Source of the DNA: a virus
DNA: 41,723 bases
IMG/VR virus record: IMGVR_UViG_3300043427_001714
Location: 1-41,723 of that record
Direction: 5' to 3' (one strand)
Program-made: the position numbers and the translations under genes
The notes under the pieces: model-generated
The model's input: only the letters and a program-made list of their open reading frames with translations
The model's database searches: none
What the model was told of the DNA's origin: nothing
Shown: in pieces, positions 1-41,723 of the stretch
Layout: every line of letters starts with the position of its first letter
How positions within the stretch are numbered: position 1 is the stretch's first letter

Positions 1-12
1 CGACGGATCACC
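1..12. repeat. cos: Left cohesive end (cos), copy 1 of terminal 12-bp repeat
   Basis: The first 12 bases, CGACGGATCACC, are identical to the last 12 bases of the window. Joining the ends through this overlap places it between the short symmetric flanks GGGTG and CACCC. The lambda Nu1/GpA terminase family, present here next to the right end, cuts staggered nicks that leave 12-nt 5' overhangs; filled-in overhangs would give exactly this repeat. A circular-assembly overlap is the alternative and would still imply a complete genome. Confidence 0.7.
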
Positions 13-46
13 CACATCTCAAAAATCCGGGGGAGGACCCGCAGAC

Positions 47-63
47 CCGTTGCGCCGCAACGG
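47..63. repeat. 17-bp perfect palindrome left of cos
   Basis: Arms CCGTTGCG and CGCAACGG flank a single C. The 11-bp core TTGCGCCGCAA occurs again in the palindrome at 41654-41670 on the other side of the cos junction, so the two flank cos symmetrically, roughly 90 bp apart in the circle. It may be a terminase or host-factor site in cos, or an RNA hairpin in the late transcript that crosses cos. Confidence 0.6.
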
Positions 64-99
64 TTCTCACTGTTCTCAACAGCGGGACGGGGGTGGTGA

Positions 100-765
100 T
101 CACTTGGCAGTTTTGATCGCGCGATCTAGCGCATTGCTGAGGTGAGTTGGGAAGTGCTGCGAGACCGTTTGATTGCCGACGCGTTCCATTGGGAAGCGAC
201 GGTCGTATTGCGGTTCATCGACCACGATGAAGTAGGGGAATAGGCGTTCACGGGAACGACGCCAAACGCCTGGTGTGCCACCGCCTTTGGGTGTGCCGAT
301 GAAGTAGCCACCGCGATCAGTGGATGAGAGCTTGGATTGGATCTCAGCGAAGAGCCTGCGCTTGGGGTTGCCGGCGGCGTTGACGGCCAGGGAGGTGGGG
401 ACGAGTTTGCCGGGGGGCAGTGTGTTGGTGGGCTGGTCGTTAGCGAGGCCACGGATGAAGCCCTCGTAGGCCTTCCAACGGCGGGTGCCACCAAAGGTCT
501 GGGGGTCGAAGTAGGGGCGGTTGGGTTGTGGGGCGATGGTGGCGACGAGGTTGGCCTTGGTGGACTTGGTGTAGCGGAAGGCGTTCTTGGTGAAGGCGGT
601 GGGGTTTTTGAAGGCGGTGGAGGTAGTGGCCTTGAAAGCTTGCTGAACGTCGCGGGCGGTGTTGTTGATGGCTACGGAGGTAGCGAAGGGGAGCTGACCT
701 TGGAAGGCGCCAACGAAGCGGCGCATGGGGTCGAGCTGAGAGGTATCGACGCTGACGTTGAGCAT
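100..765 (-). CDS. Putative virion structural protein upstream of cos (tail/neck-type)
   Basis: 221 aa, ATG at 765, stop just inside the left end. No signal peptide or membrane segment. The layout (N-terminal helical stretch ending AINNTARDVQQAF, then TPFT-like NPTAFTKNAF, basic middle, GTPKGGGTPGVWRR, and a hydrophobic FPYFIVVDEP) resembles a widespread phage protein family near head-tail and minor tail genes, often annotated as minor tail or gpZ-like. This is family resemblance by eye, not a search result. It is the last gene before cos on the minus strand, and read-through in the circular genome continues to terS. Function is uncertain; a neck or tail-completion role is the best guess. Confidence 0.6.
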   Translation of the reverse strand: MLNVSVDTSQLDPMRRFVGAFQGQLPFATSVAINNTARDVQQAFKATTSTAFKNPTAFTKNAFRYTKSTKANLVATIAPQPNRPYFDPQTFGGTRRWKAYEGFIRGLANDQPTNTLPPGKLVPTSLAVNAAGNPKRRLFAEIQSKLSSTDRGGYFIGTPKGGGTPGVWRRSRERLFPYFIVVDEPQYDRRFPMERVGNQTVSQHFPTHLSNALDRAIKTAK

Positions 766-771
766 GGGGTA

Positions 772-984
772 TCAGCGGTCCAGGAGTTCTTCGAGTTCCA
801 GCCTGCGCAGGTCGGTGTCGGAGGGGAGGTGCCACTCGCCCTGCTCTTCACCGTCGGCAGAGATGACGACGACGGAGGAGACGGTGCGCCAGGAGGCGAC
901 CCAGTTCACCACCAGCTCCTGCCACCAGGAGAGCCAGAGCATGTCGCGGGCTAGGAGCCAGGAGAGGTTGGCGGCGCGCTTCAT
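772..984 (-). CDS. Small conserved-looking late protein, function unknown
   Basis: 70 aa from ATG at 984 (starts MKRAANLSWLLARDM, ends RRLELEELLDR). Its stop lies 6 bases before the start codon of the 221-aa gene, suggesting translational coupling. The reading frame is open further upstream to 1209, but that extension is antisense to the divergent plus-strand genes and is not credible, so the internal ATG was chosen. Amphipathic, tryptophan-rich first half and acidic C terminus. It is the first minus-strand gene after the divergent control region 985-1115 and so may be the first gene of the late operon. No family recognised. Confidence 0.55.
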   Translation of the reverse strand: MKRAANLSWLLARDMLWLSWWQELVVNWVASWRTVSSVVVISADGEEQGEWHLPSDTDLRRLELEELLDR

Positions 985-1058
985 TGGGCGGTGGCGGCTG
1001 GGGACAGGCTGAGCACCCCCAGGTGTTTCAAGGTGGGACGCAGTGGACCCACCAGGAG

Positions 1059-1104
1059 AGGTTGCGGTCTGAGTCAAGACCGGCAGGATGATGCGGTCCA
1101 GACC
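1059..1104 (+). promoter_or_regulatory. Early promoter with overlapping operator
   Basis: AGGTTGCGGTCT, five bases, then AAGACCG (1059-1082) form an inverted repeat GGTCT-N5-AAGACC. The same arrangement occurs at 15678-15701 with identical spacing. A -35-like TTGCGG (1062-1067) and a -10-like CAGGAT (1084-1089) are 16 bp apart, so a bound protein would cover the promoter spacer. A second half-site GGTCCAGACC follows at 1095-1104. It drives the early genes from 1116. The binder is unknown; the HTH protein at 12545-13300 or the adjacent ribbon-helix-helix protein are candidates. Confidence 0.6.
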
Positions 1105-1115
1105 CAGACAAAGCG

Positions 1116-1301
1116 ATGATGCGAAAAACGCGGATCGGCGAAGAGCCGATGGTCCAGTGCAACACCTGGATGAGCGTCGACTTGGTGCGCAGGTTGGAGG
1201 AGCGGGCAACCGAACTGAGCCTGAGCCGATCCAGCTACGTGCGGATGGTGCTGGAGCAGGCGCTGAAGCGTGACGCCCGCTCCACCAGGAAGGGAGGTTG
1301 A
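1116..1301 (+). CDS. Ribbon-helix-helix (CopG/Arc-type) DNA-binding protein
   Basis: 61 aa, starting at the first of two adjacent ATG codons (1116 or 1119). Residues about 12-52 fit the ribbon-helix-helix plan: a beta strand (MVQCNTWMSVDLV), helix 1 (RRLEERATELSLS) and helix 2 beginning RSSYVRMVLEQAL, where S-x-S-x-Y-V-R is typical of CopG-like proteins. Such proteins dimerise and bind short inverted repeats with the strand. It is the first gene after the operator at 1059-1104 and may regulate its own promoter. It is followed 3 bases later by the next gene. Confidence 0.75.
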   Translation: MMRKTRIGEEPMVQCNTWMSVDLVRRLEERATELSLSRSSYVRMVLEQALKRDARSTRKGG

Positions 1302-1304
1302 GGG

Positions 1305-1526
1305 GTGAACCTGATCATGGTCGAGCACGACGACGTGCTGCTCGATGAGAGCTTGAGCTGGACGGCCAAAGGGCTGCTGGTGTTCGTGCTGGCGTGCGGC
1401 GCTACGGCGGAGCAGCCGATGACGCGTGAGCAGCTGTACCGCGGTGGTACGGAGCGCCAGGAGGAGATCGATGCAGCGCTGGAGGAGCTTCGACGCCGCG
1501 GCCTGCTGCTGGCGGAGGTGGAGTGA
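1305..1526 (+). CDS. Winged-helix phage replication-region protein
   Basis: 73 aa with a GTG start at 1305; GGGAGG lies about 10 bases upstream, supporting this start. The sequence DESLSWTAKGLLVFVL followed by TREQLYRGGTERQEEIDAALEELRRRGLL matches the helix-turn-helix plan seen at the N terminus of phage replisome-organiser proteins (a 'sleeping' helix, recognition helix, then an L-x-x-x-G-L wing). It overlaps the initiator gene by one base (TGATG), so the two are probably translated together and may act together at the origin. Confidence 0.65.
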   Translation: MNLIMVEHDDVLLDESLSWTAKGLLVFVLACGATAEQPMTREQLYRGGTERQEEIDAALEELRRRGLLLAEVE

Positions 1527-2371
1527 TGGCTGAACAGGGCTTGAGCGTGGTGTGCAACGGGTTCTGCCTGATGCCCAACCAGCTGCTGGACGAAGCGCCC
1601 GACAAGTCGTTCTGCCTTGTGTACCTCGTCGTGTACCGGCACGGGAATGGGTCACCGCAGGGTTGTTGGTGCAGCCACCAGCAGATCAGCAGGGAGAGCG
1701 GTGTGTACCTCAAGGGTGTGCGGCGTGCGCTGGCATGGCTGGAGGAGCACGGATGGCTGGAGGCGAACCGCCGAACGGGGAGCACGACGGTGTACCGGGT
1801 GATCGTGCAAGACCCCGAGCGAAAACGACCCAGGTCGAAAACGACCCAGGTCGAAACCGACCGGGGGGGTGGGTCGAAAACGACCGGGGGGGGTAGGGCG
1901 AAAACGACCTACAAACAAAATCCCTACAAACAAGATCCCAAGAACAAGATCCCAGTAGGTAGGGCCGCGCCTGACGGCGCTGCGACCGACCGGGGGAAGC
2001 GCTCGAAGGTTTTCAGGCCCAGGCCGGAGGACGTGCCACCGGAGCTGGGTGGTGCTGCAGCAGAGCTGCTGACCTTCTGGGGCGAGAAGGCCGGGAGCAA
2101 GAGCCAGCGGGCCTGGCTGGTGCTGCTGGCGGAACTGCGAAAAATCCAGCTCCACCGCGAAGGCGGTATCGCCGTGGTGCGGCAGCAGCTGCAGAACGGC
2201 ACGCAGGCCGGCTGGGCCAGCTGCACCTTCAGCAACTGGGAGCGCTACGGCAGGCAGCGGGTACAGGGCATCACGCCGAGGGGTTGCCGCGCTGACGAGA
2301 AATCCATTGCCGAGCTGGCGGCCGAGATGGAAGCCATGCCCGTGCTGTCGTTCAACCAACAACGCCGATGA
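1526..2371 (+). CDS. Replication initiator (lambda O-like organisation)
   Basis: 281 aa from ATG at 1526. Residues about 20-100 form a winged-helix domain (CLVYLVVYRHGNGSPQGCW, SHQQISRESGVYLKGVRRAL, LEEHGWLEANRR, YRVIV) of the kind found in phage replication initiators. A low-complexity, basic linker (about 95-150) is encoded by the iteron block at 1820-1951. The C-terminal part (about 165-270, LLTFWGEKAGSKSQRAW, IAVVRQQLQNGTQAGWASCTF) looks like a helical partner-binding domain. Carrying the origin inside the initiator gene is the arrangement of lambda O. No dnaC- or dnaB-like loader or helicase follows, so the partner is probably a host helicase or the SF2 helicase at 4179-6443. Confidence 0.7.
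   Translation: MAEQGLSVVCNGFCLMPNQLLDEAPDKSFCLVYLVVYRHGNGSPQGCWCSHQQISRESGVYLKGVRRALAWLEEHGWLEANRRTGSTTVYRVIVQDPERKRPRSKTTQVETDRGGGSKTTGGGRAKTTYKQNPYKQDPKNKIPVGRAAPDGAATDRGKRSKVFRPRPEDVPPELGGAAAELLTFWGEKAGSKSQRAWLVLLAELRKIQLHREGGIAVVRQQLQNGTQAGWASCTFSNWERYGRQRVQGITPRGCRADEKSIAELAAEMEAMPVLSFNQQRR
1820..1909 (+). repeat. ori: Five iterons of a probable replication origin
   Basis: Five copies of CGAAAACGACC begin at 1820, 1836, 1852 (one mismatch, CGAAACCGACC), 1875 and 1899. Each contains the dyad TCG/CGA around AAAA; most are preceded by G/GGT. Spacings of 16, 16, 23 and 24 bp are not multiples of three apart from the 24, so the repeat is kept at DNA rather than protein level. The block sits in the linker of the initiator gene, followed at once by AT-rich repeats, as expected for an initiator-bound origin. 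Confidence 0.75.
1908..1951 (+). repeat. AT-rich tandem 15-mers, probable duplex-unwinding element
   Basis: Three tandem 15-bp units: CCTACAAACAAAATC (1908-1922), CCTACAAACAAGATC (1923-1937) and the diverged CCAAGAACAAGATC (from 1938). They are purine-rich on one strand and clearly more AT-rich than the surrounding GC-rich DNA. Three AT-rich repeats next to initiator iterons is the textbook layout of an unwinding region. They encode the in-frame peptide repeat YKQNP-YKQDP-KNKIP. Confidence 0.65.
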
Positions 2372-2769
2372 GAGCTTCGAGCTTTTCGCTCGGTCTGCGG
2401 ACCTTGAGCACCGTGACGCCGTACATGCGGACGATCACCGAGGACGAGCTGAAGTGCCTGTGGATGCTGCTGGACGAGACCGTGCGCGATGGCGTTACGG
2501 ACGAGCAGTGGTTCTGGGCGATCAAGATCCGGATGAGCGAGCGGTCTGAGGACCAGCAGCTGCCGATCCACTACCAGGTGCTGCGGCACCTGTTCCGGCT
2601 GGAGAACGGCCAGCCCAATTTCCAGTGGGGGTTGAAGGCAGACCTGGCGGAGCGGATGAGCTTGTGCAGCACCCATGCGGAGGTGCAGAAGCTGGAGCAG
2701 CAGGCGCAGCAACCGAACCGACCGCGATTGGAGGCTGGTGGTGATGCCCTGCGGCTTGGAGGCCGGTGA
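2368..2769 (+). CDS. Hypothetical early protein
   Basis: 133 aa from ATG at 2368, overlapping the initiator stop (ATGA). An alternative start is the internal ATG of MRTITEDELKCLW about 20 residues in; the leading residues are low in similarity to anything. The core (DELKCLWMLLDETVRDGVTDEQWFWAIKIRMSERSED) is helical and acidic; the C terminus is Gln-rich. No enzyme motif is visible. Its place between the initiator and RusA suggests a replication accessory role, but nothing in the protein itself proves it. Confidence 0.65.
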   Translation: MRASSFSLGLRTLSTVTPYMRTITEDELKCLWMLLDETVRDGVTDEQWFWAIKIRMSERSEDQQLPIHYQVLRHLFRLENGQPNFQWGLKADLAERMSLCSTHAEVQKLEQQAQQPNRPRLEAGGDALRLGGR

Positions 2770-3047
2770 TGGACTGCCAGGGGCTGGTGATGCTGCTGGT
2801 GAAGCTGGTGGCGCGTGGGCTGGTGCCACTGGAGGCGCTCGATGAACCGAGCCCGGAATGGCAGGACAACGCACGGACCGCTGGACCGTGGGCGGTGCAG
2901 CGCGAACACCGGAACCTGGCCAGGGAGTGGATTGCAGCGAACCCAGAGCCGTGGGCAGCGCTGCTGGAGCAGTACCGGCAGGAGCGTGAGGAACGTGGTC
3001 AGCAGCGTGTGGGCATGACCAGCTGGCTGGAGGATGCGCTGCCGTGA
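2769..3047 (+). CDS. Hypothetical early protein, 92 aa
   Basis: 92 aa from ATG at 2769 (a GTG three bases earlier is in frame and makes an MM start). One-base overlap with the previous stop. The N terminus (GLVMLLVKLVARGLVPL) is hydrophobic helical but too interrupted to call a membrane segment. The C-terminal half is rich in Trp, Glu and Arg (EHRNLAREWIAANPEPWAALLEQYRQERE) and likely alpha-helical. No family recognised. It overlaps the RusA gene by 4 bases (GTGA), so it belongs to the same transcription unit. Confidence 0.6.
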   Translation: MDCQGLVMLLVKLVARGLVPLEALDEPSPEWQDNARTAGPWAVQREHRNLAREWIAANPEPWAALLEQYRQEREERGQQRVGMTSWLEDALP

Positions 3048-3604
3048 ACGATCAGGGTCCAGAGCGCGATGGCGCTCAGCAGCGGTCAGGACCGCCTACA
3101 AGGCCCCTGGAGGGTGATGGGCGGGGGATTGTGCCCGCAGAGCTGCAGGACGGCCTTGTAGGGGCTCCTGATGCGATCACGTTCGTGGTGGTGGGCCTGC
3201 CGGCACCGCAGGGCAGCAAGCGCCATGTCGGGAACGGCGTGATGGTCGAGTCGAGCAAGGCGGTCAAGCCATGGCGGCAGGACGTGAAGCACGCGGCGCT
3301 GCTGAAGGTGCCGAACGGCTGGGATCGCAGTGGTGCGATGGCGTTGACGGTGAGCTTTCGGTTCCGCCGGCCAAAGGGTCATTACGGCACGAGGGGATTG
3401 AAGCCCTCAGCGCCGGTGTGGAACGTCAGCGGGCGCTGCGGCGATCTGTCGAAGCTGGTGCGGGCGACGGAGGACGCGCTGACGGGTGTGGTGTGGGATG
3501 ACGACCGGCAGGTGACGACGACGGCGGCGTGCAAACGGTGGTGCATTGGTGAAGAACCGGCAGGAGCGGTGATCACCGTGGTGCGGCTCAGGGGAAGGGT
3601 CTGA
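3044..3604 (+). CDS. rusA: RusA-family Holliday junction resolvase
   Basis: 186 aa, GTG start overlapping the upstream stop. The RusA fold begins near residue 45 (FVVVGLPAPQGSKR, where P-x-P-QGSKR is typical) and includes KPWRQDVKHAA, GDLSKLVRATEDALTGVVWDDDRQV and a terminal strand. RusA homodimers cut four-way junctions using acidic residues in the D-L-x-K-L and DD-x-Q-V motifs. Here the first motif reads GDLSKL, with Ser where E. coli RusA has its second Asp. The approximately 45-residue leader is Gly/Pro-rich and overlies an RNA-foldable inverted repeat (3095-3162), so the true start may be downstream. It probably resolves recombination or replication intermediates together with Bet and the exonuclease. 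Confidence 0.85.
   Translation: MNDQGPERDGAQQRSGPPTRPLEGDGRGIVPAELQDGLVGAPDAITFVVVGLPAPQGSKRHVGNGVMVESSKAVKPWRQDVKHAALLKVPNGWDRSGAMALTVSFRFRRPKGHYGTRGLKPSAPVWNVSGRCGDLSKLVRATEDALTGVVWDDDRQVTTTAACKRWCIGEEPAGAVITVVRLRGRV
3095..3162 (+). promoter_or_regulatory. Nested inverted repeat at the 5' end of rusA
   Basis: CCTACAAGGCC (3095-3105) and its exact complement GGCCTTGTAGG (3152-3162) enclose a second potential hairpin, GCGGG (3121-3125) with CCCGC (3134-3138). The stem lies before the conserved start of the RusA domain. It could be a leader structure controlling translation, or a palindromic protein-binding site. Confidence 0.4.
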
Positions 3605-3616
3605 ACCGGCGGGGGC

Positions 3617-3643
3617 TTGCGGTTGCGGTCCAGATCGTATAGC
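3617..3643 (+). promoter_or_regulatory. Promoter for the HNH-helicase cassette
   Basis: A -35-like TTGCGG (3617-3622, repeated at 3623-3628) and a -10-like TATAGC (3638-3643) are separated by 15 bp in a gene-free stretch after rusA. GCGGTCCAGA at the spacer resembles the operator half-site at 1093-1104. It would start a new transcript into the genes from 3741. Confidence 0.45.
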
Positions 3644-3661
3644 TTCGTTGGTGCGGAACAA

Positions 3662-3679
3662 GACGGGCTGCAACCCGTC
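3662..3679 (+). terminator. Leader hairpin between rusA and the next gene
   Basis: GACGGG and CCCGTC form a 6-bp stem around CTGCAA, without a T-run. The sequence after it (3685-3707) can form a second stem of TGGCC with GGCCA. It may be a weak terminator of the rusA transcript or a structured 5' leader of the downstream cassette. The interval 3605-3740 holds no credible gene. Confidence 0.35.
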
Positions 3680-3740
3680 CCGCTCCTGGCCACCGGTCAG
3701 GCCACCACTCGCGCCCGACCACTGGTTGGGCTGATTTTCC

Positions 3741-3929
3741 ATGACTTCCCCGAACTTTGCTGCGGGGGCGGCCTCTGATGCCCTGATCCGCATCACCAGT
3801 CCCAGCACACGCACCATTGCCCTCTCTGGCCGCGAGCTGCGCCGTGAGGCCGCTAGGCGAGCCAAGCGCGAAGCCAAGAGCCAGCGCACCATCAACGGCT
3901 TTCAGCCAGCAGGTGGCGCCAATGGCTGA
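3741..3929 (+). CDS. Small basic protein, function unknown
   Basis: 62 aa from ATG at 3741. The second half (SGRELRREAARRAKREAKSQRT) is a strongly basic helix, suggesting nucleic-acid contact or a short coiled coil. It overlaps the next gene by 8 bases. It is the first gene of the cassette that ends with ssb. No family recognised. Confidence 0.5.
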   Translation: MTSPNFAAGAASDALIRITSPSTRTIALSGRELRREAARRAKREAKSQRTINGFQPAGGANG

Positions 3930-4215
3930 CGCATCTGCCTTCCTGGTTGCTCGCGAGTTCGATCAGCTCAACCATTTGATGGAGGAGACCTTCGGCGACT
4001 GCTTTGGCGTTGATGAGATCACGCCTGAGATGCCAAAGGAAGAGATCGAGGCCAAGCTGCACCGCTTCGCTGCCTTTGCAGATCAAGCCATCCCCAAGAT
4101 CGAATGGATCCTGATCCACTCAGGTGACATTCTTTCGGCAGAGCAGCGATCAACGCTGTCGCTGTATCGCGGCCAGCTATGCGAAATGCTTGCCATTCGA
4201 ATGGAGTGGACCTGA
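3922..4215 (+). CDS. Acidic helical protein, function unknown
   Basis: 97 aa from ATG at 3922 (MADASAFLVAREF); the frame is open further upstream to 3817 but that part is out of frame with, and hidden inside, the 62-aa gene. The protein is acidic and predicted helical (DQLNHLMEETFGDCFGVDEI, KEEIEAKLHRFAAFADQAI, LIHSGDILSAEQRSTLSLYRGQL). It overlaps the start of the HNH-helicase gene by 37 bases. A partner or regulator of that enzyme is possible from position only. Confidence 0.6.
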   Translation: MADASAFLVAREFDQLNHLMEETFGDCFGVDEITPEMPKEEIEAKLHRFAAFADQAIPKIEWILIHSGDILSAEQRSTLSLYRGQLCEMLAIRMEWT

Positions 4216-6443
4216 AGCATAGAAACCGGCGGCTGATTCGTAGCCGTCGGGATCGTTATCGCATCTACCGATCAACAGGCGGCCTATGCGCTCGCTGCCT
4301 GTGTGACCTTGGCTCTTACTGGGAAGTCGACCACATCACTCGCTGGGCTGATGGTGGCGATTCTCGATGGAGCAACCTTCAACCCTTATGCAGGCGCTGT
4401 CACGTTCTTAAAACCAAGGAGGAAAACACGATGGGATGCCCACTACGCCTAGCCAACTGGGGAACCCAAGAAGAAGGCGATGGCAAGCTCCGTCGAGGAC
4501 ACAAGGAAGGCTGCCTAGTCGCTTGTGAGCGGTTCAGTCGGGGAGAGAAGTTCACCTCTGTGATCCTTCCGACCCGCTACGGCAAAAGCCATCTGGCTCG
4601 CTTCATCACCCTTGCCGGCACCTTCGGCATCGAAGCCCCAACAGGTGTCATTCAGCCGTTTGCAAGCGGCTCTCTGTTCCTCACCCATAGGGGCTTTCTA
4701 AGCCGTCAGATCATCGAGGCGGAGAAATGGCGGCAGTTCGCCAAGACCTTCGAGGTTCTGAACATGCCGACTGTTACGGCATGTGAGATCAAAAGTTCTC
4801 CGGCCAGACCGCAGAACATCTGTGAAAACGGCGAGATCTTTGCCGTGACCACGATCCCTATGCTCAGCAACAACATTGACGTGTTTGTTGACTGGGTAGA
4901 AATCAAAAGTCGCATTGGTCGTCCGCCGATCATCTTCGCTGACGAGGCTCAGTTCTTCGGGGATGGAGACGACAAGAAGTGGGGACCGGCGTTGATCGAG
5001 CTGGCCCAGGCTGGTGCTTTCATCATGCCGATGACAGCCACGCCCATGCGGGCAGACGGCAACACCATTCCCGGTTTCCAAAAGCTGGGCGCGATTACTA
5101 GCAGCGAGCTGTACGCCACCTATGAGGAGATCGGCGCTGTTCACCCTGAGCTGGGTGTCGTCTTTGACCAAGATGGCAATCCCATCATCTGGAACAGAAA
5201 GGACATCTGGGACAAGCGGGTTGAAACCGCTGAGCTTGATGCTCACGTCAAGGTTGAACGCCAAGAAGCGTGGTTCCACAAGTACCTCTGCCGTCTGCAG
5301 CGCATCCGCATTCAGATTCGGATGACCAACGGCGAACTGCTGCAGGATCTACCTCCGACCGTTCAGCGCAGGCAACTGGGGCGGGTCATACGTGATCCGG
5401 TTGTGGTCGAGGAGTTTCTGAACTGTGCCGAGGAGAACCTGAAAGAGATCCGCGCCAAGGTGCTGGCTAATGCCGGCGTCATCGTGTTCGTTGACTCCAC
5501 CCGTGACGGTGATAGCCATGAGCGAATGGTGGAACGGATGGTCAAGAAGCTCAAGCGGGTGCCAATCGTTGCCACTCAGGAATCTGGCAACGCCCAGGCT
5601 CAAATCGACCGCTTTATCGCTGGAGAGGGTGACTACCTGATCGTCAAGAACAGTGCCGGCGCTGGCCTCGACTGCGAGCGCCTCAAGGTCGGTGTTGACC
5701 TTTCATCCGTTCGGCAGTTCGCAAGCTGCGAGCAGCGTTGGAATCGGGTGGCCACACCAACCAACGGCAAGGGCGGACGGATCACGGTCGCCACCATGAT
5801 CACTCCCGCCGACATTTTCTCTGATGAGATCTTCGACGCTATCTACACCAAACAAGGTGGTGAGTGCAAAGAGAGCGTCAGCGAGCTGGCCCGGACTGAG
5901 TACGTGCCGAAGATTCAACGAGATAAACCGCTTGAGCCACCCATCTTTGTTGATGCCGTTGAGGACCATGACTACAAGGACACGGGCGGCCTTGAAGCTG
6001 CTGGAAGTGAGATCCAGCGGGGCAGGGCTCTCGTAGAGATCATGTCTCAAAGTGCCGGCTTCAACCTTGGGAACATCACCATTCCCGAGGGCGCTCAGTT
6101 GGCAACCATCCTCAGGGTGTCCGATGAGGCACTGGGCCTGACCGAAGAAGACAGCAACCCAGGCGACGACTTCTTCGAGACCAGCACCAAGATCGGCCAG
6201 CTTCGGGCGGACAATGCCCGGATGGCCAAGCGGCTTGCCCAAGCGCGCACCGGAGTTGTGGATTCCGATTCCATGCGCTCCACTTGGAGAGACATCTATC
6301 AAACGGCCAACCAGCTGATCGGTGCCCGCTTTGGTAGCCGCCACTTCATCACCGGCAAGGTCTACCGCGAGACCAACGACATTCAAGTTGTCGATGCGGT
6401 GAACTGTGCCATCAACCGCCTGTGGCAGGGGGTGGCGGCATGA
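4179..6443 (+). CDS. HNH endonuclease fused to SF2 (DEAD/DEAH-like) helicase
   Basis: 754 aa from ATG 4179; GTG at 4206, nearer the end of the upstream gene, is a plausible alternative. Residues 25-80 are an HNH zinc-finger nuclease: C37-x2-C40, D51-H52, N66 and C71-x2-C74-H75. From residue 115 an SF2 motor follows: motif I PTRYGKS (131-137), motif II DEAQ (255-258), motif III TATP (286-289), motif IV-like VIVFVDST near 428, motif V near 490, and motif VI QRWNRV (519-524). A C-terminal region of about 200 residues is unassigned. Both catalytic sets look intact. The phage encodes no other recognisable helicase, so this may be the replicative or recombination helicase; a role in superinfection exclusion is an alternative. 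It is followed by an ATGA-overlapping gene. Confidence 0.8.
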   Translation: MRNACHSNGVDLKHRNRRLIRSRRDRYRIYRSTGGLCARCLCDLGSYWEVDHITRWADGGDSRWSNLQPLCRRCHVLKTKEENTMGCPLRLANWGTQEEGDGKLRRGHKEGCLVACERFSRGEKFTSVILPTRYGKSHLARFITLAGTFGIEAPTGVIQPFASGSLFLTHRGFLSRQIIEAEKWRQFAKTFEVLNMPTVTACEIKSSPARPQNICENGEIFAVTTIPMLSNNIDVFVDWVEIKSRIGRPPIIFADEAQFFGDGDDKKWGPALIELAQAGAFIMPMTATPMRADGNTIPGFQKLGAITSSELYATYEEIGAVHPELGVVFDQDGNPIIWNRKDIWDKRVETAELDAHVKVERQEAWFHKYLCRLQRIRIQIRMTNGELLQDLPPTVQRRQLGRVIRDPVVVEEFLNCAEENLKEIRAKVLANAGVIVFVDSTRDGDSHERMVERMVKKLKRVPIVATQESGNAQAQIDRFIAGEGDYLIVKNSAGAGLDCERLKVGVDLSSVRQFASCEQRWNRVATPTNGKGGRITVATMITPADIFSDEIFDAIYTKQGGECKESVSELARTEYVPKIQRDKPLEPPIFVDAVEDHDYKDTGGLEAAGSEIQRGRALVEIMSQSAGFNLGNITIPEGAQLATILRVSDEALGLTEEDSNPGDDFFETSTKIGQLRADNARMAKRLAQARTGVVDSDSMRSTWRDIYQTANQLIGARFGSRHFITGKVYRETNDIQVVDAVNCAINRLWQGVAA

Positions 6444-7165
6444 GGACGCTGACCAAGGCCGAAGCCCGCGCCGGCTCAATGACCAAGGAAGAGGCGGGCG
6501 TTGCAACTGTTGAGCGTGCGCTGCAGCTAGAGGGCTCTGCCATTGCGCTGCTGTGCCGTGAGCAGATGAAGCGCGACGACTGGGAGGGCCAACTCAAGGC
6601 ATGGGCTGAGAACCGCCCGTGGGAGTTCCTGCCCGATGATGAGGATGCCAAGTACGGCAAGGTCTGGACGTGGACGGCCACGCGCCTGACGCTGAACGGA
6701 GAGCCTTTGACCAGAACCCGACTGGTCGCGTTGCTGGCTGGCCTGCTGGGCACAACGGCACTGGCAGAGGCCAGGATCCAGCGTTTTGAGGCTGATATCT
6801 CGCAGCCTCTTCACCCCGGCGCTGGCCGCCCCAAAAAGGCTTTAATTCCTGACCCGGGTAAGGAATTAATCAGATCAGGCGCAACCTCTGGAGCTTGGGG
6901 CAACGACGCTGGCTACCTCATGGCCCGCCTCCAGCGCCTCGACCCAGAGATCGCCAGCAAGATCGGCAAGGGCAAGCCGTACCGCTCCATCAACCACGCC
7001 GCCCAAGAGCTGGGCATCGTCGCCCGCCGGCAGCGTTACGAACTGAACCCCGAGGTTGACGTGAAGAACGCTGCTGATCGCATCGTCCATGTTCTCGGCA
7101 CCGACAAGGCGGCAGAACTGGCCGCTGCACTGACCCAACGCCTCACGAACAATGCCAACCCGTAA
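6440..7165 (+). CDS. Putative DNA-binding protein of the helicase cassette
   Basis: 241 aa from ATG at 6440, overlapping the helicase stop by 4 bases. N-terminal half helical and acidic, with WAENRPWEFLP and VWTWTATRLTLNG; then a Leu/Ala-rich stretch (LVALLAGLLGTTALA) too short and mixed to be a clear membrane segment. The C-terminal half contains GAGRPKK, an AT-hook-like or basic patch, and GYLMARLQRLDPEIASKI plus SINHAAQELGIVARRQRY, a helix-turn-helix-like segment that resembles proteins of cyanobacterial mobile elements. A regulatory or ParB/KorB-like DNA-binding role is inferred; no enzyme motif is seen. Confidence 0.6.
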   Translation: MRTLTKAEARAGSMTKEEAGVATVERALQLEGSAIALLCREQMKRDDWEGQLKAWAENRPWEFLPDDEDAKYGKVWTWTATRLTLNGEPLTRTRLVALLAGLLGTTALAEARIQRFEADISQPLHPGAGRPKKALIPDPGKELIRSGATSGAWGNDAGYLMARLQRLDPEIASKIGKGKPYRSINHAAQELGIVARRQRYELNPEVDVKNAADRIVHVLGTDKAAELAAALTQRLTNNANP

Positions 7166-7316
7166 AGACGACGGTCGCAAGCTGATCCAGCTGACCATGA
7201 AGCCTGATCTCTACGCCCAGGTCAAAGCGACCTGTGCCCAGCTTGATATCCCATGCACCGTATGGATGCGGGAGCTGATCAAGCGTGAACTCAACAACCC
7301 CACCATCACCCCATGA
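7152..7316 (+). CDS. 54-aa ribbon-helix-helix protein
   Basis: ATG at 7152, TGA at 7314-7316, reading MPTRKDDGRKLIQLT and ending KRELNNPTITP. The fold signature is a short strand (RKLIQLTM), helix 1 (KPDLYAQVKATCAQLD) and helix 2 (CTVWMRELIKREL), as in CopG/MetJ/Arc proteins. It overlaps the preceding gene by 14 bases and the ssb start by 4 bases (ATGA), which supports real translation. It is probably a DNA-binding autoregulator of the cassette. Confidence 0.65.
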   Translation: MPTRKDDGRKLIQLTMKPDLYAQVKATCAQLDIPCTVWMRELIKRELNNPTITP

Positions 7317-7678
7317 GCAACCTGATCACCGTCACGATCCTCGGCCGTGCTGGTCGTGATCCTGAGATTCGCTACCTCCAGTCCGGCACCCAGGTCGCGG
7401 CCTTCACCATTGCCGTTGATGGCTGGTCGAAGGATGACGCCAAACCCAATACCCACTGGTTTGATGTGAAGGTCTGGGGCAAGCAGGCCCAGGTCTGCGC
7501 TGATTACCTGCGCAAGGGTCAGCTGGTCGGATTGTCCGGCCGTCTGGAGCAGGAACGCTGGACCACGAAAACCGGCGAAAAACGCAGCAGGGTTGTGATC
7601 GTTGCCTCCACCGTGCAGCTGCTTACGCCCAAGGCGAAGGCTGATCCGCAGCCTGAACCAGAAGACCTGCCGTTCTGA
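7313..7678 (+). CDS. ssb: Single-stranded DNA-binding protein (SSB)
   Basis: 121 aa. It starts MSNLITVTILGRAGRDPEIRY and contains the OB-fold hallmarks GRAGRDPE, AAFTIAVDGW, WFDVKVWGKQAQ, YLRKGQLVGLSGRLEQERW and RVVIVAS. It ends in a short acidic linker and the tip DLPF, the SSB C-terminal peptide that recruits helicases, polymerase-clamp proteins and recombination factors. It is shorter than host SSB because the Gly/Pro linker is reduced. Translationally coupled to the 54-aa gene upstream (ATGA) and to the 24-aa membrane peptide downstream (TGATG). It would coat DNA for the HNH-helicase, Bet annealase and replication. Confidence 0.93.
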   Translation: MSNLITVTILGRAGRDPEIRYLQSGTQVAAFTIAVDGWSKDDAKPNTHWFDVKVWGKQAQVCADYLRKGQLVGLSGRLEQERWTTKTGEKRSRVVIVASTVQLLTPKAKADPQPEPEDLPF

Positions 7679-7752
7679 TGCTCAGCTTCATCGTGTACTT
7701 CAGCCTGGGCTTCGCCTGCGGCTTCCTGCTGCCCGTACTGTTCGATGGTTGA
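7678..7752 (+). CDS. 24-aa single-pass membrane peptide coupled to ssb
   Basis: The ATG at 7678 shares a base with the ssb stop (TGATG). The encoded peptide starts MLSFIVYFSLGFACGFLLP and ends VLFDG. It is almost entirely hydrophobic and of the length of one membrane span, with no charged residue before the terminal Asp. Tight coupling favours real expression; the small size leaves it uncertain. Function unknown; a toxin-like or membrane-anchoring peptide is possible. Confidence 0.45.
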   Translation: MLSFIVYFSLGFACGFLLPVLFDG

Positions 7753-7757
7753 GATAA

Positions 7758-7818
7758 GCAGGGTGTGCAACCCCTGCTCCCCCCACAAGGGCAGGGCAGG
7801 AGTTGGCACCTCCTGCCC
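7758..7818. terminator. Tandem hairpins after the ssb cassette
   Basis: GCAGGG (7758-7763) pairs with CCCTGC (7772-7777). GGGCAGGAG (7794-7802) pairs perfectly with CTCCTGCCC (7810-7818) around a 7-base loop. No T-run follows, so this would be an atypical or bidirectional terminator between the plus-strand cassette and the convergent minus-strand genes. A third stem, GCCGT with ACGGC, lies near 7850. Confidence 0.5.
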
Positions 7819-7876
7819 TGATGAGCGGCGAACGATGAAAACTCCGCTCTGCCGTCCGGTAACACGGCACCGGAAC

Positions 7877-8407
7877 TTATATCTGCTCCGGTACGCCCAG
7901 GGTTTGACGTTTGATGCGCTGCGCCAGCTTCAGGTACTCGTCGTTGCTCATCGCGCCAGCCGTCACCAACTTCTCGGCCACCTCCAGCAGCGAGAGCGCA
8001 TCCTGCAGCTGCATCGCCCGATCGCAGATGTTGCGCCGCGGCCGGTACAGCGGCACCACCAGGGCCATCCCCGCCCGCAGACCGGCGATGCCCGTCACCG
8101 GCGCCTGCAGCTGACCGCTGTCGGAATAGGCGATCAACGCCGGCACATCACCGCCGCCAGCACGGCAGGTGAAACCGGAGGGGAACTGCAGCTCGATCTG
8201 ATCGCTCTTGGGCGCCCGCAGCTGATCAAGGGTTGAGCCGCCGGTGTTGGGCGAAATCCCCAGCACCGCCGCCGCAGGCGCCGCCGCCGCAGGCGCCGCG
8301 GGGACCTGCTGCGCTAGGGCTTGGCTGTAAAGAGCTTGCAGTACCTGAACATAGCCAGCAGCTGCGATTGCGAGCCACTTGCGGTAGGCGGATCTTTCCA
8401 CATGCAC
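7877..8407 (-). CDS. Exported protein of the fimbrial-like cassette
   Basis: 176 aa, ATG at 8407. After a basic N terminus (SAYRKW) comes a signal-peptide-like hydrophobic stretch ending SQALAQQ, then an Ala/Pro linker (residues about 35-47, encoded by a GC-rich repeat near 8265-8300), then a globular region with two cysteines (GFTCRAGGGD, RRNICDRAM) and a helical C terminus (LQDALSLLEVAEKLVTAGAM). It overlaps the upstream gene by 94 bases, unusually long, so a later start cannot be excluded. Likely periplasmic or surface-exposed. No enzyme motif. Expressed with the two upstream exported proteins. Confidence 0.65.
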   Translation of the reverse strand: MHVERSAYRKWLAIAAAGYVQVLQALYSQALAQQVPAAPAAAAPAAAVLGISPNTGGSTLDQLRAPKSDQIELQFPSGFTCRAGGGDVPALIAYSDSGQLQAPVTGIAGLRAGMALVVPLYRPRRNICDRAMQLQDALSLLEVAEKLVTAGAMSNDEYLKLAQRIKRQTLGVPEQI

Positions 8408-8733
8408 ACGGCCAATAACTGCTCGCCACTGATGGCCTTGCCCGGCACAATCACCAGCACGCGGTTCTTGACACCGGGCTGGGTGTTCAACCGCGCCGGC
8501 CGCAGCGATGTGCCCTCCACCGGTTCACCGATGCGGCCATCGGCCGACACGCGGAACACCTCGTACTGCAGACCAGGCACCGCCTGGCTGGTGCTCAACT
8601 GAGAGCGGACCACATAGTCGCCACCCGGAGTGGGGCGAACGGTCTTGGGAAGCTCGATGCCGTCAGCCAGGGCCGGCCCAGCGGCCAGCCCCAGCGACAG
8701 CACCGCCCCACTGAGGAGACGGCGCAACAGCAT
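8314..8733 (-). CDS. Exported protein resembling a single-domain pilus chaperone
   Basis: 139 aa. The signal peptide is clear: basic MLLRRLL, hydrophobic core, cleavage after PALA. The mature part is a predicted beta protein; RPARLNTQPGVKNRVLVIVPG followed by SGEQLLAVCMWKDPP echoes the PapD-type chaperone N-terminal domain, in which a Pro-rich strand, a G-x-x-x-R-V edge strand and an E-x-L-x-x-x strand hold fimbrial subunits. No second chaperone domain is present, so the call is tentative. The start overlaps the upstream stop by one base. It could assist folding or display of the 162-aa exported protein. Confidence 0.6.
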   Translation of the reverse strand: MLLRRLLSGAVLSLGLAAGPALADGIELPKTVRPTPGGDYVVRSQLSTSQAVPGLQYEVFRVSADGRIGEPVEGTSLRPARLNTQPGVKNRVLVIVPGKAISGEQLLAVCMWKDPPTASGSQSQLLAMFRYCKLFTAKP

Positions 8734-9221
8734 CAGTTGGGCGCAATGCAGTCAGTGGTCACCAGGGCGGTGTAGGTGCCCTGCGCCATGAGGGTGCCCT
8801 GGGGAGCCGAGACCGCCAGGGTCATCTGGAAGTCGTCGTTGGCGGTCAGGCCGTTGGCGTAGGGGATCACGGCAGAAGCACCGGCCTGGGTGGCGCTGGT
8901 CACCTGGGCGCCGTTGTTGACCTGCAGGCCAGCGTTCCAGGTGTAGTTGCCGGTGTTGGCGGGAGCAGCATTGATCTGCACCTGACGCAGCTGCAGCTGC
9001 ACGGCGCCGTTGCTGGCGAAGGAGAAGGCGTTGGTGGTGCCACTCAGCACGCCATCGACGTAGCTCATGGGGGTGCTGGCGTTGACCGGATCGGCCACCT
9101 GGCAGATGGCAGGGACGGTGCCGCTGAACTCACTGCTCTGGGAGGCGAGCTGGGCAGAAGCGGGGAGGCCGGCCAAGGCCAGCGTGAGGCCGCTAGCGGC
9201 GGCCGCAAAGGAACGAAGCAT
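8733..9221 (-). CDS. Secreted fimbrial/spore-coat-U-like protein
   Basis: 162 aa. Signal peptide with cleavage after PASA (residue about 24), then an all-beta, Ala/Thr/Asn/Gln-rich protein with Cys near residue 40 (PAICQVADP) and Cys near 158 (TTDCIAPN) placed to form one disulfide. The pattern (FSGTVPAICQ at the start, G-T-Y-T-A-L-V-T-T at the end) resembles fimbrial-type and spore-coat-protein-U-like beta-sandwich subunits common in cyanobacteria. First gene of a three-gene minus-strand unit with a promoter at 9262-9290. Not a virion gene by position; a surface protein made by lysogens is the likeliest role. Confidence 0.7.
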   Translation of the reverse strand: MLRSFAAAASGLTLALAGLPASAQLASQSSEFSGTVPAICQVADPVNASTPMSYVDGVLSGTTNAFSFASNGAVQLQLRQVQINAAPANTGNYTWNAGLQVNNGAQVTSATQAGASAVIPYANGLTANDDFQMTLAVSAPQGTLMAQGTYTALVTTDCIAPN

Positions 9222-9261
9222 GGATCCGCCGTGCGGGAAACAGCTCCAAGTTGCAGCACCC

Positions 9262-9290
9262 GCAATAGAATGCAGTTAAGAATATGTGAA
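9262..9290 (-). promoter_or_regulatory. Promoter of the exported-protein cassette
   Basis: Read on the minus strand, TTCACA (9290-9285) is a near-consensus -35 and TATTGC (9267-9262) a weak -10, 17 bp apart. The element sits in a small AT-rich island (about 9265-9297) in otherwise GC-rich DNA, about 40 bases before the start codon at 9221. A promoter of its own is expected for a gene set expressed from the prophage. Confidence 0.45.
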
Positions 9291-9302
9291 GTTTTGCCAA
9301 GT

Positions 9303-9409
9303 GCCCAGGGCTCACGCACCACTGGGCTTGTATGACGACGGGCCTGGCCTCCGCCGACCGCAATGCCCTCGGTAGGCATTTGCCTCCAGAGACTAGCGAT
9401 ATCCGCTAG
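9303..9409. repeat. Cluster of three short inverted repeats
   Basis: GCCCAG/CTGGGC (9303-9308, 9322-9327), AATGCC/GGCATT (9362-9367, 9375-9380) and CTAGCG/CGCTAG (9393-9398, 9404-9409) lie in the 190-bp interval between the divergent genes 8733-9221 and 9418-9597. They may be operators, RNA hairpins or part of a recombination site. No gene was found in 9222-9411. Confidence 0.4.
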
Positions 9410-9417
9410 CCGTGGCG

Positions 9418-9597
9418 ATGAACAACGAACCGATGCTCTGGATCGAGGTGCTGAATGACGGCGCGATCCAGCTTACCTTCGGCGATCAGGTCGGCATCGT
9501 CAGCAGTCACCATCTGATCCACCCGAAGGCTGAGCAGTTGCGGCAGGCGTGGATCGTTAAGCACCGCCCGGAGTTTCCACCGCCATCGGCGCAGTAA
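9418..9597 (+). CDS. Small hypothetical protein
   Basis: 59 aa from ATG at 9418; GTG at 9412 is an alternative adding two residues. A compact, ordered-looking sequence (EPMLWIEVLNDGAIQLTFGD, then QVGIVSSHHLIHPKAEQLRQAW) with a beta-rich first half and a Pro-rich end. It stands alone between the exported-protein cassette and the integrase and is followed at once by the strong hairpin 9599-9634. No family recognised. Confidence 0.55.
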   Translation: MNNEPMLWIEVLNDGAIQLTFGDQVGIVSSHHLIHPKAEQLRQAWIVKHRPEFPPPSAQ

Positions 9598-9598
9598 A

Positions 9599-9634
9599 GG
9601 CCGCCAGCAGGGTCTTCCCATCCTGCTGGCGGCC
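9599..9634. terminator. Strong 13-bp stem-loop terminator
   Basis: GGCCGCCAGCAGG (9599-9611) and CCTGCTGGCGGCC (9622-9634) form a perfect 13-bp stem with a 10-base loop directly after the stop codon at 9597. There is no U-run on the plus strand; on the minus strand the stem is followed by TTTACTG. It probably separates the 59-aa gene from the integrase region. Confidence 0.6.
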
Positions 9635-9746
9635 TGTCGCTGCGGGATCTGGGTGGATGTCAATCCTGACCATGACGATCAGTACCGCCGCGCCCAGTGT
9701 CACGACGGCTTGCTGAGCCTACTGATCTGAGTCGTGACCGGCGGAT

Positions 9747-9770
9747 CGTCTAAGCTCAGTCCAGACCGCC
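9747..9770 (+). promoter_or_regulatory. Operator-like element before the 9783 start
   Basis: CGTCTAAGCT followed by CAGTCCAGACCGC. The second half matches the element at 12511-12523 (TAGTCCAGACCGC), and TCTAAGCT recurs at 12026-12033 before the cyAbrB gene. It lies just before the ATG at 9783, as the related copy at 12506-12541 lies just before the ATG at 12545. It belongs to the GTCTnAGTCnAGACC family described under findings. Confidence 0.5.
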
Positions 9771-9782
9771 GCACGTCAGACC

Positions 9783-9992
9783 ATGGACCTGGGCTCCGCT
9801 GTGCGCGCCATCACCGCTCGATACGACGCCGCTACAGCCTCAGGGCAATGGCCGTCGGCACCTGTCTGGTTATCTCAATCGATGCCACCAGCTGCTGCAG
9901 CATCGTGCGCACCTCGTCGTAGGTCGCAAGGTCAGCCCACCGTGGATCGGCGATCTTCTCCAGCAGCTGCTGATCAACGCTCGGCTGCTTGA
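9783..9992 (+). CDS. Short open frame antisense to the integrase 3' end
   Basis: 69 aa from ATG at 9783 after an operator-like element. The first 35 residues (MDLGSAVRAITARYDAATAS and so on) look like ordinary protein; the remainder, which overlaps the integrase gene on the other strand, is Ala/Pro/Arg-rich like an antisense shadow. It may be a short real gene whose tail was overwritten, or a gene interrupted by an ancestral recombination event next to the integrase. Kept at low confidence because the regulatory element in front is convincing. Confidence 0.3.
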   Translation: MDLGSAVRAITARYDAATASGQWPSAPVWLSQSMPPAAAASCAPRRRSQGQPTVDRRSSPAAADQRSAA

Positions 9993-11112
9993 GCACCGCC
10001 ACCAGCCGGTGACGCTTGGCCTCGATTACCGGCAGCAGGTCGGGATCATCAAGGGCTTCCAGCTTGGTGATCTGCTGGCGTAGCTCCACCGCTTCCGGCG
10101 GTTCATCGTTACGGGCTGCCGCGGCCAGCTGTGATGCAGCACCTGTCGCGAGCTGCTGCAGGGCGAAGGCGATGATCACCGCCTCCCTGGTGCCCTTGTA
10201 GAGCTGGCTGCAGGTTTCACCGCTGCAGCGCAACGATGGGATGGTCCGGCCGCCGATGTACTTGAGGGTGTTGCCGCACTCTGCGCAACGGCAGAGGCTG
10301 GTGAGCGCCCTGGGGATGGTGGTGGCGTTCGCACCCCATCGTTTGCGGTTTGATTCGGTGATCGCCAGGAAGGATGCGAAGTCTGCATGGCTGAGCACCG
10401 GCTGATGACGATCCCAGAGGATCTCCCTGAACTGGTGGTTTGGCAGTTGGTGGTAGCCGACGCCGCCGCGGAGGGTGGGGTTGAGGAGCCAGCTGCGGAC
10501 GCCACGAACGGAACGGAACGGCACTGCCGGCAACGCCTTGAGGGATGGGAGCATCCGCCAGCTGTTGGCCTTGAGGGTGGCGATGAACCGCTCAGCGATC
10601 GGGTACTGATCAGGGTGCGGCTCGAAGGCGGTGCGATCGGCGTTGAGGCGATACCCCCAGCAGGGCTTGCGCATGGGCTTCCCGAGTTTGCGGCCTTCGT
10701 TCAACCCGCGGAGGATGCGCTGGCTGATGCGCATACTCTCGCCTTGGGCGAGGCTGCCCTTGAGGCGCGTGAGCAGCAGATCCTCCGGTGTCGTGAGGGT
10801 GAGGCGACCGTCCTGCAGGGTGCGGACGACGGTGCGGTGCTGATCGCAGAGCGCGATGAAGGCATCGGATTCTGCGGCGTCACGGCCGAGGCGTGAGAAC
10901 TCGGTAGCGACGACCTGAGCGACGGTGCCGGCCTGGATGAGGGAACGGAGCTGCTGGTAGTTCTCGCGGGCGGTGGAGAGTCCAGACTCGATATCAGAGA
11001 GGATGAGGTCGCAGCCCTCGCGTTCCAGGGCAGAGCGCTGGTGTGGGAGAGCAGCGAGCTGATCACCGGAGGCGGTGGAGACGCGTGCGTAACCGATGCG
11101 GAGCCTGTCCAT
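9832..11112 (-). CDS. int: Large serine recombinase (phage integrase)
   Basis: 426 aa from ATG at 11112. The resolvase/invertase catalytic domain spans residues 1-150: GYARVST with nucleophile S12, then QRSALEREGCDLILSDIESG, EFSRLGRD and SQRILRGLNEGRKLGKP. The recombinase domain follows (PCWGYRLN, PDQYPIAERFIATL, SWLLNPTLRGGVGY), then a zinc ribbon (C-x-C-x2-C ending at ECGNTLKYIGG, with LRCSGETC) and a coiled-coil C terminus. It is somewhat shorter than most such integrases and resembles the XisF type of cyanobacteria. It recombines attP with a host attB without host factors; excision needs a directionality factor, not identified here. An inverted repeat 23 bp upstream is a likely attP. Confidence 0.9.
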   Translation of the reverse strand: MDRLRIGYARVSTASGDQLAALPHQRSALEREGCDLILSDIESGLSTARENYQQLRSLIQAGTVAQVVATEFSRLGRDAAESDAFIALCDQHRTVVRTLQDGRLTLTTPEDLLLTRLKGSLAQGESMRISQRILRGLNEGRKLGKPMRKPCWGYRLNADRTAFEPHPDQYPIAERFIATLKANSWRMLPSLKALPAVPFRSVRGVRSWLLNPTLRGGVGYHQLPNHQFREILWDRHQPVLSHADFASFLAITESNRKRWGANATTIPRALTSLCRCAECGNTLKYIGGRTIPSLRCSGETCSQLYKGTREAVIIAFALQQLATGAASQLAAAARNDEPPEAVELRQQITKLEALDDPDLLPVIEAKRHRLVAVLKQPSVDQQLLEKIADPRWADLATYDEVRTMLQQLVASIEITRQVPTAIALRL

Positions 11113-11134
11113 CGCCCTCGTGCTCTAGAGGGAA

Positions 11135-11182
11135 TGTAACCCGTATGGACCCGTTGCTCGCGGTAGGTCCATACGGGTTACA
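11135..11182. other. attP: 48-bp inverted repeat, candidate attP or int operator
   Basis: TGTAACCCGTATGGACC (11135-11151) and its perfect complement GGTCCATACGGGTTACA (11166-11182) flank 14 bases; the symmetry centre is the dinucleotide TC at 11158-11159. Serine-integrase attP sites are about 50 bp, dyad-symmetric and next to int, and this fits in size, symmetry and place. The same palindrome could instead be an operator controlling int and the divergent gene. Confidence 0.55.
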
Positions 11183-11228
11183 ATGAAGGAGTGGGGGGAA
11201 CCCACGGAACATGGACAACTGAAGAACC

Positions 11229-11285
11229 GCGGGAGGCGTCCCGCTCCGGTGGCCCTCACCCAGGCACCACTGAGTCCCGCCTGGG
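11229..11285 (+). promoter_or_regulatory. Structured leader upstream of the 59-aa coiled-coil gene
   Basis: GCGGGA/TCCCGC (11229-11244) and CCCAGGC/GCCTGGG (11259-11265, 11279-11285) form consecutive stems in the region between the inverted repeat 11135-11182 and the ATG at 11309. An open frame from ATG 11183 runs through in phase with the downstream gene, but its residues look unlike protein (Pro/Arg/Gly-rich). A 5' untranslated regulatory structure is more likely. Confidence 0.4.
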
Positions 11286-11308
11286 GGCTCACCCACACGG
11301 AGAACCAC

Positions 11309-11488
11309 ATGGACGCCACCACCCGCACCCTCCTCGCTGAGATCGAGGCGGACCGTCAGGAGACAGCAGCGCTGCTCGCTGAACTGGACACCGCGATCGA
11401 GGCGTATGGACGCTCCATCGAGCAGGGACTGGCCCTGGCCGCAGAGATGCGCGACCTGGCCGCCCAGCTGGAGGAGTGGTCCTGCTGA
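11309..11488 (+). CDS. 59-aa coiled-coil protein
   Basis: ATG at 11309 with GGAGA 7 bases upstream, which decides this start over the in-frame ATG at 11183. The protein (MDATTRTLLAEIEADRQETA and onward) is one long acidic heptad helix with Leu/Ala at a and d positions, ending EEWSC. It lies divergent from the integrase. Its size and position fit an excision factor (recombination directionality factor), which for serine integrases often has no recognisable family and can be coiled-coil, but this is positional inference only. Confidence 0.55.
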   Translation: MDATTRTLLAEIEADRQETAALLAELDTAIEAYGRSIEQGLALAAEMRDLAAQLEEWSC

Positions 11489-11495
11489 GGGACAC

Positions 11496-11511
11496 GCCCC
11501 CTTCTGGGGGC
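11496..11511 (+). terminator. Hairpin after the coiled-coil gene
   Basis: GCCCCC and GGGGGC form a 6-bp stem with a TTCT loop 8 bases after the stop codon. No U-run follows. The interval 11512-11730 contains no convincing gene; a Pro/Arg-rich frame ending at 11700 was judged unreliable. Confidence 0.45.
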
Positions 11512-11730
11512 ACTGAATCACCGGCCACAAACCAGATAGAGCGCCCTGGTCCCTCTCCGCCCGACACGACAGGCCCCGGCAACAGATCACACGACCGAGT
11601 CACCAATCGAGATCAACCGCCCTGGATAAGGCTGCATCGCCGGTTGGCCCGGCACCACCACTCACGAACCGAGCAGGCCGTGCGCGCCGCTCGCTTCTGA
11701 TCCCATCGCCCGGCACTGGCCGGTTGAACC

Positions 11731-11922
11731 ATGTCCATCACCTGCATCGCCGCCTGGGCGGCTGTCCTGCTGCTGTTCCCGCTGCTGCTGCTCCTCTGGG
11801 CCACGGAGTCACGCGGGCAGCGCATCCGCCGCTGGCGGTCCTACGGCCACACCCAGAAGGCCATCGCCCAGCGGCTTGGCATCAGCACCTACCAAGTCCG
11901 CAAGGCGCTCGCCACCGGCTGA
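11731..11922 (+). CDS. Membrane-anchored helix-turn-helix peptide
   Basis: 63 aa from ATG at 11731. Residues 5-24 are one continuous hydrophobic segment rich in Leu (LLLFPLLLLLW); residues 28-37 are strongly basic (RGQRIRRWR), which places the C terminus in the cytoplasm; residues 40-60 (HTQKAIAQRLGISTYQVRKA) are a textbook helix-turn-helix like the C-terminal DNA-binding tail of resolvases and NarL-type regulators. The product should be a DNA-binding unit tethered to the inner or thylakoid membrane. It sits between the integrase region and the cyAbrB homologue. No known family recognised for the combination. Confidence 0.6.
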   Translation: MSITCIAAWAAVLLLFPLLLLLWATESRGQRIRRWRSYGHTQKAIAQRLGISTYQVRKALATG

Positions 11923-12056
11923 CGAAAAAGGCGGAGAGGAAACGGCCGCGCGCAGCCGCGTCATCTCCGCCGTCACCCTATCCACCGCATCACTGCTGCA
12001 CATCCGCTTCAGATCCGATCGCGATCTCTAAGCTGAAGGCGGTCAAGATTGGCAGC

Positions 12057-12440
12057 ATGGTTGAAGATCAACCCCGTCGGCTTGAAGGGCAGCAGCTACT
12101 TGCTGCGTTGAAGCAGCTCGGCCCTGATGCAACACGATCTGATCAGGCGTATCACGCGGGCTATTACAGCGAAGCCGACGATGGCCGCATCCGGTATCAC
12201 TACGCGGCGTTGTACCAAGCGATCAGCGAAGCGACCGGCGTGATCCGCGATCGTCGTAGTGGTGTCGCCAACTGCCGGCGGCTGCCGTGGCAGACCACGG
12301 TGCTCACCACTGGCGCCTGCCTGGTGGGCCACCGGTATATGCAGGAGCTGGGGCTGGAGCCTGGTGATCAGGTGACGATCAAGCGCCGTGGCCGCAAGCT
12401 GGTGCTCGAACCGGCCGAGCCGTACGAGATCGCTGCCTAG
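12057..12440 (+). CDS. cyAbrB-like transcription regulator
   Basis: 127 aa from ATG at 12057; the longer open frame back to 11724 overlaps the membrane-HTH gene in another phase and is rejected. Two parts match the cyanobacterial AbrB plan: an N-terminal domain (LLAALKQLGPDATRSDQAYHAGYYSE, DGRIRYHYAALYQAISEATG) and a C-terminal swapped-hairpin DNA-binding domain (VLTTGACLVGHRYMQELGLE, PGDQVTIKRRGRKLVLEP). cyAbrB proteins are near-universal in cyanobacteria and tune carbon, nitrogen and stress genes. A phage copy could reprogramme the host or control lysogeny. Preceded by TCTAAGCT and followed by a strong terminator. Confidence 0.75.
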   Translation: MVEDQPRRLEGQQLLAALKQLGPDATRSDQAYHAGYYSEADDGRIRYHYAALYQAISEATGVIRDRRSGVANCRRLPWQTTVLTTGACLVGHRYMQELGLEPGDQVTIKRRGRKLVLEPAEPYEIAA

Positions 12441-12462
12441 GTTGCAGGGGGATGAGGATGGA

Positions 12463-12488
12463 GGCGGCAGGGGTGCCGCCTTTTTTTT
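12463..12488 (+). terminator. Rho-independent terminator
   Basis: GGCGGCA (12463-12469), loop GGGG, TGCCGCC (12474-12480), then eight T residues (12481-12488). This is the best canonical terminator in the window and ends the transcript carrying the cyAbrB-like gene. Confidence 0.92.
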
Positions 12489-12505
12489 GAATCAATGCGG
12501 GTTCC

Positions 12506-12541
12506 CGTCTTAGTCCAGACCGCGGATCGGTCTAAGGTGCG
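12506..12541 (+). promoter_or_regulatory. Operator/promoter of the probable repressor gene
   Basis: CGTCTTAGTCCAGACC (12506-12521) matches the 1066-1081 element position by position (GTCT-n-AGTC-n-AGACC). A second half-site CGGTCTAAGG follows at 12529-12538, right before the ATG at 12545. The leader would be extremely short. Because the element precedes the gene for an HTH protein, autoregulation is likely. Confidence 0.55.
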
Positions 12542-12544
12542 GTC

Positions 12545-13300
12545 ATGGAAGCCCACAACCACCCGCGCTTTGTCGAGGGTCGCAACCGCCTCGCACGCGT
12601 GGTCCGGTTGCTGCTGGCGGAAAACCAGCTGAGCCATAGCGATCTAGAAACCTTCTATCGCTGGGCTTGCCCCGACACCCCCACCTGGCTGAACAAGAGC
12701 CAGGTGAGCACGCTGCGCAACGCCAAGCTGCCGAAGCCCGGCCCGCAGCTGTTCGATGCCCTGTCGCAGATCAACCTACGGCTCGCCAAGCTGGCCGGCA
12801 GCAATGCCGATCTGGTGCAGGAGCTGGATGATCGCGGGCCACTGCCGCCGGACCTGAAGCACCTGGCCGGCACCGCCTTCTTCATGGTCAACCCCCAGAC
12901 CCAGCAGCCGATGGAAGTCGGTGATCTGTTCCGGCTGTACGTCGGCCGGCTGGAGATGAAGGACCAAGCCTGGGATGACCTGCCGGCGGTTTATACCGAC
13001 GATGAAGCTGCGCAGATCAGCTACCGGCTGGCGCTCTGGTTTCAGAAGACCGCTGCGGCCCAGGACCGTGTAGCCATGGAGTTCAGGCCGCAGTTCATCG
13101 AGGCGTATCCGTACGCAGCGGATGACCGGCGGCGGGAACGGCTATGGCGGGTGCTGATGGGCACCGAGACGCTGAACGCTAAGGAGCTGAGTGAAGAGCG
13201 GGAAGCGCTCCGCTTCACGGTAGGGAAGCTGGAGCGCGGCACAGCTCTTACGGTGCGGGAGTTTGATCGGTGGTGCCATGGGGCGTTGCCCCAACCTTGA
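12545..13300 (+). CDS. Probable phage repressor-type HTH protein
   Basis: 251 aa from ATG at 12545. The first 75 residues fit an HTH-containing domain (LARVVRLLLAENQLSHSDLETFYRW, then KSQVSTLRNAKLPKPGPQLFDAL), with helix spacing like Cro/CI-type readers, though longer than usual. The remainder is helical and charged (LFRLYVGRLEMKDQAWDD, RRRERLWRVLMGTETLNAKEL), ending in LTVREFDRWCHG. No Ser-Lys cleavage domain of LexA/CI type is visible. It is monocistronic, with the repeat operator in front of it, and lies between the integrase and the recombination genes, the usual place for a lysogeny repressor. Function inferred from context. Confidence 0.6.
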   Translation: MEAHNHPRFVEGRNRLARVVRLLLAENQLSHSDLETFYRWACPDTPTWLNKSQVSTLRNAKLPKPGPQLFDALSQINLRLAKLAGSNADLVQELDDRGPLPPDLKHLAGTAFFMVNPQTQQPMEVGDLFRLYVGRLEMKDQAWDDLPAVYTDDEAAQISYRLALWFQKTAAAQDRVAMEFRPQFIEAYPYAADDRRRERLWRVLMGTETLNAKELSEEREALRFTVGKLERGTALTVREFDRWCHGALPQP

Positions 13301-13421
13301 TCGAGTGCTGGCCGCGGCATTCCACGGTGATCTCGATATCGCTGCCGATGGCGTGACGCATAGCGATCAGCCGCTCGAAGAGCCGCTGGTGTTCAGCCTG
13401 TGATTCCACGATGATCCGCAT
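13248..13421 (-). CDS. Small antisense-overlapping protein
   Basis: 57 aa, ATG at 13421, TAA at 13250-13248. The sequence starts MRIIVESQAEHQRLFERLIA and continues MRHAIGSDIEITVECRGQHS, with a good alternation of helix and strand; the last 17 residues are antisense to the end of the repressor-type gene. It is the only minus-strand gene between the integrase and 18 kb, so it may be expressed in lysogeny, or its transcript may act as antisense RNA. No family recognised. Confidence 0.45.
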   Translation of the reverse strand: MRIIVESQAEHQRLFERLIAMRHAIGSDIEITVECRGQHSIKVGATPHGTTDQTPAP

Positions 13422-13452
13422 AAACGCTTAGCGCCGGGTTCCTTCAACGTAT

Positions 13453-13466
13453 GGCGCCGCGGCGCC
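13453..13466. repeat. 14-bp perfect palindrome
   Basis: GGCGCCGCGGCGCC reads identically on both strands and lies in the gene-free interval 13422-13547 between the minus-strand 57-aa gene and bet. It could be an operator or a bidirectional hairpin. Confidence 0.4.
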
Positions 13467-13498
13467 TTGGGCTTTAGCCACGACCAGAAGCGATCGTA

Positions 13499-13541
13499 TC
13501 TTAGACCAAGGCCGCCAAACCAGAAGATCGAGACTAAGATC
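13499..13541 (+). promoter_or_regulatory. Promoter/operator of the bet operon
   Basis: TCTTAGACCAAGGCC (13499-13513) resembles the TCTTAGAC element at 15720-15727 and the CTTAGTCCAGACC element at 12509-12521. GAGACTAAGATC (13530-13541) provides a reversed copy and a -10-like TAAGAT close before the ATG at 13548. The placement just upstream of the recombination genes suggests that this unit is controlled by the same protein as the other early units. Confidence 0.5.
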
Positions 13542-13547
13542 AGCGGC

Positions 13548-14489
13548 ATGGGTCGGGGCGGTCCCGGCCTGGCTTCTGCCATGTCTTCCATTCAGCGCCG
13601 CGGGCCTGGTGCCCAGGCCACACCTGTCCCTGGCCTGTCGCCAGAGGAATGGGATGTACTGCGTAACAGCGTTTGCAAGGGCTTCTCCGATACGGAGGCC
13701 AAGGTGTTCGGCTTCCGGTGCCAAGCGCTGGGGTTGAGCCCGCTGACCGGCCAGATCACTGCCTTCAAGCAGGGCGGTGGTGTGGTGCCGATCGTGACCA
13801 TCGACGGCTACCGCGCGATCGCAGCCAAGATCGATCCGGGGTATGTGGTCGAGATCGAATACCTCACCGCTGATGGGTGGGTCGATTGGATCCCAGAAGC
13901 GGAGCCGGCCAGTCAAGCCAGGGCGAAGGTCTGGCGCACTGGTGCGGAGCGTCCGGTCACCAAAGCCGTGAGCCGTAAGGAGTTCGCCGGCAACAGCGGC
14001 CCGTGGCGCTCAATGCCGCATCACATGCTGGCGAAGGTGGCTGAATCCCATGCCCTGCGGATGGCCTTCCCGCAGGGTCTTAGCGGCACCTACTCCGCTG
14101 ATGAGATGGCCAATCCGGTGCAGGCGGCAGAAGCACCTGCTGCGGCATTACCCAAGCCGGCCAGTACCGCTGCCACCGCCAGCAAGCAGCAGCTGGAGCA
14201 GCTGGCCACCGCCATGAACCGTGTATTGGGCGATATTGGCCGCGAAGCATTCCTGGCCAATATCACCGCCGCCTTCGGTGTGCAGACGCTGCAGCAGCTG
14301 CCGGCGGAGCATATCGACAACGTGCTGCGGAGCCTGGGCAATAAGGACCGTGTGGCGGCCTGGAACGAAGGGCTGGATGGTCACGGCAATCAGGTGGTGA
14401 GCGATGAGCGGATCGCTGAACTGCAGGCCTTGAGCCAGGCCGCTGCGGTGGAGGCGGAGTACATCGAGGAAGCGGAGGCCGCCGCATGA
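13548..14489 (+). CDS. bet: Bet-family single-strand annealing protein
   Basis: 313 aa from ATG at 13548; ATG at 13581 is also possible, while the frame upstream to 13467 runs through the operator and is rejected. The core matches lambda Bet: LRNSVCKGFSDTEAKVFGF, CQALGLSPLTGQITAFKQGG, VVPIVTIDGYRAIAAKIDPG, RKEFAGNSGPWRSMPHHML and HALRMAFPQGLSGTYSADEM. The C terminus (about 195-313) is an Ala/Gln-rich helical tail like that used to bind SSB and exonuclease partners. It anneals complementary single strands in phage recombination, presumably with the RecE-like exonuclease at 15990 and the phage SSB. Overlaps the next gene (ATGA). Confidence 0.88.
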   Translation: MGRGGPGLASAMSSIQRRGPGAQATPVPGLSPEEWDVLRNSVCKGFSDTEAKVFGFRCQALGLSPLTGQITAFKQGGGVVPIVTIDGYRAIAAKIDPGYVVEIEYLTADGWVDWIPEAEPASQARAKVWRTGAERPVTKAVSRKEFAGNSGPWRSMPHHMLAKVAESHALRMAFPQGLSGTYSADEMANPVQAAEAPAAALPKPASTAATASKQQLEQLATAMNRVLGDIGREAFLANITAAFGVQTLQQLPAEHIDNVLRSLGNKDRVAAWNEGLDGHGNQVVSDERIAELQALSQAAAVEAEYIEEAEAAA

Positions 14490-14737
14490 CCCGCTCCGTC
14501 AATGTGCTTTCCCCGGCCACGGCGCTGGGGTTGCTGGTGCAGCTGGAGCAGCGCTACAGCTTGCCGGGCTTCGTCTCCACCGATGCGTTGGTGGAGTTCT
14601 GGGGTGTCACCTCCAGCACCGTCTGCCGGCGGCTGGCGGCGATGGAAGTCCATGGCCATGCCTACGTGCGATCGACCAGCCCTAAGGGGTATTGGATCGA
14701 TCCGATCGTGCGCACCCATCCCGAACTGGAGGTGTGA
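14486..14737 (+). CDS. Small winged-helix DNA-binding protein
   Basis: 83 aa, start overlapping the bet stop by 4 bases. The segment FVSTDALVEFWGVTSSTVCRRLAAMEVHGHAYVRS is a helix-turn-helix with a wing-like tail, as in small phage regulators that recognise DNA through V-T-S-S-T-V-C-R-R. The N terminus (SPATALGLLVQLEQRY) is a helix likely used for dimerisation. It may modulate the recombination operon; no closer family recognised. Confidence 0.6.
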   Translation: MTRSVNVLSPATALGLLVQLEQRYSLPGFVSTDALVEFWGVTSSTVCRRLAAMEVHGHAYVRSTSPKGYWIDPIVRTHPELEV

Positions 14738-14738
14738 G

Positions 14739-15350
14739 ATGGGGAAGCGGGGATGGACACGGCATCTCTGGACGAAACGTGAGGAGGAGATGCTGTTCAG
14801 CCTGGCCGGCGACATGCCGTTCTCCAGGATCAAGCAGGTCTACGACAGCTGGTGCAATACCCACGGGCTGCCGATCCGCACCGATCGTGCGCTGCGCCGC
14901 CGGCTGGAGGACAACGGCTACAGCTTGCGCAGCGTCGGTGAATGGCTCACCACCGCCATGGTGGCGGAGCTGATCGGCACCAGCACGCTGGCGATTGCAC
15001 GGTGGTGCAACAACGGTTGGGTGACGGTGCATCGTGAAGGGCACCGGCGATACATCAGCCGCAAGAGCCTGCGGAAGCTGGCGCGGCAGCGGCCGATCCT
15101 CTTCAGCGGCGCCAACCGCGACAACCTCTTCCAGCTGCTGGAAGACGATGAGCTGGTGACCAGCATCCGGCAGCAGTACCCGACACGGGCCTGGGCGCAG
15201 CCGGTGAAGGTGCGCTGCATTCAAACCGGCAAGGTCTACCCCAGCATCAAGTCAGCCGCGCTGGCGGTGTACGTGACACCGCAGGCGATACGGCACGCCA
15301 TCAACCGCGGTTACCGCACCGCCGAATACAACTGGGAGCGTGTGGCATGA
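14739..15350 (+). CDS. NUMOD1-like multi-HTH DNA-binding protein without nuclease
   Basis: 203 aa from ATG at 14739. Three DNA-binding-like segments are visible: an N-terminal SANT/Myb-like helix set (WTKREEEMLFSLAGDMPFSRIKQVYD), a MerR/excisionase-like helix-turn-helix (MVAELIGTSTLAIARWCNNG, HRRYISRKSLRKLARQ), and at about 158-203 a module with the NUMOD1 pattern (VRCIQTGKVYPSIKSAALAV, AIRHAINRGYRTAEYNWERV). NUMOD1 modules normally accompany HNH or GIY-YIG homing nucleases, but no catalytic motif is present here, so it may be a domesticated targeting half or a regulator. Overlaps the next gene (ATGA). Confidence 0.65.
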   Translation: MGKRGWTRHLWTKREEEMLFSLAGDMPFSRIKQVYDSWCNTHGLPIRTDRALRRRLEDNGYSLRSVGEWLTTAMVAELIGTSTLAIARWCNNGWVTVHREGHRRYISRKSLRKLARQRPILFSGANRDNLFQLLEDDELVTSIRQQYPTRAWAQPVKVRCIQTGKVYPSIKSAALAVYVTPQAIRHAINRGYRTAEYNWERVA

Positions 15351-15676
15351 ATCGCCTGTCACCGATCGAAGCCCGGCGGCTCTGGTACAGCCTGCCCGGC
15401 GATGACGATCAACGGATCGTGGCGTTCGCCAATGCCATCGCTGATCGGCTGCATCGCGGGCCGCGGCCGCGGCAGCGGATCGCCTTAGACGCCCTTGACC
15501 TTGGCATGCTCTGGTACGGCGCCCTGCGGCGTGCCGGGTACGAGTACGTGGATGAGATCGCACCGCTGACGTACGCGGACCTGAAGACGATCAAGCACAT
15601 CGGCCACCACGGCGCGATGACGATCATGGCCAAGGTCCGGCGGGTGCTGTATCCGCCTGCACACGCCTGCCCTTAA
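15347..15676 (+). CDS. Helix-hairpin-helix protein resembling RNA polymerase alpha CTD
   Basis: 109 aa. Residues about 55-105 (ALDLGMLWYGALRRAGYEYV, DEIAPLTYADLKTIKHIGHH, GAMTIMAKVRRVL) follow the alpha-subunit C-terminal domain pattern: helix, R-A-G-x-x-x-V-x-E-I/L, L-T-x-x-D-L-x-x-I-x-x-I/L-G, then a basic helix. That domain binds UP elements and activators. The N-terminal half (SPIEARRLWYSLPGDDDQRI) is helical. A free alpha-CTD-like protein could bind promoter DNA or intercept transcription factors; a plain HhH DNA-binding protein is the conservative reading. Last gene of the bet unit. Confidence 0.55.
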   Translation: MNRLSPIEARRLWYSLPGDDDQRIVAFANAIADRLHRGPRPRQRIALDALDLGMLWYGALRRAGYEYVDEIAPLTYADLKTIKHIGHHGAMTIMAKVRRVLYPPAHACP

Positions 15677-15677
15677 G

Positions 15678-15727
15678 AGGTTGCGGTCTAAACCAAGACC
15701 GCTACGCTTTGGCCGTTGGTCTTAGAC
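15678..15727 (+). promoter_or_regulatory. Promoter with operator, start of the exonuclease-sigma unit
   Basis: AGGTTGCGGTCT, five bases, AAGACCG (15678-15701) duplicates the element at 1059-1082. A -35-like TTGCGG (15681-15686) and -10-like TACGCT (15703-15708) are 16 bp apart, enclosing the inverted repeat; TCTTAGAC (15720-15727) lies near the expected start point. The next start codon is at 15732. Two units with the same promoter-operator are likely switched together. Confidence 0.65.
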
Positions 15728-15731
15728 GACG

Positions 15732-15941
15732 ATGGCTGAGCCGTACCGGGTCGCTGCTGACGGGCGCCTCTTCTGGATCATTGATGGCCGCCGTTGCTGG
15801 ACAGAACCACCACCGCCTGACGTTCTTCCCCACCTGCTTGATGACCTCGATCCTCTCCAATCCGCGCCTGCAGCTGATTGCGGTCCTGACTTTGATCTTT
15901 GCCGCGATGGCCTACGCCGGCCCGGCCGAAACCGCCCATGA
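15732..15941 (+). CDS. Short protein following the 15.7-kb promoter
   Basis: 69 aa from ATG at 15732. The first 45 residues (MAEPYRVAADGRLFWIIDGR and onward, with WTEPPPPDVLPHLLDDLDP) look like a small globular protein of the kind seen in phage early regions; the last 25, which overlap the 15841 gene in another phase, are less protein-like. It is placed directly after the promoter-operator. No family recognised. Confidence 0.45.
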   Translation: MAEPYRVAADGRLFWIIDGRRCWTEPPPPDVLPHLLDDLDPLQSAPAADCGPDFDLCRDGLRRPGRNRP

Positions 15942-15993
15942 GCGTCTCTGCTTCAGCTACGCGCCAAACACCCTCACCTGCCGCCGCCTGTGA
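15841..15993 (+). CDS. 50-aa exported or membrane peptide
   Basis: ATG at 15841. The N terminus MTSILSNPRLQLIAVLTLIF plus AAMAYAGPAETA reads as a signal peptide (hydrophobic core, cleavage after AYA or AGPA) and leaves a mature peptide of about 30 residues with two cysteines (RLCFSYAPNTLTCRRL). It overlaps the exonuclease start by 4 bases (GTGA), supporting translation. A periplasmic disulfide-bonded mini-protein, or a single-pass membrane peptide if uncleaved. Confidence 0.5.
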   Translation: MTSILSNPRLQLIAVLTLIFAAMAYAGPAETAHERLCFSYAPNTLTCRRL

Positions 15994-16931
15994 TCCCTGA
16001 TCTTGAACAGCTTGAGGCGATCCCTCAGCTCATCACCTCCGGCGTCGTCCACTCCGCTTTACCCAGAAGTGGGTACGAGGCGATCAGCGGCTGGAATGCC
16101 AGCCTGCTCAAGGTGGCGATCACCCGCACGCCAGCCCATGCGTGGGCAGCGTTCCTTGATCCGCAGCGTCCGCCATCGAAGGACAGCCCGGCCTTCAGGA
16201 TCGGCACGCTGCTGCATCAGGCGATCCTCGAACCGGAGGAATGGCAGCGGATCGTTCCCTGCTCCAGCGGCGCCACCACCAAGGCCTTTGCTCAGGCGGC
16301 TAAGGATGCGGCGGCCGAAGGCAAGGCCATCGCCCAGGCCAGTGAGCATGAGCTGGCTGCAGCCATGGCCCAAGCGCTGGTGACCCATCCCGCACTTGGG
16401 ACACTCCTGGCCCATACGCCAGAACACCTGGCGCTCAATGAACTCACCCTCTGCTGGACCGATACCCACACCGGCCAGCCATGCCGCGGCCGGTTGGATG
16501 CGGTGCGGGTCACGGACTACGAAATCCAGATCCTCGACCTGAAGACCACCGCCGACGCTGGCCCGGCGGAGTTCGGCCGCTCGGCCGCCAAGTTCGGTTA
16601 CCTGCTCCAGGCGGCGTTTTATAGCGACGGGCTGTTCTACTGCGCTCGCAGCCTGGAGACGCTGCTGGGACTACCGGCCGGGAAGTTGATCGGTCGGCCG
16701 GTGGTGTTCGAGTTCGTCTGCGTCGAGAAGGAAGCGCCGCATCTGGTGGCCAGGTATCGCGTCACCACCGAGCAGATGGTGGCCGGCCGGCGGTTGTACC
16801 GCAAAGCGCTGGAGATGGTGAGCACCGCCGAAACGCTCGGCTGGTGGCCTGGTTACGACACGGCGCCGGTGCCGCTGGAGCTGCCGGCGTGGGCATGGAC
16901 CCAACTCGAAATCCTTGCAACGGAGGACTGA
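15990..16931 (+). CDS. RecE-like PD-(D/E)XK exonuclease
   Basis: 313 aa with a GTG start at 15990. The RecE/exonuclease VIII-type core is seen in LKVAITRTPAHAWAAFLDPQ, FRIGTLLHQAILEPEEW (the conserved His helix), CRGRLDAV and EIQILDLKTT (the D-x(n)-D-x-K metal-binding set), then AKFGYLLQAAFYSDGL and VVFEFVCVEKEAPH. These enzymes chew double-stranded ends to expose single strands for an annealase, here Bet at 13548. The pair is separated by three DNA-binding genes and a promoter, unlike the adjacent genes of lambda. A DUF3799-type name is equally possible. Confidence 0.8.
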   Translation: MIPDLEQLEAIPQLITSGVVHSALPRSGYEAISGWNASLLKVAITRTPAHAWAAFLDPQRPPSKDSPAFRIGTLLHQAILEPEEWQRIVPCSSGATTKAFAQAAKDAAAEGKAIAQASEHELAAAMAQALVTHPALGTLLAHTPEHLALNELTLCWTDTHTGQPCRGRLDAVRVTDYEIQILDLKTTADAGPAEFGRSAAKFGYLLQAAFYSDGLFYCARSLETLLGLPAGKLIGRPVVFEFVCVEKEAPHLVARYRVTTEQMVAGRRLYRKALEMVSTAETLGWWPGYDTAPVPLELPAWAWTQLEILATED

Positions 16932-17092
16932 TGGCTAAGCAACCCATCCACCTGCCCAACATCCGCCCTAGCCATAGCGGCGCCCGGCTGGTGCCGGTGC
17001 ATGACCTGCGCGACCTGCAGAAGCTGATGCTGCTGATGCTCGGCGTGCAGTTCGTCAGCCTGGCGTTTCAGGTGGCGAGTTATGGCCGCTGA
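16931..17092 (+). CDS. 53-aa small membrane protein
   Basis: ATG at 16931, one-base overlap with the exonuclease stop (TGATG). A polar N terminus (KQPIHLPNIRPSHSGARLVP) is followed by a hydrophobic C-terminal helix (LMLLMLGVQFVSLAFQVAS) that would span or lie along the membrane, ending YGR. The frame is open upstream to 16844 inside the exonuclease gene, but that part is out of phase with it and rejected. Function unknown. Confidence 0.6.
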   Translation: MAKQPIHLPNIRPSHSGARLVPVHDLRDLQKLMLLMLGVQFVSLAFQVASYGR

Positions 17093-17098
17093 TGCGCC

Positions 17099-18061
17099 AT
17101 GAGCCTGAGCTGGTGGCTCGATCAGATCGGTCGTATTCCGCTGCTCACCCCAGCGGAAGAGATCGAGCTTGGCAATCAGATCCAGGCCTGGCTCACGCAT
17201 CCTGATGGTCCTGATGCCTGCCCGCCGGGGCTGAAGCGTCGCGGCAGGCGGGCTAAGGATCGCTTCGTCAATGCCAATCTCCGGCTAGCGGTTTCCTACA
17301 TCTCCAACCACTGCCACCGCTTAGCGAAACGGCACAGCATCGAGGATCTGATCCAGGCTGCCAATGAAGGGCTGATCCGTGCCGTCGAGCGCTTCGACCC
17401 GACACGCGGCTATCGCTTCTCCACCTACGCCTATTGGTGGATCCGGCAGGCGGTGAACCGCTACTGCGACCTGCACGGCCGCACCGTGGCGATCCCTGGT
17501 AGCCATAGCCAGCACCTCGGCCGGCTGGGACCGATCACCCGCCGGCTGCAGCGTGAACTGAACCGCACGCCCACCAGGGCGGAACTGGCAGCAGAACTGG
17601 GCGTGAGCTTGCGGGTGCTGGAGCAGCTGCTGATCAATGCCAAGCCGATCGCCAGCTTGGACATGACGATCAGCGATGACGACAACCTCCAGCTGGTGGA
17701 TGTGATCGCCAGTTATGACCAGTCGCTAGAGGAGGCGGAAGAACAGCAGCAGCGGCTGAAGCAAGCGGAGCAGCTACGGAACCTGATCCGCTGCCTGCCG
17801 GTTACCGATCAACGGCTGCTCAGCATGGCGTGGGGATTGGACGGTGAGCAGATCCCCCATCGCCTGCTGGCGGCACAGGAGGGGATGAGCACACGGCAGT
17901 TGGAGCATCGGCTGGAGCTGCTCCATCGTCAGTTGCGCGAGATGACGGTGCAGCTGGTGTTGGTAGCGGTCGCACCGCAACCGGTGGATCCTCGCCCGAA
18001 ACGCTGCCGGCGGCGGCGTGAACAGGCTGATGGGCAGCTCACGCTCTTGGCGATTGCATGA
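17099..18061 (+). CDS. Sigma-70 family factor (group-2-like)
   Basis: 320 aa. Region 1.2 is WWLDQIGRIPLLTPAEEIEL; region 2 is well kept (AKDRFVNANLRLAVSYIS, SIEDLIQAANEGLIRAVERF, RGYRFSTYAYWWIRQAVNRY), including the aromatic -10-melting residues; region 3 is RTVAIPGSHSQHL plus RELNRTPTRAELAAELGV; region 4 (LIRCLPVTDQRLLSMAWGL, STRQLEHRLELLHRQL) is shorter and diverged in the -35-reading helix. It fits cyanobacterial group 2/3 sigma factors. A phage sigma would redirect host polymerase, most simply to the late promoter at 985-1115. The Arg-rich tail (PKRCRRRREQ) is unusual. Overlaps the next gene by 4 bases. Confidence 0.9.
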   Translation: MSLSWWLDQIGRIPLLTPAEEIELGNQIQAWLTHPDGPDACPPGLKRRGRRAKDRFVNANLRLAVSYISNHCHRLAKRHSIEDLIQAANEGLIRAVERFDPTRGYRFSTYAYWWIRQAVNRYCDLHGRTVAIPGSHSQHLGRLGPITRRLQRELNRTPTRAELAAELGVSLRVLEQLLINAKPIASLDMTISDDDNLQLVDVIASYDQSLEEAEEQQQRLKQAEQLRNLIRCLPVTDQRLLSMAWGLDGEQIPHRLLAAQEGMSTRQLEHRLELLHRQLREMTVQLVLVAVAPQPVDPRPKRCRRRREQADGQLTLLAIA

Positions 18062-18669
18062 GGATGCGTGTCTTGGTCGCCTGCGAATACAGCGGTCGGG
18101 TTCGTGATGCCTTCAGACAGCGTGGTCATGACGCGTGGAGCTGTGACCTGCTGGAATGCGAGGCAGATCCACGCTGGCATCTGCAGCAGCCGGTGGAAGA
18201 GGTTCTTGGCAATGGCTGGGATCTGATGGTGGCGCATCCACCCTGCACGCATCTCGCGGTATCGGGATCAAGGCACTTCCCGCAGAAAATTGCCGATGGA
18301 CGCCAGCAGGCGGCGCTTGACTTCGTTCGGCTGCTGATGGATGCACCTATCGATCGGTGGTGCATCGAAAACCCTGTGAGCGTGATCAGCAGCGCTATCC
18401 GGCCGCCTGATCAGATCGTTCAGCCATGGCAGTTCGGCCATGGAGAGGTGAAGGCCACCTGCCTGTGGCTGAAGAACCTCCCGCGCCTCAGGCCCACCAA
18501 CTGCGTAGATGGTCGTGAGGCGCGTGTCCATCGAATGCCGCCTGGTGCAGAACGATGGAAAGACCGCTCACGCACCTATGAGGGTGTGGCAGAGGCGATG
18601 GGTGAACAGTGGGGAGGGCAGATCCTGCCCCCCGTTGTGCGCCAGCTCAACCTGCTGAGCGTCGCATGA
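18058..18669 (+). CDS. Small cytosine-C5 methyltransferase-like protein
   Basis: 203 aa. RVLVACEYSGRVRDAF is motif I-like, AWSCDLL motif II-like, LMVAHPPCTHLAVSG holds the catalytic-loop PPC (61-63), and RWCIENPVSV holds the ENP motif (104-106). Motifs VI, VIII and the target-recognition domain of full C5 methyltransferases (over 300 aa) are absent, as in a phage protein family of about 200 aa; later conserved parts are WLKNLPRLRPTN and EGVAEAMGEQWGGQIL. It may methylate phage DNA against host restriction or modify pyrimidines otherwise. Last gene of the early right unit, coupled to sigma by ATGA. Confidence 0.75.
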   Translation: MRMRVLVACEYSGRVRDAFRQRGHDAWSCDLLECEADPRWHLQQPVEEVLGNGWDLMVAHPPCTHLAVSGSRHFPQKIADGRQQAALDFVRLLMDAPIDRWCIENPVSVISSAIRPPDQIVQPWQFGHGEVKATCLWLKNLPRLRPTNCVDGREARVHRMPPGAERWKDRSRTYEGVAEAMGEQWGGQILPPVVRQLNLLSVA

Positions 18670-18892
18670 TCTCCCGCGCCATCGCGTAATGCTCCGGCGA
18701 TGGTGTATCAGCTGCCGGTGGTGCGGAAGCTAATGCCACCTCCACCTCCAGCTGGCGGATACGACCGAGCGCCTGATCCAGCACGCTCTGATGCTCATAC
18801 CAGCTGACGATCAGATCATCAGCCAGCGCTTGCAGCTCATGCAGTGGAAGCCTGACAGCACGGCGCCGATCTAGCTCCTGCCGCGCCTCCAT
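18647..18892 (-). CDS. Small helical protein, antisense to the methylase end
   Basis: 81 aa if started at ATG 18892 (MEARQELDRRRAVRLPLHEL); starts further upstream at 18934 or 18973 are in frame. The sequence LADDLIVSWYEHQSVLDQAL plus GRIRQLEVEVAL looks like a genuine helical, possibly coiled-coil protein, followed by a Pro/Ala linker and AREIMRRSAG. It overlaps the methylase 3' end by 23 bases. It would be the last gene of the minus-strand late transcript. No family recognised. Confidence 0.5.
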   Translation of the reverse strand: MEARQELDRRRAVRLPLHELQALADDLIVSWYEHQSVLDQALGRIRQLEVEVALASAPPAADTPSPEHYAMAREIMRRSAG

Positions 18893-18932
18893 GCTCAGGC
18901 TGAGGGAAGGAATCAACCAGTGGCCTTCTCCC

Positions 18933-19121
18933 ATGACCGTTCCGCTGTTGCTGCAGTCTGGCCACCTGGACAATCCCTACATCACGGTGGGCAAGGACTC
19001 CCGCGGCTCCGTGTGCTGGATGGTCGTGGCACCGGATACGGAGGTGCATTGCACCTGCGGCACCAGAGCGCTGGATGTGTACCGCGCGCTATGCCGCAGC
19101 CGGGGGATTGTGACGCCTTAA
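18933..19121 (+). CDS. Small hypothetical protein between early and late blocks
   Basis: 62 aa from ATG at 18933 (MTVPLLLQSGHLDNPYITVG), with three cysteines (GSVCWMVVAPD, HCTCGTRALDVYRALC) that include a C-x-C and may bind metal. It is transcribed toward the late block, and its stop overlaps the endolysin stop by 4 bases on the other strand. The residues have good protein character. Function unknown. Confidence 0.5.
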   Translation: MTVPLLLQSGHLDNPYITVGKDSRGSVCWMVVAPDTEVHCTCGTRALDVYRALCRSRGIVTP

Positions 19122-20284
19122 CGCTTGGCGATAATCGCCCAGCCGGTATTAGGACCATCGACCATCCAGCGCTTAGCGAAGTTCTTCTTGCTGTAGTGGC
19201 AGAACCTGGCGACGCTGCTAACGGTGGTGCCATTGACCAGATCAGCTTCCCCGAAGGGATCGTGAACGATCAGGTGGGTGTCGGTGTAGCCGCAGCAGGT
19301 GAGCCAGTGGCCACCACCGGCAGGCTTATCGACAGGGCCGCGATGCAGGTAGCCGCAGGGCACCGGCACGCCTTCATCGATCTGCTTCTCCAGCAGCTCG
19401 AAGTTCCCGTTCTGGATGAACTCCGCCTTCAGCCCGTAGCTAGCCAGCGCCTGCACCTGCGCTGCTGCTGATGTGGTGTCGCCGTACTGCTGCACCCTGG
19501 CGAGCAGCTTGTCATCAGCGTTCGGGCCGGTGATGGTGCCAGGCCGCAGGAACATCAACAGCATGGCGCAGGAGGTGGTGAAGCACATACGGCGTCCTTG
19601 ATCGGTTTCTGAATCCAGCTGGCTCATCCAAGGCACGCTCAGCGGATTGCCGTAGGTGGTGATCGTCTTGCCGGTGAACAGGGTGATCTCAGCACGACGA
19701 CGCCGCACTAAGCCCTGCAGCACCACACCACCATCACCCTTGACCCATTTCGGCAGCTCCTCTTCCACCACCTGATCAGGGTCTTCGTCGTTATCAAGCC
19801 GCTTGCGCAGCGTGGAGGATTCCAGCTGGCCGGCGCCGACGTTGTACGTGAAGTCGACGAGTGCTGCGACGCGATCAGCGTTCCAGTTCTTCGCACGTGG
19901 GATGACGCGGAACACATGCCGCGCCGCCATTTCTACATCGTTCTGTAGATACTCCTCAGCTTCCTGCAGCGTGATCCGATCGCCTTCCTGCACGTTGCCA
20001 TCGATCATCCTGGTGGTGCCGTAGCCAATGGTCCAGACGCCGGCCGGGCAACGGTACGCATCGAGCCTGCAGCCTTCAAACTCGCGGATGATCTTCATCG
20101 CCACCGGCAGCCAGTCGGGCGTGATCTTGCCGCCTGCGGCCCATACCTGGAACCAAGAATTGCTTCGTTGAAGCAGACTGGCGGGGATCAGCTCGCCCAG
20201 CTGCTCCAAGGCGGCGATCTGATGCGGCAGCCCGCGGTAATAGCGGAACAGATCCGTGAATCGGATCGGGGTCTTGTCGCTCAT
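19118..20284 (-). CDS. Two-domain endolysin: GH24 lysozyme plus C39-like peptidase
   Basis: 388 aa. Residues 58-205 are a phage lysozyme (GH24): catalytic E70 in REFEGCRLDAYRCPAGVWTIGYG and T85; the usual Asp between them is C79, a variant met in other phage lysozymes. FTYNVGAGQLESSTLRKRL and LVRRRRAEITLF complete the fold. Residues 213-388 are a papain-like, C39-type domain: Cys in RRMCFTTSCAML (C233), His in GGGHWLTCCGYTD, Asp in LIVHDPFGE. The first cuts glycan strands, the second probably peptide cross-bridges. The roughly 55-residue leader is not a signal peptide, so release depends on the holin upstream. Last gene of the lysis cassette, coupled by ATGA. Confidence 0.9.
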   Translation of the reverse strand: MSDKTPIRFTDLFRYYRGLPHQIAALEQLGELIPASLLQRSNSWFQVWAAGGKITPDWLPVAMKIIREFEGCRLDAYRCPAGVWTIGYGTTRMIDGNVQEGDRITLQEAEEYLQNDVEMAARHVFRVIPRAKNWNADRVAALVDFTYNVGAGQLESSTLRKRLDNDEDPDQVVEEELPKWVKGDGGVVLQGLVRRRRAEITLFTGKTITTYGNPLSVPWMSQLDSETDQGRRMCFTTSCAMLLMFLRPGTITGPNADDKLLARVQQYGDTTSAAAQVQALASYGLKAEFIQNGNFELLEKQIDEGVPVPCGYLHRGPVDKPAGGGHWLTCCGYTDTHLIVHDPFGEADLVNGTTVSSVARFCHYSKKNFAKRWMVDGPNTGWAIIAKR

Positions 20285-20499
20285 GGTGCTGGCGGTTGCT
20301 GGTGGTCAGGCGGCACCCAGTCCGGCAGGCGATCACCGAGCGCACGATCGGCGCGGCGATACGCTTCACGGCCAATGAACATGGCGGCAGGTTCAAGGAA
20401 TGCCTTCACCACGATCAACCTGAGGCCTGATGCCAACAGGCTGCCGACCACAATGTCACCGACGATTCGCACATCATCGCCACCCCAGGATGCGCTCAT
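20281..20499 (-). CDS. Small membrane protein of the lysis cassette
   Basis: 72 aa. After MSASWGGDDV comes a hydrophobic stretch (RIVGDIVVGSLLASGLRLIV, then VKAFLEPAAMFIGREAYRRA) with one or two possible spans, followed by a charged Pro-rich tail (PDWVPPDHQQPPAP). It resembles DUF2061-like membrane proteins in layout. Placed between the holin-like gene and the endolysin with ATGA overlaps on both sides; a second holin or antiholin role is plausible. Confidence 0.6.
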   Translation of the reverse strand: MSASWGGDDVRIVGDIVVGSLLASGLRLIVVKAFLEPAAMFIGREAYRRADRALGDRLPDWVPPDHQQPPAP

Positions 20500-20729
20500 G
20501 GCTCGCGCTTGGTGAACCGGCCATGTTCATCACGGGCCGGCTGGCGTAGCTCTGGGTTATAGGTGGCGTAACCCTTCTCGAAGCCTGCCTTGGCACTAGC
20601 ACCGAGGCCCATGATCGCCAGAGCGCCGTTCCATCGTTCGGCGCTCCAGTTCCCTGATCCGGCGTAGAGCAGGCCGATGAGGACCGGCAGGATCAGGCCG
20701 ATATCGAGCTGGCCCTTGAAATACTTCAT
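20496..20729 (-). CDS. Putative holin
   Basis: 77 aa. MKYFKGQLD is followed by a membrane span (IGLILPVLIGLLYAGSG), a short turn with Trp residues, and a second weaker hydrophobic segment (NGALAIMGLGASAKAGF), then a charged C-terminal tail (DEHGRFTKREP). Two short spans plus a charged cytoplasmic tail is the class II holin plan. Overlaps both neighbours by 4 bases in the lysis cassette. Confidence 0.6.
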   Translation of the reverse strand: MKYFKGQLDIGLILPVLIGLLYAGSGNWSAERWNGALAIMGLGASAKAGFEKGYATYNPELRQPARDEHGRFTKREP

Positions 20730-21016
20730 GGCTCAACATTGCGAGGAACACGACGACGATCGACCACACCAGCCTCTAGGGCCGTGACGCGTGAGTCGAG
20801 GCTGATCACCTGATGCTCAACCCGTTGGATACGCGTGCCCTGCTCATGGATATCCATGTGATACCCAGCCACCCTGGTATCCAACGCCTCCAGCTTGGAG
20901 GTAAGGACCAGCACTGCGTCTCTGGTTTCGGCTGATTTTCGAGCAGCAGCTAATGCCGCCGCCGAACCGGTGGAGATCAGGGCAGCGGCGATAGCAGCAG
21001 CGACGGCCTCGATCAT
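20726..21016 (-). CDS. Membrane-anchored coiled-coil lysis protein
   Basis: 96 aa. An Ala-rich N-terminal membrane anchor (AVAAAIAAALISTGSAAALA) precedes a long coiled coil (LTSKLEALDTRVAGYHMDIH, then EQGTRIQRVEHQVISLDSRV). This resembles XhlA-type or i-spanin-like accessory lysis proteins, which help holin and endolysin or disrupt the outer membrane. First gene of the cassette 21016-19118. Assigned from layout rather than sequence identity. Confidence 0.55.
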   Translation of the reverse strand: MIEAVAAAIAAALISTGSAAALAAARKSAETRDAVLVLTSKLEALDTRVAGYHMDIHEQGTRIQRVEHQVISLDSRVTALEAGVVDRRRVPRNVEP

Positions 21017-21052
21017 GGATAGCGATCGTCACCCTGCAGTCTGCAGAGGTCG

Positions 21053-22084
21053 CTAGATCACGCTGACCAGACTGACGGTGAGATCGACATAGCCACCTTT
21101 CTTCTGCACCTCCTCCGGCGGGCTGGCGTACTTCCAGCGGGTCGTGGTGGGCACCAGATCCGTAGCGGAGGTGTGACCGGCCCAGGCTTCTGCTGAGAGC
21201 AGAAAGGATGTGTAGCCACCCTGCCTCACCCTGTAATGCTCACGGATCAGCTCGGCTTCGGCTTGCGTCAGGTTGGAATACTGAAGCTCCAAGGTGTGGC
21301 CGCTGCTGACGCTGCCGTGCAGGAAGCGGATGCTGCCACCACCGAAGCCGGTTTCGGTAGTGACGGGGAAGATGCCCATGCTGTAGCTCCTGCTGACAGG
21401 AGCCAACGGCGGGAATGGGTTGGCCGGTGCAGGAACAAAACCCAGGATGAATGCACACGCAATTCTGGCGCCGACGTAGCCAATACTTGTTGTTCCTGTG
21501 GCGCCAGAGGTTGCCATGATGCCAGCCTGGACACTGAATCCACCACCATTCCCTTGGGTGGTGCTGCCGTTGAACTTCCGCGTTAGCGACTCCAGAGTGG
21601 AGTTAATACCGGCATTGTAGTCCAGCGTAGGGCTGTCGGTATGCGATGCAATGCAGTACACGACAAGGGTATTGGCTTCTGTCGTCGTTATCGACGGCAG
21701 GACCAGCGGATTGATAGCGGTAGCCTGCACCCATGTAGAGGACTGAGCGAACGGATTGCCTTCAGTTCGGCAGTTCCTGATTGCAAACAGCTTGCCGTAC
21801 TGGTGATCGCCGGAGTCACCAATGCTGACATTGGGTTCAGAGTTTGATGTAGCACGCTTCCACCAGGCGTGCAGTTTGCTTCCTGAGGTTGTCGGCAGAC
21901 TTATTACCGGACTGTCTGGCACTGCCTCCCATCCGCTGGGCGTGGTCAGTGTCGTACTTTCTCCTGAGCATTCAACAAAGATCAGGCCGATATCATCAGC
22001 CTGGTGGCCAACAGGCCATGCCAGGCTGATTGCACTTGTGCTTCCTACGGCGTCACCAGCACCTGCGAAATACGGCCTCGCCAT
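21053..22084 (-). CDS. Tail adhesin/minor tail protein with shared C-terminal domain
   Basis: 343 aa from ATG at 22084 (TGATG overlap with the upstream gene). The N-terminal half (ARPYFAGAGDAVGSTSAISL, LTTPSGWEAVPDSP, AWWKRATSNSEP) is a beta-sandwich type found in phage adhesins and cyanobacterial surface proteins. From about residue 235 (YSMGIFPVTTETGFGGGSIR, TLELQYSNLTQAEAELIREH) the sequence parallels the 187-aa protein at 22536-23099, including the T-S-F-L/T strand, the W-K/R-Y-A-x-x-P-x-x-E turn and the final V-x-L-T-x-x-S/E-x-V strand. Probably a receptor-contacting tip protein. Confidence 0.65.
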   Translation of the reverse strand: MARPYFAGAGDAVGSTSAISLAWPVGHQADDIGLIFVECSGESTTLTTPSGWEAVPDSPVISLPTTSGSKLHAWWKRATSNSEPNVSIGDSGDHQYGKLFAIRNCRTEGNPFAQSSTWVQATAINPLVLPSITTTEANTLVVYCIASHTDSPTLDYNAGINSTLESLTRKFNGSTTQGNGGGFSVQAGIMATSGATGTTSIGYVGARIACAFILGFVPAPANPFPPLAPVSRSYSMGIFPVTTETGFGGGSIRFLHGSVSSGHTLELQYSNLTQAEAELIREHYRVRQGGYTSFLLSAEAWAGHTSATDLVPTTTRWKYASPPEEVQKKGGYVDLTVSLVSVI

Positions 22085-22503
22085 CAATTCTGCAGCGTGA
22101 TGGTGCTTGCACCAATGCTGAATGTACCTCCGCTGGAAGTCACATCACCGCCGAAGTCGATATAGGCCACCAAGTCATCGACTTCATAGGATCCACCGCG
22201 CCTGACGTAGATCACGGCGCCGGCTGCGGTGATCGTACTGGTGGGCCAGTTCACCGCTGAGAAGCTGACAGTCACCTTATCGTTGGCCGTATCCTTGGTG
22301 ACGGTGCAGGTTGTTGTGGCACCGGTTGCTGTATAGCCGTCACCGGTCACCTCATAAGCAGAGAAGTCATCGGCGTATGTATGGGTGTCCTTGTTCGGCG
22401 TATAGCTGCTGGTGACCAGGGCAACCTTGAACGTATTGGTGTCGAAATCAATGATTCCACGCGCCATGCCATCGACGGCGCTGTTGTAGATCATGGATGC
22501 CAT
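22084..22503 (-). CDS. Conserved phage tail-region protein (MASMIYNS family)
   Basis: 139 aa from the ATG at 22503 (MASMIYNSAVDGMARGIIDF); an ATG slightly upstream (22518) is less likely. The sequence DTNTFKVALVTSSYTPNKDTH, VTGDGYTATGATTTCTVTKD, WPTSTITAAGAVIYVRRGGS and DLVAYIDFGGDVTSSGGTF matches a very common small beta protein found among structural genes of diverse phages and prophages. Its exact role is not settled; a tail or tip decoration is assumed. Confidence 0.75.
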   Translation of the reverse strand: MASMIYNSAVDGMARGIIDFDTNTFKVALVTSSYTPNKDTHTYADDFSAYEVTGDGYTATGATTTCTVTKDTANDKVTVSFSAVNWPTSTITAAGAVIYVRRGGSYEVDDLVAYIDFGGDVTSSGGTFSIGASTITLQN

Positions 22504-22535
22504 GGTGATGATCCACAAGAGTCCTAGCCATCAAG

Positions 22536-23099
22536 CTATGCACCAGAAGCAGCGCCAGGATCAAGAGTCAGGGTGACCGTTTCATCAATACCAGCTGCCT
22601 CGACGCCTGATCTACCTGCTGCAAACAGCACGCGCACTGTCATGCCAAGACCGTATGCAGCCGCAGCCGCTCCAGGCGTAAGGCTGATGGTGATCTGTTG
22701 CTCAAGGCCCAGCAGTACCGAGCTGATCGGCGGCACGCTCTCCAGCGTCAGCTCGACGTTGTGGCTACCGCAAGGTAAATCCTCAACGCTCGGCGCTTCG
22801 GCGTATCGCCAGCTGTAATCGGTCAGTGTGTAGTCCGTTGCATCGGCCGTACCAGTGAAGATCGCCGCTGGCAAAGTGAAGCTAGTGAATGTGCCCACCT
22901 CCCCTTGGTAGTGGCTGAGGATGCTGAGCATCTGCGACTCGGTGAGGCCGATGAACGCCAGCCGTAGCGTTGAGCTGAGCATCGCATTGCTCTGCAGCAC
23001 ACGATTCTCCATTCCGCTCCAAGCTGAATATACCGAGTGGGGATACTCGCCTGGCGTCCACGTACGCGTTGATGGTGTCAGCTCTGGAAACTCAGCCAT
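22536..23099 (-). CDS. Minor tail protein
   Basis: 187 aa. Residues 1-115 (FPELTPSTRTWTPGEYPHSV, SSTLRLAFIGLTESQMLSIL, SHYQGEVGTFTSFTLP, YSWRYAEAPSVEDL, HNVELTLESV) form the domain also found at the C terminus of the protein at 21053-22084. The remaining 70 residues are a beta-rich extension (ISLTPGAAAAAYGLGMTVRV, ETVTLTLDPGAASGA). It directly follows the tail-tip gene, as minor tail proteins do. Confidence 0.65.
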   Translation of the reverse strand: MAEFPELTPSTRTWTPGEYPHSVYSAWSGMENRVLQSNAMLSSTLRLAFIGLTESQMLSILSHYQGEVGTFTSFTLPAAIFTGTADATDYTLTDYSWRYAEAPSVEDLPCGSHNVELTLESVPPISSVLLGLEQQITISLTPGAAAAAYGLGMTVRVLFAAGRSGVEAAGIDETVTLTLDPGAASGA

Positions 23100-25490
23100 C
23101 TATGCAAAGTTGTAAACAGAAGAGCATGTCCATTCAGTGTGCCAATCGCCCGACACGATACCCTGGTATGACGCGAGCACATGCTTGTCGCCATACTCAT
23201 TGATGGCAATCAACCGTGCTTCTCTGAAGAATCCGCAGGGGTCGAGTGGTGCTTTGTACGCGACAAAGACCCATGACCACTTCCCATCCAACGTGACTGT
23301 AAATGCGTCAACATCAGAAACAAGATCTAGCAACCTACATGCTGGGAACCTTTCGGGGTCGTAGCTGTACAGGTTTTTCCGGCTATAGCCAACAGTGAAT
23401 GTCGTCGTGACAGCCTGATCCTGTGCATCCCAGTTCTCTGGGTACGAGAATGGCTGTATCCATTCGGGATCGCCTGGTGTTGTCGAGGTCGGCAGATCAA
23501 TCGGCCATCTTGGATCATCAGGCGGCAGGTACTCAGACGGATAGCCAGGTAGCCCTTCATCATCAGGCCTGTCTTTATCATCGTCCGGGTTGCCGTCGTT
23601 ATCGCTAGGCCCTTCGCCTGGGCTATCTTCTGGTGTCCCGCTCTCACTGCCGCCGATCTCTGTTGTTGATCCGCCGGATCTTGACCCATCAATTCCAGAT
23701 TCTGATGGTGTACCGTCTGCATTTAGCCTGATGCTTGGCGTGCCGTCAGGACCAACCGGGAAGGCAGGGTAGCCGCCATCATCCGTAGGAAAGTCTGAGA
23801 ATCCATCGCTATTTGTCTCAAACGGTCCAAAGCTCGGATCTGCTGGATCAAACGGCAATGGATTGCCGCCATCATCCGTAGGCCATGGCGCCGGTTCACC
23901 ATCATCACCCATCGGCCAGGGAAATGGATCGCCGGCATCATCTGTTGGCCACGGCACGCGATTGCCGTCATCATCCGTCGGCCATTCGTCACCACCACCA
24001 CCGCCGCCACCTTCTGGTGGAGTTCCTTCATCAGGTGGAGGCGTCGTATCGTCCTTGCGGTTGCCGTCGTCGCAGGTGATGCCAGTTCGATTGCTGGTGA
24101 ACAGGTAGCCAGTACCTTGGGCATTATTGACGCCAAGCGCCACGATGCTTCGGCCTTGATCGTCAATCGGGAAGTGGCTACATTCGTAGCTCACATCACC
24201 GGCGAGCGTCTTGGTAACCCGTTCAACCTGATACAGGTAATCATGAACGGATGCAGCCTCGCCTGATGCCTGCCGCGATAGCTTCACCCTGACGATATCG
24301 CCAGCGCTAAGGATCCGATTGTGCGCCTGTGGCCGTGCCGTGAACCGCACAGTATGCGATACATACCGGCGCCGCAAGAGGATATAAGCGCCGACCTTGA
24401 TAGCGTGATCTTCACTGGTGCAGAAGGCGCTGAGATCATGGGATTCGTAAGGCCCGGTTTCGGCCGTGCCGCTGATCCTCACCTCTGAAGTACGGATCAC
24501 CGCGGCATCATCACCTAGCTCTTGCCGCCAGATAATCTGAGCGACGAACGGCTGGCGTGTGGCATAGGTCGCATAATCAATCTCAAATGTCCCCGGCAGG
24601 ATTGTATCCTCGGTGAAGACATATTCCCAATCAATGGCGCCGGTATTGATCGTGCCGTCACCATTGACCGGCAGCAGCGGCCTCAGTCCACGCTTGCCGT
24701 CTACATTGCTCTGCGCCAATAGGAACAGCGGCGCCCAGCTGCTGATCAGATCCGCGTAATTTCGGCTCTCGGTCAGCCAACAGTTGCAGGTGAGGCCATT
24801 CACCTCCAAGAATGTGGCTGCTGCAGCCAAGGATGTGGTATCAATCAGCGTGCTCGGCACCCTGCCACTATTGCTCAGCATCCAATAGACCAAGTCGGCG
24901 AAGTTATCGCTCGGCCCGGTGGTGCTGTCATAGAGCCGCGTAACGTGCATCCCACCGCGGATGAATAGATGCACCTGCCGCTTCCATTGATCGAACCCAT
25001 TCGGCACCTGAACCTGGAAGCTCACGGTGCTCATGTTGGGGTATTGGCCTATTGAGCCGCAATGGTATGAAGCTGCTGGCCGCTGATAAGAACCAACCTG
25101 TCTGGTGTAGTTCCCTGGCTCCCATGTCCCTGCGCGACGGTTGTAGGTCTGCGCATGGCTGCCCACTCTGCAGGCTTGCTGAAATACATCCTTGACGGGG
25201 ATCGGATCGATCTGCCCTTCGCTCACCACCAGGTGGTAATAAGCCGTGACGTTATTCTGGTTGTCGTTCTCAAACCTCGCCTCTGTAGCGCCAGGGCTAA
25301 CCAGAATCCCGCCGGCATCATTGCGCCATCGCGCAAAGACAATCGGCACCGGTTCGCCGATATCAACAGAACGCTGATCGGCTTCTAGATTCGTAGCCGT
25401 TGATGCACCACGTTCTTCTGTTGGCGCATTGATATTGCCGGCCTGAATCGCCAGTAACGCAAGCGGCTCGGCAATCGCCAGCAGACTCAT
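23100..25490 (-). CDS. Tail tip/host-specificity protein with acidic 11-residue repeats
   Basis: 796 aa. Residues 1-470 carry tail-tip features: a start rich in Ala, RSVDIGEPVPIVFARWRND, QIDPIPVKDVFQ, TGPSDNFADLVYWMLSNSG and ILSAGDIVRVKLSRQ, which parallel lambda J-type and baseplate hub proteins. Residues about 503-575 contain tandem 11-residue units of the form (W/F)P-T-D-D-x-G-x-P-x-P, with D-D-x-G-D/N loops like small calcium sites; the next 100 residues are a disordered Asp/Gly/Ser/Glu linker. The C-terminal 120 residues are a separate globular domain with five cysteines. The linker and end domain probably contact the receptor. Confidence 0.75.
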   Translation of the reverse strand: MSLLAIAEPLALLAIQAGNINAPTEERGASTATNLEADQRSVDIGEPVPIVFARWRNDAGGILVSPGATEARFENDNQNNVTAYYHLVVSEGQIDPIPVKDVFQQACRVGSHAQTYNRRAGTWEPGNYTRQVGSYQRPAASYHCGSIGQYPNMSTVSFQVQVPNGFDQWKRQVHLFIRGGMHVTRLYDSTTGPSDNFADLVYWMLSNSGRVPSTLIDTTSLAAAATFLEVNGLTCNCWLTESRNYADLISSWAPLFLLAQSNVDGKRGLRPLLPVNGDGTINTGAIDWEYVFTEDTILPGTFEIDYATYATRQPFVAQIIWRQELGDDAAVIRTSEVRISGTAETGPYESHDLSAFCTSEDHAIKVGAYILLRRRYVSHTVRFTARPQAHNRILSAGDIVRVKLSRQASGEAASVHDYLYQVERVTKTLAGDVSYECSHFPIDDQGRSIVALGVNNAQGTGYLFTSNRTGITCDDGNRKDDTTPPPDEGTPPEGGGGGGGDEWPTDDDGNRVPWPTDDAGDPFPWPMGDDGEPAPWPTDDGGNPLPFDPADPSFGPFETNSDGFSDFPTDDGGYPAFPVGPDGTPSIRLNADGTPSESGIDGSRSGGSTTEIGGSESGTPEDSPGEGPSDNDGNPDDDKDRPDDEGLPGYPSEYLPPDDPRWPIDLPTSTTPGDPEWIQPFSYPENWDAQDQAVTTTFTVGYSRKNLYSYDPERFPACRLLDLVSDVDAFTVTLDGKWSWVFVAYKAPLDPCGFFREARLIAINEYGDKHVLASYQGIVSGDWHTEWTCSSVYNFA

Positions 25491-25951
25491 AACCTTGCGC
25501 CTCTGCCCATGATGGCGGTCGTGAACTTGCGCGGTGGGATCTGCGCACCGACAGGGCTCAATGCACTGCCGAGGTTCATCGTCAAACTAGTCAGCCCACC
25601 TTGACCACCAACAACCTGGCCGGTGAATGATGCCACCAGCTCCTGATCATCTTGCGGCGTGGTGTTGCCGTAGATCGTATCGAACTGATAGATCAGGATC
25701 TCGGCGAGGTGGCCGTTAGCAATCGCCCGCTCAAATGTTGCCATCACCACCGTCGTTGCCGGTGCGGTAATCGTGAAATCGGTTTCGTCACCACTGATGC
25801 CGGTGGTCAAGCCATCGGCGATGAACGGAACATATTGCCAGCCGTATGAGTCCCACACGACCGTAGTGCCGCTGTAGTAGCTCTGCCAGCGGCTATACAC
25901 CACACCAGCGGTGTCGTAGATCCGAAGGTACTGCGACTGCGCACGTGCCAT
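25487..25951 (-). CDS. Minor tail protein between tape measure and tail tip
   Basis: 154 aa. The sequence QSQYLRIYDTAGVVYSRWQS, ISGDETDFTITAPATTVVMA, HLAEILIYQFDTIYGNTTPQ and ASFTGQVVGGQGGLTSLTMN resembles the DUF1833/lambda L-like group of minor tail proteins. The terminal IPPRKFTTAIMGRGARL is typical of a zinc- or metal-free tip adaptor. Coupled by overlap with both the tape measure (25951) and the tip gene (25490). Likely a tail initiator complex component. Confidence 0.7.
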   Translation of the reverse strand: MARAQSQYLRIYDTAGVVYSRWQSYYSGTTVVWDSYGWQYVPFIADGLTTGISGDETDFTITAPATTVVMATFERAIANGHLAEILIYQFDTIYGNTTPQDDQELVASFTGQVVGGQGGLTSLTMNLGSALSPVGAQIPPRKFTTAIMGRGARL

Positions 25952-27918
25952 CAGCCAAGCCCCAGTGCCGTACGAGCCGCGGGTGTGCGCAGTCTGCCGA
26001 TCACGCCTTCAGCGGTCATCCGCATCGCACGCTCCAGATCACGCACGGTCACGTACTGTTGGCCGTCCTGCTGCAGTACCGGCCCGGTGGTGACGTTGAT
26101 CTGCGGGCTGCCGATATTGATCCCGCCGCCACCACCTGGCACCACTGCAGCACCGCGGGCACCGGTGAGGTATCGCGCCGATGCTGCGGCCATCTTGGAT
26201 TCAGGGATCACGTACTCCCGCTCACCACCTTCACCAACCATCGCCAGCGTCGGATGGTCGATCACACCACCAGCTGCTAACGCCGGCACGGTGACAGTCG
26301 GGATTAGCTGAATGTCATAAGGCCCAGGAAGGGCATTGAAGCCGCTGATCACCCTGTTCACTAGGCCGGTGACGGTATTGATCGCGTTGGCGATGTACTG
26401 CAGCATCCCGCGGAATGCGTTCTTGATGCCATCGATCATCCCGGTCCAGATGCCCTGCACGAACTTCACCACGTTCTCCATGGCCTTCGGCAGGAATGTC
26501 ATCACCGCCTCCCATGCTTTGGTGATTGGATCGGTGACATGCTGCGTGAACCATCCTGAGATCTTTCCCCAGATGCTTTGCAGCCATGACCATGCGGCCG
26601 TGACCGGTGCCCGTAGCAGGTTCTCCCAGAGGTTGATCCATGGCTGCACCCAGAGCTGCCAGGTGATGGCGTAGAGCGTCTGGAAGGCAGCCTGGAAGAT
26701 TCCGCTAGCCCACTCGAAGTACGCCACGATCGCGCCCTTCAGGCCTTCCCATAGCCCGATCCAGAACTCACGGATCGGCTTGCCCCATTCCCATAGCCAG
26801 CTGATGAAGTTCATCAACGGCTCACGGAACGCAATCGCCATTGCCACCACCGCAGCAATCGCCAATACGGTCCAGCCGACAGGACCGGAGAAGAACGCCA
26901 GCAGGCCGGGCAGGATCGTGCCCGTCAGGAACGCCAGGAAGCCGCTAAATGCAGCGCTGATGGTCGCAATAGCAGGACCGATAGCACCAGCCCATCCGGC
27001 GATGGTGGCGGCGACACCAGTAAATAAGGGTCCAAGCGTGGAAACAATAGTTACGACAGCACCAATGGCACCCGTCACCGGCCCCCATGCAATAACCAGC
27101 AACGCAAGACCGCCAATCACTGTTTGTATTGGACCCGGCAGGGTGTTGAAGCCATTCACTAGAACTACAAGGCCATCGGTGAGCGTTCCGATCACGGGCA
27201 GCAGCGCGGTGCCAATGCTCACCCCAAGCTTCGTCATGCCGGTCTGAAGATCAACCATCTTGTCGTTAAACTCATCAGCGCCTGATGCGAACTCACCCGT
27301 CATTGTGACGGCTAAATTCTTGATTGATTCGCTACCACCATTGAGCATTGGTATCAGGTCTGCGCCGCTCTTGCCGAATAGCTGCATCGCTAGTGCGCTC
27401 TTTTGCGCGCCATCAGGCATGGCCTTGAACTTATCGGCCACCTCTAGCATGATTTGGTCAGTTGTTTTCAGCTTGCCGCTGGCATCATTTGCATTGATGC
27501 CCAAGCTCTTAAGTGCTTCACCAGCATTGCTATTAACACCTTCTGCCAGCCCTTTATTCAGCTTGATCATGGCGCCACCTGCAGCATCCAAGCTGGTCCC
27601 GCTCTTCTCGGCTGCCTGCTTGATCTGACTTAGGCGCTCAACACTGATGCCAGTCTTCTGTGCTAGATCGTTCATATCATCCGCCGCATCAATCGCACCT
27701 TTACCCATCGCCACTAGGCCGGCGCCAGTCGCCAGTGGCATCAGCGTCTGCAGTCCACCCACTAAGCCACCGGCAGCTCCAGCAAGACCCTTAAAGCCAC
27801 CTTGCGCCTTGGCTGCTGCACCCTGCACCGCACCCAGCTTGCTTGCCAGCCCTTGCACGGCACCTTCGCCCTGCACGTCAGCCTTGATCTTCAGCAGGGC
27901 ATCCATTGAGATGGCCAT
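25951..27918 (-). CDS. Tail tape measure protein
   Basis: 655 aa. N-terminal Ala/Gly/Lys-rich coiled segments (VQGLASKLGAVQGAAAKAQG), then the TP901-like core (AADDMNDLAQKTGISVERLS, KSGTSLDAAGGAMIKLNKGL, DKFKAMPDGAQKSALAMQLF, KSGADLIPMLNGG). A hydrophobic central region (about 250-385) with several potential membrane helices precedes a tryptophan-rich stretch (SWLWEWGKPIREFWIGLWEG). Its length sets tail length; at about 0.15 nm per residue this suggests a tail near 100 nm, so a siphophage. The start overlaps the GT frameshift product stop. Confidence 0.9.
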   Translation of the reverse strand: MAISMDALLKIKADVQGEGAVQGLASKLGAVQGAAAKAQGGFKGLAGAAGGLVGGLQTLMPLATGAGLVAMGKGAIDAADDMNDLAQKTGISVERLSQIKQAAEKSGTSLDAAGGAMIKLNKGLAEGVNSNAGEALKSLGINANDASGKLKTTDQIMLEVADKFKAMPDGAQKSALAMQLFGKSGADLIPMLNGGSESIKNLAVTMTGEFASGADEFNDKMVDLQTGMTKLGVSIGTALLPVIGTLTDGLVVLVNGFNTLPGPIQTVIGGLALLVIAWGPVTGAIGAVVTIVSTLGPLFTGVAATIAGWAGAIGPAIATISAAFSGFLAFLTGTILPGLLAFFSGPVGWTVLAIAAVVAMAIAFREPLMNFISWLWEWGKPIREFWIGLWEGLKGAIVAYFEWASGIFQAAFQTLYAITWQLWVQPWINLWENLLRAPVTAAWSWLQSIWGKISGWFTQHVTDPITKAWEAVMTFLPKAMENVVKFVQGIWTGMIDGIKNAFRGMLQYIANAINTVTGLVNRVISGFNALPGPYDIQLIPTVTVPALAAGGVIDHPTLAMVGEGGEREYVIPESKMAAASARYLTGARGAAVVPGGGGGINIGSPQINVTTGPVLQQDGQQYVTVRDLERAMRMTAEGVIGRLRTPAARTALGLG

Positions 27919-28289
27919 CAGCGCCTCCGTTGTTGCTGGCGTGCCTGCTTTTCCTGCTCCCTACGGAACCGCTCAAGGGCGTGCTGTTCCATCATCTGCA
28001 GTTTTTCGAGCAGCTGCACTGGGTCTTTGATCTGCTGCAAGCTACAGAGTTGCAGCACCACGTTGTAATCCAGGCCGATTACACCGTATGCACCAACGCG
28101 CCATTGGGTCTGGCACCGCAGGAACATGGCAACTGCATCCCAGTGCTCAGGCCATACTTTGTAGTGCTGCGGCTTGCGCAGTCGTTGTGGCAGCGCTGAG
28201 GCATCAGCGCCATACGCCGCTAGATCCTGCAGAAGATCATCATTCGCGCCGTCATTACCATCAAACCAGTAATCAACGGCGCCTGTTAG
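27918..28289 (-). CDS. Tail assembly chaperone T extension, reached by -1 frameshift
   Basis: The reading frame from CTA at 28289 to TGA at 27920-27918 has no stop in 123 codons but no start at its head. It begins LTGAVDYWFDGNDGANDDLL and continues PQRLRKPQHYKVWPEHWDAV, ending QARQQQRRR. It follows the slippery site directly, so it is the T half of a 252-aa G-T fusion, as in lambda. The fusion binds both tape measure and tube protein during assembly and is absent from the virion. The internal ATG at 28127 is not taken as an independent start. Confidence 0.85.
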   Translation of the reverse strand, partial: LTGAVDYWFDGNDGANDDLLQDLAAYGADASALPQRLRKPQHYKVWPEHWDAVAMFLRCQTQWRVGAYGVIGLDYNVVLQLCSLQQIKDPVQLLEKLQMMEQHALERFRREQEKQARQQQRRR

Positions 28290-28675
28290 TTTTTTTCTTT
28301 CCCTATTCCAAGACTCTCAGCAAACGCTCCCAGTACAGCCATCGCCATGCCAGGCACTTCTAGAAGCTTCTCGGCGGCGGAAGCGGTGAAGTGAATGTCT
28401 TCAGCATCTGAATCCTTGGCCTTAACACCGCACCAACCGGCCAGCACTTCAGCAGCATGGCCCCTGCAAGTGGTTAGATGGTCCATCAGATCAGGTGCCA
28501 TCCGTTCGGCCGCGATCTTAGCCTGATTCTGCGCCACCATGATTTCCTCTACTCTGCTCTGCGGCAAGCGGTGGAAAACGGCCTCAAAGCTGAACTTGCG
28601 GAAGCGCCCATCTATTGGCACTTCGACATTTACAGGCCACTTATAAGTGGGCTCAAGATCAAGAACGAATGCCAT
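28286..28675 (-). CDS. Tail assembly chaperone G
   Basis: 129 aa. FVLDLEPTYKWPVNVEVPID, GRFRKFSFEAVFHRLPQSRV and EEIMVAQNQ form the beta-rich N terminus and HLTTCRGHAAEVLAGWCGVK, FTASAAEKLLEVPGMAMAVL, AFAESLGIGKEKN the helical end, matching tail chaperones that lie between the major tail protein and the tape measure. It terminates right at the slippery sequence. Most ribosomes make this protein; a few shift and make GT. Confidence 0.88.
   Translation of the reverse strand: MAFVLDLEPTYKWPVNVEVPIDGRFRKFSFEAVFHRLPQSRVEEIMVAQNQAKIAAERMAPDLMDHLTTCRGHAAEVLAGWCGVKAKDSDAEDIHFTASAAEKLLEVPGMAMAVLGAFAESLGIGKEKN
28289..28295 (-). promoter_or_regulatory. Programmed -1 ribosomal frameshift site (A AAA AAC)
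   Basis: On the minus strand the 3' end of G reads GGG AAA GAA AAA AAC TAA. The heptamer A-AAA-AAC is the classical X-XXY-YYZ slippery sequence, one codon before the stop. Slipping back one base enters the 123-codon T frame. A GC-rich stretch (GGCGCC with nearby complement) follows within 10 bases and could help pausing. Confidence 0.88.
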
Positions 28676-28699
28676 AGGTGGAGACGACGGAGGTGTCGA

Positions 28700-29629
28700 T
28701 CAGGTGAAGACCAGGCTCAGCTCATCGTTCCCAGCACTGGTGGGAATCGCCATGTACGGCAGGCTGAGCATCTGGACGCCATCCGAGTCTGCGTAGCTCG
28801 GGGAGTCCAGGTTGCAGGTGCCGGCGGTGAAGGTGCAGATGTTGCCCGCCGACTGGCCGTGCTGCCAGGTGATCGCCCCAAGGGTCTGGGCCGACACCGC
28901 AGCAAAGAAGTCCTTGGAACCAAGGGCCGGCGCCTCGATGGTCAGCTCACCACCAGGCGCACGGTTGGTGATCAAGACCTGCTGGCTGCAGCCGGCCAGC
29001 TGGCGGAATGGCGTCTCGTTGTTGAGCGCCATGCTGAACGCCTCCAGACAGCTGGCGTAGCTGAAGATCGACACGCCTGTGGTGTTGGCCGAGTTGACCA
29101 CCACCGGATCCGCCTGGTTGGCGAAGGTGGGTGATGCAGCGGCTGCAGCGCTGGCGGCGTTGTAGATCCCCATCATCTCAAAGCTGATCTTGGGGATCTC
29201 GCCGGTATTGAGGTTGATGGTGCAGGTGCCGCGTGCGCCGGTGACGAGGTGCTTAGTCCCGTCAGCGTTGAAGTCCAGCGTCACGCTGTCGAAGTCACTG
29301 GAGACAGGCGTGTAGGTCACGCTGGCGCCAGCGGAGACTGCCTCAGCGAAACCGCAGGCCATCAGCACCGGTGCATAAGCCGGTGCCGTACCAGCAGCAC
29401 CGGATCCGGCCAGCTCCACATCGAAGCTGACCTGCACCATCCGCTGGCTCACCACCTTCTCGCTATTGCCAAGCCAGGGGGTGATCAGCTCACGATCGAG
29501 CAGATCCACATTCAGCGGCTGCACCTCCAGGTTGCTCACCAGCAGGGCATTGGTGCCCGTCGGTGCGGCTGAGGTGCCGTAGGTCGTTTCAGCCTTCGCC
29601 AGCAGCAGGCGATTCCGGGTCAGTGCCAT
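28700..29629 (-). CDS. Major tail tube protein
   Basis: 309 aa. Opening ALTRNRLLLAKAETTYGTSA plus PTGTNALLVSNLEVQPLNVD is typical of tube proteins; LDRELITPWLGNSEKVVSQR, VQVSFDVELAGSGAAGTAPA, LMACGFAEA (the loop seen in many tube proteins), VTYTPVSSDFDSVTLDFNAD and HLVTGARGTCTINLNTGEIP follow. An all-beta protein without signal peptide. It is in the correct place, upstream of G/GT, and overlaps the 65-aa gene by 41 bases. It forms the stacked hexamer tube of the tail. Confidence 0.85.
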   Translation of the reverse strand: MALTRNRLLLAKAETTYGTSAAPTGTNALLVSNLEVQPLNVDLLDRELITPWLGNSEKVVSQRMVQVSFDVELAGSGAAGTAPAYAPVLMACGFAEAVSAGASVTYTPVSSDFDSVTLDFNADGTKHLVTGARGTCTINLNTGEIPKISFEMMGIYNAASAAAAASPTFANQADPVVVNSANTTGVSIFSYASCLEAFSMALNNETPFRQLAGCSQQVLITNRAPGGELTIEAPALGSKDFFAAVSAQTLGAITWQHGQSAGNICTFTAGTCNLDSPSYADSDGVQMLSLPYMAIPTSAGNDELSLVFT

Positions 29630-29786
29630 CGTCTTCGATGTCGATTGGGGTTACGGGATCCGGCTCCGCCGGCTGTTGCGCAGCATCACGCGCTTGCTTG
29701 ATCCATCGGCCTGTGGATTTCTCCAGCAGGTACGACCCGCCTGCTGAAGGCAGCGGGTCAATGGGTGGTGAAGGATGGCGAGCCAT
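29589..29786 (-). CDS. Small conserved phage protein before the tail tube gene
   Basis: 65 aa: Pro-rich N terminus (ARHPSPPIDPLPSAGGSYLL), a GGSY-x-x-D/E-x-x-T-G pattern (GGSYLLEKSTGRWIKQ) often seen in short phage proteins next to major tail genes, and an acidic end (IDIEDDGTDPESPAAGEG). Probably intrinsically disordered. The overlap with the tube gene suggests coupled expression. Role unknown. Confidence 0.6.
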   Translation of the reverse strand: MARHPSPPIDPLPSAGGSYLLEKSTGRWIKQARDAAQQPAEPDPVTPIDIEDDGTDPESPAAGEG

Positions 29787-29818
29787 GATCCTGCATCGCT
29801 ACAGGCAAGCTATGAACC

Positions 29819-30247
29819 TCAGCTGCTAAGGCTGGTGACGCCGGTGCGGTAACGGACCTGGTAGGAGCAAACGGTCCAGCAGCTCACGGTGTCGGCCTTA
29901 TCAAATTGCGGATCGACGCTGATCGGCCAGATATCCATCGCTAACCCGCCGAGGGTGCGATCAGCGAGCAGTTTGCTGTGGAGGCTTTCAACGATCGGAT
30001 CAGCAGCCTGATCGGGGATCCCGCCGCGGGTGTGGACCGCGATGATGACGGTCAGGGTCCAGTCGATCTTGCAGGTGCTGACCGGTTCTGCTGCAGCGGT
30101 ATCGATGCCCGGCTCGATCACCAGGGCTGGCGCTTCATTGCGCTGGAATGCTTCGACGCGTGAGCGGTAGATCCTGGTGCCAACCCCTGTAGTGCCTGCC
30201 AAGGTGGTGGCGACTTTGGCCAGGATCTGCTCGCGTTTGGTACTCAC
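29819..30247 (-). CDS. Putative tail terminator protein
   Basis: 142 aa. KREQILAKVATTLAGTTGVG, TRIYRSRVEAFQRNEAPALV, WTLTVIIAVHTRGGIPDQAA, DPIVESLHSKLLADRTLGGL and DKADTVSCWTVCSYQVRYRT match lambda U-like tail terminators: alternate helix and strand with the conserved V-Y-R-S-R and final Y-x-V-R-Y-R-T. It caps the tail tube and joins it to the head. Lies just upstream of the tail tube genes. Confidence 0.75.
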   Translation of the reverse strand: MSTKREQILAKVATTLAGTTGVGTRIYRSRVEAFQRNEAPALVIEPGIDTAAAEPVSTCKIDWTLTVIIAVHTRGGIPDQAADPIVESLHSKLLADRTLGGLAMDIWPISVDPQFDKADTVSCWTVCSYQVRYRTGVTSLSS

Positions 30248-30276
30248 GGCATCACAGGATCATTAGGGCAGTCTGT

Positions 30277-30873
30277 TCAGGCTTGAACCACTTCAGCCTG
30301 CACCTCCACCCGCAGCCGATCCACCGGCACTCCGGGCAATGCGCCGTTGACCACCTGACCAGCGCCGAAGCGTTTGCCCTGCAACACGATCAAGTCTTCT
30401 GGTCCCATGTTTTTGATCACCACCCGCTGCAGGTGATTGAGCGGGTGACATGGGACGCCGTGTTTTTCGCTGCACTTGGCAACGTCAATCCTGTTGGTGA
30501 AGACGAATACATCCCGCACGTTGTCGCGGCCAAAATCAACCACGCCGCCGCTGCGCTTGCTGATGATGTGACCCTGTGGGCCGAACTCCAGACGATCGGA
30601 TCCTTTGCTGCCGATGAACCGCCAGCCGGTGAAGATACCCCTGTCGAGGTAGAACGCATTGACGACTGGGCCATCGCCGCGCTCACGTTTGCCCTGTGGC
30701 GTGGTGCGCATTTTGAGGCCCGTCAGATGGTTGCCGGGGTTGCTGGTGCTGATGCGCAGCTCGGTGCCACCTTGACGATCGCGGGTGGTGATCGCGGTGT
30801 AGGCCCGCTGCGCGGCGGGGATGGCGTCCCAGTTCAACGCCACGGCGATCAAAGCGGTAACCAGCGGCGTCAT
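30277..30873 (-). CDS. Head-tail/neck-region protein, role uncertain
   Basis: 198 aa. A hydrophobic start (MTPLVTALIAVALNWDAIPA) is followed by a beta-rich body: GTELRISTSNPGNHLTGLKM, TGWRFIGSKGSDRLEFGPQG, DNVRDVFVFTNRIDVAKCSE, and a final LRVEVQAEV strand. Position between the decoration/adhesin paralogue and the tail terminator suggests a neck or tail-completion role. The hydrophobic N terminus could look like a signal peptide but lacks a basic head. No family recognised. Confidence 0.6.
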   Translation of the reverse strand: MTPLVTALIAVALNWDAIPAAQRAYTAITTRDRQGGTELRISTSNPGNHLTGLKMRTTPQGKRERGDGPVVNAFYLDRGIFTGWRFIGSKGSDRLEFGPQGHIISKRSGGVVDFGRDNVRDVFVFTNRIDVAKCSEKHGVPCHPLNHLQRVVIKNMGPEDLIVLQGKRFGAGQVVNGALPGVPVDRLRVEVQAEVVQA

Positions 30874-31907
30874 GATGCTGTGATGTCCTGCAAAGTGGCG
30901 TTAGGCAGGCGACGGTCGAAGTAGGCGAGCCGGCGGATATGGGCATTAGCAAAATTGCTTGCGCCAATCAGTGAGCCCAAAGCCATACTAGATGCAGCGG
31001 GAAGAGCGACGCTTGTATCATCTCCTACTATATCTAGTAGACCATTAAAAGCCTGGCGTCCACTAGATGGGGACACAGCTAGGGCAAATCTGCCTACTGC
31101 TTTGCCTGTCCACACAGGACCATTGCCTACGGCGCCGTAAGTATCTACGCCACCTACGCGGATACGCGCAACTGGTTGTGTATCACTCTGGCGATACATC
31201 TGTATTGCATTATTAAAGTCAGGCCCAATGGATAGTAGGTAGCCTGTATAAGCAGCGCCAGAAGCCGAAGACATGGAGGCAAACACCGTCCCCTGACTCT
31301 GCGAGTACCACCGGCTGAAATTAGACCCGGTGATCTGAGCAACGTCAGCATTACGGGTGACGGTTGTTCCTAGCGTTGGGATCCAGGATGTAGCAAAGCT
31401 GCCCGCCTCTAGGTTTGCATACTGCACCGTGCCAGATACCGTGACGGTTAGCGTTCCAGCGGTGGGTGTAAAGGTCAGCGTGGTACGTGTGGGGTAGGCG
31501 CCAGTGCCAACCACGGTGGCCGAATGGGTGCCGCTGAGGGTGACCGTACCAGTGCCGTAGAAGCTGAGCGTATGGGCAACAGCGGTGACGGTAACGTCCT
31601 GGGTGGCCAGGGTTGCGCTATTGAGCAGCAGATTCTGGCGTTGCTCCTCAATCAACAACCCCAGGCTTTCACCAGTCGCCGGGTCATGGTCAAACCTGGC
31701 GGTGTTGGTGCCTGCGGTTTGGATGACACCATCGGCGTCGAAGTACGTTGCGTTGCCGCTGCGGGTGAACGTAATGAGGTTCTGGCCGCTGACGTTATCG
31801 CTGAGGCTCTTGCTAGAGGCAAAGCGTAGATCCAGCGTTGGCGTACCAGCCTGGGAGTAGAGGAGATCGTCGCCCGTCCCTGGGGCGCCAGTGATTTTCC
31901 AGGTCAT
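30870..31907 (-). CDS. Structural adhesin/decoration protein, paralogue A
   Basis: 345 aa. The N terminus (TPTLDLRFASSKSLSDNVSG, QNLITFTRSGNATYFDADGV, NTARFDHDPATGESLGLLIE) is the module shared with the next gene. A Thr/Ser/Gly-rich beta middle is followed by a lectin/LamG-like C terminus (FASMSSASGAAYTGYLLSIG, GRFALAVSPSSGRQAFNGLL, FANAHIRRLAYFDRRLPNAT). Proteins with this N-terminal module decorate heads or tails of marine and freshwater phages and probably bind glycans. The segment 30950-31260 is visibly more AT-rich, hinting at recent exchange. Overlaps 31907 by one base. Confidence 0.7.
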   Translation of the reverse strand: MTWKITGAPGTGDDLLYSQAGTPTLDLRFASSKSLSDNVSGQNLITFTRSGNATYFDADGVIQTAGTNTARFDHDPATGESLGLLIEEQRQNLLLNSATLATQDVTVTAVAHTLSFYGTGTVTLSGTHSATVVGTGAYPTRTTLTFTPTAGTLTVTVSGTVQYANLEAGSFATSWIPTLGTTVTRNADVAQITGSNFSRWYSQSQGTVFASMSSASGAAYTGYLLSIGPDFNNAIQMYRQSDTQPVARIRVGGVDTYGAVGNGPVWTGKAVGRFALAVSPSSGRQAFNGLLDIVGDDTSVALPAASSMALGSLIGASNFANAHIRRLAYFDRRLPNATLQDITAS

Positions 31908-32944
31908 TACATTGCACTCCTAATAGCGGTGATCTGAGCGGCACTGAGGGCAGCCGGGAAGACCATCACCCGCTCTGCCGTGTAGCCAGGTTGAAGTACA
32001 ATCGTGCTGCCACTGACCAATGCACTCCCCTCTGGTTTGGCGACCATGGTGTAGGTGCCGGTGAGGACTCCGGTGCCGTCGATCACGGCAGAATCAGCGG
32101 TACGCGTGACGGCTGTGGTGGTCGTGGGGATTGGCGTTGATGCGGTGGCACCTTGCTCTAGCTGAGGGAACCCGATGCGGAAGGTGGCATCAATAGCCGT
32201 CGAGTTATTAACTGTGTAGTTAATCACCAGCTGACATAAACCAACCGTTGCACCGCCAGAGAGTGTGCGGGAGGCATTTACCCTTTGCGAGGCTAGGCTG
32301 GCCGCAGTTGGATTGCTGACAGTATAAAATGCTCCCCCAACAAATGCGGCTCCCGATGTAAGCTCAATCAGCCCAATCTGACTTGCTGTAATTCCAGCAA
32401 GGCTGCCGGCGGTTAGCCTCCAATACATAGAGCCTGTCCATGTTTGCCCAGTTGTGGCAGTTCCTGTGCCAATACCAAGAGCAATGGGGTTTGTATTGGT
32501 GGTTGTACCGTAAAACCGTACATCAATGTAGCTAATGCCTTCTTCTACTCCGGTGCCAACAATTTGACTTGTTATACCTCCAGATCCAACAATGTAAGTC
32601 CATCCCGTTGGACGAGTGCCTGGAGTGCCAGGAACAGCGCCAACCATTGTGTTGTTGCGGATGCTGTTAGTGCGAGACGACTCCACCAACAACCCCTTGC
32701 TAACCCTCGTCACCGGGTCATGATCAAACCGTGGCGCATTGGTGGTCGCCCGTTGGATGTACCCATCCGAACCCACGAACGTGCCATTGCCGCCGGTATA
32801 GGTGAGTTTGTCTGTGAGGCTGACGGCTTCGATCTCGCGTTTATCGCGGGCGAACCTATAGTCCAGCGTCGGCGCCACACCAGCGATGGCCTGGGGCCGC
32901 AGGCCGTTATCCAGCGTCAGCCCCGCCGCGAGCTTCAGGCCCAT
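31907..32944 (-). CDS. Structural adhesin/decoration protein, paralogue B
   Basis: 345 aa, the same length as paralogue A. It shares the N-terminal module (TLDYRFARDKREIEAVSLTD, TYTGGNGTFVGSDGYIQRAT, RFDHDPVTRVSKGLLVESSR) and a C-terminal end (AERVMVFPAALSAAQITAIR) like the LamG-ending sequence of A. The middle (about residues 110-235; 32240-32610) is AT-rich with different codon use, containing a carbohydrate-binding-like beta pattern (WTGSMYWRLTAGSLAGITAS). Likely a tandem duplicate whose central ligand-binding part was replaced. Confidence 0.7.
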   Translation of the reverse strand: MGLKLAAGLTLDNGLRPQAIAGVAPTLDYRFARDKREIEAVSLTDKLTYTGGNGTFVGSDGYIQRATTNAPRFDHDPVTRVSKGLLVESSRTNSIRNNTMVGAVPGTPGTRPTGWTYIVGSGGITSQIVGTGVEEGISYIDVRFYGTTTNTNPIALGIGTGTATTGQTWTGSMYWRLTAGSLAGITASQIGLIELTSGAAFVGGAFYTVSNPTAASLASQRVNASRTLSGGATVGLCQLVINYTVNNSTAIDATFRIGFPQLEQGATASTPIPTTTTAVTRTADSAVIDGTGVLTGTYTMVAKPEGSALVSGSTIVLQPGYTAERVMVFPAALSAAQITAIRSAM

Positions 32945-33282
32945 CAGATCACCTCCGGTTCAGGCGCAGGCTCCTCAACTACCGGCTCCTCAACCGGAGC
33001 TTCAGGCTCAGGTGTGGGCTCCGGTTCCGGCAGCACAATGGCATCGCTGCCTTGATACGCCGGGTTAGGCGAACCGTCAGCCAAGAACTTCGGCTCCAGG
33101 GCGCCCACGTAATACGGGCCGACCTTATAGGTCTCGCACCGCTGCCTGAGCGTTTCGATCACGCTCGCAGCAAAATACTCCTCAGCGGTGGCTGCATCAG
33201 TCGCACCAGCAGTGGAGACGATCAGGAACTCCGCCTGCAGCGCGGGCAGCAGCTCATCAGGGACTTCAAGAGAGAAGATCAT
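32944..33282 (-). CDS. Small structural-region protein with Pro/Glu tail
   Basis: 112 aa. The N-terminal 85 residues (FSLEVPDELLPALQAEFLIV, DAATAEEYFAASVIETLRQR) look globular and helical; the last 30 are repeats of P-E-P/P-V-E-E-P ending PEPEVI, an extended rigid linker. Located among the head-decoration genes with one-base overlap to the paralogue B start. A short whisker or spacer on the capsid is possible; function not recognised. Confidence 0.6.
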   Translation of the reverse strand: MIFSLEVPDELLPALQAEFLIVSTAGATDAATAEEYFAASVIETLRQRCETYKVGPYYVGALEPKFLADGSPNPAYQGSDAIVLPEPEPTPEPEAPVEEPVVEEPAPEPEVI

Positions 33283-33286
33283 GGCG

Positions 33287-34006
33287 TCAAGATGCAGTGG
33301 ATTTCAGAACAGCGAAGCCGATCACCACGGCTTCGCTCAGATCACCAGCGGTGATGTTCCGCACGGTGATCACGCAGCTGCCAGCACCAGGCCGGCAGCC
33401 GAACATGTACGCGCCAGCGGTGCCGCCTGAGCTGTGGTTCACGATCAGCAGATCCGTTGCGTCGATCCGATCGTTCGTCAACGTGAAACTCACCGCCGCA
33501 CCAGCTGCCAGGGTGGCGTTATTCATCGTGATCTGACCGGCGGGCTTATTCAGCGTCACGCCTGTGCTCTTGTTCGTCGCCTGGGTGACGGTGCCGCCAG
33601 CACCTGCGGCATACCCAAACCGCAGCGTGGTGCGCAGACCATCGGTGGTGTTGAACGTCAGGCTGCTGCTGGCCGCCAGCGCACCGCTGTCGTTAAATGC
33701 CACCTGACCACTGGCACCAGGCACCAGGCCGATGGTGCCGGTGGCATCGGGGAACGTGATCGTCCGATCAGCCGTAGGCGTGACCAGCTGCAGCGTCGTG
33801 CTGTACGTCCCGCCATCGTCCAGGTTGATGTCACCACCAACCGCCAGTTCTTTGCCGGTGTTGTCCCAGGTCAGATCAGCAGAGCCCGCCAAGGCACCGC
33901 CATCATTGAACTGCACCTGGGTATTCGATCCGCCGGCTGCTGCATCGGCATCAGTGCCGATATTATCCAGCCCCAGACCAAGCAATGGGTTGTACTTATA
34001 AGCCAT
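33287..34006 (-). CDS. Head/tail fibre-type structural protein
   Basis: 239 aa. Repeated beta modules: GGSNTQVQFNDGGALAGSAD, LTWDNTGKELAVGGDINLDD, TADRTITFPDATGTIGLVPG and SGQVAFNDSGALAASSSLTF, where the N-x-x-V-x-F-N-D-x-G-A-L-A pattern occurs twice. This is a frequent element of cyanophage and marine-phage fibre proteins. The C terminus (GAYMFGCRPGAGSCVITVRN, AVVIGFAVLKS) resembles a common virion-surface domain. In the head-decoration cluster between the joining proteins and the paralogue pair. Confidence 0.65.
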   Translation of the reverse strand: MAYKYNPLLGLGLDNIGTDADAAAGGSNTQVQFNDGGALAGSADLTWDNTGKELAVGGDINLDDGGTYSTTLQLVTPTADRTITFPDATGTIGLVPGASGQVAFNDSGALAASSSLTFNTTDGLRTTLRFGYAAGAGGTVTQATNKSTGVTLNKPAGQITMNNATLAAGAAVSFTLTNDRIDATDLLIVNHSSGGTAGAYMFGCRPGAGSCVITVRNITAGDLSEAVVIGFAVLKSTAS

Positions 34007-34010
34007 CGCT

Positions 34011-34196
34011 TCAGCTCCAGTACACAGTCGCGACGTTCGTGCCGTCGTAGGTAATATTCAGCACGCCAGTGGTTTGACCACTTTCGCCGCCGACCTTGTA
34101 CGTCACAACCGTCAGGTTGCCGCTTTCGTCGTAAGTCATCGCGGCGTAGTCGCTCCCCGGAGGGGCGTCAAAGCCGCCAATTCGTGGAAGCGTCAT
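34011..34196 (-). CDS. Short conserved-type structural protein
   Basis: 61 aa: MTLPRIGGFDAPPGSDYAAM, TYDESGNLTVVTYKVGGESG and QTTGVLNITYDGTNVATVYW. A beta-sheet pattern typical of small phage proteins encoded next to fibre genes; YDESGNL-x-x-V-x-Y-K is frequent. Four-base gap to the fibre gene. Role unknown. Confidence 0.6.
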   Translation of the reverse strand: MTLPRIGGFDAPPGSDYAAMTYDESGNLTVVTYKVGGESGQTTGVLNITYDGTNVATVYWS

Positions 34197-34227
34197 GGCT
34201 GTCCATAATCTGCCCTCAGGCTATGGA

Positions 34228-34506
34228 TCAGCTCTTCTGCAAGCTGATCTCGCAGAACACCCCATCATCGATCAGCCGGTTCTCACGCACCGTGTAGCTC
34301 ACAGAATCCACGGTCACGCTCGACCCATACGCCAGGCTGCCAAACTCCGATGCCAAGCAGCGCAGGGTGTAATCGGTACTGATCACCATCCCATCGGACA
34401 CCAAGGCGCCGGGCTGATCGAGGATCCCAAGCCCGCTCACGCCGCCGCTACTGACGGCAACACCGAAGTGCTCCAGAAACAGGCTCGGATCCTCAGACCA
34501 GCTCAC
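34228..34506 (-). CDS. Head-tail joining protein
   Basis: 92 aa. SWSEDPSLFLEHFGVAVSSG, DYTLRCLASEFGSLAYGSSV and TVDSVSYTVRENRLIDDGVF resemble lambda gpFII-like joining proteins: an N-terminal helix (x-F-F-x-D-F-G/A-V), a strand-turn pair with Y-x-V-R-E/D, and a D-D/P-x-G-x-F-x-x-I-x-L end. It would provide the tail docking surface on the portal ring. Between the capsid gene and the tail genes, as expected. Confidence 0.72.
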   Translation of the reverse strand: MSWSEDPSLFLEHFGVAVSSGGVSGLGILDQPGALVSDGMVISTDYTLRCLASEFGSLAYGSSVTVDSVSYTVRENRLIDDGVFCEISLQKS

Positions 34507-34520
34507 GACAACCTCCAGGC

Positions 34521-34910
34521 TCAGCCGTACTTCGGCAGGCCGTAGCCGTTGCAGCTGAAGGTGGTGGTGCCACTATCAGCGATGGTGGCCACCAGGCGGA
34601 TGTAGCGGCGCAGGTCGTTCCGGTTCAGGGTCAGCACCTGCTTGCTCGCTGCCTGGGCGACAGCAGTGAAGCCACCATCCGTCACATCCACGAAGTCACC
34701 AGCGGTGGTGGTGTGGCTGTGCTGGATCTTGGCGGTCATCGTGCCGCTAGCGGCTGCAGCACCGGAATCCAGCAGGATCTGGATCTCGCCGCTGTAGTCC
34801 TTCAGATCAGCGATGTTGGTCGTAGCACCGGTGAAGGTGCTGGTCTCTTGCCCGACAGGGTGGAGTACAAAGTGATCCAGCTTGTCGAGGGTGGTCTCAT
34901 GAATGGCCAT
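34521..34910 (-). CDS. Virion decoration/structural protein
   Basis: 129 aa. HETTLDKLDHFVLHPVGQET, STFTGATTNIADLKDYSGEI, QILLDSGAAAASGTMTAKIQ and TLNRNDLRRYIRLVATIADS match a common phage virion protein of about 125-140 aa that follows the capsid gene and probably decorates it. All-beta prediction with T-x-x-V-Q/K-H-S core strands. No enzyme features. Confidence 0.65.
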   Translation of the reverse strand: MAIHETTLDKLDHFVLHPVGQETSTFTGATTNIADLKDYSGEIQILLDSGAAAASGTMTAKIQHSHTTTAGDFVDVTDGGFTAVAQAASKQVLTLNRNDLRRYIRLVATIADSGTTTFSCNGYGLPKYG

Positions 34911-34912
34911 GA

Positions 34913-35125
34913 TCAGATGCCCTTACGGGTGCGTGGTTTGCGGGTGACCTGCCGCTCCGGCAGGTCTGGCTGTTGGAGAATCACCGGGCAGATCGGTTCT
35001 GGCGCCAGCCGGGCCTTACCCAATCCGATCAGGTAACGGCCATCACGGTCAGCAACCTCCACGCAATCACCAGGCAGCACAACGCTGCCGGTGACGGTGG
35101 TGCGCTTCAGGATCTCGATCCGCAC
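34913..35125 (-). CDS. Small basic protein after the capsid gene
   Basis: 70 aa: MRIEILKRTTVTGSVVLPGD, CVEVADRDGRYLIGLGKARL, then a Pro-rich basic tail ending QVTRKPRTRKGI. The first 45 residues look like a small beta barrel found after capsid genes in many phages; the basic tail may contact DNA or the capsid interior. Function unknown. Confidence 0.6.
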   Translation of the reverse strand: MRIEILKRTTVTGSVVLPGDCVEVADRDGRYLIGLGKARLAPEPICPVILQQPDLPERQVTRKPRTRKGI

Positions 35126-35148
35126 GGTGTCAGCTCCTCAGGTCAACC

Positions 35149-37062
35149 TCAGAGGGTGTTGTTGCCGCGGCAGAAGGCCTCGGGATGACGGACGGCGTAG
35201 TCCACATCCTGCAGGGCGATCACGCGGACACCGCCGGAGGTGTTCAGCGTGGTGGTGTCCACTGTCAGATCGATCGAAGACCAGAGGCCCAGAACGAGCT
35301 GATTCCAGACCGCGAAAAACACGTCCCCAGAGGCCACCTGATTGGAGGTCACCAAGCGATAGCCGTTGACGGTGCCGCCGGGTTCGTAGACGAACTGAGC
35401 GGTGCCGCTGGCCTTCTCGGTGGTCTTGAAGGCACCGGTGCGGGTCGCATTGGTGAGATACGCCATCGCGCCGATATCAGCGTTGTCGGCGTTGATCTCG
35501 GTTTCCATCGCCACCAGCTCCGCGTAGGTCGGGGAATCGGCTGCGAAGTCCTTGGTGTTGATACCGGTGGTCAGCTTGATGCCCAGCGGTTCCCCGCTGT
35601 TGCCCAGGCCGTACAGACCCACGCGGTCGATCTCCAGCGCCAGCACGGTCGCCAGTTCGTTCCGCACCATCTGCTCCACGTCGATGGAGCTTTGCAGCAT
35701 CAGCCGGCGGGTGAAGTCGGTATAAGCGCCAACGGTGCGGGGCATCAGGGTCACCTGATCCACCGTGGGCTGCGACTCGGTAGGGCTGCCGCCTTCCGAC
35801 ACCCAGTACGCAGTCGAGGCGCCGGTCTGGCGGGGAATCGCCACGTTGCCCTGCAGGCCGCTGAGGGTGGTGATGCCAAGGGCATTGAGCGCCATGCGGT
35901 TGCGCAGCAGCTCGATGAAGCTGCCGGGCCGGGCGTCGGTGAACACCAGATCGCCAGCACCGGATGCGGTGGCGACGGTCAGGTCACGACGCATCACGTC
36001 GTTAGGCACCAGAATCCCGCGGGCGTTCTGGCCGGTGGCCTGCTCCACCGCACGGCTCACCTCACGCTCAAAGGCGGCATCCTCCTGGGCGGCACGATCG
36101 CCGGGATTCGCCAGCGCACGGATCGCGCGAACGAAGCTGAAGCTGCGGGCTTCCTTCTGGCTCAGGCCGATATCAGCCGAAGATTCGCTGATCGGTTGCG
36201 CCTTCGGTGCTGCGGCAACAGCAGGCTGGGCCGGCTGCTTCGCACGCTGCTTCTTCACATCAGCCAGCACGGCCTTCATCGCGTCGGCTTCGGTGGCGCC
36301 GCTATCGATCAGACCGGTAGCCAGCTCGCGGCAGCCATGCTCTTCGCACAGCGCCGTGATCGAGGCGACACGGGCACGCTCCAGGCCAATCGCTTCGGCC
36401 TTCGCAGCGGCCCGCACCTCCTCCAGGTTCGGGGTTTGGGTGTTGTCCATTGAACTGGATTCGTCAGTGTGGGTTGTTGCGGCGTCGGCCGCACTGGTCA
36501 TGCCGAGACTCCGCCCGATACCGATCGATGGATCAGCCGGCACGGATACCACGGACACCTCATGGGGTTGCCATGAGGTGGCGACATAGGTGTTCTCCCG
36601 GTCGCGGGACTTCTCAAGCTCTCCTACTCCGTACCCTACGGATACATTCCGGAGCACTCCATCGCGGATATCGCTCAACACCTCCTGAGCGAAGGCATTA
36701 CGCGAAAATCGCACCTCAGCCATCCCGCGCTTCTTGGTGCCATCAATCCAGGCACGCTCCACTACCCCGATCACACGATCAGGATCATGGTTAAAGAGCA
36801 GCGGTGCGCCATCGTTCAACCGCGATAGATCGACGGAACTACCGTCGTGGCTCAGCACCTCGTTGCCGTAGAACCGCTCGACCGGATACTCCGACGAGAA
36901 ACTCAGCTCAATGCTGCGGCTCTCCGCTGCATCCTGCTCACCATCAGGTTCCAGCAGGCGGAAGTGGCCGGCCTCGACACGCTGGAACTCACGGTGTTCC
37001 AGATCCCGTTGATTCGGGGGGCTGGTCCCCGGTTTCGGTGTCGTCACTGCTATCGACAGCAT
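35149..37062 (-). CDS. HK97-fold capsid protein fused to its prohead protease
   Basis: 637 aa. Residues 45-190 are an S78-type prohead protease: H92 in PLLFNHDPDRVIG and S141 in LRNVSVGYGVGEL are the catalytic pair, with HEVSVVSVPADPS as a core strand. Residues 205-300 are a scaffold-like helical, Ala/Glu/Lys-rich delta segment. Residues 310-637 are the capsid fold (GILVPNDVMRRDLTVATASG, NRMALNALGITTLSGLQGNV, AYWVSEGGSPTESQPTVDQV, DVEQMVRNELATVLALEIDR, GLYGLGNSGEPLGI). Protease, scaffold and shell are normally separate proteins. The start overlaps the portal gene by 74 bases; a later start is possible. Confidence 0.88.
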   Translation of the reverse strand: MLSIAVTTPKPGTSPPNQRDLEHREFQRVEAGHFRLLEPDGEQDAAESRSIELSFSSEYPVERFYGNEVLSHDGSSVDLSRLNDGAPLLFNHDPDRVIGVVERAWIDGTKKRGMAEVRFSRNAFAQEVLSDIRDGVLRNVSVGYGVGELEKSRDRENTYVATSWQPHEVSVVSVPADPSIGIGRSLGMTSAADAATTHTDESSSMDNTQTPNLEEVRAAAKAEAIGLERARVASITALCEEHGCRELATGLIDSGATEADAMKAVLADVKKQRAKQPAQPAVAAAPKAQPISESSADIGLSQKEARSFSFVRAIRALANPGDRAAQEDAAFEREVSRAVEQATGQNARGILVPNDVMRRDLTVATASGAGDLVFTDARPGSFIELLRNRMALNALGITTLSGLQGNVAIPRQTGASTAYWVSEGGSPTESQPTVDQVTLMPRTVGAYTDFTRRLMLQSSIDVEQMVRNELATVLALEIDRVGLYGLGNSGEPLGIKLTTGINTKDFAADSPTYAELVAMETEINADNADIGAMAYLTNATRTGAFKTTEKASGTAQFVYEPGGTVNGYRLVTSNQVASGDVFFAVWNQLVLGLWSSIDLTVDTTTLNTSGGVRVIALQDVDYAVRHPEAFCRGNNTL

Positions 37063-38560
37063 CTTGCTGTGAACCTAAGGATCCCGTCGGCTCATCCAGC
37101 ATCTTCAGCTTCTGTGCATCGGCATCCTGCCCTGGGTCGGTATCGAAGCTCAGCCCAAGCTCGGCCGCACGATCCACCTCCAGCTGACGCGCCAGCAGCA
37201 GCTCCTCTAGATCGCCACCGGTTTCGGCAACCACCTGAGCCTGCGTCGTGAACCCACTCCGCACCGCGTCCTTATATGCCATCACTTCCTTCACCGGATC
37301 CACCCACGACCAACCGCGGCACATCCACCGCGCTTTGGTGAACCGCTCCGGCGCCGCCTCGTACCCAGCCAGCTGCAGCTCTCCCACACTCACCGCTGCG
37401 GTCAGCCACGCTTCATATACAGGTGTGATCAGCTGCTCAATCAGGAAGTTCTGGAGCACCTTCCAGTTCTCACGATCATCAATCAGGCTCAGCCGGCTGC
37501 TGCTGTAATTCGACTGGCTGTAGTCCTGCGACAGCGGCGCATAGCTGATCCCGATGCCGGCGCTCATGCCCTGCAGCATCGCCCGCATGAACGGCTCAAA
37601 CTGCCCATCCGGTGCATCCAGCTGCGGAACACTCACGTTCTCACCAGGCGCCAGGTACTTGAAGACGCCCGGCTCGAAGCTGCTCACCCGCTCGCCGTCC
37701 ATCACGTCATCACCCACCAGCTCACCCTCAGGGCTGGTGATGAATCCCATCAGGCTGCTGCTGGCCCTGGCCCGCACCACCTCGGCCTCCTCATACCCAG
37801 CCAGGTGATGCAGCCGTTTGATGCTGCTCGCCAGCCACGGCACCCCACGGGTTTGGCCCGGTCGATCAAGGATCGCTAGGTGGAGAATGTCCGCTGCATC
37901 CACCAACCGCACCTGCGTGCTGCCGCTATGGCGCAGATCACCAGGGTGGCGCGTACGGAACGCATACCGCGTCGGCCGGCCCCATTCGTCCACCTCCACA
38001 CCGAGGCGCCATTCGCGGCCAGCCATGGGCCGCATGTCATAGGTCTCATCACATAGATCCGCCTCGATCACCTCCAGCGCCAGCGGCACCTTTGAATCCC
38101 CGAACGGTTGCCGCACCAACCGGATGAACACCTCACCGCTTTCCGCTACGGCACCGATCGCCAGCCGCAGGATCTCCGTCCATCCCAACCGGCCGGCGGT
38201 ATGGCAACGCTGCGGCCGGCACCATGCTGCCCACGCTTCCTCAATCCGATCGTTCACCTGCTGATTCAGCCGGCCGCTGCCGCGACTCATCGGCACCTGC
38301 GCCTGCAGCCGCACCCCAGCACCAACGACGTTGTTGCGGATCAACCGGATTGCCTGGCGCGCGTAATCGTTATCGCGCACCAGCTGGCGCGACCGATTTC
38401 GCAACAGCACCAGGCTGCCATTGATCTCCGCATCAGCCGACGTGCTGCTGGTGACCCAATCGCTGGTGAGCCTTGAGATCCGCGCACCTTCATACAACCG
38501 CCGCCGCGGTGCCTTCTGCGGTGTCGCCTGGTCTGCCGCGGCCTTTGTCTTCCGTGCCAT
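36989..38560 (-). CDS. Portal protein (lambda B family)
   Basis: 523 aa. RRRLYEGARISRLTSDWVTS, QLVRDNDYARQAIRLIRNNV, VGAGVRLQAQ, EAWAAWCRPQRC, SGEVFIRLVRQPFGDSKVPL, YEEAEVVRARASSSLMGFIT, FKYLAPGENVSVPQLDAPDG and IGISYAPLSQDYSQSNYSSS are the lambda-type portal landmarks. It forms the dodecameric channel at the unique vertex through which terminase packages DNA. The C terminus is acidic (DDTETGDQPPESTGSGTP). Follows the gpW-like gene with one-base overlap, as in lambda. Confidence 0.9.
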   Translation of the reverse strand: MARKTKAAADQATPQKAPRRRLYEGARISRLTSDWVTSSTSADAEINGSLVLLRNRSRQLVRDNDYARQAIRLIRNNVVGAGVRLQAQVPMSRGSGRLNQQVNDRIEEAWAAWCRPQRCHTAGRLGWTEILRLAIGAVAESGEVFIRLVRQPFGDSKVPLALEVIEADLCDETYDMRPMAGREWRLGVEVDEWGRPTRYAFRTRHPGDLRHSGSTQVRLVDAADILHLAILDRPGQTRGVPWLASSIKRLHHLAGYEEAEVVRARASSSLMGFITSPEGELVGDDVMDGERVSSFEPGVFKYLAPGENVSVPQLDAPDGQFEPFMRAMLQGMSAGIGISYAPLSQDYSQSNYSSSRLSLIDDRENWKVLQNFLIEQLITPVYEAWLTAAVSVGELQLAGYEAAPERFTKARWMCRGWSWVDPVKEVMAYKDAVRSGFTTQAQVVAETGGDLEELLLARQLEVDRAAELGLSFDTDPGQDADAQKLKMLDEPTGSLGSQQDAVDSSDDTETGDQPPESTGSGTP

Positions 38561-39132
38561 CAGCCGAACCTCACGAACAGGTTGCCCGGATCACCAAGCC
38601 CGGCAGCAATCTTCTCCGCACGCTTCTCCCTGGCCACGATCGCCTTCAGTTGCGACTCGCGTTCGATCAGCTGCGGCAGATCCAAGGATGTGAACTGCCT
38701 GCTGCCAACTTGATAATTTTTACTCTTGCTGGCGATGATCCCACGGATCGTGGTCTGCACCGCCTCCAGATCCTGCTCCGCCTGGCTCCGGCCGTCAAAG
38801 GCTGCTGGTGTGCTGGTGTAGCTGAGGCTCGGCAGCACCGTCAGCGACCCGGCGCCAATGGTGATCACGCTGGAGCCATCGGATGCCTGCGCCTGCCAGA
38901 ACCACTGCCCGGCGTTGAATCCAGTCGTCGTGGCCGCCGCGATGCTGAACGTCCAGCCACCTGAACCGTCATCACTGCTGGTGACCGTCGCGCCTTCACC
39001 TGCGGTGTTCATCCGCAGGTAATACGTCACGTCCCAGTCTGGACTGGAGATCGTGTTCCCCAACGTGTCGGTCGTGGCGGCCAGCGTCCACGTCACCGTA
39101 TCGCCAGCCCGCAGCTCAGATGGAATGCCCAT
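38560..39132 (-). CDS. gpW-like head-tail joining domain with N-terminal Ig-like domain
   Basis: 190 aa. Residues 1-110 form an all-beta Ig-like domain (SELRAGDTVTWTLAATTDTL, WDVTYYLRMNTAGEGATVTS, GQWFWQAQASDGSSVITIGA). Residues 118-175 follow the gpW pattern (EQDLEAVQTTIRGIIASKSK, NYQVGSRQFTSLDLPQLIER, ESQLKAIVAREKR): helix, strand pair with the R-x-F/V-x-x-x-D-L turn, helix. lambda gpW alone is about 68 aa. Its position between terL and portal is that of lambda W. The added Ig domain may decorate the neck or lie on the head. Confidence 0.75.
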   Translation of the reverse strand: MGIPSELRAGDTVTWTLAATTDTLGNTISSPDWDVTYYLRMNTAGEGATVTSSDDGSGGWTFSIAAATTTGFNAGQWFWQAQASDGSSVITIGAGSLTVLPSLSYTSTPAAFDGRSQAEQDLEAVQTTIRGIIASKSKNYQVGSRQFTSLDLPQLIERESQLKAIVAREKRAEKIAAGLGDPGNLFVRFG

Positions 39133-39155
39133 GGCTGCAACCTATCGACAGCCGA

Positions 39156-41033
39156 TCACCACGAACTGACGAAGCTCTGCCGTGGTGCTGCACTCCGCTG
39201 CTTCCTTGCTGCAGGCCGCTCATGCACCGCTCCAGCTTGCTGCTGCGCCATCTGCTCCCAGAAGTTCACCCGGCTGTAGCGCCGCTTCAGCAGCTCCAGC
39301 ACCGCCAAGCTGTACACACACAGATCGAGCGGCTCATTTCGAGCGCCACTCGGCTTCACCCACTCGCGTACCTGGAAGCCCTTCACGTACCGCGGCACCA
39401 GGCGCTCGCACGTCAGGCCCTCTAGAAACTCCGGCGTGCCATGCTCGCCGAAGTGAACATACCCAGGGCCGGGCGTTTCGTTCTTCAGCCTTGCATAGAT
39501 CGTCCGCTTCAGCCCGTCGGTGCCTACGGAGTACAGCGTCACGCCACCCTTCACCTGCATCCCACGCCAGTTGAAGTCCACCTTGTTGCCCCTGTTGATT
39601 GCGGTCGCCGCTCGGTTGCTGCTGCCCTTCAGCGCCACCACACCATCACGCACATGCCTGCGGCAATACGCGTAGGCCTCCTGCGTGAAGTGGCCGCCGG
39701 TGTCCACACCCATCATCCGCACCGTCAGATGCCCGCCGCTGGCGTGGTCCCATTCCGTTCGGCGGATCACATCCACCTGCTCCCACACATGATCCTGCGC
39801 CGGATCGCCATCCACCTTCTGATGCCAGATCAGCCACATCTGATCGCCTGAGCCAAAGCCCCAGACACTGATCTCCAGCCAGGTGTCCTGCACGTCAACA
39901 GCTGCGGTCAACACCACGACACCTTCAGGGCACGTCCCTGCCGTGTACTGCGCTGCACTCGCACGATTCAGCAGGCCATCGGCACTCACCCGCGCCAACG
40001 ATTCCTCCTCCCATGGCTCTGCGCAGCGCTTGTTCACCCAGCCCTTCAGCAGCAGCTGATCGTCCTTGGCTCGCAGGAACTCATTCCTGATCTGCTCCCA
40101 TGGCGTCCAGCCAGCTGGCGCATACCAAGCCGGCAGGTGAAATCCAGCCGTTACCCCATCACCCTGCGCCGTTGCTCGCCATTCACCACCGGCCAGCATC
40201 GTCGTCTTGTGGTGCTGCGCCACACGTTCCCCACAGGCCGGGCACTTGCACCACACCTCCCCATCCGGCCGGTCCCATTCCATGTGCTCACGCCAGCGGA
40301 TCACCTGCTTGGATCCACAGCACGGCATGAACGCATGGAATCGCCGCTGGTCCGATCGCGTCTCAAACTCCGCTGTGATCCGACACGCTCCTCTCGTGCC
40401 TGGCGTGCTGGTGATCAGCACCTTGCCCATCGGGAACGTACTGGTGCGAGCCTCCGCGTTCTCCAACGGATCGCCTTTGTCATCTGCCTCGATCGGATAG
40501 GAACTCACCTCATCCGCCGCCAGGTAGGCCGCCGGCATCGACTGCAGACCGCTGCCACTGTTCGCGCCCGTCAGCACAAAAAGCCCACCTCTGAACTCCT
40601 TCAAAAACATCGAATTGCCGCTATCCCTGCTGCGGGATGGTGCAATCAGCTCGCTCAGCGCCGGCGTTTCGCGCAGCAACGGCTCCAAGCGCTGGCGGTT
40701 CAATCGCTTCGCCATGTCCAGCGTCGGCTGCACCAACAGCACCGGCCCAGGCCACAGGTGGATGATGCTGCCCAGCCAGTTCAACACCACCTCCGTCTTG
40801 CCCAGCTGGCTGCCAAACATCAACACCACACGACGCACCGGGCTGCCATAGCTCAGGCAATCCATCGGTTCCCGCAGATATGGCGTCCTGCTGGTGCGCC
40901 ACGGTCCCTTCTCCGCACTGCCTTTGCCGCTGAGCATTCGGTACTCATCCGCCCAGGTGCTCACCGTCATCGCCGGCGGTTGCTCCAGCCCAGCCAGCAG
41001 CGCCTCCCTGTAAACCGCAAACGCGTCAGCCAT
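39156..41033 (-). CDS. terL: Terminase large subunit (lambda GpA family)
   Basis: 625 aa from ATG at 41033 (MADAFAVYREALLAG), overlapping terS by 8 bases; a frame extending to 41069 inside terS is rejected. The GpA landmarks are WADEYRMLSGKGSAEKGPWR, the ATPase Walker A GSQLGKT (74-80), RRQRLEPLLRETPALSEL-like arm, Walker B YLAADEVSSY, the coupling motif ITSTPG, a zinc-binding-like region (CKCPACGERVAQHHKTT), and the nuclease acids in LTAAVDVQ and MMGVDTGGHF. It cuts at cos and pumps DNA into the prohead. The C terminus is basic and disordered. Confidence 0.93.
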   Translation of the reverse strand: MADAFAVYREALLAGLEQPPAMTVSTWADEYRMLSGKGSAEKGPWRTSRTPYLREPMDCLSYGSPVRRVVLMFGSQLGKTEVVLNWLGSIIHLWPGPVLLVQPTLDMAKRLNRQRLEPLLRETPALSELIAPSRSRDSGNSMFLKEFRGGLFVLTGANSGSGLQSMPAAYLAADEVSSYPIEADDKGDPLENAEARTSTFPMGKVLITSTPGTRGACRITAEFETRSDQRRFHAFMPCCGSKQVIRWREHMEWDRPDGEVWCKCPACGERVAQHHKTTMLAGGEWRATAQGDGVTAGFHLPAWYAPAGWTPWEQIRNEFLRAKDDQLLLKGWVNKRCAEPWEEESLARVSADGLLNRASAAQYTAGTCPEGVVVLTAAVDVQDTWLEISVWGFGSGDQMWLIWHQKVDGDPAQDHVWEQVDVIRRTEWDHASGGHLTVRMMGVDTGGHFTQEAYAYCRRHVRDGVVALKGSSNRAATAINRGNKVDFNWRGMQVKGGVTLYSVGTDGLKRTIYARLKNETPGPGYVHFGEHGTPEFLEGLTCERLVPRYVKGFQVREWVKPSGARNEPLDLCVYSLAVLELLKRRYSRVNFWEQMAQQQAGAVHERPAARKQRSAAPRQSFVSSW

Positions 41034-41628
41034 CAGCCAAGCACCGCAACGCCAGCCGAATCTCCTCATCTAGCAGCTTGAACACCTCGCGCACATCAGT
41101 GGTGGCCGCCAACTGTCCAGCCACCCGCTCTGGGATGCCCATCATCTGATCGCGCAACGTGCGCCCCAACGTGAACGCAGCCTTCTTCACTTCCTCAGCC
41201 ACCACCAACTCGCCGCGCTCCTTCATCGCATTCACACGCGCTAGCTCTGCCTGGTAGTGCTCCTTCCTCTCCCGGCTTACCTCCAGCCCAGGGATCGCAT
41301 CCTCCGGCAAGCTCGCCACCGCATGGGAGATCTGATCTTTGGTTGGCAGCACTGGCTTCTGTGCAACCTGCCGCTTGTCTCGCTCCTTCGCCGCAGCGCT
41401 CAGTTTCTCGCTGCCATTACGCCTGGTCCGGGAATCCCAGAGCGCCAAACCCTTGTTCACATCAATCAACGGCCTGCCGTTATCCATCACCACGGCATCA
41501 GCAAGCCGACCCCTGATCGCCGATGAAACCGTGCCAGGCGTGACGCCTTTGATCCTTGCGAACTCCCGAACCCCTACGAACACCGCTGAGTGTTTGAGTG
41601 TTTGATCTACCCTACGCAGGTGTTTCAA
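41026..41628 (-). CDS. terS: Terminase small subunit (Nu1-like)
   Basis: 200 aa if the TTG at 41628 is used; a GTG at 41583 (starting MFVGVREFARIKGVTPG) is the better start by comparison with Nu1, whose helix-turn-helix lies at the very N terminus, and it would put all repeats at 41590-41632 upstream. VGVREFARIKGVTPGTVSSA is the cos-binding winged HTH with RPLIDVNKGLALWDSRTRRN after it; the C-terminal part (YQAELARVNAMKERGELVVA, KKAAFTLGRTLRDQMMGIPE, LAATTDVREVFKLLDEEI) is the oligomerisation and TerL-binding helix set. First gene after cos. Confidence 0.85.
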   Translation of the reverse strand: MKHLRRVDQTLKHSAVFVGVREFARIKGVTPGTVSSAIRGRLADAVVMDNGRPLIDVNKGLALWDSRTRRNGSEKLSAAAKERDKRQVAQKPVLPTKDQISHAVASLPEDAIPGLEVSRERKEHYQAELARVNAMKERGELVVAEEVKKAAFTLGRTLRDQMMGIPERVAGQLAATTDVREVFKLLDEEIRLALRCLADG

Positions 41629-41632
41629 ACAC
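41590..41632. repeat. GTGTTTGA repeats and palindrome at the terS start
   Basis: GTGTTTGA occurs in tandem at 41590-41597 and 41598-41605 and in reverse orientation (TCAAACAC) at 41625-41632, the last being part of the 13-bp palindrome GTGTTTCAAACAC (41620-41632). These are candidates for the cosB-like sites bound by the small terminase, or for an operator of the terS transcript. AGGTGTTTCAA (41618-41628) also occurs at 1021-1031 in the divergent control region. Confidence 0.6.
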
Positions 41633-41653
41633 TTGCGGGGTAGGGGACCTCAT

Positions 41654-41670
41654 GCCTTGCGCCGCAAGGC
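41654..41670. repeat. 17-bp perfect palindrome right of terS, near cos
   Basis: GCCTTGCG and CGCAAGGC flank one C. The core TTGCGCCGCAA is identical to that at 50-60 across the junction. Together with the GTGTTTGA repeats it makes the 180-bp gene-free interval around cos (41629-41723 plus 1-99) rich in symmetric elements, as expected of a packaging site. Confidence 0.6.
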
Positions 41671-41711
41671 GTTTGCCGTTCGACGGGGTGCCACGCTGGC
41701 TGTAGCGGGTG

Positions 41712-41723
41712 CGACGGATCACC
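41712..41723. repeat. cos: Right cohesive end (cos), copy 2 of terminal 12-bp repeat
   Basis: The last 12 bases equal the first 12. They lie about 85-130 bases upstream of terS (depending on its start), the order cos-terS-terL being that of lambda. Confidence 0.7.

Follow-up and report, generated by a model that had tools for sequence, protein, structure and literature searches.

A probable replication origin of iterons and AT-rich repeats inside the initiator gene of a tailed phage

The virus record IMGVR_UViG_3300043427_001714 of IMG/VR (41,723 bases, classed linear; the full record was analysed and is called the window) very probably carries its phage replication origin at positions 1817-1953, within the coding sequence of its own initiator. 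A lambda-O-like origin in the initiator gene had been proposed in the initial annotation, and the proposal gained support: a wHTH domain, dyad repeats inside the gene, an AT-rich block and a C-terminal domain are present in the window and in the relatives of readable length. The anatomy of this locus, its constraint at the DNA level, the joint exchange of wHTH recognition part and iterons in relatives and the constancy of the AT-rich repeat were read from the sequence.

Results and discussion

The initiator gene and its product

1523..2371, plus strand: initiator gene, 282 aa from GTG, alternative ATG at 1526
residues ~17-92 of the initiator, numbered from ATG: wHTH domain
residues ~100-160, same numbering: disordered linker
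residues ~166-235, same numbering: helical C-domain

On sequence evidence, the gene 1523-2371 is a phage wHTH replication initiator outside the Pfam family Phage_rep_O. HMM comparison of the window protein yielded PHROG 270 (replication initiation protein; 2.3e-10), PHROG 391 and PHROG 678 (both 'replication initiation O-like'; 9.7e-9 and 1.5e-8), and the three families match 37 of the 37 aligned family members, window included. Pfam PF04492 (Phage_rep_O) had no match in the window protein; lambda O matches it at 5.7e-36. The only Pfam match was HTH_36 (4.8e-5), with 23.5 bits under the cut-off of 25, and hhalign against lambda O gave a probability of 2.4. AlphaFold2 with 37 aligned sequences modelled a confident wHTH and a confident helical C-domain. 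The segment between the two domains reached a pLDDT of ~44-51, in agreement with the disordered linker of the initial annotation. The layout is thus of the lambda type, an N-terminal DNA-binding domain joined to a separate C-terminal domain via a flexible linker. In the structure comparison, 2v79 (DnaD) and 4pt7/4pql (Z 8.4-8.5) tied with many unrelated winged helices. A sequence search for solved structures returned none for lambda O or the window protein, the sole entry for the latter being an unrelated enzyme (E 0.11).

The iteron array

1817..1830, plus strand: iteron 1, GAGCGAAAACGACC, 2 mismatches to the dyad, frame 0
1833..1846, plus strand: iteron 2, GGTCGAAAACGACC, perfect, frame 1
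1849..1862, plus strand: iteron 3, GGTCGAAACCGACC, 1 mismatch, frame 2
1872..1885, plus strand: iteron 4, perfect, frame 1
1896..1909, plus strand: iteron 5, GGGCGAAAACGACC, 1 mismatch, frame 1

Five dyads span 1817-1909 in the linker DNA. Five iterons with spacings of 16, 16, 23 and 24 had been annotated, and the positions of the CGAAAACGACC cores confirm them: the cores start at 1820, 1836, 1852, 1875 and 1899, the third (1852) being CGAAACCGACC with one mismatch. Every core forms the right-hand portion of a dyad of 14 bp, GGTCG-AAAA-CGACC, designated type A. The dyads lie in frames 0, 1, 2, 1 and 1 and therefore encode differing peptides. The non-triplet spacing had been taken as a sign of selection at the DNA level, a view borne out by these frames and by synonymous-codon shuffles (n = 2000; protein and codon usage fixed; copies of any 11-mer with at most 1 mismatch counted in 1781-1960). 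None of the 2000 shuffles reached the five 11-mer copies observed, and three reached four. The three same-arm dyads observed were likewise reached by none of 2000. Among 180-bp stretches taken every 30 bases along the whole window, at least 4 copies occurred solely over the iteron block, and the best dyad matches elsewhere in the window have two or three mismatches. Adjacent iterons 16 bp apart also form a longer palindrome, which at 1826-1853 on the minus strand scores as a terminator-like stem with a T run.

The adjoining AT-rich block

1914..1953, plus strand: AT-rich block, candidate unwinding element, AACAAAATCCC at 1914, AACAAGATCCC at 1929 and AACAAGATCCC at 1943

The AT-rich block consists of the 11-mers AACAA(A/G)ATCCC at 1914-1924, 1929-1939 and 1943-1953, spaced by 15 and 14. 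Three AT-rich 15-mers up to 1951 had been described before; the number of three units stood, the repeat is better drawn as an 11-mer than as a 15-mer, and the block ends two bases further. In duplex instability the 60 bp at 1901-1960 rank 17th of 41,663 window positions. The initial annotation had suggested the cumulative GC skew as a check of the origin, which turned out uninformative: the cumulative curve has its extreme at the ends of the record, ~1.8 kb from the block, and the skew largely tracks the gene strand. GC skew was therefore rejected as an origin marker.

Relatives and iteron types

Protein searches with the window initiator found no relative in IMG/VR or GTDB. By protein, the sole isolate relative is CPKG_00028 of cyanophage KBS-S-2A (HQ634187; 27 % identity, E 2e-8), whose host is Synechococcus WH7803. 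Relatives were reached via KBS-S-2A (15 IMG/VR loci), DNA patterns and a profile (80 loci), and a few others were added; with identical DNA removed, the set comprised 76 distinct genes, window included. Plasmid records gave two weak matches. A scan of IMG/VR for two type-A dyads, using DNA only, returned 33 stretches, several of them on near-identical contigs, and in every one of the 33 the dyads fall within the linker region of a wHTH initiator. The iteron pair had 0 matches in GTDB genome contigs, so no prophage host was found.

With a repeat finder ignorant of the motif, families of 12-mers were collected from the linker, wHTH and C-terminal stretches. The linkers of all 76 genes have a family of at least 3 copies, and those of 63 one of at least 5; as control, wHTH stretches have at least 3 copies in 1/76 and C-terminal stretches in 0/75. 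Synonymous shuffles reach at least 5 copies in 7/228. Loss of the repeats in close relatives had been named in advance as evidence against an origin; instead, in 76/76 genes the linker repeats are kept or are swapped in place.

Genes with at least 3 type-A dyads at no more than 3 mismatches were counted as type A. This type comprises 51 of the 76 genes with 252 dyads in all, distributed over the frames as 72/67/113. Three frames are used by 30 of these genes, two by 21 and one by none. The spacings between type-A dyads are dominated by 16, 23 and 24. The other 25 genes have different repeats in the same place, GGTTCAAAAATGAACC, TACCGGATCCGGTA, GTGCCCAAAAAGGCAC, TTACGAAAACGTAA and others; most have a central A-tract, some are without, and some have weak dyad symmetry in an automatic consensus. 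A universal A-tract centre was rejected, as L081, L137 and L180-L186 are without A-tract. Further types, e.g., GGAGCAAAAATGCTCC and CCTACTGAAAACAGTAGG, occur among loci found via the AT repeat alone.

Constancy of the AT-rich repeat

In the relatives the AT unit was defined as AACAARA(A/T)CCC with at most 2 mismatches to AACAAGAACCC. At least 2 units, mostly 14 nt apart, are present in 69 of the 76 genes, in two frames in 42 of them and in three frames in 27. The remaining 7 genes have one unit or none; one of these genes is truncated, and the KBS-S-2A gene has one unit. Among 37 distinct AT blocks the 11 positions are nearly invariant and the 3-nt spacer is variable. From the start of the last type-A dyad to the start of the first 11-mer, 49 of 50 genes have a distance of 18 nt and one has 19.

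When two AACAAGAACCC units were sought, 77 stretches were found, 74 of them in such wHTH initiators, with six of the 74 failing a simple script motif (truncated or variant) and assigned by reading. The other three lie in two copies of a primase-helicase-like gene (L148 and L158, by reading) and in a geneless stretch (L168). Scanning for the AT variant of the window itself gave 9 stretches, all 9 in initiators by reading, one of which is truncated. In the large primase-helicase-like gene (L148 5974, L158), which is again a gene of replication type, the double 11-mer encodes QEPVKQEPIKQEP and is probably a coding repeat.

The 11-mer is alike beside many iteron types and also beside two types of C-domain, between which hhalign found no relation (probability 0.4). 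This constancy across iteron and C-domain types makes the exchanged wHTH an unlikely reader of the 11-mer; a host factor or shared factor may read it. A likeness to the oriC 13-mers and the DnaA-trios was considered, but no claim of one is made.

Joint exchange of wHTH and iterons

Repeats that are replaced in place by another type go together with the wHTH, as found among the 76 distinct genes. Nucleotide identities were computed for 17 gene pairs in the order upstream/wHTH/linker/C-domain/downstream; four pairs are presented for contrast, and others among the 17 have mixed or ordinary divergence. L129 and L073 have identities of 89/54/55/93/91, L012 and L081 of 93/65/58/95/93 (upstream over 113 aligned bases), and L012 and L065 of 79/59/64/95/95. 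L067 and L086 are mostly 98-100 % identical up to just before the recognition helix, 47-73 % across the recognition helix and iterons, and back at 96 % at the AT block. Between the two genes the recognition helix differs (SRKVIQR versus SQFVIRR), and so does the iteron type. Judged from these identities, the genes are natural chimeras, in which the dyads were exchanged along with the recognition part of the wHTH between near-identical flanks. The joint change of DNA-binding domain and iterons beside a constant C-domain concerns the relatives, not the window itself.

As the wHTH and the iterons are contiguous, their joint exchange could be plain linkage, and physical linkage can explain part of it. 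Plain linkage is weakened by the adjacent AT block, which is unexchanged, and by the left breakpoint of L067/L086, which lies inside the wHTH. The window wHTH is nearest to that of L065 (53 %), whose iterons differ; L114 (41 %) has the type of the window. Descent alone thus does not set the iteron type, and the rule that the closest wHTH has the same iterons was rejected. The window helix YLKGVRR and the type-A helices SRKxxQR have the third-place K and the last-place R in common, and we hypothesise that these two residues set the iteron type.

Proposed mechanism and alternative readings

From the anatomy we infer binding, dimerisation, melting, helicase loading and origin activity. The wHTH of the initiator would bind the five A-tract-centred iterons in its own coding sequence, probably as a dimer, because each site is a dyad. 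The protein-DNA array would then strain and open the adjoining AT-rich 11-mers, and the C-domain would recruit the replicative helicase, perhaps via the product of the next gene.

Some initiators also autoregulate, and wHTH folds are common among repressors; the repeats might be operators by which the protein regulates its own operon, with replication starting elsewhere. We regard this as improbable. The sites lie ~300-390 bp inside the gene, and five copies at fixed spacing stand beside an AT block of low stability, whose own conserved repeats keep a constant distance of 18 nt; operators do not need such a neighbour. The PHROG assignments are to replication. A scan of 1000-2500 for sigma-70-type promoters found none, although promoters of such phages may not fit the scan. 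Action of the repeats as RNA, by mRNA hairpins or by an antisense terminator-like stem controlling expression, is very improbable: the dyads could pair as RNA, and the adjoining iterons form such a stem on the minus strand at 1853-1826, but the dyads are often imperfect while the direct-repeat spacing is maintained, the dyad sequence changes with the recognition helix, and Rfam gave no match. That the repeats belong to the protein, as a charged and disordered linker that is repetitive by chance, we consider equally remote. The linker is disordered and the peptides RSKTT, QVEND and GRKRP recur in it, but the same DNA yields the unrelated peptides SKTT, VEND and RKRP in different frames. The AT 11-mer, too, runs in two or three frames in 69/69 genes with at least 2 units, and synonymous shuffles do not recreate the window array and seldom those of the relatives.

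An origin inside the initiator gene is compatible with two readings of the AT-rich block. The origin may consist of two parts, an exchangeable lock of recognition helix and iterons, swapped as one piece within the ORF, and a constant AACAARAWCCC opener with a separate reader; we put this near, though below, an even chance. The opener would recur at a period of ~14 nt, 18 bp from the last iteron, and its reader would be independent of the wHTH and of the C-domain type; the replicative helicase, DnaA or another host factor might take this role. Quite possible, at a slightly lower level of confidence, is that the 11-mers are a mere weak-duplex spacer with a sequence kept by common descent. The low stability of the block agrees with a spacer, and so does the AT-rich region of lambda, for which the consulted part of PMC5043065 describes no strict repeat. 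Against a spacer stand the 11 positions that are kept while the 3-nt spacer varies and the frames change, and the likeness of the 11-mer beside two unrelated C-domain types and many iteron types.

Comparison with known origins

Among the closest models is the ori of phage lambda in gene O (NC_001416), with dyad iterons inside the initiator ORF followed by an AT-rich block. Both features, several dyad iterons in the initiator ORF and an adjoining AT-rich block of low stability, were found in the window. The lambda iterons are of the kind TCCCTCAAAACGAGGGA, with an AAAA centre in three of the four annotated, and their annotated starts differ by 20, 24 and 23. According to the consulted part of PMC5043065, O dimers bind to inverted 19-bp repeats that are nearly perfect, and an adjacent A+T-rich region of 40 bp opens; no 14-nt AT repeat is described there for lambda. 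Lambda differs from the window in its protein family, in the number of iterons (4 versus 5) and in their sequence and spacing.

In P22 and phage L, the gene 18 origins belong to distantly related initiators, each with its own coding-region repeats (PMC8022706, in part). These enteric phages diverged over the whole gene, whereas in the family of the window closely related genes have breakpoints inside one ORF. O hybrids (lambda-phi80 and lambda-82) appear as a cited title in the excerpt of PMC6022878. The RepA of PLE satellites undergoes domain shuffling, in which the binding domain is exchanged together with its origin, and cognate pairing rests on experiment (PMC8263062, as far as excerpted). 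In contrast to the window, the PLE initiator is of the RepA_N type, and the PLE origin occupies an intergenic region of its own and not the ORF.

KBS-S-2A matches the window in the position of its iterons and AT-rich stretch, but has five CCCCCAAAAGGTGG-type repeats at spacings of 16, 24, 24 and 53, and diverged AT repeats. CPKG_00028 is annotated as hypothetical, and a term search in the accessible text of the genome announcement (PMC3751600) found neither 'replication' nor a replication origin. Gene 45 of Microbacterium phage DelaGarza (L188 560-860) is a wHTH gene with AGGTCAGNNNGACCT-like dyad repeats in its linker, then CTACGAACAAG, and adjoins an annotated helicase loader. It differs in the weak DNA match (E 0.1), the short degenerate array and the actinobacterial host; it looks as if the same origin layout extended to actinophages.

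In-gene iterons of differing specificity (lambda, P22, phage L) and the exchange of a binding domain together with its origin (PLE) are already known. New within the literature searched are the initiator family, the placing of breakpoints within a single ORF, the constant 18-nt distance and the frame-free conserved AT repeat, the last being the most novel part. The titles and abstracts found in the open-licence literature searched describe neither origins in these cyanosiphoviruses nor an AACAARAWCCC repeat. The proposed locus would give a precise origin and initiator to a virus group whose sole close isolate found is annotated 'hypothetical', and would add another initiator family, one with a cyanophage member, to those with in-gene origins of the lambda style. 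The wHTH recognition helices and their matching DNA sites form a natural series that could serve to derive and test a recognition code. As the DNA pattern alone finds these initiators, origins could be annotated directly in metagenomic phage contigs. If the origin does consist of an exchangeable lock and a constant opener, phages could change their replication specificity by a single recombination.

Gene neighbourhood and phage context

1116..1301, plus strand: ribbon-helix-helix-like small protein upstream of the initiator, weak matches only
2368..2769, plus strand: neighbour gene P0002 of the initiator, 133 aa, helicase loader by position only
3044..3604, plus strand: RusA-like Holliday junction resolvase in the same early region as the initiator

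The product of P0002 is, by position only, a reasonable candidate for a helicase loader. Direct searches with P0002 gave no relatives and domain searches no family match, and its AF2 model was poor (pLDDT 59), too weak for a fold search. A further 29 loci, which include duplicates of one contig, have a homologue, and such homologues adjoin initiators of several iteron types in the corresponding position; the counterpart at L050 is 37 % identical.

Tailed-phage genes of the window comprise terminase large subunit, portal, major head protein, tape measure and endolysin. The virus appears to be a distant relative of cyanobacterial phage; a phage collection gave no near match to window 1-12000. 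At 4179-6443 (plus strand), a protein of 754 aa has the unusual combination of an N-terminal HNH nuclease and a weak helicase match in its C-terminal part. A large serine recombinase or integrase-like gene at 9832-11112 (minus strand; phrog_95, 5e-39) suggests a temperate lifestyle of the window phage, in contrast to KBS-S-2A, which lacks an integrase according to the portion of PMC3751600 at hand. At 17099-18061 (plus strand) lies a gene for a phage-encoded RNA polymerase sigma factor (phrog_351, 2.5e-55).

Follow-up and report, generated by a model that had tools for sequence, protein, structure and literature searches.

By sequence comparison, three minus-strand genes lying beside the integrase gene of a temperate picocyanobacterial phage form a distant but clear member of a nameless three-gene operon family of picocyanobacteria, and they are probably lysogenic-conversion cargo, a phage-borne copy of the host operon. 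We analysed a 41,723-base virus record from IMG/VR (here the window), in which the trio is found to the left of the integrase gene. Little is understood about how picocyanobacteria live as lysogens, and hardly any conversion genes are known from them. A phage-borne copy of a host operon of surface type would be a concrete candidate for such genes, and infection may alter the surface of the host cell.

The trio and its position in the phage genome

The sequence-only reading of this DNA had described three genes at positions 7877-9290, all with signal-peptide-like starts, and on both points it was right. The open reading frames are present, profiles made from host relatives single out all three and, judged by eye, the three products have signal-peptide-like starts (MLRSFAAAASGLTLALAGLPASA; MLLRRLLSGAVLSLGLAAGPALA; ...RKWLAIAAAGYVQVLQALYSQALA), with N-termini that are basic, then hydrophobic, and have A-x-A at the end. 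The features of the region are as follows.

7313-7678, plus strand: phage SSB gene, left neighbour of the trio, 198 nt away
7877-8407, minus strand: gene 3, 176 aa, GTG start, export-type product without a known relative
8314-8407, minus strand: 94 nt over which gene 3 overlaps gene 2 out of frame, phase 2, in which the 3' end of gene 2 holds, in the other frame, the coding for the gene 3 signal peptide
8314-8733, minus strand: gene 2, 139 aa, export-type, single-domain product, like the PapD chaperone N-domain at family level
8733-9221, minus strand: gene 1, 162 aa, export-type, beta-rich product, SCPU/fimbrial-subunit-like at family level
9256-9295, minus strand: candidate promoter region ahead of gene 1, an AT-rich stretch (62.5 % AT)
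9598-9635, minus strand: hairpin with a perfect 14-bp stem followed by UUUA, terminator-like (z -5.5), between the integrase gene and the trio
9677-9738, strand not applicable: interleaved 8-bp inverted repeats just beyond the integrase stop, candidate attP
9832-11112, minus strand: large serine recombinase/integrase gene, XisF-like, approximately 610 nt to the right of gene 1

The start of gene 2 and the stop of gene 1 have one base in common. The only cysteines in the window proteins are six that are conserved in the respective families, two per protein: C40 and C158 in gene 1 (C158 being four residues before the C-terminus), C110 and C132 in gene 2, and C81 and C128 in gene 3. Neither Pfam nor PHROGs provided a useful match for any of the three window products, which are predicted from their N-termini to be exported.

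The window carries head, portal, terminase, tail, endolysin, recombination, SSB and sigma-factor genes, and the closest relatives of the integrase are from Cyanobium MAGs (57 %) and IMG/VR contigs (up to 72 %). The plus strand encodes the early genes (1523-7678), so the trio does lie opposite to them, as had been stated, and it is also beside the integrase gene, though a strong hairpin that would insulate the trio from that gene lies between. The trio was also said to have its own AT-rich promoter. The AT-rich patch is there, and its AT content is reached by 0.26 % of the 40-mers in the window, but no match to the sigma-70 consensus was found upstream of gene 1.

Three other features of these phages were recorded. 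A sigma-70-type factor (regions 1.2, 2 and 3; PHROG sigma factor, E 2.5e-55) is encoded at 17099-18061 (plus strand), has homologs near the integrase on related contigs L005-L009, and may drive the phage's own promoters. The 754-aa protein encoded at 4179-6443 (plus strand) begins with an HNH endonuclease domain, to which an apparent helicase-type body is fused. When positions 8000-15800 of contig L006 are set against 9800-18000 of the window, the integrase gene together with a divergent small HTH gene is inverted relative to the sigma-factor and structural genes.

Membership in a picocyanobacterial operon family

The first relative detected was one of gene 2 (E 3e-5, in a search of 201 host-family genomes), and the ORFs adjoining it are genes 1 and 3, arranged in the same order as in the window. 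With a gene 3 profile, 36 of the 400 host-family genomes in the sample (9 %) gave matches and, in the loci read around these matches, gene 2 is upstream in all and gene 1 in nearly all. An even draw of 386 genomes from across the phylum yielded only three hits, all of them in genomes already found by the host-family searches. Hence, within the limits of the sample, the operon family looks to be confined to picocyanobacteria. No match to it was found in Pfam, PHROGs or NCBIfam.

Because the window and host copies are just 13-29 % identical, membership was examined using family profiles that were built leaving the window out and were then run on the 244 ORFs of the window. The best ORF for each profile was the corresponding trio gene, namely gene 1 (E 7.6e-15, 49.5 bits; second 3.9, shuffled at most 8.9), gene 2 (E 4.9e-6, 20.4 bits; second 2.9, shuffled at most 4.8) and gene 3 (E 1.4e-14, 48.0 bits; second 3.3, shuffled at most 8.4), and the next-best window ORFs had E values of 0.75 or worse. 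Gene order, strand and the cysteine pair in each protein are common to the window trio and the host operons. The overlap of genes 2 and 3 is 70-130 nt long and in phase 2 in the host loci examined, with the exception of one clade (L041, L042, L048 and L049) where it is mostly lost. The cyanobacterial phage context that had been proposed for the DNA is supported, and the relatives of the trio are operons on host chromosomes. The identity of the window gene 3 to host copies is 25 % at most, and no trio gene exceeds 29 % identity to the host copies read. The window copy forms a long branch, the placement of which is unsure, and this argues against a recent transfer from any sampled genome.

The chromosomal copies adjoin housekeeping genes (yebC, argS, a glycosyltransferase gene) in unrelated neighbourhoods, indicating that the three genes are the unit, and in one clade (L054, L055, L056 and L062) nothing but the three genes is common to all four loci. 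Operons of the marine type (L018, L019 and L060) have tandem copies of gene 1 upstream and two further genes downstream (L018 6512-8539, L019 10086-12092, L060 9858-11742). In L018, the downstream pair consists of an AraC-type HTH regulator and a protein with a weak porin-like match (PF13557, below the cut-off), and the latter, if it is an outer-membrane barrel, could supply the marine-type clade with the exit pore that is missing. In one host clade, a second single-domain gene resembling gene 2 lies upstream of gene 1 (L051 45-494, L053 2865-3308).

Remote likeness to fimbrial subunits and chaperones

The whole trio had been read as fimbrial-like, with one subunit of the fimbrial/spore-coat-U type and one single-domain pilus chaperone. 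For genes 1 and 2 this holds remotely and at the level of the families, but the window proteins taken alone gave no SCPU signal (gene 1) and no PapD signal (gene 2), and no test revealed a fimbrial likeness for gene 3. Gene 3 resembles nothing known, and a weak SHOCT-like tail is found in some of its relatives.

When the gene 1 family was compared with cyanobacterial SCPU proteins (Synechocystis' own not among them), hhalign gave 92 % over the full length with the signal peptides included and 12.6 % with the signal peptide removed. The signal peptides thus overstate the SCPU match, and hhalign was repeated on the mature parts with column shuffles. The mature part of the gene 1 family scored 24.0 over 123 columns, compared to a maximum of 16.2 in 100 column shuffles. 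The SCPU Pfam model (PF05229) matched neither gene 1 nor any of 21 relatives. An NCBIfam match of gene 1 to the UpsA pilin (E 1.8e-4) was rejected as compositional, as its 21.6 bits fall short of the cut-off (130) and, among 21 family members, no other gave it. If the two gene 1 cysteines are paired, they would join the first and last strands, unlike in the usual pilin, and this may preclude polymerisation by donor-strand exchange.

Relatives of gene 2 match PapD_N weakly (2 of 23, best E 0.0032). Compared as a family with the N-domain of PapD-type chaperones from E. coli K-12 and cyanobacteria, gene 2 gave hhalign values of 46-55 % (P ~1e-4), in register, and its mature part scored 26.9, with a maximum of 15.8 in 100 column shuffles. 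At 139 aa in the window and 116-160 aa in relatives, the gene 2 product falls short of the PapD build of two Ig domains (~220-260 aa).

Crossed family pairs and reversed profiles gave background scores only, and the SCPU and PapD likenesses, which are remote and belong to the families, appear weak but specific. They gain credibility from the gene order, as SCPU genes of other cyanobacteria have a PapD-type chaperone gene after them, the order seen for genes 1 and 2. Single-sequence AlphaFold models (pLDDT 52 and 41) were too poor to use, and a structure search was uninformative.

The three proteins might instead make up a non-fimbrial complex of the periplasm or outer membrane (e.g. envelope-binding or stress proteins), the SCPU and PapD likenesses reflecting nothing more than shared beta-sandwich folds. 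The single proteins match no model, the hhalign probabilities for the mature parts are only 4-38 % and no usher was found in 24 module-bearing genomes, all of which fit this explanation. However, two independent likenesses exceed all shuffles while crossed pairs stay at background, and the gene order is one known from cccS-cccP, and we consider a non-fimbrial complex rather unlikely. A full chaperone-usher system was also considered and rejected. In the 24 module-bearing genomes neither the usher (PF00577, 0 of 24) nor the PapD_N model found a match, with the E. coli controls positive for both, and a true chaperone-usher pilus is therefore unlikely on sequence grounds.

The trio as probable conversion cargo

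The window is the one viral carrier of the trio that was found. The trio is in none of the related phage contigs, and in contigs L008 and L009 the gap of approximately 2 kb between the SSB and integrase genes contains other small ORFs in its absence. Direct relatives were likewise not detected when viral contigs were queried with the three window proteins and the three family alignments, when INPHARED phages were queried with the trio DNA and the protein of gene 2, when plasmids were queried with the protein of gene 1, or when genome contigs were scanned for peptide patterns of gene 2. The trio has several features of a moron, as it is accessory, absent from related phages, next to the integrase gene and apparently a transcription unit of its own.

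The related contigs L002 and L004 end 145-229 nt beyond the integrase gene, consistent with the inverted repeats at 9677-9738 being attP, though aligning the related contigs did not pinpoint the exact site. If these repeats are attP, integration would put the trio at the end of the prophage opposite to the integrase gene and beside host DNA, which is a usual site of conversion genes. Such a location is also where host DNA is picked up by chance through imprecise excision, and the single viral carrier would fit a passenger, or a contig contaminant, without function in the phage. We consider this highly improbable, since the reading frames are intact and the signal peptides and cysteines have been kept despite identities of no more than 29 % to the host copies read, so that the genes appear old and selected. 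Phage genes also flank the trio on both sides, and as related phage contigs have genes of either flank as well, contamination with host DNA or a chimeric contig was judged unlikely.

As a special case of conversion cargo, the trio could be a superinfection-exclusion or receptor-masking set, in which the secreted gene 1 product, or a complex containing it, blocks adsorption of related phages. The integrase-side location and putative own transcription unit are typical of such cargo, and signal peptides make a surface location expected. But the same operon is found beside housekeeping genes on host chromosomes, suggesting that it originally served the host, and no known phage family is linked to the trio by sequence. 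A set dedicated to exclusion is thus quite unlikely.

As conversion cargo more generally, the trio would give lysogens an additional small protein, either secreted or on the surface. It would be expressed from the prophage, and its products would form a complex located at the surface, with some effect on, and benefit to, the lysogen. All three proteins would pass through the Sec system and acquire one disulfide each. In the periplasm, the gene 2 product, which consists of one Ig-like domain akin to the PapD N-domain, would hold the SCPU-like product of gene 1, and the gene 3 product would be a small partner in the usher's stead, serving as an anchor or an assembly or release factor. The gene 1 product would finally be secreted or placed on the outer surface, and adhesion, phage receptor access or grazing of the lysogen may be changed. 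We tentatively suggest, while thinking it less likely than conversion cargo as such, that the trio is an undescribed, usher-independent system of three components by which picocyanobacteria display a pilin-like protein on their surface, that its third protein replaces the usher, and that temperate phages spread the system and so convert host surfaces. The host operon is a new target for studies of how usher-less cyanobacteria display pilin-like proteins.

Comparison with known systems

Type 1 fimbriae (FimA-FimC-FimD) share with the trio a remote likeness between gene 2 and the chaperone N-domain (54.8 %, P 1.2e-4) and another between the gene 1 N-terminus and pilins (14.9 %), but the trio is without an usher, a second chaperone domain and an adhesin gene.

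In the CccS-CccP system (slr1667-slr1668, usher homolog Slr0019) of Synechocystis PCC 6803, a gene for an exported SCPU subunit is likewise followed by one for a PapD-like chaperone. Export of CccS is reported to depend on CccP, and the operon is without an usher (PMC4390875). The trio differs in that its chaperone-like protein has one domain and 139 aa, whereas cyanobacterial chaperones linked to SCPU proteins are ~260 aa, in that gene 1 is below the SCPU cut-offs and has another cysteine pair, in that no usher was found in trio-bearing genomes, and in the presence of a third, overlapping gene.

Relative to the picocyanobacterial operon, the window copy is phage-borne and on a long branch, and the marine-type operons have extra genes. 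In operons such as L012, L013, L029 and L051, gene order, sizes, cysteines and the gene 2/3 overlap correspond to those of the window.
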